From NCBI RefSeq assembly GCF_009002475.1, contig NZ_AP019860.1:372001-436000 (forward strand): 64,000 bases of DNA. The letters are read 5' to 3'. The stretch comes from Candidatus Uabimicrobium amorphum. Lineage in GTDB: Bacteria > Planctomycetota > Uabimicrobiia > Uabimicrobiales > Uabimicrobiaceae. Made by a program: the position numbers and the translations under genes. Positions 1 through 64,000 of this stretch are shown here, one piece after another (the first letter of the stretch is position 1; each line of letters opens with the position of its first letter). The notes under the pieces are model-generated. The model was not told the DNA's origin. It did no database searches and saw only the letters and a list, made by a program, of their open reading frames with translations.

Positions 1-2446
1 CTACGATGAGGATCGTTCTTTCTTCCAATGTTTTGTCGTCTTGTAAAATTCTCTCCATACGCGATGTTTCTACAGCGTTGGCATGATCTTCTGTGATGAC
101 GAATGGTATGATAAAACTAAATTCGCTTCCATAGCCCTCACGACTTTTTACCCAAATTTTGCCTTGCATCATCTGTACAAGTTGTTTGCATATACTAAGT
201 CCTAAACCTGTTCCACCATATTCTCTGGTTGTGGAAGTATCTGCTTGTGTAAACGCTTCAAAAAGTTCCTCACTGCGCTCCTGGGGTATTCCGATACCGG
301 TATCTTTGACTGTAAACTGTAGATAAAAATTTTCGTCATTTTTATCATGCATGCTCAATCGAAGTATCACTTCTCCATACTCCGTAAACTTGGTGGCGTT
401 ATTGATTAAATTGATGAGTATTTGTGTCAAACGTACAGGATCTCCGACAAGTTGCTGCGGAACATCATCGTCTACTTCGATAATAAAGTCTAGTTGCTTT
501 TGCTCAATGTTTAGCATACAAACGCTGGTGATGCGTTCAAAGACGTCATGAACGTCAAACCAAGTGGACTCTAGTTGGATCTTCGTTGATTCAATTTTCG
601 ATAAATTTAATATATCGTTAATGATGGCGAGTAAATTGCGCGAAGCTAGGTCAACTTTGTGCACATAATCTAGTTGTCTTGGGGTTAAGTGGGTATTTTT
701 CATCAGAGTATTGATGCCGATAATCGCATTGAGTGGCGTGCGAATTTCATGAGACATATTTGCCAAAAACTGACTTTTGGCCTCATTGGCAATGCGCGCT
801 TCATCGCGAGCTTTAAGAGACTCTTTTTCCGCGAGCTTTAGTTCCGTGATTTTTTCATGTGACACAACCACATGTGCGCGGCCATCAAAACAAAAACGTA
901 CCGCATGTACATTAAACCAGCGATCCTCTTTGGGACTATGGCATGGGTACTCATGGCTAAAATGAGTGAGATGTCCAGCAAGTATTTGTTTTAGTTTATA
1001 AGCACTATTCACCACTTCTTTACGTTCTGGCCCCATCGTATTTAAACATATATCCACATAGTTACTTCCCACACAATGTTGCTCTATTCCCAAACCATTT
1101 TCGTCTCCGAAACTACGCCATGCTTTATTGACAAAAATAATCACTCCTTGCTCATCAAGTACGGCGATGTGTGATGGCAATGTATCGAGAATAAGGTAAA
1201 AAAATTCTCGTGCCTTTTCGACTTCTTCGGTGCGCTGCTCAACACGCTCTTCTAAATGTTGATTTAATTTGTGTAACTTTAGTTCGCCTTTTTTGCGCTC
1301 GGAGATGTCTTGTACAAAGGCATCAATATACTGGTTTCCAGTGCCATCATAGTTAATGGTAAATTGCTGTGAAATCCACTTACTTTGAGCATCGCAACAT
1401 TTTATTTCCGTTTCTTCGCAAATACTAATGTTGAGTTGTAATTTTTCAGATATGTTTTGAAAATATTGCGTATTGCCATACAGTTGAGAGATGTGCTTAA
1501 TTTCTTCTTTCATTTCTTGGGAGCTAAGATATCCACAAATTTTTGCAAAAGCAGGATTGATGAGTAGCAGTTCTCCTTTAGTATTTACGCGAAAGACACC
1601 TTGCGGAGAGTTTTGAAATATATTTTCGTAGCTAATCTCTGCTTCTTGAATACGTTTTCGGATTTGTAATTGGGTGTTGACGTAACGTATCCCCACTTCT
1701 ATTCGTGCATGTAGTTCACTTACAGAAAAAGGCTTTGTTAAATAATCGTCCGCGCCTTCATAAAAACCACTTTCTATGTCTTCAGGTGTATTTTTCGCTG
1801 TAAGAAAAATGATGTAGATAGGCTCTTCATTTTTCATTTGCCGTATTTTTTGACACACATCAATACCGGAAATTTTTGGTAGCATCCAATCTAGAATCAC
1901 TATGCGTGGAAAAGAATGGCTGTAAAAATATTCTAACGCCTGTTCGCCATCCGCTGCTTCGCAGCTGTGATAACCAAATTTTTTAATAAGACTGGCCACA
2001 ACGGTACGCGAAATATCGTCATCTTCCACAATAAGTATTTCATCCACTACATTTATTTGTGCCTGACGAAATACATTTCTATAGCGATGAATGTGGTTTA
2101 AAATACAGTTGATTTTTACATTAAGCTCAATGGGGGTTATTGTTTTCGTTATATAGTCATCAACATATTTAGAGGAAACAGCAAGGGAGTAGTTTTCGAT
2201 CACTAAAACAGTATAAAACATATTTTTGAATTGCTCACTACTTAAACGGCGACAAATTTCTACTCCGCTCATGTGCTCCAGGTCATCCTGTAAAATTACC
2301 AGAGCAAAAGTATGAATCTTCAGTATTTGTTGCCAAGCTTCAAAGCCATCACTGACAACAACTGGGGTGTAACCATTATCGCGAACAGCAGAAATTAGCA
2401 TACTACCGATAGCAAGTTCTTTTTTTACAGCTATGAGTATGTGCAT
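1..2446 (-). CDS. Hybrid sensor histidine kinase with two N-terminal receivers (partial, C-terminus beyond left edge)
   Basis: The 815 visible residues start at an ATG at 2446 and run off the window. In order: receiver 1 (about 1-120), receiver 2 (136-255), two PAS domains (about 260-375 and 410-520), a HisKA domain with the H-box SHEIRTPLNAIIG (about 545), a HATPase_c domain with N-box NLINNATKF, DTGIGIP and GGTGLGLSICK, then the first residues of another receiver (RTILIV) at the edge. Receiver 2 is canonical: acidic cluster VEDDD, phospho-acceptor Asp186 in ILDWMLP, and TKPF. Receiver 1 is degenerate: the acidic cluster reads AVKKE and the acceptor position is Gln53. Only receiver 1's switch Lys is kept. 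No transmembrane segment is seen, so it is probably cytoplasmic. It would autophosphorylate on His and relay to an Asp; the input signal is unknown. Confidence 0.93.
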   Translation of the reverse strand, partial: MHILIAVKKELAIGSMLISAVRDNGYTPVVVSDGFEAWQQILKIHTFALVILQDDLEHMSGVEICRRLSSEQFKNMFYTVLVIENYSLAVSSKYVDDYITKTITPIELNVKINCILNHIHRYRNVFRQAQINVVDEILIVEDDDISRTVVASLIKKFGYHSCEAADGEQALEYFYSHSFPRIVILDWMLPKISGIDVCQKIRQMKNEEPIYIIFLTAKNTPEDIESGFYEGADDYLTKPFSVSELHARIEVGIRYVNTQLQIRKRIQEAEISYENIFQNSPQGVFRVNTKGELLLINPAFAKICGYLSSQEMKEEIKHISQLYGNTQYFQNISEKLQLNISICEETEIKCCDAQSKWISQQFTINYDGTGNQYIDAFVQDISERKKGELKLHKLNQHLEERVEQRTEEVEKAREFFYLILDTLPSHIAVLDEQGVIIFVNKAWRSFGDENGLGIEQHCVGSNYVDICLNTMGPERKEVVNSAYKLKQILAGHLTHFSHEYPCHSPKEDRWFNVHAVRFCFDGRAHVVVSHEKITELKLAEKESLKARDEARIANEAKSQFLANMSHEIRTPLNAIIGINTLMKNTHLTPRQLDYVHKVDLASRNLLAIINDILNLSKIESTKIQLESTWFDVHDVFERITSVCMLNIEQKQLDFIIEVDDDVPQQLVGDPVRLTQILINLINNATKFTEYGEVILRLSMHDKNDENFYLQFTVKDTGIGIPQERSEELFEAFTQADTSTTREYGGTGLGLSICKQLVQMMQGKIWVKSREGYGSEFSFIIPFVITEDHANAVETSRMERILQDDKTLEERTILIV

Positions 2447-2463
2447 ATCTAATTTCCTTCCTT

Positions 2464-2910
2464 TTAGCTAGCCTTCACTGTCGCATTTGTTGTTATAAAT
2501 TGTACAGTTCCTGTTTTTTTCGACACAGGATCGGTGGTTGTAACACCACTGGCTTCATTTACATAGGTAGCGGGAACAGTTACGTTAAACTCTGCGTTAA
2601 AGGGTTGTCCTTTGATTAAAATAGCTTTGCCATTTTTCGTCTTTGCTGTTTTATTACTTGATCCAAGTTTTATTGTGACCGTCCCCATGCCTGGAGTGGT
2701 ATAGAAGGTAGGAGATTGATATGGCTGTGGAGCTAAAAGAAGCTGTGGTGTCTCATCACCTTCTAAGCAAATCGCCATAGCCACGGCATTTACTGTTGTT
2801 CCACTTCCTACAAGAGGGATCGGTGCTGCAAGAGTGGGGTATGACTCCGGGGGATTCATGGATATTTGAATAAAATCACCTGTTCTTATAATGAAATCTG
2901 CTGATGGCAT
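2464..2910 (-). CDS. Small unknown protein, possibly PAAR-like/secretion-spike associated
   Basis: This 148-residue protein has no signal peptide or membrane segment. It is rich in Gly, Pro, Thr and Val and looks all-beta. Visible landmarks are a conserved-looking start (MPSADFIIRTGDFIQI), CLEGDETP near residue 49, a PGMGTVTI turn near 74, KGQPFNAEF near 99, and a Thr/Asn-rich end. The pattern resembles small PAAR-like or spike-associated proteins sometimes found near type VI secretion or contractile injection genes. I recall that pattern only loosely, and no such genes are in the window. It lies 17 bases upstream of the histidine kinase on the same strand and may be co-transcribed with it. 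The gene is probably real because its composition is protein-like and it fits the gap well; its function is unknown. Confidence 0.7.
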   Translation of the reverse strand: MPSADFIIRTGDFIQISMNPPESYPTLAAPIPLVGSGTTVNAVAMAICLEGDETPQLLLAPQPYQSPTFYTTPGMGTVTIKLGSSNKTAKTKNGKAILIKGQPFNAEFNVTVPATYVNEASGVTTTDPVSKKTGTVQFITTNATVKAS

Positions 2911-2930
2911 TTTTTTCCTCCCAAATAGAT

Positions 2931-4064
2931 TTATTCACTTTGTACAGATAAGATTTCGCATAATTCTTTATTATATTTTTGCCACGAAATGTTGTCTTCA
3001 GCCCAAAGATAAGCTCTCTCTGCTATTTCGTTTCTTAACGTCTCACTGTCATGCAATATTTTGATTTTTTTTGCCAATTGCTCGATATTACCGGGCTCAT
3101 ACAACAAGCCGTTGTTGTCATCTTTTAGCAGTTCGCATGTCCCGCCACTGGCAGATCCAACAACACTTTTTTTTGATAGAAACGCTTCTACGGTAACACG
3201 GCCATAGGCTTCGTTTTTTGAACAAACTAAAACGATATCCGTTTCATTCATCCACGAAGCCGCAAACTCTACGTACGGAATAAAGATAATCTGCTCCTGC
3301 ATATCATGTTCGCAGACTTGTTTTTTTAATTCGTTCACATATTCCGATTTTCCATCACCTATTATAAACAACTCTGCACAAATAGAATACTTTTCTTTTA
3401 ATAGATATACGGCAGCAATGGCATCTTTTTGTCCTTTGTTGTCTTTGATAGCTCCTAAGATCATACATCTGAAATTTTTTTTCGCGACTATGGATATGGG
3501 TTTGGGAGAAAAATGTAAAGTAACAGGTTGATACATAACCCTCCATTTTTCGCGACGAGAAAGGTTCTTGGTGAAACTTTCGTAAACAGCGTAAGAATTT
3601 ACCACACAGTGATGAGAAAGTTTATCCATCAAAAAAGTAGAGATATTTTTTCCTAAATGAAACCGTAGTTGATGATCTTCCCATAAAAATTCATGTGTAA
3701 ACCACACGTGTTTTATCCGTAGAACCTGTGCTGCGATGGCACCGACACAAATGGTGCATGTGTTGCTGAAAACAACATCGCATTTCATTTTTTTTAACTT
3801 GTAGGCAATGTACATACCCACAAATAGCGAATGTACTAGTTTTACCACACCTTTAATAATGGAAATATTTTTTCCTACCCACCACGTATATGGTATTATG
3901 TGGTGATCAATATCGTATTTTTGTAGATCTTCGCATAACGCACCATTGTTGGGAAGCAGGACGACAATTTCTATCTGATCTCGTAGTTGTAACACAGTTT
4001 CTAATAGGAATTTTTCGGCTCCCCATTTTTGAGATGAATGAGAGATAAAGCATACCTTTACCAT
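2931..4064 (-). CDS. Glycosyltransferase family 4 (GT-B fold)
   Basis: This 377-residue protein transfers a sugar from a nucleotide donor, probably onto a cell-surface glycan or lipid. The N-terminal acceptor domain begins with a short beta strand and WGAEKFLLET, where the Gly-containing loop is usual for GT4. The C-terminal donor domain includes GAIKDNKGQKDAI (about 205) and YGRVTVEAFLSKKSVVGS (about 285). That second stretch is the GT4 E(x7)E-type region, although here the first Glu lies just before Tyr-Gly. It is followed by GGTCELLKDDNNGLL. The ATG is preceded by AGATAGG. It is divergent from the neighbouring GT2 gene with a 29-base gap, so the pair probably shares a promoter region and a glycan pathway. 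Donor and acceptor cannot be told from sequence. Confidence 0.9.
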   Translation of the reverse strand: MVKVCFISHSSQKWGAEKFLLETVLQLRDQIEIVVLLPNNGALCEDLQKYDIDHHIIPYTWWVGKNISIIKGVVKLVHSLFVGMYIAYKLKKMKCDVVFSNTCTICVGAIAAQVLRIKHVWFTHEFLWEDHQLRFHLGKNISTFLMDKLSHHCVVNSYAVYESFTKNLSRREKWRVMYQPVTLHFSPKPISIVAKKNFRCMILGAIKDNKGQKDAIAAVYLLKEKYSICAELFIIGDGKSEYVNELKKQVCEHDMQEQIIFIPYVEFAASWMNETDIVLVCSKNEAYGRVTVEAFLSKKSVVGSASGGTCELLKDDNNGLLYEPGNIEQLAKKIKILHDSETLRNEIAERAYLWAEDNISWQKYNKELCEILSVQSE

Positions 4065-4093
4065 TATAAACCTATCTTTTAGGATCTACGTAA

Positions 4094-5014
4094 ATGAAAA
4101 TCAATGTTATTCTTTCGACGAGAAATCGGGCTGCTTCGTTGGATAGAACTCTTTCGGGCTTCACAAATATAAATACACAGCTCATATCATGGAAAATAAT
4201 CGTTGTCGACAATGGAAGCGATGACAGAACACCACAAATTCTACAAAAATATTGTGAATTACTTCCACTGACGATCTTAGAAGAAAAAAGACCTGGAAAA
4301 AATTTGGCTCTCAACAAAGCACTTAGAATTGTTGACAGCGAATGGATCGTTTTCACCGACGATGACATTATTCCTGATCAAATGTGGCTACAAGAACTAA
4401 TGAACGCTACCTCACGATGGCCACAACACTCTATATTTGGTGGAACAATAACGCCATTGATGCCTCCTAATACTCCACAGTGGATTGAAGATATTGATGA
4501 AAATACCAAAAGCATCGCCTTTGCAAAATACCAACACAGTGTCGAGGAAGGTCCGATTGAGTTCACACCATTTGGTGCAAATCTAGCGATTCGCAGCGAC
4601 ATAATGGCAAAATTTCAATACAATGAGAATCTTGGTCCAAAACAAAATAAATCCAACAGCGAGTATATCATGGGCGGTGAAACGGATTTGCTGCAACGGT
4701 TAAAAAATCAACAATTTGAATTCATTTATGTGCCCAAAGCAAAAGTGCAACATGTGATTCGCGAAGATCAGCTCAACTTTCAGTGGCTATGTCGCCGATA
4801 TTATTTAGCGGGCCGTGGCTACGCTCATTACCAAAAATTGACATGCCCTTTTATTTTTGGTGTTCCCTATTTTATATGGATTCAAAGAGTGACTTTGTCA
4901 CTACGATACTTTTTGCACGTATTTCACCCAAAAGCCAAAAAATTTCCTATTGCCAAACAACTTTTTTGGTGTAAGGGGGCTTTGAGTGAATATTTAAAAA
5001 AACGTAGGTCGTAA
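4094..5014 (+). CDS. Glycosyltransferase family 2 (GT-A fold)
   Basis: This 306-residue protein has the GT2 layout: an N-terminal nucleotide-binding strand (INVILSTRNRAASLDRTL), VVDNGSDD near residue 38, and a DxD-type metal site VFTDDDIIPDQ near residue 92. A later acidic stretch, GGETDLLQRL (about 195), matches the ED acceptor or catalytic-base region, and a QFQWLCRRYY-like region follows. The C-terminus is basic and aromatic with one weak hydrophobic patch, so peripheral membrane association is possible. It stands head to head with the GT4 gene and probably works in the same surface polysaccharide pathway. The ATG at 4094 follows AGGA at a slightly long spacing. Downstream lie dispersed repeats rather than another gene. 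Confidence 0.92.
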   Translation: MKINVILSTRNRAASLDRTLSGFTNINTQLISWKIIVVDNGSDDRTPQILQKYCELLPLTILEEKRPGKNLALNKALRIVDSEWIVFTDDDIIPDQMWLQELMNATSRWPQHSIFGGTITPLMPPNTPQWIEDIDENTKSIAFAKYQHSVEEGPIEFTPFGANLAIRSDIMAKFQYNENLGPKQNKSNSEYIMGGETDLLQRLKNQQFEFIYVPKAKVQHVIREDQLNFQWLCRRYYLAGRGYAHYQKLTCPFIFGVPYFIWIQRVTLSLRYFLHVFHPKAKKFPIAKQLFWCKGALSEYLKKRRS

Positions 5015-5043
5015 TTGGTATGCGGTCTATATCTATAATAGTA

Positions 5044-5090
5044 GACTCGAACCAAAGTTGCGTTTTTTCAACACTTTTTGAACTACGTAA
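5044..5090 (+). repeat. Dispersed repeat, family A (copy 1)
   Basis: These 47 bases, from GACTCGAACCAAAGTTGCG to GAACTACGTAA, recur almost unchanged at 54268-54315. Only the T-run length and a few central bases differ. The repeat lies just downstream of the GT2 gene and abuts family B. No protein is coded. Confidence 0.85.
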
Positions 5091-5096
5091 CCAGGG

Positions 5097-5175
5097 TGTC
5101 ATTCCTGCGGAAGCAGGAATCTACACTCAAAGTCGACTTGTGAACGCCTGGATCCCTGGTCAAACCAGGGATGAC
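5097..5175. repeat. Dispersed double-palindrome repeat, family B (copy 1)
   Basis: The element has two short hairpins: ATTCCTGCGGAAGCAGGAAT at the left, and GGATCCCTGGT/ACCAGGGAT at the right, joined by a variable spacer ending in AACGCCTGGATCCC. A second copy lies at 29534-29614. The layout matches short REP-like or non-autonomous elements found between genes in many bacteria. The rest of this 363-base gap (5176-5377) holds no gene that I can support. Confidence 0.85.
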
Positions 5176-5377
5176 CGTACCCGACAGCTCGCTGTTGTTT
5201 TATTAAAATGAAATTACTTCAACTTGCTGTTGGGATTGTACAACTTGGTCGTATAAAGTGTTGTACTGTTATTACTTACGGTCAAAATTGCAAAGCCATT
5301 TTGTTTTGTAGTTCCAGAGAACAACCTGGGAGAGTTACGATTTAGGTTATCGCATACTCGCATCTTTCTATACTTCA

Positions 5378-6865
5378 TTAGCTACGCGGTATTTTCTTTA
5401 CGATTTGCCGGTAGACATCGGCTCCATTTTTATACTGTTCCATGTTGCTTTGCGCCTCTTCTAAAATGTGGCAATATTGTTTCTCCAGAGAAAAAAAGCA
5501 AAACTTTTGCGCTAATTCTAAGCATTTACGAGCATATGCCATCACCTGTACGCCCTCTAAACGCGAAATTTCCTCAAAAAACCATCCACAACTTGTTTGC
5601 ATTAATAAAGACTGATGTTGCATATCGAGTAGCCGCAATATTTTATTTTTATGACGGTTACTTAAGCGCTTCGGAAAATGATTTTTAAAAAACGCATTGA
5701 TATCATCAATACCATGTTCCAGGATCAGTTCTATGTAGCAATTGCGTATTTCCCATGGATCTACGTTATATTTTTTCATTTGCTTTTCATATACTTGCGC
5801 ACTCTTCTCTACAAGCCAACTCATCGCCCTGCGCAAAGGATCACGCCATTGTTGTTGCCCACCGCCTTCAGATCCACATCCACAGTTACTACGCCACCTC
5901 TCGACCCCATGTACACAACTCCAAGACGAATTTTCAAAAATGCGAACTTCATATTCTGCAGGGAATTTTTGTAAAAACTCACTATACACCGTTAATTTTG
6001 CGTGAGGATTGTTGTTGACATGGTGTAGACAATACGCCAAAGCTTTATTACCAAAAGCGTGGTGGTGTCCATACGTTTCACCGTCTGTTGCAATATGTAC
6101 TACCTGGGCATCTCCATGAAAAAGTACATCCAGAAGACGATTGGCAAACGATTCGCCATTGGCTAACAAATTGTTGAAGGCGATGTCTTGTGAAATGGGC
6201 CCGTCATAAAAAAATAAATGTATGCTTTTCCCCGACGGTAGTTTACATAAATACGCGCGAAACGGATTTACTTTTTCATACGCCACTGAATCCCAGTGCT
6301 CCGTACCTATTTTACGAATTTCTTTTGCTTGGCGTGGTGCTAAAATCGTAAACTGAATTTCATGTTGTGCCAAAAGTTCCAATGTTGCTGTGTCTACAGC
6401 CGTTTCAGCCAACCACATTCCTAAGGGTTTGCGCTTAAAGCGATGCTCAAAATCCTTTATTCCCCAGATAATTTGCGTTTCTTTGTCGCGTTGGTTTGCT
6501 AGTGGCATGATTATGTGATTGTATACTTGTGCAATCGCAGAACCGTGACCGTTAAAGTTTTTCATACTTTCTGCATCGGCATGTATTATCGCTTCATAGG
6601 CTTCTTTACTGTTGCGCGCCATCCATGACAAGAGTGTTGGTCCAAAATTAAAACTTGTGTATGCGTAATTGTTTTGATCTTTGACCTTCGCGCCATCGCC
6701 ATTAAATATTTCACAATGACTGTTTGGGTCATAGCACTCTGCGGTAATGCGCTCGTTCCAATCGTGATAGGGTGCAGCAGATTCTTGTTTTTCAATTTCT
6801 CCGGTCCACGGATTTTCACGTGGAGGCTGATAAAAATGACCGTGTATGCAGATGTACTTGTCCAT
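5378..6865 (-). CDS. Glycoside hydrolase family 57-type protein (DUF3536-like)
   Basis: This 495-residue protein opens with the GH57 region-1 motif HGHFYQPPREN (residues 8-18). A second conserved block, GMWLAETAVDTATLELL (about 148-165), carries the Glu at the position of the GH57 nucleophile. A third block, ATDGETYGHHH (about 257), holds the likely acid/base Asp. A Cys/Gly-rich loop (NCGCGSEGGG, about 328) and a helical C-terminal domain follow, as in the subgroup annotated as DUF3536. There is no signal peptide, so it is probably a cytoplasmic alpha-glucan-acting enzyme (amylase or glucanotransferase type) in glycogen metabolism. The exact reaction cannot be assigned. It appears to be transcribed alone. 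Confidence 0.9.
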   Translation of the reverse strand: MDKYICIHGHFYQPPRENPWTGEIEKQESAAPYHDWNERITAECYDPNSHCEIFNGDGAKVKDQNNYAYTSFNFGPTLLSWMARNSKEAYEAIIHADAESMKNFNGHGSAIAQVYNHIIMPLANQRDKETQIIWGIKDFEHRFKRKPLGMWLAETAVDTATLELLAQHEIQFTILAPRQAKEIRKIGTEHWDSVAYEKVNPFRAYLCKLPSGKSIHLFFYDGPISQDIAFNNLLANGESFANRLLDVLFHGDAQVVHIATDGETYGHHHAFGNKALAYCLHHVNNNPHAKLTVYSEFLQKFPAEYEVRIFENSSWSCVHGVERWRSNCGCGSEGGGQQQWRDPLRRAMSWLVEKSAQVYEKQMKKYNVDPWEIRNCYIELILEHGIDDINAFFKNHFPKRLSNRHKNKILRLLDMQHQSLLMQTSCGWFFEEISRLEGVQVMAYARKCLELAQKFCFFSLEKQYCHILEEAQSNMEQYKNGADVYRQIVKKIPRS

Positions 6866-7058
6866 GGTGTACTACGAGATTTTCTTACCTTAATCGAAGT
6901 AACCCCGTATTTCCTTTCTAAAAGAAATTTCAATCTTAAATATTGTGTTGTATTTATCTTACTGTAATCATAGTTATGTCACGATTCACTGCGGAGTAGC
7001 ATGTCTTTAAACTATTTCAACAGGAAGGTTATGGATAGAGGTAGCTTTTGGATAAGGA

Positions 7059-8141
7059 CTAATTGAGTTTATGCCATAAAGGAGGGTTGTTTATGTATTC
7101 CGCAGGGAAAAAAGTTAAGTCGTTATTTGCCCCAGTCTTTGCATAGTCTTCCGCAAGAATATCCAGCGCATTGCGTGCCGCCAGTCTTTCTGCCTCTTTT
7201 ACTTTTGTTGCTTTTGCTTCGGGAAATCTCCGTCCACCAATTTGTACCGCAATATAAAAAAATTTGCGCTCATTTTCAATTTCAATGTGAATACGTTTGT
7301 ACTCTGGATACGGAAGTTTATTTTTTTGTGTAACATGTTGTAGTAAAGATTTTGAATTATGGAATAGACTGGGAGTTTTTGCCAAAGGTTTATCTTTTTT
7401 ACTGTCTTCCACCGATAGATTACGGCGTATATTCTCGGCAATGACCGGATCTTCTAAGGAAAGAATTTGTAATGCTGCATGGGCGGCTAGTTGTTCTGCT
7501 TCTTTTTTATTGGGACCTTCTGCTGCCAAAAACTTGCGTTTTCCTATAATCGCACATGCAATAAACACCTTTTCATGATTGGCACCTTTCATGCCGAGTA
7601 TTTTATAACTAGGTGTTGTGCCCAGGTATTTTTGGGCGATAAATTGCAGCAGTGTTTTGTAGTTCTTTTGATATGGGTTTTTGATGGCCGATTCAATATC
7701 GTTGCGTAAAGACGCTAAAATAAATTTTCGCGACTCTGCCAAACCACTGTCAATGTAAATAGCACCGATGATCGCTTCAAAGACGTTTGCCAACACGGAG
7801 TTGGGTATTTTATTTCCTTTTTCTTCCTTGTTGGGGTTGGCAAAAGAAAAAAAGTCGGGCAGACGCAAAACACGCGCTTGTTTGGCAAGTGTTGCACGCG
7901 AAACAACAATCGATTTAATCAAGCTCAGATCACCTTCGTCGAAATCGCGAAATGTGTGAAAAAGAAAATCAGAAACCACCAATCCGAGCACTGCATCCCC
8001 AAGAAATTCAAGACGTTCGTTACAGGTACCGCTTTCTTTTCTCAAAGAGGCATGTGTTAGAGCCCTCACAAGTAGGGCTCTATCTTTAAAAACGTAGCCA
8101 ATGCTGTTTTCACACTTTTCTAGTGTTTGAGAATCTACCAA
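7059..8141 (-). CDS. rnc: Ribonuclease III with two dsRNA-binding domains
   Basis: This enzyme cleaves double-stranded RNA in rRNA and mRNA processing. The RNase III signature NERLEFLGD lies at residues 41-49, with acidic residues Glu42, Glu45 and Asp49. The second acidic motif is NVFEAIIGAIYID (119-131); Glu122 is kept, but the position usually Asp is Asn119. The first dsRBD (about 160-228) ends in KKEAEQLAAHAAL. A linker follows, then a second dsRBD (about 263-331) ending in KEAERLAARNAL. Bacterial RNase III is usually about 230 residues with one dsRBD, so at 360 residues this protein is about 130 longer. It follows the PDZ gene by 17 bases and is probably in the pilT operon. Confidence 0.95.
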   Translation of the reverse strand: MVDSQTLEKCENSIGYVFKDRALLVRALTHASLRKESGTCNERLEFLGDAVLGLVVSDFLFHTFRDFDEGDLSLIKSIVVSRATLAKQARVLRLPDFFSFANPNKEEKGNKIPNSVLANVFEAIIGAIYIDSGLAESRKFILASLRNDIESAIKNPYQKNYKTLLQFIAQKYLGTTPSYKILGMKGANHEKVFIACAIIGKRKFLAAEGPNKKEAEQLAAHAALQILSLEDPVIAENIRRNLSVEDSKKDKPLAKTPSLFHNSKSLLQHVTQKNKLPYPEYKRIHIEIENERKFFYIAVQIGGRRFPEAKATKVKEAERLAARNALDILAEDYAKTGANNDLTFFPAEYINNPPLWHKLN

Positions 8142-8158
8142 AGTTAACCTTTCTCGTA

Positions 8159-9076
8159 CTATGGTTTATCAAAGCGCAAGGTCATTTTTTGTCCATTGCG
8201 TATAATATTAAGTCGAAAACTTTTCATTTTGCGATATTTTCTCGCCATTTTACGTATGTTATTTTTCGAGGAAAGCTCTTCCAGTTTTAGTGGTGTACCG
8301 TTGAAATCCACCACAATATCATTTTTTTGCAATCCATAAAAGGCCGCTTTGGATCCCTCGGGAACACGACGTACCCAAATACCGTCATTGTGAGGTTTTA
8401 ATGCCATTTCCCCAATGTATTTGTCGTACTCTTCGTACATTTTCCGTGCTTCATCACGCGTAACCATCCATTGGTTTTCACCAATTTGGCGACTTTTAGG
8501 TATTTTGCGTACAGATCTTCCAAAGCCACCATCTTTGGACGGTTTGAGCCACCCTTGTTCTTTTTCGTCGTTGGCGTTTTGAAATAAAATACCTTGCTCA
8601 TAGTCGATTTTAATTAAAATGAGTTTTTTTCCAGGTATCGATACTTCCCAAGGGCGTTGCGATTCGTCGCCTAGATCAAGGAAGGTGTCTTCTGCCTTTT
8701 GGTCAAAAGGACGCATAATCATCTTTTGCCGTCTATTCAAAATAACAATGGCAAATCCTTCATTGAGGATACTGTGTATTTGCAAGTAGCGCGGTAATAT
8801 ACTTTCCAGCTTTGGAGCTTGGCGCACCGGTTGCTGTGTTACTCTAACAACTTGCCTGACGGGCTGTTTCGCATTAAAATCTGTTTTCCACAACGCACTG
8901 AGTTGGATTAGGGTTGTTTTTTTACTGTTGTTTCTCTGAGGTTCAGGAGGCAACTTGGGTACTTTTTGCGCGTCAACAGTGGAAATAAAAAACACCATAA
9001 ATAAAGCACCGCATAACAGCAAACTAAAAAAGCTACTTGCAAGCCAAATCATCTTTTTTATTGTTTTTATAGGCAT
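8159..9076 (-). CDS. Membrane-anchored PDZ-domain protein, GspC-like
   Basis: This 305-residue protein has a short cytoplasmic start, one transmembrane segment (about 10-33), a Pro/Gln-rich linker and a beta-rich middle region with repeated QPVRQ. The C-terminal PDZ-like domain (about 225-303) contains PEGSKAAFYGLQKNDIVVDFNG. The order TM, middle domain, PDZ matches GspC/PulC-type inner-membrane components of type II secretion. The gene sits 19 bases after a PilT-type ATPase, which suggests a role in a type II secretion or type IV pilus machine. No other such gene is nearby, so a general envelope protein remains possible. The start was chosen because GGAAG precedes the ATG. Confidence 0.75.
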   Translation of the reverse strand: MPIKTIKKMIWLASSFFSLLLCGALFMVFFISTVDAQKVPKLPPEPQRNNSKKTTLIQLSALWKTDFNAKQPVRQVVRVTQQPVRQAPKLESILPRYLQIHSILNEGFAIVILNRRQKMIMRPFDQKAEDTFLDLGDESQRPWEVSIPGKKLILIKIDYEQGILFQNANDEKEQGWLKPSKDGGFGRSVRKIPKSRQIGENQWMVTRDEARKMYEEYDKYIGEMALKPHNDGIWVRRVPEGSKAAFYGLQKNDIVVDFNGTPLKLEELSSKNNIRKMARKYRKMKSFRLNIIRNGQKMTLRFDKP

Positions 9077-9095
9077 CTGAACTTCCTTTCTTATA

Positions 9096-10190
9096 TTAAC
9101 GTGGATTTTTCATTGAAGTTCCCCGTGAGATACCGCGAAGTTCCATCGCCAGTTCTTCTGGTTTATCAGAGGCCGCTTTTGCCGCTTCAAGGGTGATGAT
9201 CTCACTTTTGACTAACGCAACCAAAGATTGATTGAAAGTCATTGTACCATAGTAGTCGTAGCCTTCGTAAATCGCCTTGGGAATATCCAAAGTTCTACCT
9301 TCGGAAATCACATCGCGAATAGTCGGCGTCTTTAACAACAACTCTACGGCAGGTACACGTCCTTTGCCGTCTTTTTTACGAATAAGACGTGTTGAAATAA
9401 TACCTTCGAGAAGTAAACCTAACTGTTGACGTAGCATGTCATGTTGGTGAGGTGGAAAAAACATCACAATACGTTCTACCGTTTGCATCGCATTCAGGGT
9501 GTGAAGTGTCGAGAAAACTAAGTGCCCGGTCTCCGCAGCATTAATCGCCGCTTCGACAGTCTCCACATCGCGCATCTCACCAATGAGTATTACGTCAGGG
9601 GCTTGACGCATCGCGTGGCGCAAAGCTTGCGTAAAACTTTCGGTGTCAATTCCGACTTCTCTTTGACTGAATATACATAACTTTTCTTTGAATACATATT
9701 CAATAGGGTCTTCTGCGGTTACGATATGTTTCGAAAAATTCAAGTTTATATACTGCAACATCGAGGCGAGGGTTGTAGATTTTCCACTACCGGTAATTCC
9801 TGTTGCCAGTACTAAACCACGCTTACGACTCGATAGATGTTGTAGGCCTTTTACGGGAAGGCCTAGCTGTTCAAAAGAGGGAATTTTTTCTTGAACATGG
9901 CGAAAGACCATACCAAGCTGACTCATATGACGGAAAACGTTCGCACGAAATCGGCCAACGTTCGGTATGGCAATGGAAAAGTCTGCACCACCTGTCTCAT
10001 TAAAATTTTCTTTGTTGGCCTCGTCGAGTAAGCGATCAAAAACCTTCCACATATTATCTTCCGATAAAGGTACATCGGCGATAAAGCGTATTTTTCCATC
10101 AATGCGCACGGAAGGACGACTGTTTGTTTTCAAGTACAAGTCGGAAGCTCCCTGTGCAATCATGTATCTAAAAAATTTAGAGATATCCAT
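9096..10190 (-). CDS. PilT/PilU-type type IV pilus retraction ATPase
   Basis: This 364-residue AAA+ secretion ATPase depolymerises pilin in twitching motility. Visible features are an N-terminal PAS-like domain with GASDLYLK, Walker A GITGSGKST (about 130), an Asp box near EDPIEY, Walker B VILIGEMRDVET (about 200), a His box GHLVFSTLHT (about 228) and arginine fingers in between. The QQLGLLLEGIISTRLIRK region is typical of PilT and PilU. The tail (EELAMELRGI) and overall length lean slightly towards PilU. It is first in an operon with the PDZ protein and rnc. No pilin genes are in the window, so the partner machine must lie elsewhere. Confidence 0.92.
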   Translation of the reverse strand: MDISKFFRYMIAQGASDLYLKTNSRPSVRIDGKIRFIADVPLSEDNMWKVFDRLLDEANKENFNETGGADFSIAIPNVGRFRANVFRHMSQLGMVFRHVQEKIPSFEQLGLPVKGLQHLSSRKRGLVLATGITGSGKSTTLASMLQYINLNFSKHIVTAEDPIEYVFKEKLCIFSQREVGIDTESFTQALRHAMRQAPDVILIGEMRDVETVEAAINAAETGHLVFSTLHTLNAMQTVERIVMFFPPHQHDMLRQQLGLLLEGIISTRLIRKKDGKGRVPAVELLLKTPTIRDVISEGRTLDIPKAIYEGYDYYGTMTFNQSLVALVKSEIITLEAAKAASDKPEELAMELRGISRGTSMKNPR

Positions 10191-10227
10191 AGTAATCCAC
10201 CTCTAGAGCGATATCAATTGTAGTTGC

Positions 10228-10251
10228 AAAATAAGAAAAGGTTCTTATTTT
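10228..10251. other. Short stem-loop upstream of pilT
   Basis: A 10-bp perfect stem (AAAATAAGAA/TTCTTATTTT) closes a 4-base loop. It lies about 40 bases upstream of the pilT start and so could be in its leader or promoter. The rest of the spacer up to 10409 is AT-rich, with nothing else I can name. Confidence 0.4.
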
Positions 10252-10409
10252 CAAAAGCACTCAAATTTACTTTATATAAAGTTTATATATTCATAACGTT
10301 TAAGTCAACAGCAATTAGGGGAACTACATTTTATTATGACGTTTTTGTGGGAAAAAAGTTTAGGGGGTGTTATATATTTTTGGGAGTTGTGTCATGAGAA
10401 AGTGTTTTG

Positions 10410-10448
10410 CACAAAATAAACTTCAAATTTACCGAAGTTTATTTTGTG
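10410..10448. terminator. Stem-loop at the 3' end of hisS
   Basis: A perfect 15-bp stem (10410-10424 with 10434-10448) and 9-base loop lie 18 bases beyond the hisS stop codon. The tail is not a run of T on the hisS strand, so this is either a weak terminator or an mRNA-stabilising hairpin. Confidence 0.6.
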
Positions 10449-10466
10449 TTTGTAAGATCTTAAAAA

Positions 10467-11963
10467 TTAATTTAAACCATATTTTTCTAAGATATTTTTA
10501 ATCTCTACCACCAAATTTTCTCGCGAAACAGTCATCTGTGCGGGTTGCTCTTTTCTCCACACTTCGCGGTCGGCAATTTCTGTCGCAATTTCTCTACCGT
10601 GGTAAAGATCTTTAATACTAACCGTTCCCTCTGCTAGTTCGTTGCTACCGAGAAGTAGGGCTACGGGAATATCCCAACGGTCTGCGTATTTCAGTTGCTT
10701 GTTCAGCTTGCCTTTTCCCATGAAAAGTTCTGTGTTAAGACCTGCTTCACGTAAGCTGTGTGCTAGTTTGTGATACTCGGCAGTTAGGTTTTTATCCATG
10801 GTGGTGACGAATACTTGCGCTGTGGCTTTACGTTGTTTAATGCGACCACTCACCTTAAGTGCCTCTAATAGGCGATCTAAACCAATCGATGCACCTGTTG
10901 CCGGAACTTTTTGTCCGGTAAAACGTTCAATGAGGCCATCATAGCGTCCACCACTAAACACCGAACCAAAACCGACCTCCTCGCCTTTTTCATTTTTGCA
11001 AGTAGTTAGCACTGTTTCAAAAACTGGCCCTGTATAGTAGTTGAGGCCTCGTACAATCGTAGGATCAAAGACCACGCGTTCTTCGTCAATTTTTAGAACT
11101 TGTAAAATGTTATCGATTTGTCGTAATTCGTCGATACCTTCTTGTCCTACTTCGGTATCTTTTACAATCTCAAATAGTTCATCACACGCTTTTTGACGAT
11201 TTTCACTACTGACAGCAAGATATTTCTGGATACAATCTATTTGTGCCGATGTCAATTCAGCCCCTTTGGTAAAGTCTCCCGTTTCGTCTTTGCGACCTTT
11301 ACCTAAGAGATCTACCACTCCCGACATACCAAGGCGATCAAGCTTATCAATCGCTCTAAGTGTTGTTAAACACTTAAATGTGGGATTGCCTTTTTCGTCA
11401 GAATGATCGATTCCGCAACTTTCCATCATCGCATTGACAATTTTGCGATTGCTCACCCGCACTAAATATTCACCACGTTTAATATTCAATTTTTCCATAC
11501 ATTCGCAAATAACGCTGCAAATTTCAGCTTCAGCAGACATCTTGTTACTACCAACAATGTCAATGTCAAATTGGTAAAACTCGCGAAATCTTCCAAGTCC
11601 TGGCTTTTCATCTCGCCATACCGTTCCTAGTTGATAGCGGCGGAATGGACGGGTCAGTTCAGTGTATTGAGCGAATACTCGCGAAAGAGGTGCTGTTAAA
11701 TCATAGCGCAGTGCAATGAGTTCTTCATCATCATCGCGAAAGGCAAAGATCCCCTCTTCGGCGCTATCTGTTTCCTGGATATGTTTACCCAAATTGTCGA
11801 CATATTCGAGAGCAGGAGTTTCAAGAGGTACAAAGCCGTACTTTTCGTAAACAGAACGAACTTGCTCGATCATCCACTGACGTGCAAGGTAAGTTTCGGC
11901 AAAAATATCACGAAAACCTTTGATTAAACGAGGTTGAAGTTTATATTTTCTTCCCTGAGTCAT
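10467..11963 (-). CDS. hisS: Histidyl-tRNA synthetase, divergent (alphaproteobacterial/eukaryote-like) type
   Basis: This enzyme charges tRNA-His with histidine in the cytoplasm. The class II core is intact: motif 2 region FRRYQLGTVWRDEKPGLGR (about 118), the histidine A motif RGLNYYTGPVFE (about 305), GGRYDGL, motif 3 ASIGLDRLLEAL (about 370), and a C-terminal anticodon-binding domain (about 395-495). This C-terminal domain and the complete motifs argue against HisZ. The motif 1-2 region reads LRYDLTAPLSR and FREFYQFDIDIVGS. Common bacterial HisRS has LRPEGT and RYRQFHQFG-type sequences there, so this protein resembles the divergent alphaproteobacterial and eukaryotic types. At 498 residues it is longer than the usual bacterial 420-430. 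It lies next to tRNA-His on the same strand. Confidence 0.97.
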   Translation of the reverse strand: MTQGRKYKLQPRLIKGFRDIFAETYLARQWMIEQVRSVYEKYGFVPLETPALEYVDNLGKHIQETDSAEEGIFAFRDDDEELIALRYDLTAPLSRVFAQYTELTRPFRRYQLGTVWRDEKPGLGRFREFYQFDIDIVGSNKMSAEAEICSVICECMEKLNIKRGEYLVRVSNRKIVNAMMESCGIDHSDEKGNPTFKCLTTLRAIDKLDRLGMSGVVDLLGKGRKDETGDFTKGAELTSAQIDCIQKYLAVSSENRQKACDELFEIVKDTEVGQEGIDELRQIDNILQVLKIDEERVVFDPTIVRGLNYYTGPVFETVLTTCKNEKGEEVGFGSVFSGGRYDGLIERFTGQKVPATGASIGLDRLLEALKVSGRIKQRKATAQVFVTTMDKNLTAEYHKLAHSLREAGLNTELFMGKGKLNKQLKYADRWDIPVALLLGSNELAEGTVSIKDLYHGREIATEIADREVWRKEQPAQMTVSRENLVVEIKNILEKYGLN

Positions 11964-12046
11964 GAAGTTAACCTTTGTATTTTGTAGGAGGTTTTGATAG
12001 TTTTGAATGGTTGTTTTTGTAATCTGATGGAAGGATAGAGAGTTGT

Positions 12047-12119
12047 ACAGCTGGTAGGACTCGAACCTACGATCTCCGGAACCACAATCCGGCGCTTTAA
12101 CCAGCTAAGCTACAGCTGC
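12047..12119 (-). tRNA. tRNA-His (anticodon GTG), lacking G-1
   Basis: A full cloverleaf is visible: acceptor stem GCAGCTG/CAGCTGT, a D arm with GCTT...AAGC, anticodon stem CCGGA/TCCGG around loop TTGTGGT (anticodon GTG), and T arm GTAGG TTCGAGT CCTAC. CCA is not encoded; ACAA follows. Position 1 is G pairing with U72, position 73 is A, and the base before position 1 is T. The usual tRNA-His G-1:C73 pair is therefore absent. This is the state known for a subgroup of alphaproteobacteria, and it matches the divergent HisRS next door. Confidence 0.95.
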
Positions 12120-12360
12120 ATTTGAATTAGTGCTCAAATAATACTACACTTTCGACAAAAGTCAAGACAAAAATGAAGTAAATTATATTTTTTTTATATT
12201 ATAGTGTTGATATTTTTAAATCCACAATAAAATCAACATTGTGTAAACGGTCAAAACAAAGCATTACTTTTTTATGCATCTTTTCTCGTCGTATACTTTG
12301 TAGTTTCATACTCAGGATAGAATTTATTGAGATACAGTGTACATTTTTCCCGTTTCGTAG

Positions 12361-12412
12361 TGTTGATTTTATGTAAATTTTGATAGCTAAAATGTTGATT
12401 TTATGCTATAAT
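12361..12412 (+). promoter_or_regulatory. Candidate fad promoter with direct repeats
   Basis: An extended -10 element, TGCTATAAT (12404-12412), lies about 130 bases upstream of fadE. The 13-mer TGTTGATTTTATG occurs twice, at 12361-12373 and 12393-12405, 32 bases apart (about three helical turns). No good -35 lies at 17 bases, which fits activator dependence or reliance on the extended -10. The promoter is predicted only. Confidence 0.5.
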
Positions 12413-12485
12413 TACAGTGATGTAGTGAACATATAAAAACATTTTCTTGTCAAGTTGACGAAAATTTGCTATATTCATACCTGAA

Positions 12486-12504
12486 TATGACACACTGCGT
12501 CATA
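12486..12504. promoter_or_regulatory. Candidate operator palindrome upstream of fadE
   Basis: TATGAC and GTCATA flank a 7-base spacer, 39 bases before the fadE start. This could be a repressor site in the leader. The regulator is unknown. Confidence 0.35.
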
Positions 12505-12542
12505 AACCATAAAATTATATTTTGCAAAAAAGGAGTATATGC

Positions 12543-14378
12543 ATGGAAACTACAAAGAATAAAACAGTTTCTGAAGAACAAGCTATTACTCATGGCGAAA
12601 ATCACAATATTGGCAACGGTGGTTTTTTAGTTTCTCCTTGTCCTCCTGGTACAGTTTTCACCAGAGAACAGTTAAACGAAGAGCAACTAGAAATCGGAAA
12701 AGTAACTTATGATTTTTGTAAAAGCAAAGTTGCGAGTTGCCCTCATGACTTAGATAAAAAACCAGTTGATGATGATGGAACTCCCGTCCTTGTCAAACTC
12801 TTTCGCGAAGCGGCCGAGCAAGGTCTTGTTAGCGCAGCTATTCCAGAGGAATATGATGGTCTGGGAATGGATCTCATGACCGACATGTTTGTCTCGGAAA
12901 ATCTATGTCGTTTTCACGCCAGTTTCTCAGTAACTTGTATTGCTCACCTTGGTATAGGTACAAAGCCTATTTTGTTGTTTGGAACAGAAGAGCAAAAAAA
13001 GAAGTACTTACCTAAACTAGCTAGCGGTGAGTATATGGGATGTTACGCTTTGACGGAACCAGGTAGTGGCTCTGATGCACTTAGTGGACGAACGGAAGCT
13101 CGTCTTGAGGGAGATCACTACATTCTGAATGGTAGTAAGCAATTTATTACCAATGGTGGTTGGGCGGATGTTGCCGTAGTATTTACACGTATTGAAGGTA
13201 AATATTCCGCTCTTATTGTTGATTTAGATTTAGAAGGTGTTTCGCGAGGAGCCGAAGAAAAGAAAATGGGGATCAAAGGGTCTTCCACAACAACTTTGAC
13301 TTTTGACAATGTAAAAGTGCCAAAAGAGAATTTGTTAGGGAAGCTCGGTGATGCAGCGAATATCGCCCTCAATATTCTGAACATTGGACGCCTGGCTCTT
13401 GGATTTGCTGTCCAAGGAGGAGCTCGTACCGTAATCAATACTACAATCAAGTACATCAAGGAACGCAAACAGTTCGGCCGTTCCCTTGCTGAATTTGATA
13501 TGCAGTTGGCAAAATTAGCGGATATGAGTGTTCGTCTTTTTGGCATAGAATCCATAAATTTTCGCACCGCAGCACCAATTGATGAAAAAATCAATGAGCA
13601 AAAATCTCAAGACTTTTCCGCGGAAAGCTTAATCCAAGCGGTACGTTCTTTTGCAATGGAATCCTCCATTTGCAAGGTGGAAGGTTCTGAAGCGCAATAC
13701 AATATTTGTGAAAATGCAGTTAAGATGCACGGAGGCTATGGCTACACTTCTGAATATAGCGTAGAGAGAGAATTCCGTGACTGTATTATCAATATGATCT
13801 ATGAAGGAACGAACGATATCAACCGTTTAGTTATCTTCGATTTTCTAGTTCGTAATATATACAGTGGTGGTATTCCTTACCGTGTGTTTACAGAAGAAGT
13901 ACAACAGGCCTTGCGTACGCGTCAGTTTAACTATGCGTATCGCGAAGTTGCTTTTGAAGAGGAAAAGAAAAGCGTATATGCCGCCAAATATGCTGTTGCA
14001 TATTTAGTGGAAAAGGCTATTTTACGCTATGGTAAAGATATTTCCAATCAGCAGCAGGTAATTGAGCACATTTCCGACATGTTGATTCATCTTTACGTTG
14101 TAGATTCGGTCATCGCAAGATGTCATTACCTAAAAGATCATGGAAATTATGGCGAAGTAGAGGAAGCAATTGCCAAAGTAACAACCATTGATCGTTTAGA
14201 GCAAATACGCACTTTAGCACGACGTGCTATTTGGGATGTTTCTCACGATTACGATGTGGATCGTTCGCGCGAAGATCTTGAATGGTTACTTTCGCATACC
14301 GAGTACAACGAAAATGTATTCCCACTAAAAAGAGTAATTGGCCAGGCTGTTTTAGAAAAAGAACAGTACTACCTATAA
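12543..14378 (+). CDS. fadE: Acyl-CoA dehydrogenase (FadE type)
   Basis: This FAD enzyme makes trans-2-enoyl-CoA in the first step of beta-oxidation. It is 611 residues from the ATG at 12543, which has AGGAG seven bases upstream; an in-frame TTG 21 bases earlier has no such site. Visible are the acyl-CoA dehydrogenase N-terminal and middle domains (CYALTEPGSGSDA, about 173), the FAD-binding region GFAVQGGART (about 295) and KERKQFGRSLAEF. The C-terminal block KMHGGYGYTSEYSVEREFRD precedes YEGTNDI, whose Glu is the usual catalytic base. An extra C-terminal helical domain follows, as in the Bacillus FadE branch (about 594 residues). It is first in the fadE-fadA-fadN series. Confidence 0.95.
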   Translation: METTKNKTVSEEQAITHGENHNIGNGGFLVSPCPPGTVFTREQLNEEQLEIGKVTYDFCKSKVASCPHDLDKKPVDDDGTPVLVKLFREAAEQGLVSAAIPEEYDGLGMDLMTDMFVSENLCRFHASFSVTCIAHLGIGTKPILLFGTEEQKKKYLPKLASGEYMGCYALTEPGSGSDALSGRTEARLEGDHYILNGSKQFITNGGWADVAVVFTRIEGKYSALIVDLDLEGVSRGAEEKKMGIKGSSTTTLTFDNVKVPKENLLGKLGDAANIALNILNIGRLALGFAVQGGARTVINTTIKYIKERKQFGRSLAEFDMQLAKLADMSVRLFGIESINFRTAAPIDEKINEQKSQDFSAESLIQAVRSFAMESSICKVEGSEAQYNICENAVKMHGGYGYTSEYSVEREFRDCIINMIYEGTNDINRLVIFDFLVRNIYSGGIPYRVFTEEVQQALRTRQFNYAYREVAFEEEKKSVYAAKYAVAYLVEKAILRYGKDISNQQQVIEHISDMLIHLYVVDSVIARCHYLKDHGNYGEVEEAIAKVTTIDRLEQIRTLARRAIWDVSHDYDVDRSREDLEWLLSHTEYNENVFPLKRVIGQAVLEKEQYYL

Positions 14379-14403
14379 GTTTTGCATTGGTATAAATAAT
14401 CGC

Positions 14404-14427
14404 AAGGCGAACGCGTGTGTTCGCCTT
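14404..14427. terminator. Stem-loop between fadE and fadA
   Basis: A 9-bp perfect stem AAGGCGAAC/GTTCGCCTT with a 6-base loop is followed by GGAAAATTATTT. It may reduce read-through from fadE into fadA, or protect the fadE transcript. fadA has no obvious strong promoter after it. Confidence 0.55.
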
Positions 14428-14487
14428 GGAAAATTATTTATGATATTGTAATTCTAAATATTTAAAGAAAGACTAAAGGGAAAATTT

Positions 14488-15633
14488 ATGGAACTTAGGA
14501 ATGTTGTAATTGTTGATTATGGTCGCTCCCCTATTTCAAAAGCAAAGGGTGGGGCTTTAAATCAATTAACTTCTCTAGAGATTGGTAGCCAAGTAATCGC
14601 TAAATTGTTGGAACGCAACGACAAACTACCAAAGGACCAGGTGGAATTGGTGGCGGTAGGTTGCGCATTCCCCGAAGCCGAAAATGGTTTAAACGTTGGG
14701 CGTGCTATGGTCATAAAATCGGGTTTACCTTCTTCTGTTGCTGGAATTACTGTAAACCAGTTTTGCGCTTCTTCACAGCAAACGCTGATGGTAGTTGCCG
14801 ACGCAATTGCTTGTGGAAAAGGTGACATTGGAATCGCGGCGGGAATTGAACACATGGTTCGCGTACCTATGGGCGGATACAACCCTTCTTATGACAAAGA
14901 ACTCAATAGCAACAATTTTTACATTGGCATGGGGGACACCGCCGAAAATCTAGCAAAAGATTTAAATATCTCGCGTGAAGATCAAGAACAATTTGCAATA
15001 GATAGCCACGAAAAAGCGCTAAAAGCATGGAACGAAAACGCTTTTTCTTCCGAAGTAATTCCCATTGAGTTACCAGATGGTAGTACTTTCGACCGTGACG
15101 AGTGTATGAAAGAACCCAATGTTGAAAAGATAAAATCCCTAAAACCTGCTTTTCAGGCAGATGGAACAGTAACTGCCGCAACTTCATCTCCTGTATCTTC
15201 AGGAGCCGCCGCCATTATTTTGATGAGCGAAGACAAGGCAAAGGAATTGGGATTAAACATACGTGCGTACGTCAAAACGACGGCAGTCGCTGGATGTGAT
15301 CACGAGCGCATGGGAATGGGTCCTTTGCCTGCTACCGAAAAAGCGTTGAAACGTGCGGGTATGCAACTAGATGACATCGACGTTATTGAACTAAATGAAG
15401 CATTTGCTGCGCAGTCGTTGTATGTAATTCGCGAAGGCAATTGGCCAATGGACAAAATCAATGTTTTAGGTGGTGCGATTGCTCTAGGACACCCACTGGG
15501 AATGTCAGGAGCGCGAATTATAGGTACCGCGATTACAGCACTCGAAAAGCTCGACAAGAAATACGCATTGGCGACAATGTGTGTAGGTGGTGGACAAGGA
15601 GCAGCAACCATATTGGAGAGGAGAAGTGAATGA
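14488..15633 (+). CDS. fadA: Acetyl-CoA acyltransferase (thiolase)
   Basis: This 381-residue thiolase cleaves 3-ketoacyl-CoA in the last step of beta-oxidation. The nucleophilic Cys lies in VNQFCASSQQT (about 90). The C-terminal catalytic pair is GHPLGMSGARI (about 340) and the second Cys in MCVGGGQGAA (about 365). NEAFAAQSL precedes them. The ATG follows AAAGGG. The stop overlaps the start of fadN by four bases (ATGA), so translation is probably coupled. The gene content fadN-fadA-fadE matches the known Bacillus operon, here in the order E-A-N. Confidence 0.96.
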   Translation: MELRNVVIVDYGRSPISKAKGGALNQLTSLEIGSQVIAKLLERNDKLPKDQVELVAVGCAFPEAENGLNVGRAMVIKSGLPSSVAGITVNQFCASSQQTLMVVADAIACGKGDIGIAAGIEHMVRVPMGGYNPSYDKELNSNNFYIGMGDTAENLAKDLNISREDQEQFAIDSHEKALKAWNENAFSSEVIPIELPDGSTFDRDECMKEPNVEKIKSLKPAFQADGTVTAATSSPVSSGAAAIILMSEDKAKELGLNIRAYVKTTAVAGCDHERMGMGPLPATEKALKRAGMQLDDIDVIELNEAFAAQSLYVIREGNWPMDKINVLGGAIALGHPLGMSGARIIGTAITALEKLDKKYALATMCVGGGQGAATILERRSE

Positions 15634-17978
15634 GTCCAATAAAAACCATTAATCACGTTGCCGTTATCGGAAGTGGTGTGATGGGTGGAGGTATTGCTGC
15701 TTTTTTTGCTAATCAGGGAATTACTTGCGATATGTACGACGTCGAAGTAGATATTGCGGCCGCTAATTTGGGAAAATTAGCTAGCCCGAAGGCAAAAATA
15801 CCATTGCTATATACACCTAAATTCGGAAAGAGAATTACCCCGCGTGGTAACGCGGAAATGGCAGAGCATTTAAATAAAGCGGACATGATTGTCGAAGTTG
15901 TACCCGAAATACAAGAACTCAAAGACAAAATGATGGCGCAAATTGATGCAAGCCGCAAAACCGATTCTATGGTTGTGACCAATACTTCTGGTTTATCTGT
16001 CAATAGAATGATCGCCAGTGTTTCTGACAATATGAAGAAATGTTTTGCAGGAACGCACTACTTTAACCCAGTGCGTTATCTTCCGCTAGTGGAGATTATT
16101 CCAGCGGCAACAACCGATCCGGAAATGTTAGCGTTTTTAGAAGACTTTTTCACCAAAGCAGGTAAAAAAACGATTATTTGCCGCGATACGCCAAACTTTG
16201 TGGCGAACCGCATTGGTGTTTACAGTCTAATGAAAACATTGTCATTGATGGAAAAGTATAACTTTGATGTTGAAACTGTCGATGCCATTACTGGTCCACC
16301 ACTTGGAAATCCAAAAACAGCGACTTTGCGTTTGTGCGATCTCGTGGGAAATGACACCACTTTGCACGTTGCGCAAAACTTGTACGACAACTGTCCCGAG
16401 GACAAAGAACGCGATTTATACAATGCGCCACCTCTTTTGACACGTATGGTCGAAGACAACATGCTCGGCCTCAAGAGCGGCAAAGGTTTTTATCGCAAAG
16501 AAGGTCGCAAGATACTTGCTTTGGATCTGAAGAGTTGGGAATACCAACCAGCGAAGAAGGTCAAACTTGATGAAATCAAAGTCGCGCGTAGTTACCAAAC
16601 GATTGAAGAACGACTCTATCAAATGGTAAAAGGTGACAGCCCTATTCATAAATTTAGTCGCGAAATCACCTTGTCAACAGCCGCATATGCCGTCGATCTA
16701 GTTGGTGAAATTGCTGACGATGTCGCAACAATCGACAATGGAATGAAATGGGGATTTAATCGCGAGATAGGCCCTATCGAAGCGCTAGATGCCATTGGTT
16801 TAGACAAGTCGATGGAATGGATGCGTGCGGCAGGTATGACGGTTCCCCCTCTCTTACAAGAAGTGGCGAGTACCACAGGAAGTTTTTATCAGAAGTCGGG
16901 CACAAGTCGCAGCTTTTTTGACATTAACACAAAGGCTATGGTTCCGGTAAAATCAAATCCAGATGTCATTTCGATTGCCGCTCTCAAAGAAAAAGGCAAT
17001 GTCTTACGCGAAAATGTTAGCGCGCGACTTGTTGACATGGAAGACGGAGCGCTCTTACTTGAAATTGACTCGCGTATGGTACCGACAATGAATCCCATTG
17101 ACGAATTCGTTGTTTCGATGATGGAGCAAGCTTTTGAAGAAATCGAAGCCAAAGGCTTTACTTGTCTTGTTGTATCGAACCAGAGAGCCAATTTTTGTGC
17201 GGGAGCAAATATTCAGTTGCTTCTAGAGCTGTGTAAAGAGAAAAAATGGGATGCCATTCGCGACATGAGTAAGGCTTTTCAAGATGCGAATATGCGTTTA
17301 CATTACGCCTCTGTACCAGTTGTTGTTGCCCCTCACGGTATGACTCTTGGTGGCGGAATGGAAGTGACACTAGCGGGACACAAACGCGTAGCGGCCGCAG
17401 AGCTCTACGGTGGTCTTGTCGAAGTCGGTGTTGGTCTTTTGCCAGGTGGTGCTGGTAACTTACTCTTGATTAAGCAATTTATTGAGAACATGGCATCGCG
17501 AAGACCTGGACCAGTTGTACCAACAATGAAGGCACTAGAACTCATTGCTTATGGTAAGGTTTCTTCTTCTGCTCACGATGCGATTGGCAAAGGCTTTTTG
17601 AATAAAGATGACGTGATTGTGTTAGACAAAGACATGCAACTTAAAAAGGCCAAAGATGTGGCACTTGGAATGGTGGATGGCTTTGAGGCAAAGAAACCAA
17701 AAGATTTGTTGTTAGCTGGACGCGGTGCTTTTTATGTGATAGAAGAAAACTTGAAGGGACTATTACGTGCTCACCAGGTTCCTCCACACGGAGCTTTTAT
17801 TGCAACGAAGATGGCCCATGTGTTAACAGGTGGTGAAAGAGCAAATCCCGCCACCCCAATAAGCGAAGACTATTTTCTAGAGTTAGAGCGCGAAGCGTTT
17901 GTCGAACTTTGTTCACAACCAAAGAGCCAAGAACGTATAGCGCACATGCTAAAAACTAAGAAACCTTTGTTGAACTAG
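15630..17978 (+). CDS. fadN: 3-hydroxyacyl-CoA dehydrogenase / enoyl-CoA hydratase (FadN type)
   Basis: This two-function enzyme carries out the hydration and NAD-linked oxidation steps of beta-oxidation. It has 782 residues. The NAD-binding domain starts with VIGSGVMGGGIAAFFANQG (about 10). THYFNPVRYLPLVEII (about 140) is the catalytic His region, and the dehydrogenase C-terminal domain follows. The crotonase domain is C-terminal (about 470-700): FCAGANIQ and GMTLGGGMEV form the oxyanion hole, and GLVEVGVGLLPGGAG carries the catalytic Glu. FadB/FadJ have the reverse domain order (hydratase first), so this is the FadN type. It begins inside the fadA stop codon. Confidence 0.95.
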   Translation: MSPIKTINHVAVIGSGVMGGGIAAFFANQGITCDMYDVEVDIAAANLGKLASPKAKIPLLYTPKFGKRITPRGNAEMAEHLNKADMIVEVVPEIQELKDKMMAQIDASRKTDSMVVTNTSGLSVNRMIASVSDNMKKCFAGTHYFNPVRYLPLVEIIPAATTDPEMLAFLEDFFTKAGKKTIICRDTPNFVANRIGVYSLMKTLSLMEKYNFDVETVDAITGPPLGNPKTATLRLCDLVGNDTTLHVAQNLYDNCPEDKERDLYNAPPLLTRMVEDNMLGLKSGKGFYRKEGRKILALDLKSWEYQPAKKVKLDEIKVARSYQTIEERLYQMVKGDSPIHKFSREITLSTAAYAVDLVGEIADDVATIDNGMKWGFNREIGPIEALDAIGLDKSMEWMRAAGMTVPPLLQEVASTTGSFYQKSGTSRSFFDINTKAMVPVKSNPDVISIAALKEKGNVLRENVSARLVDMEDGALLLEIDSRMVPTMNPIDEFVVSMMEQAFEEIEAKGFTCLVVSNQRANFCAGANIQLLLELCKEKKWDAIRDMSKAFQDANMRLHYASVPVVVAPHGMTLGGGMEVTLAGHKRVAAAELYGGLVEVGVGLLPGGAGNLLLIKQFIENMASRRPGPVVPTMKALELIAYGKVSSSAHDAIGKGFLNKDDVIVLDKDMQLKKAKDVALGMVDGFEAKKPKDLLLAGRGAFYVIEENLKGLLRAHQVPPHGAFIATKMAHVLTGGERANPATPISEDYFLELEREAFVELCSQPKSQERIAHMLKTKKPLLN

Positions 17979-17994
17979 ACAATTCTTTTTCAAG

Positions 17995-18025
17995 CGATAT
18001 GAACGGTAAAACACCGTTCATATCG
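17995..18025. terminator. Terminator hairpin after fadN
   Basis: A 13-bp perfect stem CGATATGAACGGT/ACCGTTCATATCG with loop AAAAC lies 16 bases after the stop codon. It ends the fad operon before the pseudokinase gene. Confidence 0.75.
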
Positions 18026-18183
18026 TAAATCACACCTCCGTAAACTCATCGATAACGCACCAGATACGTATCGCGTACCATACAAGCTCTATTTTACCTT
18101 TCAAAATTCACATCCATGTTGTATTATTCTATGTTAAAGCTCTGCTTATTATCAACATTACATGATATTTAGAAAGGTGAATC

Positions 18184-19500
18184 ATGGATCAGGATCCATT
18201 TATTGGAAAAAAAATACGCGGCTATACTATAGAGTCTAAGTTAAGCAGTGGTATTTACAAATCAGTGGAAGACTTCACGAATAGAGTCGTACGTTTGAAG
18301 ATAGTTCAAAAAAGTGATGATCTTGAAACACAAAAATTGTTAGAGTTAGCAAACACTCTCGCAGCAGTAGCAAGTGAAGCCATTCCAAAACTATACACGG
18401 TGGTTGAAGACGAAACACACTACTATATGGCTTTGGAACTTATCGAGGGAAAAACTCTATACAAGTATTTTCAAGAACAGCGAGATTTTTCCTTAGATGA
18501 AATATTTCAAATATTACTTTCCCTTATGGATGGCCTGGAAAAAGGGCATCGTCTAGGTGTTGTCCATCAAAATATACATCCCAAATCCATCGCATTGGGA
18601 GAAAATAATATTGTAAAGCTGCTGACATATGGCCTTAACCTAAAAATAGGTAAAACGGGATTTGAACTAGACGAAATCAATAAAGGGAAATACGAGCAAG
18701 GAAGTGAATTAGACGTAGACGAAGATGTTTTTTATTACTGGTCGCCAGAATTATACAACAACAAACCTCTAGATGCTCGTTCTGATATATACTCACTTGG
18801 CGTACTCTTTTATTACATGACGACAAATAAGTATCCTTTAGGTGAAGAACAAGGAATGGCCTACCTAAATCGTTTGGATACCGAGAAGCCCACGCAACCA
18901 ACAACACACAACGCAAAAATTCCAAAAGAAGTAGAGCAGATTATTATAAAAATGCTACAGCCAGATCCACAAGAGCGTTATCAAAGTGTTTCTGAACTTT
19001 TAGCAGATTTCCAAAATTACATGCAAGAACGCAGTAATGATATTCGTTTTGAGGAACAAGAATATATTGCGAAAGCTTTTATTGCGATGCCATTTATGGA
19101 AAAATTTGATGTGGTTTACCAACAAATAGAGGCGGCATGCGAAGAAAACAAAGTACAGGCAATGCGTGTTGATAATATCGTAGACGTAGATAATATATGG
19201 TACGCGATTTTACGCGAAATTAAGGATTGCGAGTTTATTATTGCTGATTTCTCGGGCGACAAGTACGAAGATGTTCCCAATAGTAATGTTGTAACTGAAG
19301 CGGCACATGCACGTGCGATTGGTAAGCCTGTTGTGCTGATTTCTCAGCAGCCAGAACATATGTTTTTTGATTGGCGCACACAGCACGCAATAAAGTACAG
19401 TTTTGAAGAAAAAGATCTTGCATACCTAAAAAGTAGCCTATCACGCAAGGTCGCAGGATGTTTAAAATTAGTAAAAAAAATGGAAGAATCTGCAGAATAA
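18184..19500 (+). CDS. Pseudokinase fused to a nucleoside 2-deoxyribosyltransferase-like domain
   Basis: The protein has 438 residues with no membrane segment. Residues 13-280 have the Hanks-type kinase fold: Lys39 in VVRLKIV, SPEL near 187, DARSDIYSLGVLFYYM, and a late helix with DPQERYQS. The catalytic motifs are lost. HRD reads HQN (128-130) and DFG reads TYG (148-150), and the glycine loop is SSGIYKSV. It should therefore bind but not phosphorylate. Residues 296-415 match the nucleoside 2-deoxyribosyltransferase-like/TIR-like fold: FIAMPF, FIIADFSG, NSNVVTEAAHARAIGKPVVLI, with Glu372 at the usual catalytic position. Such domains often act on nucleotides or NAD in conflict systems. An AAGGTG site precedes the ATG. 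A sensor-effector role is inferred. Confidence 0.88.
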   Translation: MDQDPFIGKKIRGYTIESKLSSGIYKSVEDFTNRVVRLKIVQKSDDLETQKLLELANTLAAVASEAIPKLYTVVEDETHYYMALELIEGKTLYKYFQEQRDFSLDEIFQILLSLMDGLEKGHRLGVVHQNIHPKSIALGENNIVKLLTYGLNLKIGKTGFELDEINKGKYEQGSELDVDEDVFYYWSPELYNNKPLDARSDIYSLGVLFYYMTTNKYPLGEEQGMAYLNRLDTEKPTQPTTHNAKIPKEVEQIIIKMLQPDPQERYQSVSELLADFQNYMQERSNDIRFEEQEYIAKAFIAMPFMEKFDVVYQQIEAACEENKVQAMRVDNIVDVDNIWYAILREIKDCEFIIADFSGDKYEDVPNSNVVTEAAHARAIGKPVVLISQQPEHMFFDWRTQHAIKYSFEEKDLAYLKSSLSRKVAGCLKLVKKMEESAE

Positions 19501-19530
19501 AGGCGTGTAAACGTATCAAACAAAAAATAT

Positions 19531-19561
19531 AAAGCCTCTCCTTGTTTTTAGGAAAGGCTTT
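19531..19561. terminator. Bidirectional terminator between convergent genes
   Basis: Stem AAAGCCTCTCCT/AGGAAAGGCTTT (12 bp, one mismatch) with a 7-base T-rich loop serves the pseudokinase (+) and the Fe-S protein gene (-), which converge here. Confidence 0.75.
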
Positions 19562-19585
19562 AAAACAATTTGACAAACAAAAAAT

Positions 19586-21586
19586 TTACTTCTTTTGTTT
19601 CGCTTTTTCTTGTTGTTCTTCGGTATATTCCATTGCTTCCGCAATTACTTCGACTAAATCCACAGGTTGAAAATTGTCCTGTAGACCAGCACTTTTAATG
19701 CCATCTTCGAACATTGATAAACAAAATGGACAGTTACTTACCATCACATCTGGATTTGTACGTGAGGCCTCCTCAACGCGCTCTACATTCACACGTTTAC
19801 CTTCCGTCTCTTCCATAAACATTCTCGATCCACCAGCGCCACAACAGAAACTCTTGCTGTGGTTGCGTTCCATTTCGAGAATTTTTGCTCCTTTTACTTT
19901 ACTAAGAGCATTGCGTGGAGCTTTGTATTCTCCGTTGTGTCGTCCAAGATAACACGAATCGTGATATACCATTCGTTTATTGACTTCTTTTTCCAATTTT
20001 ATTTTACCATCTTTGATCAATTGATCTAATACCTGGCTATGATGAATTACTTCATATGTTCCACCATAATCTGGATATTCATTTTTGATGGTATTAAAGC
20101 AGTGAGGGCACTGTGTAATAATTTTCTTGTCTTTATACTTGTTTAGAGTTTCCACGTTCTCTTCGGCAAGCATTTCAAATAAGTACTCATTACCAGCACG
20201 ACGCGCAGGATCTCCCGTACATTTTTCTTCGCCTTGGAGAATGGCGTAAGATACACCAGCGTTGTCCATTACATTGCACAGGTCTTGCGTAACTTTTTTA
20301 TTGCGATCGTCAAAGCAACCAAAACACCCAACCCAGTACAAATATTCCGCATCAGGATTGTTTTTCATCGTCGGAATTTTTTTATCTTCTGTCCAATCAA
20401 AACGACTTTGATGGCTCATGGTAAATGGATTGTACTGTGTTTCCAAACTTTTCATTGCTTGCGCTGTCTCTGGCTTCATTGTACCTTCGGTGAGTACCAT
20501 GTAGCGGCGAACATCCATGATTTTGTCAATGTGTTCATTTGTCGCTGGGCATTCTTCTACGCAAGCACCACAGGTGGTACATTGCCAAAAGAAATCTTCG
20601 CTGAATATATCTCCTACAATACTCGGAAATTCTGCACCTTCCTTGAGAAGCTCTTGGGCATTCTCTTGCACAGAATAACGAATACCTGTATGTAACTTTT
20701 TAGGATTGAGTTCCTTACCGGTGCTATTTGCAGGGCAAACAGCCACACAACGGCCACATTCCATACATGCGAATGTGTCGAGCATATCTTTCCACGGAAA
20801 CTCCGTCCAATTATTTGCTCCAAAAACTTCGGCATCTTCGTCGTCTAGGTCAAGCTTACGCAACTTTCCACGAGCGACTTTCTTTGGATTCTTACGCAAC
20901 ATAATGTTGGGTATAATGGCCAATAGGTGCAAGTGCTTTCCGCGAGGAATCCAGTTCATGAAAAACAGTATCACCCCAAAGTGCAGCCAATAAGAAACAT
21001 CGGCAATGGGATTGAGAATTCCCGCAGGAATCGCCGCCGCGAGGTGCTTTGACACAAAAAATCCTTGGGCATATTCCATACCGTGTTGCGCACGTTGGGC
21101 ATGCATAAATAGTAGTGTAACGGCTATAACGGTAATACAACCCAAAATAACCATCGCATCAACGTGATCGGAACCTTCATAGCGCTTAGGCTTTACAAAA
21201 GTACGCAGCACAAAGGCCATAAATACACCGACAAGAACGAGAATGGTGAACAAGTTTTGTGAAAAAGCCATCACCTCATTACCACCAATGATAGGGATCA
21301 CAAACTCTGGGTCAAAGGCTTCACCGTACATCTCGATTACTGTCGTTCCCAATACAAGAAAACCCCAGAAGATCAAAACATGAAGTACTCCAGAGTAATG
21401 CCAACGAAGTACCTTAGTCTGGGCCAGAACCATCACAAAAAAGTCTTTAATGCTCTGCGATATAGGAGGAAAATTTTCAGTAGGTTGGGCTTTTTTTAAC
21501 AGGGAGTACAAAATGTAAACCGTACGCGCTAAAAACCCCATAGCTACCAACGTTAACAAAATAACGATAGTTGCTTTTATAGTCAT
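19586..21586 (-). CDS. Membrane heterodisulfide-reductase-like Fe-S oxidoreductase (ETF:quinone oxidoreductase type)
   Basis: The likely role is to pass electrons from electron-transfer flavoprotein (fed by FadE) to the quinone pool. It is 666 residues from the ATG at 21586, which has GGAG upstream; the in-frame start 39 bases earlier lacks one. The N-terminal half has five or so membrane helices, resembling a NarI-type cytochrome b. Two 4Fe-4S clusters follow (CMECGRCVAVCP about 280; CTTCGACVEECP about 345). Then come two cysteine-rich CCG-type domains (CFGC near 425, HDSCYLGRHNGEY near 560, CCGAGGSRMF near 595). This order matches Fe-S/heme b proteins known to oxidise ETF in fatty-acid degraders. 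No etfAB gene is in the window. Confidence 0.85.
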   Translation of the reverse strand: MTIKATIVILLTLVAMGFLARTVYILYSLLKKAQPTENFPPISQSIKDFFVMVLAQTKVLRWHYSGVLHVLIFWGFLVLGTTVIEMYGEAFDPEFVIPIIGGNEVMAFSQNLFTILVLVGVFMAFVLRTFVKPKRYEGSDHVDAMVILGCITVIAVTLLFMHAQRAQHGMEYAQGFFVSKHLAAAIPAGILNPIADVSYWLHFGVILFFMNWIPRGKHLHLLAIIPNIMLRKNPKKVARGKLRKLDLDDEDAEVFGANNWTEFPWKDMLDTFACMECGRCVAVCPANSTGKELNPKKLHTGIRYSVQENAQELLKEGAEFPSIVGDIFSEDFFWQCTTCGACVEECPATNEHIDKIMDVRRYMVLTEGTMKPETAQAMKSLETQYNPFTMSHQSRFDWTEDKKIPTMKNNPDAEYLYWVGCFGCFDDRNKKVTQDLCNVMDNAGVSYAILQGEEKCTGDPARRAGNEYLFEMLAEENVETLNKYKDKKIITQCPHCFNTIKNEYPDYGGTYEVIHHSQVLDQLIKDGKIKLEKEVNKRMVYHDSCYLGRHNGEYKAPRNALSKVKGAKILEMERNHSKSFCCGAGGSRMFMEETEGKRVNVERVEEASRTNPDVMVSNCPFCLSMFEDGIKSAGLQDNFQPVDLVEVIAEAMEYTEEQQEKAKQKK

Positions 21587-21862
21587 AGTATCTCCGTGTC
21601 TAGTTCTAAATATTTGTGGCGGCATATCTTCAAGATGAAAAACAAACAGCCGTCACTTGAGTTAAAAGCGTGCTACACATCAATATGTGGAAAATTTTTG
21701 TTTCTATACTATTGAGTTTCTACAGCAGCACGTTAGACACATAATTATATTATATTCGTTTTGAAATATCAAGATTTGCGCGACAATCTTAGAGATGGAT
21801 TTTGGGCATGATATTGGTATTTGGCGATTCGTATTGATTTAAGACTAGTGTTTCGTTTTCCG

Positions 21863-21935
21863 ATTGGTGCCCTCACCATCGTCTTGTTGCTTTCAGCTTT
21901 GCTGAAACTGCTGATTCGATGGTGAGGGCACCAAT
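21863..21935. repeat. 73-base long hairpin (19-bp arms with inner hairpin)
   Basis: Arms 21863-21881 and 21917-21935 are perfect 19-base inverted repeats (ATTGGTGCCCTCACCATCG). Inside is a second stem TTTCAGC/GCTGAAA with a 3-base loop, separated from the arms by two 9-base internal loops. It lies in a 457-base gap with no gene. A folded small RNA, a MITE remnant or a transcript end are all possible. The flanks do not show a clear target duplication. Confidence 0.7.
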
Positions 21936-21994
21936 AAAAAGAAGAAAATCTAAGACAAATGTTTGGCAATTTTAAGGAAGGTTTCAGAGATCCC

Positions 21995-22036
21995 ATCACA
22001 ATCTTTATCCGGAAGTCTCAGGATGAAGATTGTGAT
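21995..22036 (-). terminator. Terminator hairpin of the GTPase operon
   Basis: A 16-bp stem (21995-22010 with 22021-22036, one T-G wobble) and 10-base loop begin 7 bases past the stop codon of the minus-strand gene. Confidence 0.7.
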
Positions 22037-22043
22037 CGAATCG

Positions 22044-23135
22044 TTAGTCGTCTTCTAGTAGATCTTGTATTTCTTTTTTGCAGTGTTTTAGGGTGAGTCT
22101 CCAGTTTTTGTTATCACTCTGGGCAAGTTCTTGCTCAATGAGTTCTTGGAGTTTTTGCAAGTTGAAGTTGATGTACTTCATCTTTTCCTTTTGTTGGTTA
22201 CTACTATTTTCTGCGGCAATTTTGGCACGTTTTAGTTGTTCTGCTTCGCGTTTAAATTTTTCCAAAACCAGTTGCAGTTTTTCGGCGCGGTCTATGCGGT
22301 ATTTTTTGCATATATTGATTAACACGCGTAGAGATTCCCAGCCACCGATCTCCGTGGCGATCGTGTCTTTTTCTTCTAATTCATACATCTTTTCACGGAG
22401 CTTGGCGTTCACTCTGTCTAGCTTTTGTCGCAACTCAATGTTCTCATTCTCTAAGTCAGCGGTACGATCTAGATGCTTAGAAAATCTTGGTTGAATTGCC
22501 GAAGTCATACTTGTCGACATCGGATTGGTCTCGACATCTTTTAAGTATGGTATTATCGCAATAATCGCCATCACGAATGTCATTACCCACGGCAATGAAC
22601 CGCGGCGGCGTCTCGGTTTTGGTACCGGAACGTGACTTGTCGTGGTGCGATTGAGATCCTTTTTGGGCGGTTCTATGGGTTCCCCAATTTTTGACATCGC
22701 TGGAAAATTTGCTATTGTATCTTGGAGAGAAATTTCTACCTGTGGATTTTTTTTGATTTCTTTTAAACCTGCGGGTAGTAATTTCCCTTCAAAACACAAT
22801 TGTGCAATTTTTTGTGGAGCGAAATCTTCCACTGTTTCAAAAATCGCGATGAGTACGTTGCGGCGCATAGAACCTTTCTCGATGGCAGCGACGGCAATTG
22901 CTGTATATTTTTTATCATTTTCTTCCCAATGACGTGTAAAAACACCTTCGTTTTCGTCTTTGAGAAATTTTTTTGCTTCTATATAGAGATTTTCGCATTT
23001 TTGTTGCCAACGTATTATGGGAACGTTGTTTTTTTCGCGAATGTACTTGAGCCCCCAGTCATCGTGATTTGGTAAAGTACTTTCCAGAGGCTTTATCCCT
23101 GATGTATAGAAACAAATTAGATGTAGAGGCGTCAT
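22044..23135 (-). CDS. Membrane-anchored coiled-coil partner of the large GTPase
   Basis: I do not recognise a named family for this 363-residue protein. Residues 1-135 form a globular alpha/beta-looking domain (LHLICFYTSGIKPL at the start). A basic proline-rich linker (VPVPKPRRRR, about 170-180) and one membrane helix (about 184-200) follow, then a long coiled coil (about 222-360) rich in Glu, Lys and Leu. The gene is 11 bases after the GTPase gene on the same strand, and the ATG has AAGGAG upstream, so the two are an operon. Both products carry a membrane helix. I infer that they act together at the membrane, with the N-terminal domain facing the cytoplasm near the GTPase. Confidence 0.75.
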   Translation of the reverse strand: MTPLHLICFYTSGIKPLESTLPNHDDWGLKYIREKNNVPIIRWQQKCENLYIEAKKFLKDENEGVFTRHWEENDKKYTAIAVAAIEKGSMRRNVLIAIFETVEDFAPQKIAQLCFEGKLLPAGLKEIKKNPQVEISLQDTIANFPAMSKIGEPIEPPKKDLNRTTTSHVPVPKPRRRRGSLPWVMTFVMAIIAIIPYLKDVETNPMSTSMTSAIQPRFSKHLDRTADLENENIELRQKLDRVNAKLREKMYELEEKDTIATEIGGWESLRVLINICKKYRIDRAEKLQLVLEKFKREAEQLKRAKIAAENSSNQQKEKMKYINFNLQKLQELIEQELAQSDNKNWRLTLKHCKKEIQDLLEDD

Positions 23136-23146
23136 ATACTACTCCT

Positions 23147-26100
23147 TTATTTGTCTCCTGAAGCCTTTCCTTTAATGCTGTACCATTGATTGATAGTCGC
23201 TACGTTGCTACTCACTAATTCAAAATTAATGGAATTGTTTTTGTTGCTTATAGTTCTTTGCGGAACCATTTTTTTCTCTTGGCGATCTTCAACAGTGCAG
23301 AATTTAATCAAACTAAAACACCCCACTTCCTTGTGGGTGAGTAAAACATTTTTACTTTTCTTGTCGTTGTCTACAATCTCTAAACTCACAGTTTCGTAGG
23401 CTTTCCAGTATATTTCCTTTGTTTCATCCCACGTGACTTTTTGTTTGTCTTTATAGACGGTAAAGGGATACGTTACACTACCAACTTTAATGGATACTTT
23501 CACACTTGGATTATATACCCAGTAATTTTTGGCAAATTTTCCGCTTTGTAACTTTAAAGTATAACGTGCTCCATTGAGTAATTGCCGTAAAAAAAGTATT
23601 TGTTCTTTTGATTCTTCGATAAACTGTTTTTCAGGGCCCCAGTGTTTGCTGTACTCCGTGTACAAACGACTGATTTCTTCTATGCGTTTTCGGCCTTCTG
23701 CTGCGGAGAATTCATCCGCGCGGTACTGAAAACTTCTCCATGCGGAGTCTGCTTTCTGGAATTCGCGGCGGTCCCACTCAAGAGCCGCGGCTTTCTTACC
23801 TTTTTCTGCTTTATGGAGTAATTCCCTGTATAAATAACGATTTGTAGAGTATTTGCGTAGATATTGTTCAAATGCTTCGTGTTTCTTTTGTGGATCGAAC
23901 ATATCTTCGCAATCTTGTAGGTGACGTCTTGACCAACTTATTTTCGCCTCGTGTATTTGCGCCTGAAAATTTGTCAGCGCGTTATCTCCAGGATATTCTT
24001 TTTGATACTTCTCATAGGCCTCTTGTGCCTTGGGCAATGCTGTTTCGTCCTCAAAAGCTCGTTCAATTTGTGCCGTAACTTGATTCTTATGTTCATCCTT
24101 TAGATTATCGGTCATGCTTTTTGCCAATACCTCGACGTCTTCCTCTACATTTTTGTATCCAGGACGTTCACGATGTAGGCGTTGAAATTCTTGCAGAGCC
24201 TCTAGTTTTTGTGTTGTTGTTAGAAAATCGTCTTCTATCTTTGTTAGAGCAGAGTTCCAAAAAACCATAATTTCCTGTTTGTCGATATTTTCCTTCATAT
24301 CGAAAATTCGCGTTGCGTATTTTTCTGCTCCCCATCCTTCATACTGCTCTAATATCAAGCGTCCCTGTGCAAAATCCTTCTTGGCAACAGCTACCTCATA
24401 TTGTTGAATGCAAAGCTGGAAACGTTTTTCATCCACTTTCTCTTTGTACTCACTGCGATAAATACTCATTGTCGTTGGTTGGTTGCTATAACGACGGAAC
24501 CTTTCTAAATCGCGAATTGCCTTGACGTCGTTCTCTTCAATAAGTATACTTTTCCACTTATCTTCCAACTCTCGTTGCGCTAACTTTTGCGACCATTCTT
24601 GTAGCTCCAGTGCATATTTTTTTAGACGAATTTGCCCGGAAAGTTTTATGTCATATATTTTTAAAAGTGACCACGCCGATTCGTAGTTTTTCAACTCTGC
24701 TAGTTTGAAAATGCGTCCTTGGATCACAGGTAAAAATAACTTCCAAAATGCTGTTTCGTTGATCACGTTAGGAAAACGCTGCTCTTCATGATTAAAAGAG
24801 GCAATGCCCTGCTCCCAACTTCCATTTTGCTGTACTTCTTTGGCTACTTCAGCGAGTGCCAGACACACCTTATTTAGTAGAGAGTTTTTGTCAAAAGCGC
24901 TATGGTGAATGTACTTATCTTGAAAATTTGCCAAGGCATCCAAGCATTCTTTCCCCTGAAACTGCAAAGCGAGATTTAATTCTTGCTGGTATTCTTGTGC
25001 GTATAACTGTTGTAGTTCCTGGCGAATGTTTTTGCGAATATTTTCTGGTATTCCTTCCAAACGCTCAAAATTTTTGAGGATACGTTGTGCGTTTTTGTAG
25101 TCGCGTTTGTCAAAAGCCTCTTTACTTTCTCTATGAGCCTGTTGTGCACGCAATTCCCATATTTCGCTCTCTAACTTTTGCAAATCTTCACTGATAAAAT
25201 TCATGCGTTCTTTTTTAAGAAAAGACTCTAGGGCAATGATTTTATCCTCTAGCTTTGCACGTGTATTATAAATTTTGCCTTGCTCCAGAGCCTGTTTGTA
25301 GAGAAAAGCACTATACACTCTTTGCAATTTTTTGCGTTTCTCCATCAAGCGCGAGCGTTGGAAACTATGCCTTTTGAGATATTCGTCCAATATCGAAAGT
25401 GCATGGCGGTAATCAGCATGCAAATAGCTTTGCTGGTAATTTTCCAATGTTTTGGCCAGAACAATACGTTTTTCTAGTCTTTCCAGCATATCGTGTAAAT
25501 ATTTTTTTCCTTCGGGAAAACCAGAGCGCAGATACTCTTCGATGGAACGACACGCTTCTTGGTAATCGCGAACACTTTTGTCGTCCTGGTCATTTTCACG
25601 TGCTTGTTGTGAAACTTCATCTAACCACTCGGCTTGGACTTTGCTGCGTATCCGCGTTTGCTTGGCGAGGAATTCTTTTCCTTCCTTGTGATCGCTTCCA
25701 TATGTATCGACGTAGTTGCCTATTTTTTGATAGATTTCTTTTTCTTGGGTTTCGTTTTCGCGAATAAAGTTGTTTAGAATTTTTGCACTTTCACTACGCA
25801 TTTGCATCGATAAATTGTAATTGTACAGCCAACTAACTGCTGACCAAATCACGAAAAGTGCCAAAACAGCACCTGCGGCGATGGATGAAATTTGTATTCT
25901 TTGACGCAATACGCGTGTACTTTCAAAAGCAAAAGCTTGCAATACGAAAGTGATCGGATCTATCACTCCTTCTGGTGAAATCTCCGCCGGAGGACTTTTT
26001 TTCGCCGGCAAATCAATGTTGTAGTCTTCGCCATATTGGTGAATAAAAATTTGTTTGGTTTTTGCATCTTGTTCCGGATCAGGAGCTACGGTTTTTCCTA

Positions 26101-26812
26101 CAGACGATACAAAAAAATACTCCACATAACGCGCATGAGCTTGAAACCACTTAAACGTTCCCTGAAACTTATGTTTTAGTGTTTCAATTTCCAAGTTGGG
26201 GTAGTCGTCTTTTCTAGTGAAAATAACAGAAATAGGGCGACTGATTTTGCCATCGTGTCCCTCGATGTGATGACTGGTGATAATTTTTTCTAACATTTGC
26301 GAATAGTTCCAGTTCATCTGTCGTGCAAAGCGTCCTTCTTCCGGAATAATGGATTCTAAATAGGCATTGTCTCCCGCAGCATGGCGCAATTCATTTTCCG
26401 TAAGTAAGTGTTTAGGTGATACGACGAAAAAGTACGCCCTGGCATCATACATACGTTGAACTAATTCGGAGTCACCTGTTTCGAAATCACTTCCTTGTAT
26501 ATCTTGGAATTGGATTTTGTAATCGCGTATTTTTTTGGGAGTTTCCCAACGAAGTGACAGATTAAGGTCATGCCAACCACGCGTTGGTTCAGGCCATTGT
26601 TTTTTCTGGCGAATGGGAATGAGGTGACGATTGAGAAATTCATGCGTTCCTTCGGAAACAGTACCGGTCATATCGGGAACGAGGCCGTCGATAATACTTG
26701 AGATAATGGCTGTTGTCAGAAGCGTTTTACCACTACCTTTGGCCCCTAAAACCGCAATAAAATCTGTAGGATTTTTTTTCACTTTTGATAGAGAGTCTTG
26801 TAAAAATTCCAT
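23147..26812 (-). CDS. Large membrane-anchored GTPase with helical-repeat tail
   Basis: The protein has 1221 residues from the ATG at 26812 (GAGGTG upstream; an in-frame GTG lies three codons earlier). Residues 15-270 form a P-loop GTPase: G1 GAKGSGKT (23-30), G3 DIQG (104-107), G4 TRKD (199-202) and a G5-like SSVGK (236-240). A membrane helix spans about 308-330. About 700 residues of charged, helical, TPR-like or coiled-coil sequence follow, and the end (from about 1085) is a small beta-rich domain. The layout recalls the predicted double-GTPase/IcmF-like proteins of bacterial conflict and secretion systems, but the tail lacks the recognisable IcmF/TssM conserved domain. The function is unknown; it is likely a membrane scaffold switched by GTP. 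Confidence 0.85.
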   Translation of the reverse strand: MEFLQDSLSKVKKNPTDFIAVLGAKGSGKTLLTTAIISSIIDGLVPDMTGTVSEGTHEFLNRHLIPIRQKKQWPEPTRGWHDLNLSLRWETPKKIRDYKIQFQDIQGSDFETGDSELVQRMYDARAYFFVVSPKHLLTENELRHAAGDNAYLESIIPEEGRFARQMNWNYSQMLEKIITSHHIEGHDGKISRPISVIFTRKDDYPNLEIETLKHKFQGTFKWFQAHARYVEYFFVSSVGKTVAPDPEQDAKTKQIFIHQYGEDYNIDLPAKKSPPAEISPEGVIDPITFVLQAFAFESTRVLRQRIQISSIAAGAVLALFVIWSAVSWLYNYNLSMQMRSESAKILNNFIRENETQEKEIYQKIGNYVDTYGSDHKEGKEFLAKQTRIRSKVQAEWLDEVSQQARENDQDDKSVRDYQEACRSIEEYLRSGFPEGKKYLHDMLERLEKRIVLAKTLENYQQSYLHADYRHALSILDEYLKRHSFQRSRLMEKRKKLQRVYSAFLYKQALEQGKIYNTRAKLEDKIIALESFLKKERMNFISEDLQKLESEIWELRAQQAHRESKEAFDKRDYKNAQRILKNFERLEGIPENIRKNIRQELQQLYAQEYQQELNLALQFQGKECLDALANFQDKYIHHSAFDKNSLLNKVCLALAEVAKEVQQNGSWEQGIASFNHEEQRFPNVINETAFWKLFLPVIQGRIFKLAELKNYESAWSLLKIYDIKLSGQIRLKKYALELQEWSQKLAQRELEDKWKSILIEENDVKAIRDLERFRRYSNQPTTMSIYRSEYKEKVDEKRFQLCIQQYEVAVAKKDFAQGRLILEQYEGWGAEKYATRIFDMKENIDKQEIMVFWNSALTKIEDDFLTTTQKLEALQEFQRLHRERPGYKNVEEDVEVLAKSMTDNLKDEHKNQVTAQIERAFEDETALPKAQEAYEKYQKEYPGDNALTNFQAQIHEAKISWSRRHLQDCEDMFDPQKKHEAFEQYLRKYSTNRYLYRELLHKAEKGKKAAALEWDRREFQKADSAWRSFQYRADEFSAAEGRKRIEEISRLYTEYSKHWGPEKQFIEESKEQILFLRQLLNGARYTLKLQSGKFAKNYWVYNPSVKVSIKVGSVTYPFTVYKDKQKVTWDETKEIYWKAYETVSLEIVDNDKKSKNVLLTHKEVGCFSLIKFCTVEDRQEKKMVPQRTISNKNNSINFELVSSNVATINQWYSIKGKASGDK

Positions 26813-26986
26813 ATTTTTCACCTCAAATGGCCTAGTTACGTCGTTTCCTGGTTATAGACAATTGCATTTTACTTGGAAATGGAGTAAATTTTTTTATTTG
26901 TGTAGTTTTTAACTTAATGTACATAGCCTACATATATTATACTGTACCCAAACGAAAAACGATTGTTTTTTTTCAAGGAAAAATAG

Positions 26987-27823
26987 ATGAAGAAACGTAT
27001 ATATGAGATATTATCGGACCCTCCGAAGGGGGATATTGTTGGAAACACTATCTCCATTAGCATTTTGTTATTGATTGCTGTGAACGTTTTTGTCGGGATA
27101 CTCGAAACAGTACCATCTCTAAATAAACATCATAGCGCATTTTTTTATAACTTCGAGATGGTGTCGGTAATTATTTTTACTGTGGAATATTTGCTGCGCA
27201 TCTGGTCTTGTACATCACATCCTAAATACCAGGGGGCGATACAAGGACGTTTGCGCCAAATGCAGGCTCCCATGGCAGTGGTCGATTTATTAGCCATTTT
27301 ACCTTTCTATCTCGAAATTTTACTAGAAGGATTAGTCGACCTGCGCTTTATTCGCATACTGCGTTTATTCCGTCTATTCCGCATTTTTCGTGTGGGAAAA
27401 CTCGCCGAAGCTTTTCAGATGTTGGGGCAAGTGCTATACAACAAACGCGAACATTTACTTATTAGTTTTGCCATCGTGATCATTGTCACTGTTTTGGCTG
27501 CGAATCTCATGTATATGGTCGAACATGAGAAAAATCCCGCGTTCTCTAGCGTTCCTGCCGCCTTGTGGTGGGCAATTATTACCATTACTACGATCGGCTA
27601 TGGAGATATGTTTCCGGTGACTGTTTGGGGAAGAATTATTGGTGGAATGATAGGTTTCTTAGGAATATGTGTCTTTGCTCTTCCCGTGGGGATTCTCGGT
27701 GCAGGTTTTGTCGAATGTGTCGAAGATGAAGCTCCTACGGAAAAACATCTTTGCCCACACTGCGGAAAAGATGTTCACGAATTTCCCAAAGTTGCCGCAA
27801 ATGACGAGACAGAAACGACATAG
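26987..27823 (+). CDS. Voltage-gated potassium channel
   Basis: This 278-residue channel subunit would form a tetrameric inner-membrane K+ pore. It has the six-helix Kv plan: S1 (about 20-40), S2 to S3, and a positively charged S4 with regularly spaced Arg (RFIRILRLFRLFRIFR, about 121-136). S5, the pore loop with the K+ selectivity filter TTIGYGD (about 203-209) and S6 follow. The short C-terminus carries CPHCGKDVHEF (about 259), a zinc-ribbon half motif that could bind a metal or dimerise. The ATG follows AAGGAAAA. The gene is divergent from the GTPase operon (about 175-base spacer) and ends at a hairpin. Confidence 0.93.
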   Translation: MKKRIYEILSDPPKGDIVGNTISISILLLIAVNVFVGILETVPSLNKHHSAFFYNFEMVSVIIFTVEYLLRIWSCTSHPKYQGAIQGRLRQMQAPMAVVDLLAILPFYLEILLEGLVDLRFIRILRLFRLFRIFRVGKLAEAFQMLGQVLYNKREHLLISFAIVIIVTVLAANLMYMVEHEKNPAFSSVPAALWWAIITITTIGYGDMFPVTVWGRIIGGMIGFLGICVFALPVGILGAGFVECVEDEAPTEKHLCPHCGKDVHEFPKVAANDETETT

Positions 27824-27825
27824 TT

Positions 27826-27871
27826 ACGTTGTTGAGAATCACATTTATCCATGTAAATTTCTCAACAACGT
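27826..27871. terminator. Bidirectional terminator hairpin
   Basis: A 13-bp perfect stem ACGTTGTTGAGAA/TTCTCAACAACGT has a small inner stem ACAT/ATGT. It separates the convergent K+ channel and GNAT-cNMP genes. Confidence 0.75.
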
Positions 27872-27880
27872 GCCGTAAAA

Positions 27881-29455
27881 TTATAGGTTGTTACGTCGCA
27901 ATTTTGCCGATAAACTGCGTGCGAGATTTTTGTATAGCAGTGCCGCAATATCAGAGCGTACGCGCATTAATTCTTTGATATCCTGATGTAAAATTACCAA
28001 TGTTTTCACTTGCTGTTTTGCGGTTGCTGCGGCAGAGTGCGAAGTGGAATCAACAAGAGACATCTCTCCTAAACACTCACAGTTGTGCACTGTCGCAATT
28101 TTTTTGTCATTTTGCGATATTTCTACTTCTCCCTGAACAATGATGTATAACTCTTGGGAGGTGTCTCCTTGGTTAAAAATAGTTTGTTGATCTTCAAAAA
28201 ACCGTATAGAAGAGATCAAGGATATTCTTTGCAACTGTTCCGAGTTTAAGCTTTCAAAAAGTTTTACCTGTTTCATACAGTCGTGAATTTTGTTGTATGA
28301 GTTCTGCTTAATGAATTCTTTAAAAACAATATCGGCCATTTCTTGGCCTTTTTCTGTTGTACAATAAGGGTTCTGTTCAAAAGAGTCCAGTATGTTGATC
28401 ATTTTTATCACATCGTATCTTTCTACGTCGTGAAAAGCAAACGCAGGTATATAACCAGCAGGTAAGAATTGTAGTTCAAGTAAAGTTCTTTGTATGCGCG
28501 GTGAATAGCCACTTACGTCTATTTCTATGTGTCGCATGCCAATTTCTTTGCACTTCTTTTGCATTTGTTGTATTAAAAAATAAATACATTGGTCGTCGAT
28601 GCTAATTAGCTCAAATACTTTTGCGGCCTTACCGATATCATCGACGCTATAACCAATAGCTCCCACAATATTTCCATTTTCTTTGGCGATAATGTAGTGC
28701 GCATTTTTTGCATTTAGTTTAAAAAAACCGTAATGTAAACGCATCGAACCAAATACTTCGCGATTTTTTAGGCGACCACGCTGTATGCGTAGTAGATGAC
28801 TATAACCTGTGGTTGTTAACTCTTCGGTGGTGTAGGTGTCTTTGTAAGGATACGCCTGGGTTTTTTCGTCAATGACTGCGTCAAAATCGATACCAACATT
28901 GCGCATTGCTGTGGCGGCAATATGGTATACTTCTGGAACAATACACGGATTGTGTTTGCGTAGAGAAAGTGCATTTCCAAAATATTGGACCAACAAGGAG
29001 ACAGATTCGTGCTGATCGAGAATACTCAAATATTGCGGTAAAAAGCCCACAACACGAAAGTTGTTTTTTTCTGCCACTTTTTGTGAATAAGGGTGTGCTG
29101 TTCGCGCATCGACAATGGCAACATGTAAACGATCTTTAATCGCTTGTAATCGTCCTTCCATTAGAAGTTGCGCCAAACCTTGTTTCCTGGCATCGGGATG
29201 CACAATTAAACGACCAAACTCTCCCACTAAGTCGGCATAAGCACCGATGTTCATAACAACAGAAGCCGATCCCACAACGCGCTGCGTTTCTTTTTCTACA
29301 CAGACAATAAAGGCGTAGTCATCATCAAAACACATTTTTTTTAATGACCACAAATCAAAAAACTGATGATAGGGATATTTTTCACCATATGTACAAATAA
29401 ATAACTCTTTTATGCCCACCACATCACTATCCTGTGCTTTACGAACCTCGTACAT
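27881..29455 (-). CDS. Double GNAT acetyltransferase with C-terminal cyclic-nucleotide-binding domain
   Basis: The protein has 524 residues, starting at the ATG at 29455 (GAGGGGGAA upstream; 36 bases inside the longest reading). The first GNAT domain (about 1-150) has EFGRLIVHPDARKQGLAQLL, the acetyl-CoA-binding loop pattern (R/Q-x-x-G-x-A). A second, weaker GNAT-like domain spans about 195-350 (GNIVGAIGYS). The cNMP-binding domain (about 395-515) has IIVQGEVEIS and CLGEMSLVD, then SHSAAA where the phosphate-binding Arg would be expected. Mycobacterial Pat-type proteins fuse the same domains in the opposite order. A cyclase gene lies 17 kb away. Protein acetylation under a second messenger is inferred; the ligand is uncertain because the Arg is missing. 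Confidence 0.85.
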   Translation of the reverse strand: MYEVRKAQDSDVVGIKELFICTYGEKYPYHQFFDLWSLKKMCFDDDYAFIVCVEKETQRVVGSASVVMNIGAYADLVGEFGRLIVHPDARKQGLAQLLMEGRLQAIKDRLHVAIVDARTAHPYSQKVAEKNNFRVVGFLPQYLSILDQHESVSLLVQYFGNALSLRKHNPCIVPEVYHIAATAMRNVGIDFDAVIDEKTQAYPYKDTYTTEELTTTGYSHLLRIQRGRLKNREVFGSMRLHYGFFKLNAKNAHYIIAKENGNIVGAIGYSVDDIGKAAKVFELISIDDQCIYFLIQQMQKKCKEIGMRHIEIDVSGYSPRIQRTLLELQFLPAGYIPAFAFHDVERYDVIKMINILDSFEQNPYCTTEKGQEMADIVFKEFIKQNSYNKIHDCMKQVKLFESLNSEQLQRISLISSIRFFEDQQTIFNQGDTSQELYIIVQGEVEISQNDKKIATVHNCECLGEMSLVDSTSHSAAATAKQQVKTLVILHQDIKELMRVRSDIAALLYKNLARSLSAKLRRNNL

Positions 29456-29533
29456 TTCCCCCTCTTTTCTAGTTCTAGGATGACCGTCCACTGAAGCTAA
29501 CTTCAGTTTTATTGGAACGGAACTATCTCAAAG

Positions 29534-29614
29534 TGTCATTCCTGCGGAAGCAGGAATCCACAAATGAAAGATTAACTTGCAAACGCCTGGATCCCTTGTC
29601 AAGCAAGGGATGAC
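29534..29614. repeat. Dispersed double-palindrome repeat, family B (copy 2)
   Basis: This has the same plan as 5097-5175: TGTCATTCCTGCGGAAGCAG, a variable spacer, AACGCCTGGATCCC, and a hairpin ending GGGATGAC. The left hairpin is identical. The right stem is CCCTTGTCAAGCAAGGG here and CCCTGGTCAAACCAGGG in copy 1, so the stem bases change in a paired way. The 29615-29798 remainder is AT-rich and without a gene. Confidence 0.85.
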
Positions 29615-29798
29615 ATTCTAATGAAGTTTCTAGTTCCACAGAAGCAATTTTCAATGGTCACCAACACAGAACGAGCTATTTTTTAAAAGATTAACACTTT
29701 TAACGATTATTAAGTATTTAGCAAAAAAAATACCAAACAGCAAAAAAATCGTCAGATAATAGTAGAAAAATAGTAATTTTTTGTGGGAAAGTTGAATT

Positions 29799-29832
29799 TT
29801 ACCTTGATATCACGGTAACTTACGGATATTAT
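29799..29832 (+). promoter_or_regulatory. lexA promoter with overlapping palindrome (candidate LexA box)
   Basis: -35 TTGATA (29804-29809), a 17-base spacer and -10 TATTAT (29827-29832) form a good sigma70-type promoter. The 20-base palindrome TTACCTTGATATCACGGTAA (29799-29818) covers the -35, with only one non-matching pair. A repressor bound here would block RNA polymerase, as expected for self-regulated lexA. Confidence 0.6.
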
Positions 29833-29850
29833 TATTAATGTATATACTAC

Positions 29851-29863
29851 TTAGTTACACTAA
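29851..29863. promoter_or_regulatory. Second short palindrome in the lexA leader
   Basis: TTAGT and ACTAA flank TAC, 15 bases before the lexA start. It resembles the TTAG half-sites reported for some LexA boxes. It may be a second operator or chance. Confidence 0.3.
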
Positions 29864-29877
29864 CAAAGGAAAAAAAA

Positions 29878-30495
29878 ATGAGGATCACTCCGAAACAAAA
29901 GGCACTCTTGACGTTTGTCTGTAATTTTACAGCAGAAAATGGCTATGCGCCGAGTCAAAGAGAAATTGCTGATCATTTTGGTTGGAAATCCTTGGGAACC
30001 GTTCAGGATTATCTGAAAAAGTTAGAGGCAAAAGGTGTTTTGAAAAAAGAATGGAACGCACGTCGTGCCATTGAAGTAGACCATCGTTTTGTTGAAAACT
30101 TCATGATTCCCAAAGAATCGGTATCTGTGCCTCTTTTAGGTAAAATTGCCGCAGGAAGACCTATCGAAGCAATTGTAAGCTCGGAAGAACGCATACCTGT
30201 CCCCAAAGAAATGGTGCGTAATGGAAGTTTTTATGCACTTACTGTCGAAGGAAATTCGATGATTGAGGATGGTATTTTCGAGGGAGATTATATTGTTGTA
30301 CGTCGTCAGCAAAATGCAGAAAATGGCGAAATGGTGGTAGCCCTTGTCGATAATAGCGCAACGGTGAAACGCATGTACCGTCAAAAAAGCCGCATTGAAC
30401 TGCGTCCGGCAAATGAGACAATGGAATCTTTTTATGTAAAACCACACGAGGTTAAAGTTCAGGGTATTGTTGTCGGTCTATACCGTAAGTATTAA
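29878..30495 (+). CDS. lexA: LexA repressor
   Basis: This SOS repressor cleaves itself when RecA is activated. It has 205 residues, the normal LexA length. The N-terminal winged helix (about 1-65) has the recognition region APSQREIADHFGWKSLGTV. The cleavage site is Ala-Gly in KIAAGRPIEA (about 91). The catalytic Ser is in VEGNSMIEDGIFEGDY (about 126), and the Lys in TVKRMYRQ (about 162). All are intact, so autoproteolysis should work. The ATG follows AAAGGAAAAAA. Promoter and candidate operator sites are upstream. bolA begins 11 bases after the stop codon. Confidence 0.96.
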   Translation: MRITPKQKALLTFVCNFTAENGYAPSQREIADHFGWKSLGTVQDYLKKLEAKGVLKKEWNARRAIEVDHRFVENFMIPKESVSVPLLGKIAAGRPIEAIVSSEERIPVPKEMVRNGSFYALTVEGNSMIEDGIFEGDYIVVRRQQNAENGEMVVALVDNSATVKRMYRQKSRIELRPANETMESFYVKPHEVKVQGIVVGLYRKY

Positions 30496-30506
30496 AGAGT
30501 AAAAAA

Positions 30507-30755
30507 ATGTATGTAGAGTATATGAAAAAACAGCTACAGGAAGCTTTTTCTCCTTCGCAACTAGAAGTGATAGATGAAAGTTACAAGCATGTGGGACATA
30601 AAGGTGCGGGAAAAGGCGGTCATTACAAGGTGCGTATTGTTGCAGAAGCATTTGCCAACAAAAGCAGAATAGAAAAGCACCGCATGATTTATAAAGTTTT
30701 TGATGATGATATGCCAGATAAAATTCACGCACTGGCAATAGATGCGAGTAATTAA
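30507..30755 (+). CDS. bolA: BolA family protein
   Basis: This 82-residue protein matches BolA throughout: VIDESYKHVGHKG, then GGHYKVRIVAEAFANKSRIEKHRMIYKV, then IHALAIDAS. The His and Cys/His positions used with monothiol glutaredoxins to hold Fe-S clusters are partly present (His in YKHVGHKG, and KHR). BolA proteins help Fe-S assembly and stress responses. Its place between lexA and a dehydrogenase gene, with short spacers, suggests co-transcription with lexA and hence possible SOS control. No strong ribosome site is visible upstream. Confidence 0.92.
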   Translation: MYVEYMKKQLQEAFSPSQLEVIDESYKHVGHKGAGKGGHYKVRIVAEAFANKSRIEKHRMIYKVFDDDMPDKIHALAIDASN

Positions 30756-30758
30756 TTT

Positions 30759-31718
30759 ATGAGCCTACGTGTACATATGTTGTACAAACCCGAACCAGTG
30801 TATCACCAACATTTAATGAAAATTCTGCAAGAAAATGTCGACATTACGTTTGGTTTGGAACCGAAGGCCACTGATTACACAATACTAATTGGTGGTCGCC
30901 CCTCTTCTTCCATATTAAAAAATAGCCAAAATCTTCACTCCCTCGTTATTCCTTTTGCTGGAATCCCCAAAGAAACAAGTTCCCTTCTTCATAATTTTCC
31001 TCACATAGCACTGCACAATATTCACCACAATGCCGCAATCACTGCTGAAATGGCGATTGCACTGATGCTGGCCGCAACAAAAAAAATAGTTCCCATTGAC
31101 CGCCAGTTTCGCAATCATGATTGGCAAGGGCGTATGATCTCTTCTCCTCTTCTTAGCGGCAAGAATGCATTGATTTTGGGGTACGGTGCTATAGGCAAAC
31201 GCGTTGCAAATGTTTGCCATGCGTTAGGCATGCAAGTAACTGCTCTACGTAGGAATTCTTATCCTGAAGACGGAGACATCAAGGTACGCAATATTGATAT
31301 GCTCGACGAAGCACTACCTCAAGCAAATGTGGTGATGGTTTGTTTGCCTCAGACACAAAAGACAACAAACCTGCTATGCAAAAAACGTCTAAATTTGTTA
31401 CCAACGCAGACGGTTATTGTCAACATTGGTCGTGCAGCTATTATTAACGAAAAAGCGTTGTTTGATGCTTTATCGGATAATAAATTATGCGCCGGTCTCG
31501 ATGTATGGTATAACTATCCTAAAGAGGTAACAGCGCAAAACTTTTCTCCGAGTAATCTTCCGTTTCGCGAACTAGAGAACATCGTTATGAGTCCGCACCG
31601 TGCGGGTAGATGTGATGAGGTAGAGTTTTTGCGCATGGAACACATAGCACAGCTTGTTAACGTTGCGGCAAACGGCGACGAAATGCCCAATAAAATTGAC
31701 ATAAATCGTGGCTATTGA
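30759..31718 (+). CDS. D-isomer-specific 2-hydroxyacid dehydrogenase family protein
   Basis: This 319-residue NAD(P)-dependent oxidoreductase has a Rossmann motif GYGAIGKRVA (about 148) and the conserved blocks NIGRAAIINEKALFDAL (about 227) and GLDVWYNYP. A later MSPHRAG (about 275) holds the catalytic His. The catalytic Arg of the family is probably the one in NIGRAA. It resembles D-lactate, glyoxylate or phosphoglycerate dehydrogenases, and the substrate cannot be told. It starts 3 bases after the bolA stop codon, so it is probably in the lexA-bolA operon; the link to those genes is not obvious. Confidence 0.9.
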   Translation: MSLRVHMLYKPEPVYHQHLMKILQENVDITFGLEPKATDYTILIGGRPSSSILKNSQNLHSLVIPFAGIPKETSSLLHNFPHIALHNIHHNAAITAEMAIALMLAATKKIVPIDRQFRNHDWQGRMISSPLLSGKNALILGYGAIGKRVANVCHALGMQVTALRRNSYPEDGDIKVRNIDMLDEALPQANVVMVCLPQTQKTTNLLCKKRLNLLPTQTVIVNIGRAAIINEKALFDALSDNKLCAGLDVWYNYPKEVTAQNFSPSNLPFRELENIVMSPHRAGRCDEVEFLRMEHIAQLVNVAANGDEMPNKIDINRGY

Positions 31719-31729
31719 AAGGGAACAAC

Positions 31730-32179
31730 ATGCAAATTCGCAAAGCGCAACCCCAAGATTGTGAAGCCATTGTTTTTGGTAATTGTGCGATGGCACTGGA
31801 AACAGAGAACAAAAAACTGGACAAGAAACGTGTTACCAAAGGCGTCAAGGCGCTTCTAAACGATGAAAGTAAAGGTTTTTATATCGTTGCCGAAGAAAAT
31901 GGTGAGGTAATTGGCCAACTCATGATCACCTATGAATGGAGTGATTGGCGTAACGGAACCTTCTGGTGGATTCAAAGTGTATATATCGCAAAAGAACACC
32001 GTCGTAAAGGAGTGTATACGCGATTGTATGCTTATATCAGAGAAAAATGCCAAGAGCACAATGTTTGTGGAATACGTTTGTATGTAGATAAAAACAATGT
32101 AAATGCACGCCAAACTTACGAAAAGTTGGGGATGGAATTTAGTCACTACGACTTCATGGAAGAGGATTTTGTTCTGTAA
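31730..32179 (+). CDS. GNAT family N-acetyltransferase
   Basis: The protein has 149 residues. The ATG at 31730 has GAAAGGGA upstream, and an in-frame TTG 15 bases earlier would overlap the previous stop codon. It is a single GNAT domain: IRKAQPQDCEAIVFGN at the start, WWIQSVYIAKEHRRKGVYTRL with the acetyl-CoA phosphate-binding loop (about 88-105), and VDKNNVNARQTYEKLGM near the end. It has no signal peptide. The substrate is unknown. It is the last gene of the lexA series and ends at a hairpin. Confidence 0.92.
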   Translation: MQIRKAQPQDCEAIVFGNCAMALETENKKLDKKRVTKGVKALLNDESKGFYIVAEENGEVIGQLMITYEWSDWRNGTFWWIQSVYIAKEHRRKGVYTRLYAYIREKCQEHNVCGIRLYVDKNNVNARQTYEKLGMEFSHYDFMEEDFVL

Positions 32180-32188
32180 ATGTATTGT

Positions 32189-32217
32189 GTATTGGTAGTG
32201 TATTTACCTACCAATAC
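32189..32217. terminator. Bidirectional terminator
   Basis: A 10-bp perfect stem GTATTGGTAG/CTACCAATAC with a 9-base loop lies between the convergent GNAT and rdgB genes. Confidence 0.7.
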
Positions 32218-32226
32218 AAAAATGAT

Positions 32227-32823
32227 TTATAGCGATGATAATTTTTGCTCAAACTTCTTTAAAGCTATTGCACGATGGCTGATTTTGCTTTTCACCTCGG
32301 TTAGCTCCGCAAAAGTCTTATCGTATTTAGGTAAAAAAAATAGTGGATCATAACCAAAACCACCTTGTCCGCGCAGTTCTTCAATAATAACTCCGGGGCA
32401 TTCACCACGTGTCGTAATTTTTACCTCTCCATCAACGGCCAATACAATCACACAGACAAATTTTGCCGTACGTTTCTCAAAAGGCACACCTTGTAAAAGT
32501 GTGAGTAACTTCTTGTTATTTTCTCGCGATTGATTCTCACCGTTCTCTCCCGACCAACGACCAGAGTATATGCCCGGTTCTCCATCTAAAGCATCTACTT
32601 CCAAACCTGAATCATCGGCAATGGCAGGAAGACCGCTAAACTTGTTAAAAGCCAGTGCCTTTTTCGCCGCGTTTTCTTCATATGTACTACCGTCTTCGAC
32701 AACATCGGGAAGAGTGATCCCCAAATCTTTTGCCGTAACAATATTATAGTCACTTTTTGCCAATAACTTTTCTAGTTCATGCAATTTTTTTTTGTTGTTG
32801 CTGCCAAGCAATATTTTCTTCAT
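32227..32823 (-). CDS. rdgB: XTP/dITP diphosphatase (RdgB/HAM1)
   Basis: This enzyme removes non-canonical purine nucleoside triphosphates from the pool. It is 198 residues from the ATG at 32823, which has AAGAGG upstream; the longest reading adds 15 residues with no such site. Family blocks are GSNNKKKLHELE at the start (substrate and phosphate contacts), EDGSTYEENAAKKA (about 42), ADDSGLEVDALDGEPG (about 68), a GQGGFGYDPLFFLP block (about 151), and SHRAIALKKF at the end. All catalytic regions look intact. Confidence 0.95.
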   Translation of the reverse strand: MKKILLGSNNKKKLHELEKLLAKSDYNIVTAKDLGITLPDVVEDGSTYEENAAKKALAFNKFSGLPAIADDSGLEVDALDGEPGIYSGRWSGENGENQSRENNKKLLTLLQGVPFEKRTAKFVCVIVLAVDGEVKITTRGECPGVIIEELRGQGGFGYDPLFFLPKYDKTFAELTEVKSKISHRAIALKKFEQKLSSL

Positions 32824-32837
32824 AAAAAACCTCTTGT

Positions 32838-33719
32838 CTAAGTCCGTGCTGGTGGAGAGTAAAAACAATTTAAACTAGATGGAAAACTACAATTTTCAAA
32901 ACGACAATTCTCAATATCTTTCCATGCAGCATAACATCGAAAACTACAATTATCAAATAGCGAATTTTTTATGGTGTACCATTTATTCCACCGTTCTTCA
33001 AGATAAAATGTACAACCATAGTAACGTGTATTGCTGTGAATCTCATGCAAAGATTTTCCACGAATAATATGTGAGCTCTCTTTGTAAAATTTTGCATGGC
33101 TATGAGCGTTTAGTAACTCATTAATGCATTGATCCGAGCATGCATGAACAAGTAGAGGTAGGAGATCTGTTCCGACAAATTTCGAAAGCCACAGTTGCTG
33201 AATAGAGCTCGTAAACGGACCGCGACAAACACTACAATTTTTTGGGGTGAAAAGCGGAGAAATAGATGGAATTTGTGCAAAAGGCGGTAAATATTTTCCA
33301 TTGCCGTACAACGCACGTACGCTTACGCAAGTGTCCTTTAGGTTCGGACAATGAGTAATTTCATAGGGATACCAATGCAAATGATACGAGGTATACGTAT
33401 CTAAAGATTCGAGAGCGGTCATTTCGCTAATTTCCGGAGGAATTCGCACTAAATAACAACCGTAAAGTACAAATCGCCGCACAAATTTTAACTTGCGAAT
33501 CGAAGGAGGTAACGTAATGATTTGCCGCCACTCTTTTGTGGTCATCTCCGCACCCGGATCAAAGATAGTCCTTCTGTCTTGGGCAGCTTCGTCGATAATT
33601 TGCAAAAGGTGCTGCCATGCATCACATTGTGTATCTTGCTCCTCCATGTGAAACTGTATTTTTACATCTCTCTTACGAGGATAACCATGCATATCAAAAC
33701 AATTACAACTACGTGACAT
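32838..33719 (-). CDS. Hypothetical protein with leucine-rich-repeat-like region and Cys-rich end
   Basis: The protein has 293 residues and I do not recognise a family. The middle (about 70-120) has irregular leucine-rich repeats (PPSIRKLKFVRRFVLYGCYL, IPPEISEMTALESLD). Further on are a CSVCRGPF pair near 172 and a possible treble-clef-like CSDQC near 205. The tail has pentapeptide-like strands (FDNCSF, FENCSF). Both LRR and pentapeptide repeats mediate protein binding. The ATG is 14 bases upstream of the adjoining spacer, and a start at residue 25 is possible. It is followed by rdgB on the same strand with a short gap. Confidence 0.65.
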   Translation of the reverse strand: MSRSCNCFDMHGYPRKRDVKIQFHMEEQDTQCDAWQHLLQIIDEAAQDRRTIFDPGAEMTTKEWRQIITLPPSIRKLKFVRRFVLYGCYLVRIPPEISEMTALESLDTYTSYHLHWYPYEITHCPNLKDTCVSVRALYGNGKYLPPFAQIPSISPLFTPKNCSVCRGPFTSSIQQLWLSKFVGTDLLPLLVHACSDQCINELLNAHSHAKFYKESSHIIRGKSLHEIHSNTRYYGCTFYLEERWNKWYTIKNSLFDNCSFRCYAAWKDIENCRFENCSFPSSLNCFYSPPART

Positions 33720-33731
33720 TCATTTCCCATC

Positions 33732-34286
33732 CTACTTCAAATAAAAAATATTGCTTATTTCTTTTTCCATTTTCTTTTGGCTTTTGTTTTTCGGCTTCTT
33801 TGTTTGCGGCTTGTAAAAATAAAAAGCGAGCAGTTTTGTACTGCCAAGATAGTCTATGGGTGGTGGTTCAAGAGGATCTTCTATAATACTACGGTAGCTG
33901 CGTGGGTACACAATGAGTAAAAAGGTAAGCAGTAATTTCTCTTTCTCTTTACGCGGAGATTTTTTTTCTTTCTTTGGTTTTTTTTGTGTTATCTTCATTG
34001 AAAATGGCGGGTGACATTTTAGCGCCTTGATTTCCTTTTTCGGAAGTACATTTTCAATTTTGACTTGATTGATGGCCCATTCTTTCTCTAAGCGTTTTCT
34101 GGTTTTTTTTACAATCTCTAATTTTTGCTTAGGTGGTATCCATGTCGGAGGAATTTGTGTATAAAATTTTTTGCGGTATACGTCGGAGATGACTTGTGTT
34201 TGTAAAAAAGAAAAACTCGATAGTACAAGAAAAGCTAGTATGAATTTAGGTTTTACAATCAGACGAACGCAGAGAAAAAAATCCAT
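33732..34286 (-). CDS. Hypothetical lysine-rich membrane or exported protein
   Basis: This 184-residue protein has an N-terminal hydrophobic segment (about 10-32: FILAFLVLSSFSF), which could be a signal anchor. The rest is very basic with runs of Lys and Glu (KKPKKEKKSPRKEKEK near 108). A second hydrophobic patch (LLLTFLLIVYPRSY, about 122) is probably buried or at the membrane. No family is recognised. It lies 12 bases upstream of the LRR-like gene on the same strand and could be in one transcript with it and rdgB. Confidence 0.55.
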   Translation of the reverse strand: MDFFLCVRLIVKPKFILAFLVLSSFSFLQTQVISDVYRKKFYTQIPPTWIPPKQKLEIVKKTRKRLEKEWAINQVKIENVLPKKEIKALKCHPPFSMKITQKKPKKEKKSPRKEKEKLLLTFLLIVYPRSYRSIIEDPLEPPPIDYLGSTKLLAFYFYKPQTKKPKNKSQKKMEKEISNIFYLK

Positions 34287-34336
34287 AGAGGTAGCCTAAA
34301 AACACATGCCATGAAATTTCCTTTTACTGATATTTT

Positions 34337-34371
34337 GCTGCAGGGAGCTCAAAAGCTCCCCTTTGTGCAGC
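34337..34371 (-). terminator. Terminator hairpin after prfB
   Basis: Stem GGGAGCT/AGCTCCC with loop CAAA is extended by GCTGCA/TGCAGC across a 5-base bulge. It lies about 70 bases past the prfB stop codon. Confidence 0.65.
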
Positions 34372-34439
34372 CACTATAGCTTATTTTGAAATACAGACAA
34401 AAAATAAAGAAGATTATTCAAAAAATTTTAAGTAATTTT

Positions 34440-35538
34440 TTACGACTTCAGTAAGTATCCCTCAATAAAATCATCAAGATCTCCATCGAGGACACCTTGG
34501 GCATTGCCTTTTTCGACACTTGTACGATGGTCTTTTACCATAGTGTAAGGATGTAAACAGTATGAGCGAATTTGGTTGCTCCACCCCGCGATCTTTTTTT
34601 GCCCGTATTGCTCGTCGAATGCTTCGCGTTGTTCATCTATTTGTTTTTGATAGAGGCGCGCTTGAAGAATTTTCAATGCGGTGGCCTTGTTTTTGTGTTG
34701 CGATCTCTCATTTTGGCAAGATACAACCATTCCCGTAGGCAAGTGTGTAATGCGCACTGCGGAATCGGTCACGTTTACGTGTTGCCCTCCTGCGCCCGAC
34801 GCTCGGTATGTATCTATTTTCAAATCCCTTTTTTCATCGATTTCAATGGGAGGAGGAGTTTCAAACTCAGGTGTTACCGTTACGGAAGCAAAAGAAGTCT
34901 GTCGTTTGCCGTTTGCATTAAATGGTGAAATACGCACTAGACGATGTATTCCTGTTTCTGATTTTAGATATCCGTATGCAAAGACCCCTTTTATGTGAAT
35001 CGTTGCACTTTTAATTCCCGCTTCCTCTTCTGGATCAATTTCAACAATTTGATGAGAGAAATTTTTATTGTTTGCAAAACGCAAATACATGCGCAGCAGC
35101 ATATTCGCCCAATCACAAGCATCTGTACCACCAACACCGGCTTGAATAGATAAAAATACATTGTTTTTGTCTTCTGCACTAGAAAAAATACTACTCAAAC
35201 GCAGTGACTTCATATTTTTTTGGCATTTTTTAATATCTTGTTCAATGTCTTTTAGTACATCTTCATCTTGTTCTTCTTGGGCAAGTTCATAGAGAGTTTC
35301 AATATCGGCTAGTTTTTCTTCCATAGCCATCACAGGTGTGACAATCTGTTTCGCCTGTTTCAATTCCTCAATTACTTTTTGCCGCTCTTCTTCTTGCTTT
35401 TGCCAAAAGTCAGCCTCGGCCATTTTTTCTTCTAAAGACTGCATTTTTCCAACTTGAGTTTCGATGTCAAAGGTACACCTTGATAGAATTATAGTCGGTT
35501 TTTAGCTGTTCAATATTATGTTCTATAGAATCTTTCAT
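34440..35538 (-). CDS. prfB: Peptide chain release factor 2, with programmed +1 frameshift
   Basis: RF2 ends translation at UGA and UAA. The first reading frame starts at the ATG at 35538 and codes 23 codons ending in CTT. A UGA follows (35469-35467) in the slip sequence CTTTGAC, and AAGGTG just before acts as the internal ribosome signal. Skipping one T moves into the frame that begins at 35468 and runs to 34440. The two parts total 365 residues, the usual RF2 length. The second part carries the stop-codon reader SPF (RISPFNANGKR) and the GGQ motif (GAGGQHVNVTDSAVR). Without the shift the coding region would look truncated at its N-terminus. RF2 thus regulates its own level. Confidence 0.97.
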
Positions 35539-35716
35539 TGGGTGACTCCGTCTGTAAATGGGAACATCTATTACAAAAATAGTCATTATACACCGGTATT
35601 CATGAACGTCAAGGAGTGAATTTCAAACGTTTGTTGACTTCAATTGTGATTTTATATAAACTGAGAGTAGGACATGTAACATTTATATCGTGACAAATTC
35701 TCGTTTAGGATAAAAT

Positions 35717-36694
35717 ATGCGTTTTTTTGATTCAGTACCAACTAACCAATCGCGCCTGTTGACTTTTCGGTGTCCATATTATAAAACAAGGCCAAATGTT
35801 GATCACTACCTCACAGTTGCTTGGAAGTACCAAGATCCCAAACAAGGAGAAGCTGTTCAACTGTTATCTGAAAACGTTAAATACGTAGGAAAACCCTTGG
35901 CACTTTTTCCAAAAGCTATTGATTCATATAAAAAAGATGTATTTCCTTTGGGCACGCTGTTCATTACTTGCTCTTGCATGCCGGAGAGAAATGGTAAGCT
36001 TTGTTATATAAGTACAGATGTGGTCGATGCGAACAACATTGTAGTGAATTCGCCTGCTGAAACTACAAAAATTCGCAAAAGACTCGAAGACGACTTCAAA
36101 GTCACAAATCGCTTATTGATTCAGATATACGATGTTCTTGAAGATATACAAGATGAACAGCGTAAACAAAAAGCTGTTTTGCAGCAAGTCTTGAGCGATC
36201 ACAGCAAAGTTGTAAATGAACAGGAATCTTTAGAAACCAACGTTAAAAGTATGTCAAAGATTCTTGCGAAATTACCTAGCTATTTAGAAGATCGTTTTTC
36301 AGGAGCTAGCAACATAACCGCATATCAAGAGCTAGAAAAAGAGACGAGAGTTCTTGAAGATAATTTAAGCGTGGTAAAAGAAGTGAAAAAAGCACCACCT
36401 CAACCAGTAAGAGTAGTAGAAGAAGTTGTCAAGAAGCCTATAAAAACCGTAAAACCAGTAAAAGAAGAAAAATACCTCGACTTGTTCGACGATGTGGATA
36501 GTTCCCTGGCTTCTACCCTGGATGAAAAACCGAAAACGAAAATACCGGCGAAAAATGCCTTTAGTGTTACACAAGTATTAAATAAATCGGCGTTGGCACG
36601 CGAAATGAAGAATAGTCCTCATGCACAAGATTTAGAGCAGATATTCATGATGGACGATGATGCACCAAAGAAGAATAACGATGATAATGAATAA
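35717..36694 (+). CDS. Hypothetical coiled-coil protein
   Basis: This 325-residue protein belongs to no family that I recognise. The first 110 residues look globular with a Cys-rich patch (FITCSCMPERNGKLCY, about 83). Residues 110-200 are strongly coiled-coil, followed by a Pro/Lys/Val-rich linker (about 220-255) and an acidic C-terminus. It has no signal peptide. An adaptor or scaffold role is possible but unproved. It stands alone, divergent from prfB, and ends at a strong terminator. Confidence 0.7.
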   Translation: MRFFDSVPTNQSRLLTFRCPYYKTRPNVDHYLTVAWKYQDPKQGEAVQLLSENVKYVGKPLALFPKAIDSYKKDVFPLGTLFITCSCMPERNGKLCYISTDVVDANNIVVNSPAETTKIRKRLEDDFKVTNRLLIQIYDVLEDIQDEQRKQKAVLQQVLSDHSKVVNEQESLETNVKSMSKILAKLPSYLEDRFSGASNITAYQELEKETRVLEDNLSVVKEVKKAPPQPVRVVEEVVKKPIKTVKPVKEEKYLDLFDDVDSSLASTLDEKPKTKIPAKNAFSVTQVLNKSALAREMKNSPHAQDLEQIFMMDDDAPKKNNDDNE

Positions 36695-36718
36695 AGAAGG
36701 CGCCTAGGCGCCTTCTTT
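36693..36718. terminator. Strong bidirectional terminator
   Basis: A 12-bp perfect stem AAAGAAGGCGCC/GGCGCCTTCTTT with a 2-base loop lies between the coiled-coil gene (+) and sucD (-). It overlaps the final bases of the coiled-coil gene's stop codon. Confidence 0.85.
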
Positions 36719-36727
36719 ATTGATGTA

Positions 36728-37627
36728 CTACTTGTTGAGTAGATTTTTCATGGTGATACCTATTTCTGCTGGACTAGGTGCAACAACAATGCCGTTTTCT
36801 TCCAAACAAGCAATTTTTTCCGCTGCTGTTCCTTTTCCACCAGAGATAATTGCGCCTGCGTGTCCCATGCGTTTTCCTGGAGGGGCGGTGCGACCTGCAA
36901 TAAATCCCACAACAGGTTTTGTGAAATGTTCTTTTATGTAGCGAGCGGCGATCTCTTCATTTTCCCCACCGATCTCACCAATCATAATGACACCCTCTGT
37001 ACCTGGATCTTTATTGAAATCTTTTAATAGGTCGATAAAAACACTTCCAATGATGGGGTCTCCACCAATTCCAATACAGGTAGATTGTCCTAAACCTTCA
37101 TTTGTCAACTGCCATACTGCTTCATAGGTCAAAGTTCCACTACGTGAAATGACACCAATCGTTCCTGGTGTATGGATGTACCCAGGCATAATTCCAATTT
37201 TACACTGACCTGGAGTAATAATTCCTGGACAGTTAGGACCGATTAAACGGCAGCCTTTTTCCTGGACATACCTAGCAGCTTTCGCCATGTCAATCGTTGG
37301 AATACCTTCGGTAATACAAATAATAAGAGGTATTCCAGCATCTGCGGCTTCCATAATAGCATCAGCAGCTCCTGGAGCAGGAACATAAATCATCGTCACA
37401 TCAGGCTTTACCGCGGCAACGGCTTCATTAACGGTATTAAATAACGGTAGCGGATCATACTCTTTACCATCTCCCGCATCGATAGGAGCTGTTGTGCCAC
37501 CTTTGCCTGGCTTTACACCACCAACAACCTTTGTGCCATAAGCAATACATTGTGAAGTATGGAATAGGCCGGCACGACCTACACCTTGGCACAAAATTCT
37601 TGAATCTTTTCCTACGAGTATACTCAT
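36728..37627 (-). CDS. sucD: Succinyl-CoA synthetase alpha subunit
   Basis: With SucC it makes succinate and ATP or GTP from succinyl-CoA in the citric acid cycle. It has 299 residues. The phosphorylated His is in [12 protein letters not shown] (about 251). CoA-binding residues are in the N-terminal Rossmann domain, with [11 protein letters not shown] nearby. ATG/TAA overlap with the end of sucC (TAATG), and GGAGGAG inside sucC serves as ribosome site, so the two are translationally coupled. It ends at the terminator at 36693-36718. Confidence 0.97.
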
Positions 37628-38796
37628 TAGCTTGCTCCTCCTTTAGCTGCTTCTACAACTTTGTTTGCAGCTTCTAACATACCAGTCGCGGTGATAATAG
37701 GTAGATCTGAGTCTGCAAATATTTGTCGACCTTTTTCTACATTTGTTCCTTCGAGGCGAACAACTAGAGGTACACTCAACTGTACTGCTTTTACGGCTTC
37801 TATAACACCTTGTGCCACGACATCGCATTGTACGATACCGCCAAATATGTTCACGAGAACCGCTTCGACATTAGGGTCTGAAAGGATAATTTTGAACGCT
37901 TCGGTTACGCGCTTTTCACTAACCCCGCCACCTACGTCCAAAAAGTTCGCAGGTTCTCCACCGGCCTGCTTGATGATGTCCATGGTTGCCATGGCAAGCC
38001 CCGCACCATTTACCATACAGCCGATGTTACCATCTAATTTTACATAAGAAAGATGTAGCTCTGCGGCTTTGAGTTCTGTTTCATTTTCTTGAGTACTGTC
38101 GTGTAATTCAGCATACATTGGATGACGAAACGAAGCATTGTCGTCAAAGCCAATTTTGGCATCTAGTGCCAAAACTTCACCAGTTTTCGTAGTGATTAGA
38201 GGGTTGATTTCCATTAAGGCGCAATCGGTTTCCAAGAACGCCTTTGCTAAACCTTGCATAATTTGGCAAACAACGCCAAGTTGGTCTTTACCGAAACCTA
38301 AACCGAAAGCCAAGCGGCGTGCTTGAAAAGCTTGTAGTCCTAAGCCAGGATCTACAGGTTCTTTCAGAATCTTTTCCGGGGTATTTTTTGCAACTTCTTC
38401 AATTTCAATACCACCTTCAGTTGAAGCCATAATAACCGGGCCTAGAGCACGATCAACTACCATACCAACATAGTACTCTTTTTCTATGTCAGCACCTGGA
38501 CAAACCAAAAGTTTGTGTACAGGTACACCTTCAGCGGTGGTTTGTGGAGTAACTAGTGGTTTGGACAAAATCGTTTCTGCAACTTCTTTTGCCTCTTGTG
38601 CGGAACGTACAAGTTTTACTCCTCCGCCTTTACCTCTACCACCTGCGTGGACTTGAGCTTTGACAACTGCAAGTTCTGATCCCAGTGTTTCATATGCGCC
38701 AGCAGCTTCATCGCCGTTATTTACGACGACGCCCTGTTGGACGGGAACATTGAATTTTGCAAGGATTTCCTTGGCTTGATATTCATGAATATTCAT
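37627..38796 (-). CDS. sucC: Succinyl-CoA synthetase beta subunit (ADP/GDP-forming)
   Basis: This 389-residue protein has an ATP-grasp domain at the start ([33 protein letters not shown] about 45-62) and family blocks LMEINPLI and [37 protein letters not shown] stretch (about 266) is the C-terminal ligase/CoA domain. Nucleotide preference (ADP versus GDP) cannot be read. It is first in the sucCD operon. No strong ribosome site precedes the ATG, which is preceded by ATGAATATTC. Confidence 0.97.
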
Positions 38797-38932
38797 ATAT
38801 TTTATTTGCTACATCTCACCGTAGTTTTTAATTTATGAGGTGTAACAACCTTTCGAGAATCAACTACTTGAATTACTGAGTACAGGATTTCAAAAAATAT
38901 AAAATTTCATTGTGAAAAAACTTTATTTTTCA

Positions 38933-38971
38933 TACAATCTCGAAAGATTGTAGTTTGTTTTTGTTTTTTTG
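38933..38971 (+). promoter_or_regulatory. Hairpin plus T-tract in the kinase leader (possible attenuator)
   Basis: Stem TACAATCT/AGATTGTA with tetraloop CGAA is followed by a T-rich run (38954-38971), 30 bases before the kinase start and on its strand. The shape is that of an intrinsic terminator. No + strand gene lies upstream to be ended, so leader attenuation or a stray hairpin are both possible. Confidence 0.4.
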
Positions 38972-39000
38972 TCAAACACCTTCTAAAAAGGCACATGACT

Positions 39001-41400
39001 ATGGCAGATAAGCACCCCATGATCGGTCGAGTTCTTGCGGACGATTATAAAATAGTATCATTTCTCGGACGAGGAGGCATGGGGTCTGTATTTAGTGCAC
39101 GCCAATTGTCTTTAAATCGGCAAGTGGCGATCAAGCTGTTTCCCACCTGTGACATGACAACAGCTGAGTTGCAAAGGTTTGAACGAGAAATTGCCACAAT
39201 GGCAACGATTTCGCATGCAAACATCGTTACGGTATATCACCGTGATAAATTTGGCGACCCCCCCACATTATTTTATGCAATGGAATTAATGGAAGGTGGT
39301 TCACTACGCAACTACCTAAATCAAAACGGCAAAATGCTCCCCAATAATGTGTTGCGTCTTGCGCGTCCTGTCGCTGAAGGGTTGTATTATGCTCACCAAA
39401 AAGGTTGTATACATCGCGATATAAAACCCGATAATTTGCTATTTGACCGCAACTATCGCAATCTCAAGGTAGCGGACTTCGGTATTGTAAAACGTAAGTC
39501 TGATGCAAGTATAACAAAGACCCAAGCAATGGTAGGAACTTTTGTATATGCATCTCCTGAGCAAATGCATTGGTATGAGACAGATGAAAATGTCGATGAA
39601 TTAGAACTAGATGAGCGTGCTGACCAATATGCCCTTGGCGTTGTTATGTACGAAATGATTTGTGGCTGTCCACCATATCAGGCAAAAAACATGGTCAGCT
39701 TAATGAAATCACTAAACGAACCTCCGGTTCCGTTATCAGAGCGTGTAGGTGTCATCAGTCCCAGCTTAAACTGGTTAATTTCGACAATGATATCGCGTCC
39801 ACGTGACGAAAGATTTTCCTCTGATGAGGAACTATTAGCGGCGATGGATAGCGTTGAGTTAGAAGTAGCAGCCTCTGTTTCCACTCGTGTTTTACTCCCG
39901 AAGCAATCGGCAACAATAGCACCTACGGCATCGAAAAAAAGTCTTTCGGAAACAGAAAAACAGTTTATTCAGAATTTGCAAACAGTTACCAATAACGAAT
40001 CCTCTGAAGTTATCCGTAAATACAAGCGAATTTTACTCATTTCGCTCGCCATACTATTTTCTCTTATCGCAGTTATTGGCCTGTATGAGCTATTTTTACA
40101 CAATAAAATTATTACGCGTAAGATACCGGTTGTTGCTAATGTACAATATGATGTTACACCGCCAGCCGACTATACGAAACCGCAGATATACATCGAGTCT
40201 TATGTTGCCAATGCCCAAAAAATTCCAATCGTCGCTCAGACGAGGATAAAACCAGGTAGCTATACTATATTTATTGACTTTCCTGGTTATACTTGTTTAC
40301 AAAATAAGTCGACAATCACCGTAACAAAAGAACAAAATACGTTACTTCTCAACATCAATTTTGTCGCAAAAAAGCGACTCGTAAACACTGAAGTTACGGA
40401 TATTGCGACAAAACAACAAGTGACCCCGGCATCGTTAAAAATTGACGGCAAAAAAGTACAAGGCGAATTTTTACTAAAGCCCGGTACACATAAGGTAGAT
40501 CTTTACTTTCACAGTCATGAAGAAATTCATAGCGATATAGTTGTTACTCCGGCGGAAAGTCCCGTCCAATTAGAATTTTACCTCCGCCCACTTCGCGAAA
40601 TCATTTTGAATTTAGATACGGTGGTACAAAAAGTAGATGGTAGTTACTACCCGGTGGAGGTTTGGGTGGACAATGTACCTCTCGATGAAAAATACTATAG
40701 ATATGACGTGAAAAAGTCGCGATTACATTGCTTTATCAAAGTCCCGTCTCATGCAAAAAATATTATGTTGCAAAGTGGCTATTTTTATCAAAAAGTTAGT
40801 ATAAAGGAAATCTATCTATTAAACGATTTACCTAACATAGATGTCGAGCGTTTATTAAAACATTTAGCTTCGATTGCTAAACGCGAAGATCTTTCACTGC
40901 AAGTGGAGAAATTACTCGGCAATGATCTGGAAAAAATACAGAGTTTGCCACAACAACAAAAACAAATGCTGTATAAATTTTTAGTTTCACTTCTTGAAGG
41001 AGAAAATCCCAACTTGCAAGATCCGAGTTGGAAATTGAGACTTTCTTTGAGTAAAGCAGAAGCGAAAGAGGCAGAGTACTTCAAGAAGTTGCTAACAATA
41101 GACGATTTTGATGAAAACCTCCGTCAGTGGAAAAGTTTTTCTAAAAAATATAGCCAAAGCGTATTTGCCAGTAGGGCACTTAAGCAAGTAGAGTACTATC
41201 AAAAAGTTGTTAATTACCGTAAAATTTTACAAAAAAGTGTGAAAGATTGTTATTTGAGTTTAAGTGAAAAAAGGACCATTTTTAATCTGAAAAGTAAAAT
41301 TGCCGACGAAGATGTGAAAAAGATTCATTTGGTCGTAAAAAAATATCTTAAACAAGTTAATTGCGGTGAAAGTCTGGAACAGATGTTGAGTGAAAAGTGA
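39001..41400 (+). CDS. Membrane Ser/Thr protein kinase with extracytoplasmic PEGA/Ig-like region
   Basis: The protein has 799 residues. The ATG at 39001 has AAAAGG at good spacing; an in-frame ATG lies 6 bases earlier. The kinase domain (about 15-280) is complete: LGRGGMGSVF, Lys45 in VAIKLF, HRDIKPDNLL (138-147), DFG (159-161), SPEQ. It is therefore active by motif. A membrane helix (about 341-363) divides it from an extracytoplasmic part of beta-rich PEGA- or Ig-like repeats (about 370-570) and a helical end. The plan is typical of bacterial membrane-receptor kinases. It is first in an operon with a lipoprotein gene (8 bases later) and an ATP-grasp gene, which suggests they share a signal. 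Confidence 0.93.
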   Translation: MADKHPMIGRVLADDYKIVSFLGRGGMGSVFSARQLSLNRQVAIKLFPTCDMTTAELQRFEREIATMATISHANIVTVYHRDKFGDPPTLFYAMELMEGGSLRNYLNQNGKMLPNNVLRLARPVAEGLYYAHQKGCIHRDIKPDNLLFDRNYRNLKVADFGIVKRKSDASITKTQAMVGTFVYASPEQMHWYETDENVDELELDERADQYALGVVMYEMICGCPPYQAKNMVSLMKSLNEPPVPLSERVGVISPSLNWLISTMISRPRDERFSSDEELLAAMDSVELEVAASVSTRVLLPKQSATIAPTASKKSLSETEKQFIQNLQTVTNNESSEVIRKYKRILLISLAILFSLIAVIGLYELFLHNKIITRKIPVVANVQYDVTPPADYTKPQIYIESYVANAQKIPIVAQTRIKPGSYTIFIDFPGYTCLQNKSTITVTKEQNTLLLNINFVAKKRLVNTEVTDIATKQQVTPASLKIDGKKVQGEFLLKPGTHKVDLYFHSHEEIHSDIVVTPAESPVQLEFYLRPLREIILNLDTVVQKVDGSYYPVEVWVDNVPLDEKYYRYDVKKSRLHCFIKVPSHAKNIMLQSGYFYQKVSIKEIYLLNDLPNIDVERLLKHLASIAKREDLSLQVEKLLGNDLEKIQSLPQQQKQMLYKFLVSLLEGENPNLQDPSWKLRLSLSKAEAKEAEYFKKLLTIDDFDENLRQWKSFSKKYSQSVFASRALKQVEYYQKVVNYRKILQKSVKDCYLSLSEKRTIFNLKSKIADEDVKKIHLVVKKYLKQVNCGESLEQMLSEK

Positions 41401-41408
41401 GGTAGAGA

Positions 41409-43133
41409 ATGCAAGTCTTTTTGTCTATCGTGTTAGTATTACTTGCCGTTGGGTGCACAACAAATCAAGTGTCGTCTCCAAATTCATTGACGGAACAGAA
41501 AAACCCTACACAACAAACGACAAACGCTATAAACCAAAATGACGTGTCGCAAAAAGGTATGGATACTTCTAGCGCCACCGAACAAAATGTAGACAATCAA
41601 AATGTAGATAGTAACATAACTGAAAACGATTCGCGCCCTGTCGAAGAAATTCATAAATATGGAGAACCTCAAGATACGAATCAAGAAACGCAAGATACAA
41701 ACCAACAACCGCAAGAAACAGATGCTTCTGATGACAAAAAAGATACAAAAATTTTGTATCTGACATCTTGGGAAGCTAGTTTATTGCCGCAAACTCATAA
41801 CAGAAAAAAGCTAGGTGGGTTGGCCTATTTAACCCAAGCGGTAAAAAAAATAGAAGAGTCTTCACATGTTGTATTGTGTACGACAGGAAACTTTTTTCGT
41901 GGCGATGTCAAGGATCGTCGTCCTGTGGTCAAAGCGTTAAATATCATGGGACTTGATGTATGTAATATCAGTAACTTAGAACTGAATTACGGTTCCGAAG
42001 AGTTAAAAGACAAATTAGAAGACGCGCAATTTACGCCATTGTGCGCGAACATATACGAAGGAAATACACGACTCTTTTCTTCGCACACCATCGTCCGCAA
42101 AAATGAAAAGCGTATTGCTTTTATTGGATTGACCTCTCGCGAAGCCGCGGTGCAATCTATTCCTCAAGCAGTGGAAAATCTTATATTTCGCAAACCTGCA
42201 AATGAACTACAAAAAATACTTGCTAAACTAAAAAACAAAGCAGATATTGTTGTTGTTCTCAGTAATTTGCGGCACAGCGATGACATCGAAATCGCCAAAG
42301 CATTTCCCTCTGTAAATTTAATCATCGGACGCCACGATGTCGATACACAGAATCGCTTTGTAAAAATAAACAATACGATGATTGTTCGTTCAAGTAAAAA
42401 GAAAGGCGTACAACTCGGAGAGGTAAATATTACCGAACTCAGCACACCACAATTCCACGATATTGGGCCTGACGCAAGTAAATTCAATCGTGCAGACTCT
42501 GAAAGCACAGCGCTTATTGCCGCATGGCAAAATATGGAAAAAATTCGCAGTGAAGTGTTGTGCCAATCGAAAACTTTCTTAGAAGGTGAATATTCACAAA
42601 TACGTCAGAAAGAGACAAATCTCGGAAATTTACTCGCTGACATTATGCTAGAAAAAAGATCACAAGCCGATTTTGCGATCATCAATAGTGGTGCTATTCG
42701 CGCCTCAATATCAATCGGAGATGTGACTTACGGAATGGTTTTAGATGTTTTGCCCTACCAAAACAAAGTGGTGGCGCTAAAGATCTCTGGTAAAGCTGTT
42801 AAGGAAGTTTTAGAGAATGCTGTGGCACGTTATGAGTCTATTCCTGGAGCATTTTTGCAAGTGGGAGGAATGTCTTTTCACTTCTCTGAAAGCAAACCAA
42901 TATTTTCGCGTGTTTCTGAAATCAAAATACAGGGGGAGCCTTTGAATTTGAATAAAGAATATGAAATGCTTACCTTAGATTACATTGCTTCAGGAGGGGA
43001 TGATTACATTATGCTAAAGGAAATAGCGCCCCACTACACATCAAATAAGGGTTTGCCCGATATCATTGCTGATTACCTACGTAAAAAAGACAATGTATAC
43101 CCACGCTTAGAACAACGTATTGTAAAAGAATAA
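41409..43133 (+). CDS. Lipoprotein with degenerate 5'-nucleotidase fold
   Basis: The protein has 574 residues. The lipobox LAVGC puts the lipid-modified Cys at residue 16. A Gln/Asn/Thr-rich linker (about 20-110) follows, then a metallophosphatase-like domain and the 5'-nucleotidase C-terminal domain (DFAIINSGAIRASI, about 418, with NVV-like strands after). The metal-binding motifs are lost: the expected D-x-H is SWEAS, GDxFxG is GNFFRG, GNHEFD is SNLELN, and GGHTH is GRHDV. It therefore probably binds a ligand and does not hydrolyse it. It is translated just after the membrane kinase gene (8 bases), which makes it a candidate sensor partner of the extracytoplasmic kinase part. Confidence 0.85.
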   Translation: MQVFLSIVLVLLAVGCTTNQVSSPNSLTEQKNPTQQTTNAINQNDVSQKGMDTSSATEQNVDNQNVDSNITENDSRPVEEIHKYGEPQDTNQETQDTNQQPQETDASDDKKDTKILYLTSWEASLLPQTHNRKKLGGLAYLTQAVKKIEESSHVVLCTTGNFFRGDVKDRRPVVKALNIMGLDVCNISNLELNYGSEELKDKLEDAQFTPLCANIYEGNTRLFSSHTIVRKNEKRIAFIGLTSREAAVQSIPQAVENLIFRKPANELQKILAKLKNKADIVVVLSNLRHSDDIEIAKAFPSVNLIIGRHDVDTQNRFVKINNTMIVRSSKKKGVQLGEVNITELSTPQFHDIGPDASKFNRADSESTALIAAWQNMEKIRSEVLCQSKTFLEGEYSQIRQKETNLGNLLADIMLEKRSQADFAIINSGAIRASISIGDVTYGMVLDVLPYQNKVVALKISGKAVKEVLENAVARYESIPGAFLQVGGMSFHFSESKPIFSRVSEIKIQGEPLNLNKEYEMLTLDYIASGGDDYIMLKEIAPHYTSNKGLPDIIADYLRKKDNVYPRLEQRIVKE

Positions 43134-43150
43134 TGGAGATATAGATCAAC

Positions 43151-44374
43151 ATGGATGTATACTACCATCGCATAGAGGGATTTCACGGATTAGACAGCAT
43201 AAAAGGTATCGAACGTTATGGCAAAAGAGCTGCGGCGTTGTGTAACTGGGAAGACGTATTGTTGCTCGATTACTACCCAGGGATCAAAATACCCATTGAA
43301 GAGATTGAACTACTAAACACCGCTGGTTTAGGTCCAAAACCGCAAAATATATTTGCGGTAAATTTTTCTTCTTCACAAACTTGGGAACAAAATTTACAGA
43401 AAAACCGTGAAGTGATCGAGACATTGGAGAAATTTCCCCTCAAGAGATTTATGCCTTTTACCTCAAAGTCGCCTGTTGTTCACGATTTAGTCAAACATTT
43501 AAATATTGAATATACATTCTGCACAAAAGAGTTGGCATTTTGGGGTGAAGACAAAGGTTCGCTCATTGAACTAGGTCAAAAATACGGGCATGTACCACTT
43601 GGATTTACCTGCCATAGTAAAAGCGAATTTATAGAGGCATGGCAACGTCTTGCGGCGCGTGACGATTTTACAGGGGAAGCAGTGATTAAACCCTTCCAGG
43701 GAGCTTCGGGGTTACTCTCCACTATTGTCAAAGACAAGGATGGTGTTGAAGCATTTGTCAGTAACCATGAATTACCAGGGGGAGGTGTAATTCAAGAGTG
43801 GCATAGTTTCGTCGCCTCACCTTCCATCAATTACTGGGTTCACGACAACGAAATCGAAGAGCTATTTATTAGCGATCAAATATTTGAAGATGCTCCGCCT
43901 GCTTACGGTAAGGAGGGAACATGTATCCACCGTGGCAATGTTTTTCCTAGCAATTGCAGTCGCGATGTTATTGAAAAAATTAGGAACTATGCACGTCCTA
44001 TTGTGGAAGATTTTATGCAACGGGGTTATTGTGGGCCTATTGGTTTTGATACGGTTGTTACCAAGCAGCAACAAGTGTGGATCGTCGAAGCAAACCCTCG
44101 CGTTACAGGACCGCACTATGGGTATTTTGCCGCAAAGAAAAAAAAGGCCGCCGCCTTCCGTTTAAGTAATGAGCAAATCAAAGAAGGCACAACCCCCCAA
44201 CAACTCTATCAACATTTGCAAGATCTGTTTCTGACAAAAGAAGGTAGTGAAGGATATTTTATTTATAATTTCTCCAACGGTAAATTCACCGGCGTTGTCC
44301 TTGGAAAATCTCGCGAAAATATCGACCATATTTATACTGTGCTACAGCAAAAACTTCGTGAAATACGCGATTAA
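43151..44374 (+). CDS. ATP-grasp domain ligase of unknown substrate
   Basis: This 407-residue protein has an ATP-grasp core: a GEAVIKPFQGASG block with the ATP-binding Lys (about 181), GPIGFDTVV, and IVEANPRVTGPHYG (about 315) with the metal-binding Glu and Asn. Known ATP-grasp ligases join a carboxylate to an amine, thiol or similar through an acyl-phosphate. No particular substrate is evident, and the N-terminal 130 residues do not match a known subgroup that I recall. It lies 17 bases after the lipoprotein gene, so it is probably in the kinase operon. There is no signal peptide. Confidence 0.82.
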   Translation: MDVYYHRIEGFHGLDSIKGIERYGKRAAALCNWEDVLLLDYYPGIKIPIEEIELLNTAGLGPKPQNIFAVNFSSSQTWEQNLQKNREVIETLEKFPLKRFMPFTSKSPVVHDLVKHLNIEYTFCTKELAFWGEDKGSLIELGQKYGHVPLGFTCHSKSEFIEAWQRLAARDDFTGEAVIKPFQGASGLLSTIVKDKDGVEAFVSNHELPGGGVIQEWHSFVASPSINYWVHDNEIEELFISDQIFEDAPPAYGKEGTCIHRGNVFPSNCSRDVIEKIRNYARPIVEDFMQRGYCGPIGFDTVVTKQQQVWIVEANPRVTGPHYGYFAAKKKKAAAFRLSNEQIKEGTTPQQLYQHLQDLFLTKEGSEGYFIYNFSNGKFTGVVLGKSRENIDHIYTVLQQKLREIRD

Positions 44375-44484
44375 AACATGAATACGTACTTAAATGAACA
44401 CTAACGAAACCGTAAACAAAAATTATTGACAACATGCCTACGTCGCGGTCTCATAGAATGCCTCGAAAAAAGAAAGGTTTTCCC

Positions 44485-44979
44485 ATGGGAAAAACATTAA
44501 AAATCGTTACCCTATTTTTTACTTTGTGTTTTCTATCACTACTTGCCATTGCTTATTTTTATAAGCAACATCCAAGTGTAAAGACGTATATTGATCAAAG
44601 TCTAATTAGTTCAATTCCCTATTTATGGGACCTTATCATACATGCTGAACACTATAAGATAAAAATTGAATGGATTTTATATGTGCTGTTAATTACGATG
44701 ATTGTAGGGTACAAAACCGGATTTTTAGGAACTTCAAAAGATCAACCGAATGCGGCAGCCAAGACAGTAAACTTTTCTCTTATTTTATTTATACTTTTCG
44801 TGGTCGCAACCATAACTGTATACTTTTGGCCGTCAAACCACATTAATCTGGTCGTAATGCAATTTGATAAAGGACCAGAGTTTTTTTCACAGGCCAAGTA
44901 TGTTTTTGATGTTGTGGTCATTGGCTATCTACTTTTTTTCAACGTGATGCTGATGTCTGCCATCAACAAAGATGTTTAG
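44485..44979 (+). CDS. Small membrane protein of unknown function
   Basis: It is 164 residues from the ATG at 44485 (AAAGG seven bases upstream; the longest reading adds 17 basic residues with no such site). Three or four membrane helices are visible, roughly 7-25, 58-76, 95-115 and 140-158, with short loops and a charged end. No family is recognised. yaaA begins 15 bases later, so it may be in the same transcript. Confidence 0.7.
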   Translation: MGKTLKIVTLFFTLCFLSLLAIAYFYKQHPSVKTYIDQSLISSIPYLWDLIIHAEHYKIKIEWILYVLLITMIVGYKTGFLGTSKDQPNAAAKTVNFSLILFILFVVATITVYFWPSNHINLVVMQFDKGPEFFSQAKYVFDVVVIGYLLFFNVMLMSAINKDV

Positions 44980-44994
44980 GAAAAAGGATACAAA

Positions 44995-45762
44995 ATGCTA
45001 TATGTAATATCTCCCTCGAAAACTCTAGATTTTGAAACACCAGTGAAGATAAAAAAACATTCGCAAATCTTATTTGCCGACGATGCGCAAAAATTAGTCA
45101 ACAAACTACAAAAACTTTCACAAAAGAAGTTAGGCGAATTTATGAACATAAGTACAAAATTAGCCGAACTCAACTATGAAAGATACCAAGATTGGGAGCC
45201 ACAGTTTACTGTAAAAAATGCGCGGCAAGCAATGTATGCTTTTAAAGGAGATGTTTACGCTGGTTTAAATGCCCAAGACTTCAGCGGACATGACGCAAAT
45301 TTTGCACAAAAACATTTGCGAATTCTTTCCGGGTTATATGGAGTTCTTCGTCCTCTAGACCTAATCCGTCCTTACCGTTTAGAAATGGGACGCGAACTAA
45401 AGGTAGGCCGTAGTAAAAACCTATACAACTTTTGGCAAAAAAAAATCGCCGAGGTGTTAAAGGATGACTTACAAGAATTAAAGGGCAAAACGCTAGTGAA
45501 TCTAGCTTCGAATGAATACTTCTCCGCAGTAGATACCAAAAAACTCGACTGCGAAATAATAACTCCGGTGTTTAAAGATTTAAAAAACGGCAAGTACAAA
45601 ATGATCAGCTTCTTCGCCAAAAAAGCGCGCGGTTTGATGGCACACTATGCCATAAAAAACCGTATAAAGAATATTGAAGACTTGAAGAGCTTTGATAGCG
45701 AAGGGTATTACTTTTCACCGCAAATGTCCGATAAAAAGCAGTTAGTATTTTTGCGTGACTAA
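44995..45762 (+). CDS. yaaA: YaaA family peroxide-stress protein
   Basis: This 255-residue protein matches the YaaA/DUF328 family from MLYVISPSKTLDF through YERYQDW, FKGDVYAGL, LSGLYGVLRPLDLIRPYRLEMG (about 106) and NLASNEYF (about 163) to the YYFSPQMS end. In E. coli, YaaA lowers free iron and protects DNA during H2O2 stress; it binds DNA and has a helix-hairpin-helix-like region. The ATG follows AAAAAGG. It ends 11 bases from the convergent mddA gene with no hairpin between them. Confidence 0.95.
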   Translation: MLYVISPSKTLDFETPVKIKKHSQILFADDAQKLVNKLQKLSQKKLGEFMNISTKLAELNYERYQDWEPQFTVKNARQAMYAFKGDVYAGLNAQDFSGHDANFAQKHLRILSGLYGVLRPLDLIRPYRLEMGRELKVGRSKNLYNFWQKKIAEVLKDDLQELKGKTLVNLASNEYFSAVDTKKLDCEIITPVFKDLKNGKYKMISFFAKKARGLMAHYAIKNRIKNIEDLKSFDSEGYYFSPQMSDKKQLVFLRD

Positions 45763-45773
45763 ACAATAAACGA

Positions 45774-46502
45774 TCATTTGATATTTTTCTTTGGAAAAGG
45801 CAACAACATCGATACCTCTTTCTGGTACTCGCTGTAGTCTTTTCCAAAGTGACATACCAAATCCCTTTCCTCAAACCAGACTCCTATGACGATGTACAAC
45901 GTAGTGCCAATGGCAAAAATCAAATGCCCAACCGTCATGGTCGGCGCTGCCCAAAAAGCAATAAAAAATCCCAGCATAATGGGATGACGTACCACACGAT
46001 ACAAAGCAGGCTTTTTAAAGCCATGAGCGCGCACATTTTTATTCTTTAAATGAAAAAAGATCTGCTTTAGACCAAATAATTCGAAATGGTCGATCATGCA
46101 TGATGAGGAAAGTGTGATTAACCATCCCACAGCGCATAAGCCAAAGACGGCACTTCGTACCATTGCATTTTCGATATGCCAAACAATGCCAAGCATTGGT
46201 CGCCACTGCCAAAAAAGAATGATAAGTACGACACTCGACAACAGCACATAAGTGCTTCGTTCCGCAGCTTTAGGGATATATTTCGTCCACCACCGCTTAA
46301 AACCTGGCCGCGCCATAACACTGTGCTGTAAAGCAAATAAACTCAGTAGAGCAATATTTACCGTGAGTGATTGGAAGAAAGAGCCCACGACACCACCATT
46401 TATGTCTTTCGGTACGATAAAGTTTCCCGTAAAGCCAACAGCATAAAGAAATGTCACAAAAAAGATGAGATAGCAAATTATTCCATAAATAAACGTAACC
46501 AT
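45774..46502 (-). CDS. mddA: Methanethiol S-methyltransferase (MddA type)
   Basis: This 242-residue membrane enzyme would methylate methanethiol to dimethyl sulfide using S-adenosylmethionine. Family blocks are QHSVMARPGFKRWWTKYIP (about 60-78), ERSTYVLLSS, WRPMLGIVWHI, then DHFELFGLKQIF (about 138), YRVVRHPIMLGF (about 169), and EERDLVCHFGKDYSEYQ (about 212). Five to six membrane helices are seen. The same fold includes isoprenylcysteine methyltransferases and NnrU, but the QHSVMARP and DHFELFGL blocks fit MddA best. No strong ribosome site is visible. It is downstream of the cyclase gene, with microsatellite DNA between them. Confidence 0.9.
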   Translation of the reverse strand: MVTFIYGIICYLIFFVTFLYAVGFTGNFIVPKDINGGVVGSFFQSLTVNIALLSLFALQHSVMARPGFKRWWTKYIPKAAERSTYVLLSSVVLIILFWQWRPMLGIVWHIENAMVRSAVFGLCAVGWLITLSSSCMIDHFELFGLKQIFFHLKNKNVRAHGFKKPALYRVVRHPIMLGFFIAFWAAPTMTVGHLIFAIGTTLYIVIGVWFEERDLVCHFGKDYSEYQKEVSMLLPFPKKNIK

Positions 46503-46531
46503 AATACCCTAACAGTTGTAATTGTGAACGT

Positions 46532-46582
46532 AGTCGTGACCGTGACCGTGACCGTAGTACCGTAGTCGTGACCGTGACCGTT
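46532..46582. repeat. GTGACC-type hexameric microsatellite (copy 1)
   Basis: Units GTGACC, with a few variants (GTAGTACC), repeat between the mddA start (46502) and the cyclase stop codon (46581-46583). The first run holds three units and the second two. The same unit class occurs at 60701-60775. Confidence 0.9.
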
Positions 46583-48323
46583 ACTCCCTATCATGAGAAA
46601 CTTTTGTGAGTATCTCATAAATCGCCACAGGATGTTTTTTTCCTTTTACCGTTACTTTGTCAAGAAAACGATGTGGGATTTCCCCTTCTATAAATTCTAA
46701 AGTGACATCTGTGGTGATAATTCCCGCATTGTATTTTTTCGTCAAATCTTCTAAACGCGAAGCAGTATTTACGGCATCGGCAATTACTGTACAATCCATG
46801 CGTTCCGATTCACCTATAATACCTAGCATTAGTGTTCCGGTATGAATTCCCACACCTATTTTCAGAGGGTACTTTGGTTTTGCTTCATTATTGTATTCGT
46901 CGATTTTTTCGATCATTTCTCTTGCGGCTTGTAAGGCATATATCGGTTCACCAGGGAAGATCGCCATGATTGCGTCACCGATATACTTATCGACAAATCC
47001 GTTGTACTTGCGGATGATAGGAACTATTTTTTGTAGGTACGAATTGATGAAGTTAAAATTTTCTTGCGGTGTCATATTTTCGCAAAGTGAGGTGAAAGAG
47101 CGTATGTCGGAAAACAGTACGGTTGTTTTCATTTCGATCTGATCACCTAATGCTACTTCGGTAATATTCTCATATCCCAAGAGTTCCATGAACTTCCAAG
47201 GAACAAAACGACTACATGCCTTGTTTATTTTTTCCAATTGCAGATGAGTGTAGTAGAAACGTCTTTCTAAAATAATGGCAATACTCATCATAAATACAAA
47301 CATTCCCCAGTGAACGATTGGTTTTGACCATGTAATCATTTTCAATTTACCAAGTACATCGTATGTCGCAAACGAAATCAAAATGATTAGACCACCAATA
47401 AAAATCTTGGCGTTGTTATTTCCTTGAATAACAGCACGAAAGGAAACGAAAAACACCAAACCCGCACTAAAAAGAAATAAACAATGGAATCCTATCAGGC
47501 TTGTTGGCCACCATAGAGGGTCAAAGATGGCATAAATCAAGCAAAAACTTAGATAGCAAGTATGCAATTTAATCGATGTGGCAATAAGTTGTCTTGGACC
47601 TGCGCCAAAAATTTGCATAAAAAAACAACAAAAGAAAATGGGCAACGAGTACAAACTTATGTATTCAATATACAACCACCATAAATCAGAAACAGGGTAA
47701 AAACTTTTAATTTGCAACCAGCATATTGTGTACGCTCCCAGTGCCAGAGAAAAACTTCCGAGATAGATGAGAATCGTTTGCGTTTTGCGGTGAAAAAAAA
47801 GTAGTAGTGAAAAAATACCTAAAAAAATATAAATACTACCCAAAATAAGACGTCCAGACTCTTCTTTTATTGTTTCAATATAGTATTTATCCGTTTCTGT
47901 GATAAATATGTCCTCAGTTATTCCAATTTCGCTTAGTGAAGAACGAATGCACAAATAGACGTATTCGTTTTGTGTTATGTCTGTCGAAATTTTATGTAGA
48001 TCTCCATAGGAGAAAAATTGTTGTGAGGAGTAAAAATCACCATGTTGATAGATAACTTGTTGATGATCCATCACCGTAAAGTGATGATAAATCGATGGTA
48101 TGCAAAGCGCGGGCTTTGTGTAAGAGTGCTGAGGGATTTGAAATCTGACCCACAAATACTTATCTGAGGTATTGTGAAATAATGGAATATTCTCTGTGAT
48201 TTTCCATTCCGTAGAGATTTGCGTAAAATTATTTGTATCTTGCCATTGATACTGATAATTTTTGATAAAAGTTTGTGAGTAAAGATTTACCAAGAAAACA
48301 AGAGCGAATAGTATACTTCTCAT
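46581..48323 (-). CDS. Adenylate/guanylate cyclase with 7TMR-DISM sensor region
   Basis: This 580-residue protein has a signal peptide (about 1-17), a beta-rich extracytoplasmic 7TMR-DISM-like sensor domain (about 20-160) and seven membrane helices (about 160-375). The class III cyclase domain (about 395-575) has FSDIRSFTSLCENM with the metal-binding Asp, KYIGDAIMAIFPG (second metal Asp), and a later AVNTASRLEDLTKKYNAG stretch. These metal sites are intact, so it should be active. Whether it makes cAMP or cGMP is not clear. It may feed the CNBD-GNAT protein at 27881-29455, but other effectors are likely elsewhere. Confidence 0.93.
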   Translation of the reverse strand: MRSILFALVFLVNLYSQTFIKNYQYQWQDTNNFTQISTEWKITENIPLFHNTSDKYLWVRFQIPQHSYTKPALCIPSIYHHFTVMDHQQVIYQHGDFYSSQQFFSYGDLHKISTDITQNEYVYLCIRSSLSEIGITEDIFITETDKYYIETIKEESGRLILGSIYIFLGIFSLLLFFHRKTQTILIYLGSFSLALGAYTICWLQIKSFYPVSDLWWLYIEYISLYSLPIFFCCFFMQIFGAGPRQLIATSIKLHTCYLSFCLIYAIFDPLWWPTSLIGFHCLFLFSAGLVFFVSFRAVIQGNNNAKIFIGGLIILISFATYDVLGKLKMITWSKPIVHWGMFVFMMSIAIILERRFYYTHLQLEKINKACSRFVPWKFMELLGYENITEVALGDQIEMKTTVLFSDIRSFTSLCENMTPQENFNFINSYLQKIVPIIRKYNGFVDKYIGDAIMAIFPGEPIYALQAAREMIEKIDEYNNEAKPKYPLKIGVGIHTGTLMLGIIGESERMDCTVIADAVNTASRLEDLTKKYNAGIITTDVTLEFIEGEIPHRFLDKVTVKGKKHPVAIYEILTKVSHDRE

Positions 48324-48574
48324 CGTAATCTCCGTTACTCAGGAATTTTGAACAGTTATAGACGATTGCAACATGGATTGGTAGAATAATATACATTCCT
48401 TATATCACAATCGCTATTTATTTAGTAATTTTTTATGGAAGTTTCTAAAAAATATAGGATATTTTAGAAGAGTACCACCACCTATGAAAAAATAAACTTG
48501 GAAACGCGTATTTACAACTTCGCAGAAAAAGAGACAATGGTTTTTTTGAATGGTGGAAACCAAAGGAGTAAGTG

Positions 48575-51487
48575 GTGAAAATTGATGATGCAGAACTAGC
48601 CAAAAGAGCATTGACTTTCAGTTATATAGAAGGCAACGAACTCGCGAGATGTCTAAAAATACAGAATAATATGCGCCAAATAGGCAAAGATGTTACTCTT
48701 GCGCAAATTTTTATCCGCGAAGGATGCTTGAGTAAAAAAGATATTGAAAGCATTATTGAACTGCGCTTTGCACGGTACAACATTCTCAAAGAACTTGGTA
48801 AAGGTGGTATGGGCAAAGTGTATCAAGTGTACGACCCTAATCTCAATAGAACCATCGCCATTAAAATTCTCAAAAGTGACTTTGGAGAAGTCGGTGTCAA
48901 ACGCTTTAAAAAAGAAGCAAAGGCAACGGCACTTATGGCCCACCCCAATATCGTGAGTGTTTTTGACATTGGTTGCGAAAATGGGCAACATTACTTCACT
49001 ATGGAATATATTAGTGGGCCAACACTTGAAAATTTGAGCAAAAGCAATCGGCTAAGTTGGAATAAAATTGCCACGATTATGATGAAAGTAAGCGAAGCAA
49101 TACACTATGCTCATGGTAAAGGAATTATCCATCGCGATTTAAAACCCGCCAATATAATCATGGAGAACGAAGAGCCCAAAGTCATGGATTTTGGACTTGC
49201 TAAAGTTCTTTCGGAAAATAATGAACTTTCCAAAAGTGGCCAAGTCATGGGTACGGTGTTTTACATGTCCCCAGAACAAGCCCGTGGAGAGACACGCGAA
49301 ATAGACGCGCGCAGTGATGTGTACTCTATGGGGGCTATATTATATGAGCTTTTAACCGGACGTCCTCCCTTTACCGCCAATTCATTTTCTGAGCTCATTT
49401 CTCAAGTTGTCGGACGCGAACCACAGCCACCACGTACCATAAAAAAGCTCATTCCTAAAAATTTAGAAAATATTTGTTTGAAGGCATTGGAAAAAAATCC
49501 CGAAGATCGTTACCAAAGCGCTGCCTCTTTAGCGGATGACTTGTTGCAATATCTAGAAGGGAAAAGCGTTGTTGCCACACAAAAGACATGGATTGATCGC
49601 TTCATTAAAAAGGTCCAAGGTAGCAAAACCGCGGGTGTGGGGTTGAGTATTTTATGCATCATATTGTTCATATTTAGTGTCATGTGGGTTGTTTTCGAAG
49701 TACAAGAAAAAGATCGCGAAAAATTGTATACCTATAAAAAAAATCAAGAACTACAGATCAAAATTTCCAAAGAATTAAAACAAATCCAGCCTTTTATCAA
49801 CCGCATGCGCGAAAGTGACGCGCAAATTACGCTGTTTTCCCAGTATCGACAAAATTTATTCATTCTTGAAAAATTACTGCTTTTGGACCCGGAACACATT
49901 CAGGTAAAACAAAGTCTGTACCTTCTCGAAAAACGCCTTGGTTTTCTCGCTTTGCAACAGGATAACTTTTTTCTCGCGGAGCTATCTTTTGAAAGGTGTA
50001 AAAGTCTCGACCATGAAAATGGAACGCGATTGTTGGAACAACTACAAAATACCTACCATCAACGTTTTGCTGCACAGGAAAAAAAAATAACAAAAATCAT
50101 GCAAGACTTGCAAAATGCATCAGAAGAGTTGTGGGAAGACTATGTGGTACAAATACTACGTATGAAAAATTCGTTTATTTGCGAAAAACTTTTTGAATAT
50201 TTCCAGGCAAAAGACCTATTGCAAAGAGTGATGGCCATCGAAGTTTTGGGGAGACTTCGCGATCCCAACTTGATATTTGCTGGTAAAGAGTTGGTCACTA
50301 TTTTTGTTGATAGACTTTCCGCGATCAATGTACGTACCAACATGCGCGAAGCAGAAGCGATTATCTGGGCGCTAGGAAGGCTAAAAGATATTCGCGCCAA
50401 CGATGCCATTTTCGATGTACTCCACGATATGGAATACGATTCTTTTTTTTATAAGCGTACGAACTTACCTTTTAGTTGGATTCCAATGCCACTACGCGAA
50501 ACAAATATGGTATTGTCTTCTGAAGAATGGGACCGTCGTGGCTCAATGCATTTTTTCAAAGGTAACCTTCGCGAAGCTTTGAGTCACTTCACCGAGGCAA
50601 TCTATATTGATCCACAAAACGCCAAAGCATATAACCACCGCGGGGTAACTTATGCAATGCTACGTCAACCTCAAATGGCATATAGGGATTACAATGCAGC
50701 CATACAAGCCGATCCCGAGAATACCAAAGCCTACAGTAATCGCGCTCTTCTTCTAATTACCAGCGGAAAAGCACAGCAAGGGGTCATGGAATTAACAAAA
50801 TTAATAGATCGCGATATGAATGATCCAAAGGGATACTTAAACCGCGGGACCGCTCTTATGATGCTCGGGCGTGTGGAAGAAGCGATACGCGATTTCAAAA
50901 TGTCTTTGCAGCTTGAACCAAATGAAGCTATGCCACATAATAACTTAGGTGCTTGTTATATGAATATGAAACCACGGCGAACAACACAAGCAATTGTGGC
51001 CTTTACCAAAGCCATTGCCTTAGATCCATTTTCGCTCGATTCCTACAGCAATAGAGCGCTCGCTTACAGAATTGAAAAAAATTATGACGCCGCCATAAAT
51101 GACATGGGACACCTGATACGCATTCAGCCACGTTATGCCAAATACTATGATTTGCGTGGATCTATAAAAAAAGACAAGAAAGATTTCACTGGGGCAATAG
51201 AAGACTATACTCAGGCGATATTCTTGACTCCTCAAGTACCTTTTTTTTATTTGAAACGTGGTAAAATTTACACGCTGATGAACGAGTACGCCTCTGCAGA
51301 AGAAGATTTCTCACAGGCAATTGCCCTGGAGCCAGAAATGTTTGAAGCATACTATGAGAGAGGCAAAGTACACATAAAAAACAAAGAGTATGGCAAAGCA
51401 CGTGTTGACTTTTCATACGTACTACAACTGAATCCACGCTTTAAGGAAGCAAACAAAATCAAGAAGTTTTTGTATCGTCAAAAATAA
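48575..51487 (+). CDS. Membrane Ser/Thr protein kinase with TPR tail
   Basis: The protein has 970 residues. It starts at a GTG (48575) with AAAGGAG six bases upstream; another GTG lies immediately before. An N-terminal 65-residue helical part with LAQIFIREGCLSKKDIE is a common kinase lead-in. The kinase domain (about 68-330) is complete: LGKGGMGKVY (74-83), IAIKIL, HRDLKPANII (187-196), DFG (206-208), SPEQ. A membrane helix (about 353-375) follows, then a helical part that includes HEAT-like sequence (EVLGRLRDPNLI), and at least eight TPRs (about 645-965). TPRs suggest binding of other proteins outside the membrane or in the cytoplasm. The next gene starts 11 bases on and is probably a partner. 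Confidence 0.95.
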   Translation: MKIDDAELAKRALTFSYIEGNELARCLKIQNNMRQIGKDVTLAQIFIREGCLSKKDIESIIELRFARYNILKELGKGGMGKVYQVYDPNLNRTIAIKILKSDFGEVGVKRFKKEAKATALMAHPNIVSVFDIGCENGQHYFTMEYISGPTLENLSKSNRLSWNKIATIMMKVSEAIHYAHGKGIIHRDLKPANIIMENEEPKVMDFGLAKVLSENNELSKSGQVMGTVFYMSPEQARGETREIDARSDVYSMGAILYELLTGRPPFTANSFSELISQVVGREPQPPRTIKKLIPKNLENICLKALEKNPEDRYQSAASLADDLLQYLEGKSVVATQKTWIDRFIKKVQGSKTAGVGLSILCIILFIFSVMWVVFEVQEKDREKLYTYKKNQELQIKISKELKQIQPFINRMRESDAQITLFSQYRQNLFILEKLLLLDPEHIQVKQSLYLLEKRLGFLALQQDNFFLAELSFERCKSLDHENGTRLLEQLQNTYHQRFAAQEKKITKIMQDLQNASEELWEDYVVQILRMKNSFICEKLFEYFQAKDLLQRVMAIEVLGRLRDPNLIFAGKELVTIFVDRLSAINVRTNMREAEAIIWALGRLKDIRANDAIFDVLHDMEYDSFFYKRTNLPFSWIPMPLRETNMVLSSEEWDRRGSMHFFKGNLREALSHFTEAIYIDPQNAKAYNHRGVTYAMLRQPQMAYRDYNAAIQADPENTKAYSNRALLLITSGKAQQGVMELTKLIDRDMNDPKGYLNRGTALMMLGRVEEAIRDFKMSLQLEPNEAMPHNNLGACYMNMKPRRTTQAIVAFTKAIALDPFSLDSYSNRALAYRIEKNYDAAINDMGHLIRIQPRYAKYYDLRGSIKKDKKDFTGAIEDYTQAIFLTPQVPFFYLKRGKIYTLMNEYASAEEDFSQAIALEPEMFEAYYERGKVHIKNKEYGKARVDFSYVLQLNPRFKEANKIKKFLYRQK

Positions 51488-51497
51488 GGAGTTTGTG

Positions 51498-52037
51498 GTG
51501 AAAAAACGAAAATTTGCTTTAGAAAGACCCAAAGAATATCAAGAAAATACCTATATCGGAACCCTTGGCGAATTGCAACGGGCTGTACAAGAGGAAGAAC
51601 AAGTGGGTATGGAGGCCGATCTTCAAGAAAATATACCACCAAAACCGCAGAGTCAAGAGGTGTTGCGAAAAAATATCGATAGTACGCCACAGCATCGAAG
51701 TATACCGGTGACAGGTAAAAGAGTTCTTCCCAGAATAGGACGTAAAGGAACACGTAAAGTCGACCCAATGCATATAGCCATTCGCTCGGAAAAAAAACCT
51801 GTTCCTTCAAAAAAAGAAAAGCACAAAAAACACGGCTTGGTGTGGTTTGTTGTTTTTTTACTACTTGCAAGTACGTATGTTCTCAGTTTTGAAGTGGTCA
51901 AATATTCTTTTCCCAGTGCAAAAAATACTATAGAAACCATTTACTATCCCGTGAGTAAGATCAATAAGCACATAACTATTTTACCTACAATACAAAAATC
52001 AACTTTGACACTTTACAAAAAAATATTGGGAAAGTAG
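51498..52037 (+). CDS. Hypothetical single-pass membrane protein, partner of the TPR kinase
   Basis: This 179-residue protein starts at a GTG (51498) with AAGGAG upstream; as in the kinase gene, another GTG lies just before. The basic N-terminal half (about 1-110) has no fold that I recognise. A membrane helix (about 112-130: GLVWFVVFLLLASTYVLSF) follows, then a short Lys/Thr/Ile-rich tail. Basic Ser/Thr-rich cytoplasmic tails next to a kinase are often its substrates, which is inference. It is followed by a terminator. Confidence 0.75.
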   Translation: MKKRKFALERPKEYQENTYIGTLGELQRAVQEEEQVGMEADLQENIPPKPQSQEVLRKNIDSTPQHRSIPVTGKRVLPRIGRKGTRKVDPMHIAIRSEKKPVPSKKEKHKKHGLVWFVVFLLLASTYVLSFEVVKYSFPSAKNTIETIYYPVSKINKHITILPTIQKSTLTLYKKILGK

Positions 52038-52056
52038 ATGGATGAAAAAACAATTC

Positions 52057-52080
52057 CGTTCCCGAAACCGTTCGGGAACG
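52057..52080 (+). terminator. Terminator after the TPR-kinase operon
   Basis: A 10-bp perfect stem CGTTCCCGAA/TTCGGGAACG with a 4-base loop is followed by ACTCTTTCT. It lies 20 bases past the stop codon. Confidence 0.8.
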
Positions 52081-52103
52081 ACTCTTTCTAATCGCATAAG
52101 TCA

Positions 52104-52832
52104 CTATGAATATTCAATATCTGGATAGAGAACTTTGAGTACAAACCATGAAAGATATTTGGCGATATGGAAATTATAAACCGATAAAGCGATCATAAGT
52201 CCAATCAGTGAATTGATCGGCGTCCAGGCCACCACTTGATATCTTCGCGCCATATCTTCCGACATGAATAATTTAATAATAGAGCTGCCATCCAGAGGTG
52301 GAACGGGTATTAAGTTAAAAATAAACAACAATACATTCAATGAAAAAAAGATACTCAGGGTAGTGGCAACACCAATCATAATATGGCTGTCCTCGGCAAC
52401 GGGGGAAGTAAATTGTGTAAGTCCTATCAACCCGCCACTCACACGTTGAGGATGTGTTAACCATCCATCATGTAAACCAAACATAATAATCGTGTATGCT
52501 GATATTGCCAAAAAGAGATTGGCCAGAGGACCTGCTAGTGCCATTAGAGCGCTGCGTTTCGGATAACGATCTGCCCACGCGACATTGTAAGGTGCACTTG
52601 CCCATCCTAGAGGCGCGCCACCTAAAAAATAACAAATAATGGGGACAGCCACCAGTCCGACAGGTTCACGTTCAATATGTGGCATAGGGTTAAGAGAAAC
52701 TTGACCACCGTAGTAGGCTGTCAAATCACCAAACTTCATCGCAACGTAAGCATGCGCTGCTTCGTGTAATACAGTCGATACGAGAAGTACAAGATAGCAT
52801 GTAATACCAAAGGCTAGGAAATTCGAATCCAT
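52104..52832 (-). CDS. Site-2 protease family (M50) membrane peptidase
   Basis: This 242-residue multi-pass membrane metalloprotease has the zinc motif HEAAHAYVAMKFGD (about 23-36; HExxH core) and the second metal motif NLIPVPPLDGSSI (about 185; NxxPxxPLDG). Five or six helices are visible. Site-2 proteases cut within the membrane, often to release anti-sigma factors or similar. No such partner is next to it. It is a compact S2P with no PDZ domain. The ATG follows GAAGGGAATGC. Confidence 0.93.
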   Translation of the reverse strand: MDSNFLAFGITCYLVLLVSTVLHEAAHAYVAMKFGDLTAYYGGQVSLNPMPHIEREPVGLVAVPIICYFLGGAPLGWASAPYNVAWADRYPKRSALMALAGPLANLFLAISAYTIIMFGLHDGWLTHPQRVSGGLIGLTQFTSPVAEDSHIMIGVATTLSIFFSLNVLLFIFNLIPVPPLDGSSIIKLFMSEDMARRYQVVAWTPINSLIGLMIALSVYNFHIAKYLSWFVLKVLYPDIEYS

Positions 52833-52858
52833 TTTGCATTCCCTTCACAGGCGAAGAA

Positions 52859-52885
52859 ATACTCTCATGTAAAACATGAGAGTAT
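52859..52885. terminator. Terminator hairpin between M50 and oxygenase genes
   Basis: A 12-bp perfect stem ATACTCTCATGT/ACATGAGAGTAT with an AAA loop ends the upstream minus-strand oxygenase gene. Confidence 0.8.
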
Positions 52886-52895
52886 AACAAAAAAT

Positions 52896-53837
52896 TTATA
52901 CTTTTAGACCATTTTCTACCAGTCTTTGATGTAAAAATTCACCTGCTGTGATATCTGAATAGAGTTTGGGGTGCTGTTTGTCAACACAACTTTCTAGACT
53001 AGCTAAATTGACGTCTGGTCTAGGGTGCATAAAAAAAGGAATGGAATAACGCGGTTGGTGCATTTTTTCAGGAGAGGGGTTGACAACGCGATGAACTGTT
53101 GATTTGAGGCGGTTGTTTGTCAGACGCGATAACATATCACCCACATTAATCACAATGCTCTCAGGATCTGGTTTAACATCGATCCACTTGCCATCAAGTC
53201 TTTTCACTTGGAGTCCTTCTGCACTTGCCGACATGAGAACCGTAATGAAGTTTATGTCGCAATGTTCTGCAGCTCGTACAGCGGAGGAGGGGTAATTTTC
53301 GAGAGGAAAGTAGTGAATAGCGCGTAGAACGCTGTTGCCCAAGGTGACTTTTTCCTTGAGAAAATCTTGAGGAAGATTGAGAAAGAGCGCAAGCGCTTCA
53401 AGAATCGAAAAACCGATGTTTTCAAGTGCTTTGAACGCTTTTATGTTTATTTTGCTAAAATTAGTTATTTCGCTAGGCCAAATATTGGTAGGATACTTGC
53501 GTTCTCTCTCCTGACCAACATGAAAAAATTCTTTTAAATCTGCTTCTTTAAATCCCTTTGCGCGTTCGCGCATTTTTCCGGTGTACCCTCGTTCACCACA
53601 AAGTTTTTCATCGTAGTATTTGTTTTTGACTTCTTCGGGTAAATCAAAAAATTGACGATATATGGCAAATAATTTGTTTATGAGAGGCTCGTCTAAGTTG
53701 TGATTTTTGATCGTAACAAACCCTAATTCTTGATAAGCCTTACCCAAGTTGTAGATAAACTTTTGCTTTTTGCCTTCATCACTACCGAGAAAATCTTGGA
53801 GGTTTAGCGAGGGGATTGTATCGTAACAAGGTTTCAT
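52896..53837 (-). CDS. 2-oxoglutarate/Fe(II) oxygenase, isopenicillin N synthase family
   Basis: This 313-residue protein has the non-heme N-terminal domain (GFVTIKNHNLD) and the double-stranded beta-helix core. The iron ligands are AEHCDINFITVL (His and Asp, about 190) and STVHRVVNP (His, about 245). The 2-oxoglutarate-binding RYSIPFF (R-x-S) follows. The family includes plant and bacterial hydroxylases, desaturases and isopenicillin N synthase; the substrate is unknown. It stands alone with terminators and an AT-rich, repeat-bearing spacer upstream. Confidence 0.93.
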   Translation of the reverse strand: MKPCYDTIPSLNLQDFLGSDEGKKQKFIYNLGKAYQELGFVTIKNHNLDEPLINKLFAIYRQFFDLPEEVKNKYYDEKLCGERGYTGKMRERAKGFKEADLKEFFHVGQERERKYPTNIWPSEITNFSKINIKAFKALENIGFSILEALALFLNLPQDFLKEKVTLGNSVLRAIHYFPLENYPSSAVRAAEHCDINFITVLMSASAEGLQVKRLDGKWIDVKPDPESIVINVGDMLSRLTNNRLKSTVHRVVNPSPEKMHQPRYSIPFFMHPRPDVNLASLESCVDKQHPKLYSDITAGEFLHQRLVENGLKV

Positions 53838-54267
53838 CTTTTTCCCCGATCACATTCACCATGCACAAAATTACTCTGTACATAAATTATACAAAAATAC
53901 AACATACTGCGTTACATTTATCATAATTTTGTTTGTTATCAAGTAAATTTTGTCTTTTTTTAATACTGAATTCGAGATGCAATCGCAGTGTATGTTGCAT
54001 ACTCTAGAAAAACTCTACATCACAACATGCAATTTTTGCCAAAAAAAATTGCAAAAAAATGATATTTTTTTTGCAAAGGCAATCTACTTAAAATGTTTCA
54101 AAACAAGCACTTAATGCAATGAGTTAAAACCATTTAACGTTGTGTTATTGTGCGATGCCCTCCTTGCCGGCTGATCGCCGGCGACCCTCCCTGTGGGAGG
54201 GTTTACGTATAGCACTTCGTAATAGAAAAAACGACACGTTGGTGCGCGATAAATACCATGCTTGGTT

Positions 54268-54315
54268 GACTCGAACCAAAGTTGCGTTTTTTTCAATAGT
54301 TTTTGAACTACGTAA
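54268..54315 (+). repeat. Dispersed repeat, family A (copy 2)
   Basis: These 48 bases are nearly identical to 5044-5090. They are followed directly by two of the hairpins listed for this spacer. Confidence 0.85.
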
Positions 54316-54353
54316 ACTCCCCCGTGGGGAGTAATCGGCGAAGCCGATTGTGG

Positions 54354-54442
54354 GGGCATCGCATACTAGCATATTTACATACGTATAGACCGTTACCAGC
54401 TCTGTGGGCATCGCATACCAGCATATTTGCATATCTATAAAC
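54354..54442 (+). repeat. Tandem pair of a 37-base repeat
   Basis: Units 54354-54390 and 54406-54442, starting GGGCATCGCATAC and ending TATAGAC or TATAAAC, differ at about five sites. A weaker relative lies near 5347-5380 (ATCGCATACTCGCAT). A piece of family A (CAAACCAAAGTTGC) follows at once. Confidence 0.8.
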
Positions 54443-54463
54443 TCAAACCAAAGTTGCAACGCA

Positions 54464-55672
54464 CTAATGACGCGAAGTAAAATATACCTTGGGTATTGTG
54501 GGCAAAAGATGTGACGAAATTTCTTGCGCTGCGAGGTGGTAACCTTTGATAGTCGGATGCCAAAAATCACGGTAGTAAATGGGCTTTTCATTTTGCGCTT
54601 GGTAAAAGGGGTTGTATAAATCGAGAAAAGACAAGTCTTGTTGTAAAATGACTTGTGGGGTGATGTGTGATGGTTTCTTCGAGAGTTGATATTGACAAGG
54701 AAAAAACACGAAAAGTGTTTTGATATTATGCGATCGACAAAAGCGCTGTATTTGCAAAAGTTCTGTCTTTGTTTGCGCTAGGTATTGAGCAAATTTATCA
54801 TTCTGTGGAGAGTCACACAATTCGCGATTGACAGCGAAATAATTTTGGCGTTTCGTTTTGCTGACGTATAGCATTTTCAACAGTAATAAAAAGCGACTAT
54901 AGGTAAAAATATTGTCTTGTGCTAAAGATTCAAATCCGGCAATATTATCGCCTAAATTTTCAAAAAAAATATTATCTGTTACGTCGTTGAGGACAACAGA
55001 AATGACGACGAGATGTGGATTGTATTTTATACCTTCTTTTACTAGGTAGTCATATTCTTGGGAAGGTGCATAACCACAAACACCTGCGTTGATAGTTTCG
55101 ACGTTTACACGATGTTTTTTTAGACAATTTTCTATTTGGTAGGGTAGCGTATCACGATCCTTTTCAATCATAAATCCAAATGTTACGGAGTCGCCTAAGT
55201 AAAGTATTCGGTAACTTTGTGAACGTTTATAATCGATTTCTTTACCACGAACACCTTTAGCATTTATGGAAAAGGGCATTCCGAGAATACGTCCTTTGGC
55301 GTTGGCTTGTAATTTCCAGCCACGGATATCGTCTTTTGTATATATAGAGCGCAAATCCACAAAAGGTACAAGGGCTAATTCGCATATGACAAATAGCGAT
55401 AGTATGCTACTTGCGAAAATAAAGGCGTACTGCCAAAAATGATTCATTGCTGTCGTTTTGATGGAAAAGGAAATGTAAAACAGCGTAAAACCAATTAGTA
55501 AATAAATGAATTCTACACAAAATATTTTGTATTTGCTTGCGGAGAAGTGAGAAAAATGAAAGTAACGTGTGTTGAGAAAGTCGAGAAAAAAGTAGTTGTA
55601 AAATAACGCATTTGTCAGAAAAAAAATTGCCCAAAACAACAAAACTCTGGATATCTTCGATGCGGAATACAT
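54464..55672 (-). CDS. Membrane-anchored SGNH/GDSL hydrolase-like protein
   Basis: The protein has 402 residues. It starts at the ATG at 55672 (AGGA upstream, 7 bases past the neighbouring stop codon). Three membrane helices come first (about 9-29, 43-62, 75-97). The SGNH hydrolase domain follows: catalytic Ser in LGDSVTFGF (about 160), Gly in NAGVCGYAP, Asn in SVVLNDVTD, and Asp-x-x-His in RDFWHPTIKGYHL near the end. Members remove O-acetyl or other acyl groups from surface glycans and lipids. It is downstream of a phosphatase gene on the same strand. Confidence 0.88.
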   Translation of the reverse strand: MYSASKISRVLLFWAIFFLTNALFYNYFFLDFLNTRYFHFSHFSASKYKIFCVEFIYLLIGFTLFYISFSIKTTAMNHFWQYAFIFASSILSLFVICELALVPFVDLRSIYTKDDIRGWKLQANAKGRILGMPFSINAKGVRGKEIDYKRSQSYRILYLGDSVTFGFMIEKDRDTLPYQIENCLKKHRVNVETINAGVCGYAPSQEYDYLVKEGIKYNPHLVVISVVLNDVTDNIFFENLGDNIAGFESLAQDNIFTYSRFLLLLKMLYVSKTKRQNYFAVNRELCDSPQNDKFAQYLAQTKTELLQIQRFCRSHNIKTLFVFFPCQYQLSKKPSHITPQVILQQDLSFLDLYNPFYQAQNEKPIYYRDFWHPTIKGYHLAAQEISSHLLPTIPKVYFTSRH

Positions 55673-55679
55673 GACGTTC

Positions 55680-56438
55680 CTAACGCTGTATATTTTCAAT
55701 AACAACAAGAGACATATCATCGCCGTCGTGCGCAAACGTGTTCAAAAAATACGGCACCACTTCATTAAATTGTAGTGACAAGCACTGCTGGTTCATTTGG
55801 GAAATATCCAACATGGTTTGCTGTGGATTTGCAAAATCATCTCCGAGAAAACTGTCGGTCATCAAAATACAACGTTTCACATCCTTCGCGGTATGGCATA
55901 CAAATGCACGCGAGGAACTTTTCCAAATGTCTTCGTCAAACCACCCGAGTTTTAAGCCAAATGAAGGCTGCGAAGATGGTGGTTGCCACAGTGTTTGGCC
56001 TTGCTGTTGAATAAGGACGTGCGTTCCGTACCCAAAATTCGCAAATGTCAATTCATTGCCACATAAGGCTGCGAATGCAATACACAGTTGCGTGTCACAC
56101 TTTTCTTTGTATTTGCGCAGAATGAAATTTATCTTGCGGCAAAATTCGTAGAGATTTTGCGAGGAAAAAGACGTTTGTAGAAAGTTATGCCACTCGCTAT
56201 CAAATTCTTGTCGGCATTGATCCCAAAGTTGTTGTGCCCAGTGGCCATGCCCGGTGGCATCGGCGATGTAAAAACACAAATGACCATCGCAATTTACATC
56301 AATGGCAAAACGATCTCCTCCCGGAAACTCGTTATGGAACGCTTTAAAGGCGCATTCGACTTGCCATTTGTCATTTTTATAGTTTTGTCGTGCGTTGTCA
56401 CAAAAATTGTCAGAATAAATATGCATAACTGTTCTCAT
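55680..56438 (-). CDS. PP2C/SpoIIE-like Ser/Thr phosphatase
   Basis: This 252-residue protein has the metal-dependent phosphatase fold: GGDRFAIDVN (about 36), YIADATGHGHWAQQL (about 52-66) with metal-binding Asp and Gly-His-Gly, LTFANFGYGTHVL (about 125), ILMTDSFLGDDF, and DGDDMSLVVIE (about 240) with the last metal Asp. The nearest relatives are RsbU/SpoIIE-type phosphatases. It would remove phosphate from Ser/Thr. It is divergent from a Ser/Thr kinase gene with only 83 bases between, so a kinase-phosphatase pair is likely. Confidence 0.87.
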   Translation of the reverse strand: MRTVMHIYSDNFCDNARQNYKNDKWQVECAFKAFHNEFPGGDRFAIDVNCDGHLCFYIADATGHGHWAQQLWDQCRQEFDSEWHNFLQTSFSSQNLYEFCRKINFILRKYKEKCDTQLCIAFAALCGNELTFANFGYGTHVLIQQQGQTLWQPPSSQPSFGLKLGWFDEDIWKSSSRAFVCHTAKDVKRCILMTDSFLGDDFANPQQTMLDISQMNQQCLSLQFNEVVPYFLNTFAHDGDDMSLVVIENIQR

Positions 56439-56521
56439 AAAGATAAAACTTTAGTATAATCTTACTTTATCTTAGGGCGTGACGTGCCCTAATAAATACT
56501 TTAGCACAAAAAACATTTTCA

Positions 56522-57787
56522 ATGGAGAAAAAAGTGTCAGAAGAAAAAGAAATATCCTCCTTAGAAGGACTTGCTTTTCATTCTACATCGACATATGAAT
56601 TGGTAAATGAAATTGGCCGCGGTGGGATGGGCATTGTGTATCTTGCAGAAAAACACAGTGAAGGTGTCTGCGATTTGCTCGTTCTCAAAACAATCAAAAG
56701 TTTGTCCAGCGAATATTTCGATATGTTGAAAAAAGAAGCAAATATCGCTACACAACTACGTCACGAAAACATTGTGAAAACATACGGGTTAGAAGCTTTT
56801 CCGGTAGATTTATTTCCTCAATATTTTCAAGAAGATCTCAAAACACTTGAATACAACAAACTGCGCCAACAACCAAAAAAGAAACCTTTGGTATTTCGAC
56901 GACATTTACGCCGTTCTGGACGTTCGCGTAAACTAGTCACTCAAAACAATAACGAAACAAAGCAAAAATTGTATCTCATTGTAATGGATTATGTAGAAGG
57001 AACAGATCTGGGTAATCTATTTCGCGCACACCGTCGTAAAAAACTGTTAATACCACCGGTGCTAACAGCATTTGTTGTCAGTCGCATTTGCCGTGCACTC
57101 GATTATGCTCACAACCACATCATCCACCGCGACGTTTCTCCTGAAAATATACTTATTAATAATCACGGTGTGGCCAAGCTATCTGATTTTGGGGTGGCAG
57201 TTGGTGGTAAAGAACAATTGGGGCTTCTGATGGGAAAACTGAACTACATGGCTCCAGAACAACTTCTAAACCCCCTTTATGATCATCGCGTCGATATTTT
57301 TGCCTTAGGAGTAGTTACTTATTTTTGCTTAACAGGTATCAACCTATTTGCAACTCCTTTTGGTATGGGGTTGGAGGAACAAACTGATTACATTCGGCGT
57401 CTCCATCAGGAAGAAATTATTCCTCCGGCAGAGGTGATGAAAGATATACCAAAAATTTTGTCAGACACCGTCATGAAAATGTTAGAAATCGATCCAGAAA
57501 AACGTTACCAAACCGCAGGAGAAATATGCGACTGCCTAGAGCAACAATATATGTATGCCAAAGGCTTTGGCCCTACAAATAACTCGTTACAAGCATACTT
57601 GGATATCTTTGAGTCCAATTTTGAGAATTACACACAACAGCAATTGCGGCAATTGCGTTTCTTAGAAGGAAGTGATGGGAAATTACAATTACGCCGTTAC
57701 ATCGCCCAAAACAAGTATACTGGCAGGGGTTTAGAACTTATAAAGAAATTTAAGGGTACGCGTTTGCGTAAAATACTGGACAAATAG
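56522..57787 (+). CDS. Ser/Thr protein kinase with basic insert
   Basis: The protein has 421 residues and no membrane segment. Kinase motifs are complete: IGRGGMGIVYLAE (about 32), Lys in LLVLKTIK, HRDVSPENILI (about 205), DFGVAVGG, MAPEQL. The HRD motif lacks the usual Lys-Pro (it reads DVSPEN), which is common in bacteria. An unusual basic insert (about 115-145: KKKPLVFRRHLRRSGRSRK) lies between strands of the small lobe. The C-terminal 80 residues are helical. The ATG is used here; a GTG 12 bases on has GGAG before it and could be the true start. It is divergent from a phosphatase gene. Confidence 0.9.
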   Translation: MEKKVSEEKEISSLEGLAFHSTSTYELVNEIGRGGMGIVYLAEKHSEGVCDLLVLKTIKSLSSEYFDMLKKEANIATQLRHENIVKTYGLEAFPVDLFPQYFQEDLKTLEYNKLRQQPKKKPLVFRRHLRRSGRSRKLVTQNNNETKQKLYLIVMDYVEGTDLGNLFRAHRRKKLLIPPVLTAFVVSRICRALDYAHNHIIHRDVSPENILINNHGVAKLSDFGVAVGGKEQLGLLMGKLNYMAPEQLLNPLYDHRVDIFALGVVTYFCLTGINLFATPFGMGLEEQTDYIRRLHQEEIIPPAEVMKDIPKILSDTVMKMLEIDPEKRYQTAGEICDCLEQQYMYAKGFGPTNNSLQAYLDIFESNFENYTQQQLRQLRFLEGSDGKLQLRRYIAQNKYTGRGLELIKKFKGTRLRKILDK

Positions 57788-57830
57788 AAATGCGTACAAA
57801 CTCGAACTTCTAGAGGTATAAAAGCAGGGG

Positions 57831-59000
57831 TTATGAATTTTCAACCTTGGGTGGTAGCAAAATATGTGGAGGGACATGCAGATTGTCAATGTCCGCAAAA
57901 TAATCGGAATGGAAAAAGAATTTTTCGATAACATAGATAGCATCGAGAACATTTTCTCGCTGTATAGGTTGTTGGCTATCCCCTAGTTGCGCGACAACGC
58001 AAAATGTCGCCAGGGAAACGGCTAAACTCAAGTAACATAGGGCTTGTGCAATATTATCGGTGAAGTACAATTCACTGCTGAATAGCAATATAAAAAAGTA
58101 ATTCTCCATTACCTCAACAATCTCTTGTTGGGAAAAATATTCACGGTATAAAGAAAAATATTTTTGTGTGGCGACGGGGGGAATATTTTCTATATCAGAA
58201 ATTCCCAGATAATCTAGAAAGTAAGAAATAACAGGGCTGACTTCGTCATCTCCTGAGTTTTCCTGATACCAAAGTTGCCAACCTAAAAGAGTGTAGTATA
58301 GGTGTTTTTGTTCGGAAAATTCGGGCGTGTTGTACGGTTGTTCACAAACATCTTTGATTTGTTCAAAGGTAAAGTACTCTTGCGGAGTTTTCGTAAAAAA
58401 GCTCCAAACATGTGCGAGAAAAGCGCTGTCGTTATAATTGCGCAAAAGTTTTTTGTGAATATGATAAAAACCTTGCCAGTTTGTGGAGACTTTTTCCGTA
58501 ATCTGTACTGTTTTTACATGTTGTAAATCTGCTTTTAGCGAAAATTTATTACCAACAGAACGCGCGGGATTGACAAGAGTAAAATCGTTTTTTTCCAGCA
58601 ACATTTGCAATGTACATGGACAGGCCATTGAGGCATTAATATAAGATAAATTAGGTGTTTTAAGGGCATAGAAGGGGTATGATTGACAAATAATGGGTTT
58701 TCCTTCCAGCCCAAAATTGGCGTGCAAAAAACACTTTTTGTCCACGAGGAAAGAACAACGATTCTCACATGTTTTGGTATAAACATCTGTGATTTTACCG
58801 TTGTCATCTTGTATCGTTTCAAAGCCACAACCTTGCGGCCAATCTTTTTGAGGTATGGTTTTTAAATTTGCGAGAATGGTTTCTAGTTCTTTAGGGCTGA
58901 CACTGATATTCCAACGGTGACAACAGTAGCCTTCTTCAAGGCAACGAAACTTTTGCAAAAAAGCAGGCATTACATATTTCATTAGTTTAACGAAGGACAT
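57831..59000 (-). CDS. Cysteine-cluster protein, FliB-like
   Basis: This 389-residue protein has an N-terminal YkgJ/FliB-type cysteine cluster: CLEEGYCCHRW (about 19-29), then GCGFE, CENRCSFLVDKKC (about 79-91), ICQSYPF (about 105) and ACPC (about 131). This pattern binds an Fe-S or zinc centre. The length and order resemble flagellin lysine N-methylase FliB, which methylates flagellin with S-adenosylmethionine. No flagellin gene is in the window, and the C-terminal 200 residues are helical and not clearly matched. A general YkgJ-like metal protein is the cautious reading. Confidence 0.75.
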   Translation of the reverse strand: MSFVKLMKYVMPAFLQKFRCLEEGYCCHRWNISVSPKELETILANLKTIPQKDWPQGCGFETIQDDNGKITDVYTKTCENRCSFLVDKKCFLHANFGLEGKPIICQSYPFYALKTPNLSYINASMACPCTLQMLLEKNDFTLVNPARSVGNKFSLKADLQHVKTVQITEKVSTNWQGFYHIHKKLLRNYNDSAFLAHVWSFFTKTPQEYFTFEQIKDVCEQPYNTPEFSEQKHLYYTLLGWQLWYQENSGDDEVSPVISYFLDYLGISDIENIPPVATQKYFSLYREYFSQQEIVEVMENYFFILLFSSELYFTDNIAQALCYLSLAVSLATFCVVAQLGDSQQPIQRENVLDAIYVIEKFFFHSDYFADIDNLHVPPHILLPPKVENS

Positions 59001-59068
59001 TCTTTGCTATACAAAGATAAAGGCCTATCATCTCCTAGTAAAAGATTTCAAAGAAAGTTTGCGCGATT

Positions 59069-60634
59069 ATGATAGCAGATACCCAAAAGCTTTACAAAAA
59101 AATTTTACAATACGCACCGTGTTTTTTTATTATACTTGTCGCTTTGTGTTTGCGTTTCTATGATGTAGAGTCATCACTTTGGCTAGATGAAGTCTATAGT
59201 TTAGAGCGCAGCGGTATTACCGGAAAAATTGGATCTGTTTCCGATCTAATCACTTATGTAGCGCACAACGATGCACATCCGCCTTGCTACTATGTACTGT
59301 TGAGATTATGGGCGTCTGTTTCGTACCATCCTGTTTGGCTGAAACTACTGTCGATGTTATTTGGTATAGGAGCTATTGCTTTTGCGTATCTCATTGTTGC
59401 AAAAGTGGCAGACCACTATAGAGCTTCGCTATGTGCGATCACTTTGGCATGTAGCTATTTTTTAATTCATTACAGTCAAAATATAAGACACTACAGTTTA
59501 GTAAACTTTCTTGCCATTTTTTCCTCGTGGTGTATTGTCCAAGGAGTGATGACGAACAAAACGCGTTATTTTTTTATTTATGCGTTTGCCACGATTTTAG
59601 GGTTTTATACGTACTACTATCTGGCCTTTTTATTCGCTACTCATGGGGCTATATTGTTTTTTTATGGCGGAATCCAACAAAAACTTCTGTATAACATCCG
59701 CACAGCAAAAAATACCCATAGCGTTTTCGGAAATATTTACGAGCAGATAACGCATCAAGTTAATTTTGCGCGTTGGGTAAAAAGCCAGGTAGTCGCGACA
59801 GTGGTATTTTTTCCGTGGCTTTACTACGTACTTCCTTTGCGTTTATCTCTATTTGCCCAGGTAGAGGTCAAAGAACGCGGAAGTGTAACACTAGCGAATT
59901 TATACGAATTACTACAAGATTTTTTGATGGGAGAAACGCAACTGTATGTCGCGCAATATATTTTTGTGGGTATTTTAATACTTGGATGTATTACGTTGTT
60001 GTTTAGTGATAAAAAATACCTATGGTTGTATAGTGTAATACTTCTACCCACTATCATTACGGTTTTTTTCCCATTTAAAGGACATGTTTTTCAAAGTAAA
60101 CATCTTATTTACTTGCTACCATTGCTATTATGTATCATAAACGTTTGTTGCCTAAATATACGCATTCTTAGTATCTTTTTGTTTGCACTAATATGTACTA
60201 ACTTGTATATGTTGCATAGCGAAAGCCACAAACAAAAACAGCCATGGAATACTGCCATCAACGAAGTATATCGCGACATCGAACGCGGCGATGTTTTGTG
60301 CTTCAATCCTTACTACCTCGAAGTTCCTGCAATGTATTACTACAAAAGACAAGGCACTTTACAAGGAAAAGAAATTGTTCCTGCTTTTGTATACCTTACT
60401 CCACAACAAAATATTCCGCGTCGTTTACAACCATATATATACTTTAGCGAACAACATTTACAAAGAGTATCCAAACGCAATTTATGGTTGATCGAAATAG
60501 CAAACTGCCACTCGACACCAAGAAACCACGCATTTTTTATATGGTGCGAAAAACTATTCAAACGCGTAGAACAAAGGTCTTACCAAGGAAGTTTTGGGAC
60601 AATTATTGTTCGTAGGTATACTCCGCGGAAATAG
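59069..60634 (+). CDS. GT39/ArnT-type membrane glycosyltransferase
   Basis: This 521-residue protein has about ten membrane helices in the first 390 residues. The first periplasmic loop carries SLWLDEVYSLERSG (about 33), with the Asp-Glu catalytic pair of GT-C enzymes, and AHNDAHPPCYYVLLRLW (about 69-85) is a second conserved loop block. Such enzymes move a sugar from a polyprenyl-phosphate carrier to lipid A, protein or glycan. The C-terminal 130 residues are soluble. The ATG has AAAGAAAG upstream. It stands alone with repeat DNA downstream. Confidence 0.9.
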   Translation: MIADTQKLYKKILQYAPCFFIILVALCLRFYDVESSLWLDEVYSLERSGITGKIGSVSDLITYVAHNDAHPPCYYVLLRLWASVSYHPVWLKLLSMLFGIGAIAFAYLIVAKVADHYRASLCAITLACSYFLIHYSQNIRHYSLVNFLAIFSSWCIVQGVMTNKTRYFFIYAFATILGFYTYYYLAFLFATHGAILFFYGGIQQKLLYNIRTAKNTHSVFGNIYEQITHQVNFARWVKSQVVATVVFFPWLYYVLPLRLSLFAQVEVKERGSVTLANLYELLQDFLMGETQLYVAQYIFVGILILGCITLLFSDKKYLWLYSVILLPTIITVFFPFKGHVFQSKHLIYLLPLLLCIINVCCLNIRILSIFLFALICTNLYMLHSESHKQKQPWNTAINEVYRDIERGDVLCFNPYYLEVPAMYYYKRQGTLQGKEIVPAFVYLTPQQNIPRRLQPYIYFSEQHLQRVSKRNLWLIEIANCHSTPRNHAFFIWCEKLFKRVEQRSYQGSFGTIIVRRYTPRK

Positions 60635-60700
60635 TTGTAATCGTCACCATCATACGTTTTAAGTTAAGACGTGCTTTTGCAGGGATGACACTACAAGTTA

Positions 60701-60775
60701 GTCGTCACCGTAGCCGTAATCGTCACCGTCACCGTGACCCTGACCCTGACCCTGACCCTGACCGTCACCCTAACC
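60701..60775. repeat. GTCACC/CTGACC hexameric microsatellite (copy 2)
   Basis: Units GTCACC, GTGACC and CTGACC follow one another, with at least four CTGACC units in a row. They lie 66 bases past the GT39 stop codon, in a 290-base gap that holds no gene. Shorter GTCACC units already appear near 60645. The array shares its unit class with 46532-46582. Confidence 0.9.
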
Positions 60776-60924
60776 AGACTAAATTCTTCAAGGAGTACTG
60801 CGATTATCGAGAACCTGATGCGTGTTTTAATAAAATTATTTCTTTTTTTTGATATACATCGCATAATATACTAGAGTGTTGTCCTAATGAAAAAATATTA
60901 TTGGTTATGTCGTAGGAAAAAATT

Positions 60925-62355
60925 ATGGAAAGAATGCTGATTATCACTGTTATTTTTACGATCTCTATCTTCGGCGATTGGGAACTTTCTTCGCGCAATT
61001 TGGAAAAAATGATCAAAAATTCGGATGTTATCGTCGAAGGAAAATTTACTTCTAAGAGTAAAATAAAAGTGTCAGACGCAATAAAAGGTCCGCAAAAACT
61101 GCGCAGAATTAAACTAAAAAAACAAGTGACGGATATAGCACTCAAACGCGATTACATCCTGTTTTTCAAGTTAGTGGATGATGAATTTTCTCTTATAAAA
61201 GAAAATACCATAAAAAGCGATGTCATGATTCAGTCGCGTATTCGCGAGCAAGTAATGCAGCAGCGCGTAGAGGCATCTGTCGCTGTTGTTAATGCCAAGG
61301 TTTTAGAGACGCGCGATGTTGTGGTTTCTACAAAAAAGAAATACACTGTGGCGACATGTGAAGTGATCAAATACTACAAAGGTGAATGCTCTAAAATATT
61401 TGAAGTTATGTATCGCAGTGATCGCGAAAAAAACGCCAAAAGAATATTTCTATTCCCCAAACTGACCTACGTATTCTTTTTACAAGATAGAGCGCATCGC
61501 TCTACAATAAATCCTTGGAATATCAGTGATTTCTCTGGGTTTTCGCAAGCCCTACTCAAAGAAACTCAGATTGCCAAACATATTCGTAACTCTCTGTCCA
61601 AAAGAGCACTAAAGATACTCTCTGTTGCTTCCAAGGCAAATGATCCAAAACTACCGAAAATGTTTTGCGAAGAATTAAATACTACTTTATACAAAAAAAA
61701 CATGTATGTGTCTGTTTTGACGGATATTGATGTACCAAAAGATTGGGACCGTAAGGCACCAGAGAATATAGCAAAAATCAATTGTTTAATTTTTGAAAAG
61801 TATTTTGGCAAATATCTAAATGCGAAAATCAATTATTTTTCAGCACCCTCTTTTGATGGCGCAATCGTAGATCGGCACTACGTCATTAAAGAAGTCACAA
61901 AAGCCTCATCCGTAAGAAGTCGTTTTGAAGACCGAGCGGGAAAGATGCAAAAGGGATTGAAAATATTTGGGCAAAGTGCAGGCCAAAGTTTTTCTGCAGA
62001 TCAACCTGTTGCTGTAAATCTACTCATTCAAAACTTGTCTAAGGCTCCTATCACGGTTTGCAATAGCCATATTCCTTATCTCCTCGGGGTGAATATTGTA
62101 AACGTCGATAAAAATAAACTCGTACTAGAAGATGGACTGAAGCCTTTTCGCAAAATGCAAAAAAGTTTTGTAAAACTAGAGCCCAATCGCTATATTGTCA
62201 TTCCTACTCTAAATTTACGCGATTATTGTGACTTACCCGCGGGAAAATATGGAATATATGTACAATTGTATGTGCCGGTTAGTTATGCTCGGGAGAAGTC
62301 GGATGCATGGTTTGGGAAAATTTTAACTAACTTTATTGAATTTGAAATTAAATAG
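60925..62355 (+). CDS. Hypothetical exported protein
   Basis: This 476-residue protein has an N-terminal hydrophobic segment (about 4-16) that is probably a signal peptide. The first 170 residues have two similar beta-rich blocks (IKNSDVIVEGKFTS and VAVVNAKVLETRDV) that may be an OB-like pair. The middle is helical and the last 150 residues look Ig-like (PVAVNLLIQNLSKAPITV). I recognise no family. The ATG follows AGGAAAAAATT. It is followed by a LolA-like gene 12 bases on, so the two may act together in the envelope. Confidence 0.7.
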   Translation: MERMLIITVIFTISIFGDWELSSRNLEKMIKNSDVIVEGKFTSKSKIKVSDAIKGPQKLRRIKLKKQVTDIALKRDYILFFKLVDDEFSLIKENTIKSDVMIQSRIREQVMQQRVEASVAVVNAKVLETRDVVVSTKKKYTVATCEVIKYYKGECSKIFEVMYRSDREKNAKRIFLFPKLTYVFFLQDRAHRSTINPWNISDFSGFSQALLKETQIAKHIRNSLSKRALKILSVASKANDPKLPKMFCEELNTTLYKKNMYVSVLTDIDVPKDWDRKAPENIAKINCLIFEKYFGKYLNAKINYFSAPSFDGAIVDRHYVIKEVTKASSVRSRFEDRAGKMQKGLKIFGQSAGQSFSADQPVAVNLLIQNLSKAPITVCNSHIPYLLGVNIVNVDKNKLVLEDGLKPFRKMQKSFVKLEPNRYIVIPTLNLRDYCDLPAGKYGIYVQLYVPVSYAREKSDAWFGKILTNFIEFEIK

Positions 62356-62366
62356 GAGTCATAACT

Positions 62367-63161
62367 ATGAAACGCTGCGTAACATTTTTAATTCTCGTTA
62401 CTTTCTGTAGTTTGTATGCTGCAAAACTTTCGCCACGAGAAATTTTACAAAGATGTATAAAACGCCATGGTGGACAACAAAACTTCGAAAAAATCAAGAA
62501 TATCTACGTTAAAATGGATGTGCATTCCAAAAACGAAAAAGCCGATGTGGAAAGTCTCATTGAACAATATTTTCGATTTCCCAACAAGTTGCGTGCCGAA
62601 ATTAGCTCGATGATGAATCCTCCTACAAAAGTTAGTTGGAACGGAAACGAAGCATGGCAATTAACAAAGGATAAACTTGAAAAAACTACAGATCCACGTC
62701 AACGCGACAACTTGAAGGAAAGTTTACGTTTTGTAAAACTCATCATGTTGACAAATCTATTGGAAAAAGGTAGTACTCTAAAATATGAAAAGCATGTGAA
62801 AAGAAAATCATATGGTATTCATGTTATTTTACAGCAAAACGGCGAAGGCGAGAAAATAAAGATATATGTAAAAGATAGTGATTATTCATTGTTTGGTGGT
62901 GAGTTTTCGTGGCAAGGAAACAATACAATATTCAAAGTTTTTCTAGATAAACAAAATTATTGGGTTGATGGAATTTGTTTTCCAAGAGAAGCGCGAATTT
63001 ATCGCGGTAACGAAAAAGTTTTGGATGCCAAAGTTCGTCAAATCAAAATTAATCACCTACAAAACGGTAATAGTTTCTTCGCCAATTTAAAAGAAAAACC
63101 ACGCATGAAAAAACGTAGAAGAACAGGTCGAGGCCGTGGAAGAGGTCGTCGCGGAGATTAG
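62367..63161 (+). CDS. LolA-like exported protein with basic RG-rich tail
   Basis: This 264-residue protein has a clear signal peptide (about 1-18, ending near AAKL). Residues 20-235 match the LolA/LolB-type half-barrel pattern that carries lipids or lipoproteins: LSPREILQRCIKRHGG at the start, EQYFRFPNKLRAEI and WNGNEAWQL (about 91), and VKDSDYSLFGGEFSW. The last 25 residues are Arg/Gly-rich (RTGRGRGRGRRGD), which is unusual for LolA-like proteins. The ATG follows TAGGAG. Loss of the usual family N-terminal motif makes a different lipid-binding job possible. Confidence 0.75.
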   Translation: MKRCVTFLILVTFCSLYAAKLSPREILQRCIKRHGGQQNFEKIKNIYVKMDVHSKNEKADVESLIEQYFRFPNKLRAEISSMMNPPTKVSWNGNEAWQLTKDKLEKTTDPRQRDNLKESLRFVKLIMLTNLLEKGSTLKYEKHVKRKSYGIHVILQQNGEGEKIKIYVKDSDYSLFGGEFSWQGNNTIFKVFLDKQNYWVDGICFPREARIYRGNEKVLDAKVRQIKINHLQNGNSFFANLKEKPRMKKRRRTGRGRGRGRRGD

Positions 63162-63200
63162 TATAAACAACAAACTACAAGTGATCATAGTCTTCTATTT

Positions 63201-63247
63201 TATAGAAATTGTGGTAGTTAATTTTCATGCTACCACAAATTTCTATA
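63201..63247. terminator. Bidirectional terminator hairpin
   Basis: A 17-bp stem TATAGAAATTGTGGTAG with CTACCACAAATTTCTATA (one bulged A) separates the LolA-like gene and the thioredoxin-like gene, which converge. Confidence 0.8.
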
Positions 63248-63272
63248 AGTATTTCTCATTCAGCAAACCATA

Positions 63273-64000
63273 CTAAAACTTCTTCATTGTCTCTCGTGCC
63301 CAAACCGCAAAAAAAGTACTACCATACTTACTCGTAAGTGCCTTGCAGTAACTCTTTAAGCCCGCAATAGCACGTCTATTGTCACTTTGGAATTTTTGAC
63401 TCTTAAAACTAGTTTTTCCACGAACTTCCATAGAGTAGTAAATTTGCTTGGCTTTTGTGTATACTGAAAAGCCTTTTAGCTTTGTGCGAAATGATTTGCT
63501 TTTCTTCATTGTGGAAATTTCCTTGGCGAATTTGTCCGCCTTTTCGTAGCCTTTCCAATTTTTGCACAACTTTCCTGCTTGCTTTACGTAAGCAACAGGG
63601 TTGTATTTGGCATTTGCCTCGACGTTGGCTACCTCTACTTGATACATTTGCTCTAGCCTTTGTAGAATTTGTCGTCCTTCTTTTTCTTTTTCACTGCTTT
63701 TGGCGATAGCCTTTTGAATTTTTTGGTATGTCTTGCCCAGGGATTTTCCGCGAATGATATCTTTTACTTCTCGTTTAAAGAATTTCGTAGAGAATTGTGC
63801 CGCCAGCTTGGCACGACGATTCACCAATAGTTCTTGTGCTTTTTTGATGGCCTCTTGTAAACTATCTCCTGTGTAAAGTAGATTGCCCCCTACATCAAAA
63901 ACAAAAGCACGCGGTGGTGTCATCGGGAAACGCTTTGTGGCACGACATTGGAAAAATACGGGGAATTTCACTTCTTTTGGAATTGCTTGAAAAGCTTGGA
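63273..64000 (-). CDS. Thioredoxin-like protein (partial, N-terminus beyond right edge)
   Basis: The reading frame is open to the right edge with no start needed in the window. The C-terminal part of a thioredoxin/TlpA-like fold is seen at the edge: KFPVFFQC...PPRAFVFDVGGNLLYTG, where the Pro-Pro pair and the final strands match that fold. The redox CxxC motif would lie outside the window. A long Lys/Glu/Gln-rich helical region (about 200 residues) follows, ending in FFAVWARETMKKF. No family is recognised for that helical part. A GTG at 63971 is probably not the true start. Confidence 0.7.
   Translation of the reverse strand, partial: QAFQAIPKEVKFPVFFQCRATKRFPMTPPRAFVFDVGGNLLYTGDSLQEAIKKAQELLVNRRAKLAAQFSTKFFKREVKDIIRGKSLGKTYQKIQKAIAKSSEKEKEGRQILQRLEQMYQVEVANVEANAKYNPVAYVKQAGKLCKNWKGYEKADKFAKEISTMKKSKSFRTKLKGFSVYTKAKQIYYSMEVRGKTSFKSQKFQSDNRRAIAGLKSYCKALTSKYGSTFFAVWARETMKKF

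Follow-up and report, generated by a model that had tools for sequence, protein, structure and literature searches.

A pseudokinase fused to a nucleoside deoxyribosyltransferase/TIR-like domain in Candidatus Uabimicrobium amorphum: a candidate gated N-glycosidase

Results

The gene and its neighbourhood

The 9,503,417-bp genome of Candidatus Uabimicrobium amorphum, a single contig, carries a gene in which a protein kinase-like domain is joined to a domain resembling the nucleoside deoxyribosyltransferases (NDTs) and TIR domains. We analysed a window of 64,000 nucleotides around it (NZ_AP019860.1, positions 372,001 to 436,000), to which all coordinates without a locus prefix refer. The two-domain reading frame reported in an initial annotation, made from the letters alone, was re-found with exactly the same coordinates (Table 1). 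Five orthologues (P0002-P0006) are 63-88% identical to the protein, the closest (88%) coming from Candidatus Uabimicrobium sp. HlEnr_7; one orthologue belongs to CP165719 (Ca. U. helgolandensis), and P0005 comes from a 346-kb contig. Of two scans of genome contigs for orthologue loci, one returned nothing and the other six loci, no orthologue among them, and 29 relatives besides the Uabimicrobium genome itself gave no match to the protein at 1e-60.

Table 1. Features of the pseudokinase-NDT/TIR-like gene, with positions in the window
Feature	Position	Strand	Basis
Whole gene, pseudokinase-NDT/TIR-like fusion	18184..19500	+	ATG start, 438 aa plus stop; ORF, Pfam, orthologues P0002-P0006
Pseudokinase domain, residues 10-285, PknB/Stk1-like kinase fold	18211..19038	+	Pfam, Foldseek
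Degenerate glycine-rich loop, 4 residues shorter than in active relatives	18244..18261	+	Alignment A1
Lys39 (VAIK lysine), retained across P0001-P0005	18298..18300	+	Sequence, alignment A1
Dead catalytic loop, HQNIHPKS against canonical HRDIKPxN	18565..18588	+	Alignment
TYG replacing DFG	18625..18633	+	Alignment
Conserved pseudo-activation segment, residues 149-190, GLNLKIGKTGF ... FYYWSPE	18628..18753	+	Identity counts
NDT/TIR-superfamily domain, residues 295-430, predicted N-glycosidase	19066..19473	+	Model, structural matches
Phe299 at the NDT active-site Tyr position	19078..19080	+	Alignment of C-domains
Asp355, NDT/DNPH1-type active-site Asp	19246..19248	+	45/51 C-domains
NxNVxxE motif with predicted catalytic Glu372	19279..19299	+	Aligned with Glu of T. 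brucei NDT and BcmB

Upstream and on the same strand lie genes for an acyl-CoA dehydrogenase, a thiolase and a 3-hydroxyacyl-CoA dehydrogenase, the last of which ends 205 nt before the ATG. Downstream, the opposite strand encodes an FeS protein and two proteins that no Pfam family matches; the eight neighbours scanned with Pfam (positions 9096-26821) also include HisRS and a T2SSE-type ATPase. There is no terminator-like site on the plus strand between 17700 and 19700. Promoter-like matches on that strand fall in the 205-nt gap at 18100 and 18107 but, because the total for the region (five, against 5.3 in shuffles) is no more than chance, the gene may still be co-transcribed with the beta-oxidation genes.

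The initial annotation proposed a search for such fusions near defence islands. At this locus neither Pfam on eight neighbours nor PADLOC on ten gave a convincing defence gene, and a defence island is rejected here, several neighbours being metabolic. PADLOC gave a weak mad8 match on the T2SSE-type ATPase; its matches to the full protein, PD-T4-6 among them, cover the kinase domain in the best 25 of 34. The minus-strand gene at 27881-29491 encodes a GNAT acetyltransferase that by Pfam ends in a cyclic-nucleotide-binding domain; PADLOC labelled this stretch a TIR/Pycsar effector, a label that probably arises because the PADLOC models include the cyclic-nucleotide-binding domain. Two further minus-strand proteins lack a Pfam match at E 0.01, one of 363 aa (22044-23135) and one of 1224 aa (23147-26821), which has a P-loop-like GAKGSGKT close to the N-terminus. 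For the order's other fusions (L084, L089-L091), where gene starts were judged by eye, no common neighbour was noticed.

The N-terminal pseudokinase domain

Pfam Pkinase matches residues 22-267 (E 2.1e-29), and the top Foldseek match of the kinase domain is S. aureus Stk1 (9ymt; E 5.1e-19, target TM 0.81). The replacement of HRD by HQN (residues 128-130) and of DFG by TYG (residues 148-150), with retention of the fold and of Lys39, had been read in the initial annotation and is confirmed here. Both aspartates are indeed gone, but the extent of the loss was understated, as alignment A1 also places His132 and Ser135 at the catalytic-loop Lys and Asn and Leu55 in the alpha-C Glu column, and the glycine loop is degenerate. 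Of the three residues that mark an active Ser/Thr protein kinase, namely the VAIK Lys and the Asp of HRD and of DFG, only the Lys (Lys39) survives, leaving a protein kinase-like fold without catalytic residues, in other words a pseudokinase; judged by its sequence, the kinase part is dead. HQN and TYG occur in all four orthologues that span both motifs, and the fifth, a fragment (P0006), has TYG; with these motifs shared by the orthologues, neither an error nor a recent mutation is a likely cause of the dead state. The same losses leave the earlier description of the pseudokinase as 'nucleotide-binding' without support, since with a short glycine loop and with the alpha-C Glu, both Asp and the catalytic-loop Lys and Asn missing, ATP binding is doubtful.

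The segment that would correspond to the activation loop is better kept than the remainder of the domain. Across the protein and four orthologues, residues 149-190 are identical at 30/42 positions against 113/234 in the remaining kinase domain (Fisher p 0.007, for a segment picked after the alignment had been viewed). In pairs that were hand-picked and overlap, this segment was relatively better conserved than the rest in 8/8 pseudokinase pairs (ratios 1.05-1.43) and in 1/9 intact-kinase pairs. The full-length model has a pLDDT below 50 at residues 150-177, and conservation combined with low model confidence suggests that residues 149-190 form an interaction segment. Within this genome the kinase that matches best, at 37% identity, is likewise a pseudokinase; it is joined to an MshEN domain and carries a similar segment, GLNLxxGKxGFELD. 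This paralogue, with its similar segment, lies at L083:2133-5588 (G000:C1, about 2522132-2525587); MshEN domains are of a type that often binds cyclic di-GMP.

A published study (PMC11032199) counted 525 of the 610 predicted STKs of Ca. U. amorphum as functional, so that lack of the KDD residues is no rarity in this organism. The published bacterial pseudokinase families ActPs1-3, GLW, CP1, DYD and DLHK are defined by family-specific residue constraints (PMC12599244).

The C-terminal domain

AlphaFold2 modelled the C-terminal domain with a pLDDT of 96.2 and a pTM of 0.90, and a structural search with this model matched nucleoside deoxyribosyltransferases, the TIR domain of SfSTING, the CMP N-glycosidase MilB and DNPH1. 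The NDT- or TIR-like assignment of the initial annotation is thereby upheld, and we are confident in predicting an NDT/TIR-like fold; FIAMPF, IIADFSG and TEAAHARAIGKPVVLI are likewise present where they had been placed. The Pfam family PF05014 (Nuc_deoxyrib_tr) matches residues 305-393 at 17.2 bits in the full protein, and the C-domain alone scores 20.2 bits, both below the gathering cut-off of 28.8, so that an NDT-like fold with the catalytic Glu is found together with a sub-threshold family score. The 438-aa protein matched no TIR profile, whether of Pfam (E 0.01) or of PADLOC (E 1); among 22 C-domains, this one included, TIR_2 matches five and PADLOC PDLC00733 matches 20. The best phage-family match of the protein is phrog_3634, whose function is unassigned.

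Glu372, at the nucleophile position, is kept in all 51 C-domains examined. The Tyr that in NDTs is bonded to this Glu and is deoxy-selecting is Phe299 here, and its position holds Phe in 48/51 C-domains and Leu, Met or Tyr in one each. Asp355 is replaced by Val in 3/19 intact-kinase fusions, so the pocket is incompletely fixed across the family. NADase TIRs usually have Phe or Ala at the NDT Tyr position; Phe299 thus suggests that the substrate contains a ribose, as NAD+ does. From the model and these residues we infer that the domain is catalytic and acts on a ribose substrate, with NAD+ as first choice and a CMP-like nucleotide as second.

Spread of the family

The C-domain was found, at a survey threshold of E 1e-12, in 6/6 genomes of Uabimicrobium's order and in 47/386 other sampled genomes of the phylum (53/392 in all). 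Its partners, in ten proteins scanned, include FGE-sulfatase, WD40, MORN, a ParA-type ATPase and Lcl_C, and among 24 loci of the wider phylum (L104 being the same as L022) there were 23 C-domains and no kinase fusion. Each of the six order genomes has one protein with an NDT-like domain N-terminal to an FGE-sulfatase-like part (L012, L019, L020, L021, L024 and L027), possibly a core gene of the order's lineage. Relatives of 29-37% identity lie on plasmids (best 15 of 16 records), and others, about 29% identical, occur in five streptococcal phage records. In phage Javan367 (L101, 4956-5612) an NDT-like relative, whose domain matches phrog_3634, lies between repressor and integrase, a common site for accessory genes in prophages.

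Live and dead kinase fusions and their origin

We compared 24 full-length kinase-NDT fusions, duplicates and fragments having been removed. The DFG Asp is lost in 9/9 fusions of the Uabimicrobium type and the HRD Asp in 8/9 (L028 keeps it), whereas Asp is kept at both positions in all 15 full-length fusions of the other type, from Rhodopirellula, another Pirellulaceae and others. There are also five fragments: P0122, L037 and P0130 (from a Sandaracinaceae MAG) are of the other type with intact motifs, P0006, of the Uabimicrobium type, has TYG as noted above and P0007 is without the region. Five Uabimicrobium-type fusions come from the six order genomes, two being in this genome and none in G001 or G002; the remainder are database proteins, one of them named (P0002). 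The intact-kinase fusions have the same domains in the same order, with C-domains 37-48% identical to that of this protein, but keep the catalytic Asp residues that are lost here and form a separate clade supported in both trees. In that clade the C-domain could equally well be the input and the kinase the output. The initial annotation spoke of a new type of module. That must be narrowed, as fusions of NDT-like domains to intact kinases occur elsewhere and this order contains another pseudokinase-NDT lineage.

That second set of pseudokinase-NDT fusions in the order comprises L015, L025, L028 and L032, in all of which the DFG-to-APE segment is some 14-15 residues shorter; the VAIK Lys position, read by eye, is Glu in three and Arg in the fourth. 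In Rhodopirellula (L034:6184-7758 and L034:2647-3594) a kinase-RyR fusion stands directly upstream of an intact-kinase NDT fusion, and a protein with TIR and receiver domains ends about 4 kb upstream of the NDT fusion.

The kinase tree gathers the intact-kinase fusions in one clade (support 100/99), joins the clade of this protein to the MshEN-fused pseudokinase (100/100) and places L015, L025, L028 and L032 in a separate group (100/98). The C-domain tree sets L032 apart from the other three, although a four-member clade is compatible with the data (p 0.30). Several of the groups tested were defined after the trees had been seen. A single clade of this protein's lineage and the four is rejected by the C-domain data (AU p 0.011; 0.012 without L032; 0.003 without L032 and four long rows) and is compatible with the kinase-domain data (p 0.23). 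Derivation of this protein from intact-kinase fusions is compatible with both (C-domain p 0.41, or 0.28 without the long rows; kinase p 0.25), and it is possible that catalysis was lost from a live-kinase ancestor. The pseudokinase-NDT pairing was probably formed at least twice.

Discussion

The reading that we prefer, and to which we give an even chance, is of a pseudokinase-gated N-glycosidase built in the manner of RNase L and Ire1, with a predicted glycosidase in place of their RNase. In this model the pseudokinase would keep the C-terminal enzyme inactive, or would pair it with a second copy; binding of a partner or ligand to the protein would release or activate that enzyme, which would then split base from sugar in a ribonucleotide, NAD+ for example. 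Control would be exerted in cis through the conserved activation segment. The full-length model (pTM 0.60) gave no usable domain interface. Gating of an effector by a pseudokinase is known from eukaryotes.

An unlikely, though by no means negligible, alternative makes the C-domain a nucleotide or NAD+ sensor and the pseudokinase a scaffold to a partner, possibly tuning the adjacent fatty-acid oxidation genes. Many bacterial Ser/Thr kinases do carry their input domain after the kinase, and the beta-oxidation genes lie just upstream on the same strand with no terminator-like site between, but mere binding would not need the invariant Glu372, and the gap holds two promoter-like matches, albeit at chance level. 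It is less likely still that the protein is a housekeeping N-glycosidase for nucleotide sanitation or salvage, which the pseudokinase merely stabilises or localises: metabolic enzymes, DNPH1 and the NDTs, are among the best structural matches and several metabolic genes adjoin, yet this kind of C-domain is coupled to WD40, FGE, ParA, MORN and kinase modules, as signalling or conflict effectors typically are, and prophages and plasmids carry relatives.

We think it quite improbable that the kinase fold performs some other chemistry, such as AMPylation or glutamylation, with the C-domain as its regulator. SelO is a pseudokinase with another activity. Pseudokinases with alternative activities, SidJ among them, are also described (PMC12599244), but the residues lost here, from both Asp and the catalytic-loop Lys and Asn to the alpha-C Glu, and the short glycine loop make nucleotide binding itself unlikely. 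That the kinase part is a decaying relic would accord with the many residues gone and with the proportion of functional STKs in the genome (PMC11032199), and is very improbable given dead motifs common to orthologues down to 63% identity, an activation segment kept better than the remaining kinase domain and a similar segment in the MshEN-fused paralogue.

The gated N-glycosidase can be extended to a fuller picture that we consider rather unlikely as a whole: an RNase L counterpart in a lineage of engulfing predators, in which a dead kinase, its frozen activation segment serving as a docking site, would gate an NDT/TIR glycosidase that destroys NAD+ or another ribonucleotide on a prey, phage or stress signal, the pairing having arisen at least twice in one order with a live-kinase parallel elsewhere. 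If the gating is real, bacteria have a pseudokinase-gated, nucleotide-degrading switch and NDT/TIR effectors a new control module. NDT-like domains fused to live kinases in some proteins and to dead ones in others would then offer a natural comparison for the role of non-phosphorylating kinase domains, and some of the engulfing planctomycetes' kinases, an unusually large set, would gain one testable function.

Comparison with known systems

The C-domain resembles the NDTs and DNPH1 in predicted fold, motif Glu and active-site Asp, and differs from them in its Phe for the active-site Tyr, its sub-cut-off PF05014 score and its fused pseudokinase. The CMP N-glycosidases MilB and BcmB are stand-alone chains in the PDB and match weakly in sequence (4jen, E 0.15). 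Unlike the TIR NADases SfSTING, SARM1 and SPARTA, the protein keeps the NDT-type Asp, matches no TIR model and has a pseudokinase as its partner module; DUF4062/Swarozyc is counted among the TIR NADases (PMC13174449).

Retron-Eco1 (Ec86) carries an NDT-like domain as a gated effector that reportedly hydrolyses NAD+. Both proteins thus have an NDT-like domain, with the gated role a prediction here, and the partner module here is a pseudokinase; no reverse transcriptase occurs among the eight Pfam-scanned neighbours (9096-26821), and the Retron-Eco1 effector is absent among the structural matches listed, an absence that carries no weight.

No account of an NDT-pseudokinase fusion was met in the open-licence literature, partly among the matches listed, which is weak evidence of absence. 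A 2013 paper (PMC3710099) had already named protein kinases and NDT domains as presumed toxic parts in fusions with abortive-infection modules. Each half is already known, and the combination of pseudokinase and NDT is a new variation on them.

In RNase L a kinase-fold domain stands N-terminal to an effector RNase. The same order, a kinase-fold domain and then the effector RNase, is given for Ire1-KEN in PMC3710099. The protein described here shares that layout, with an NDT/TIR fold and not a HEPN/KEN RNase at its C-terminus; the likeness is one of layout and does not imply homology of the fusions.
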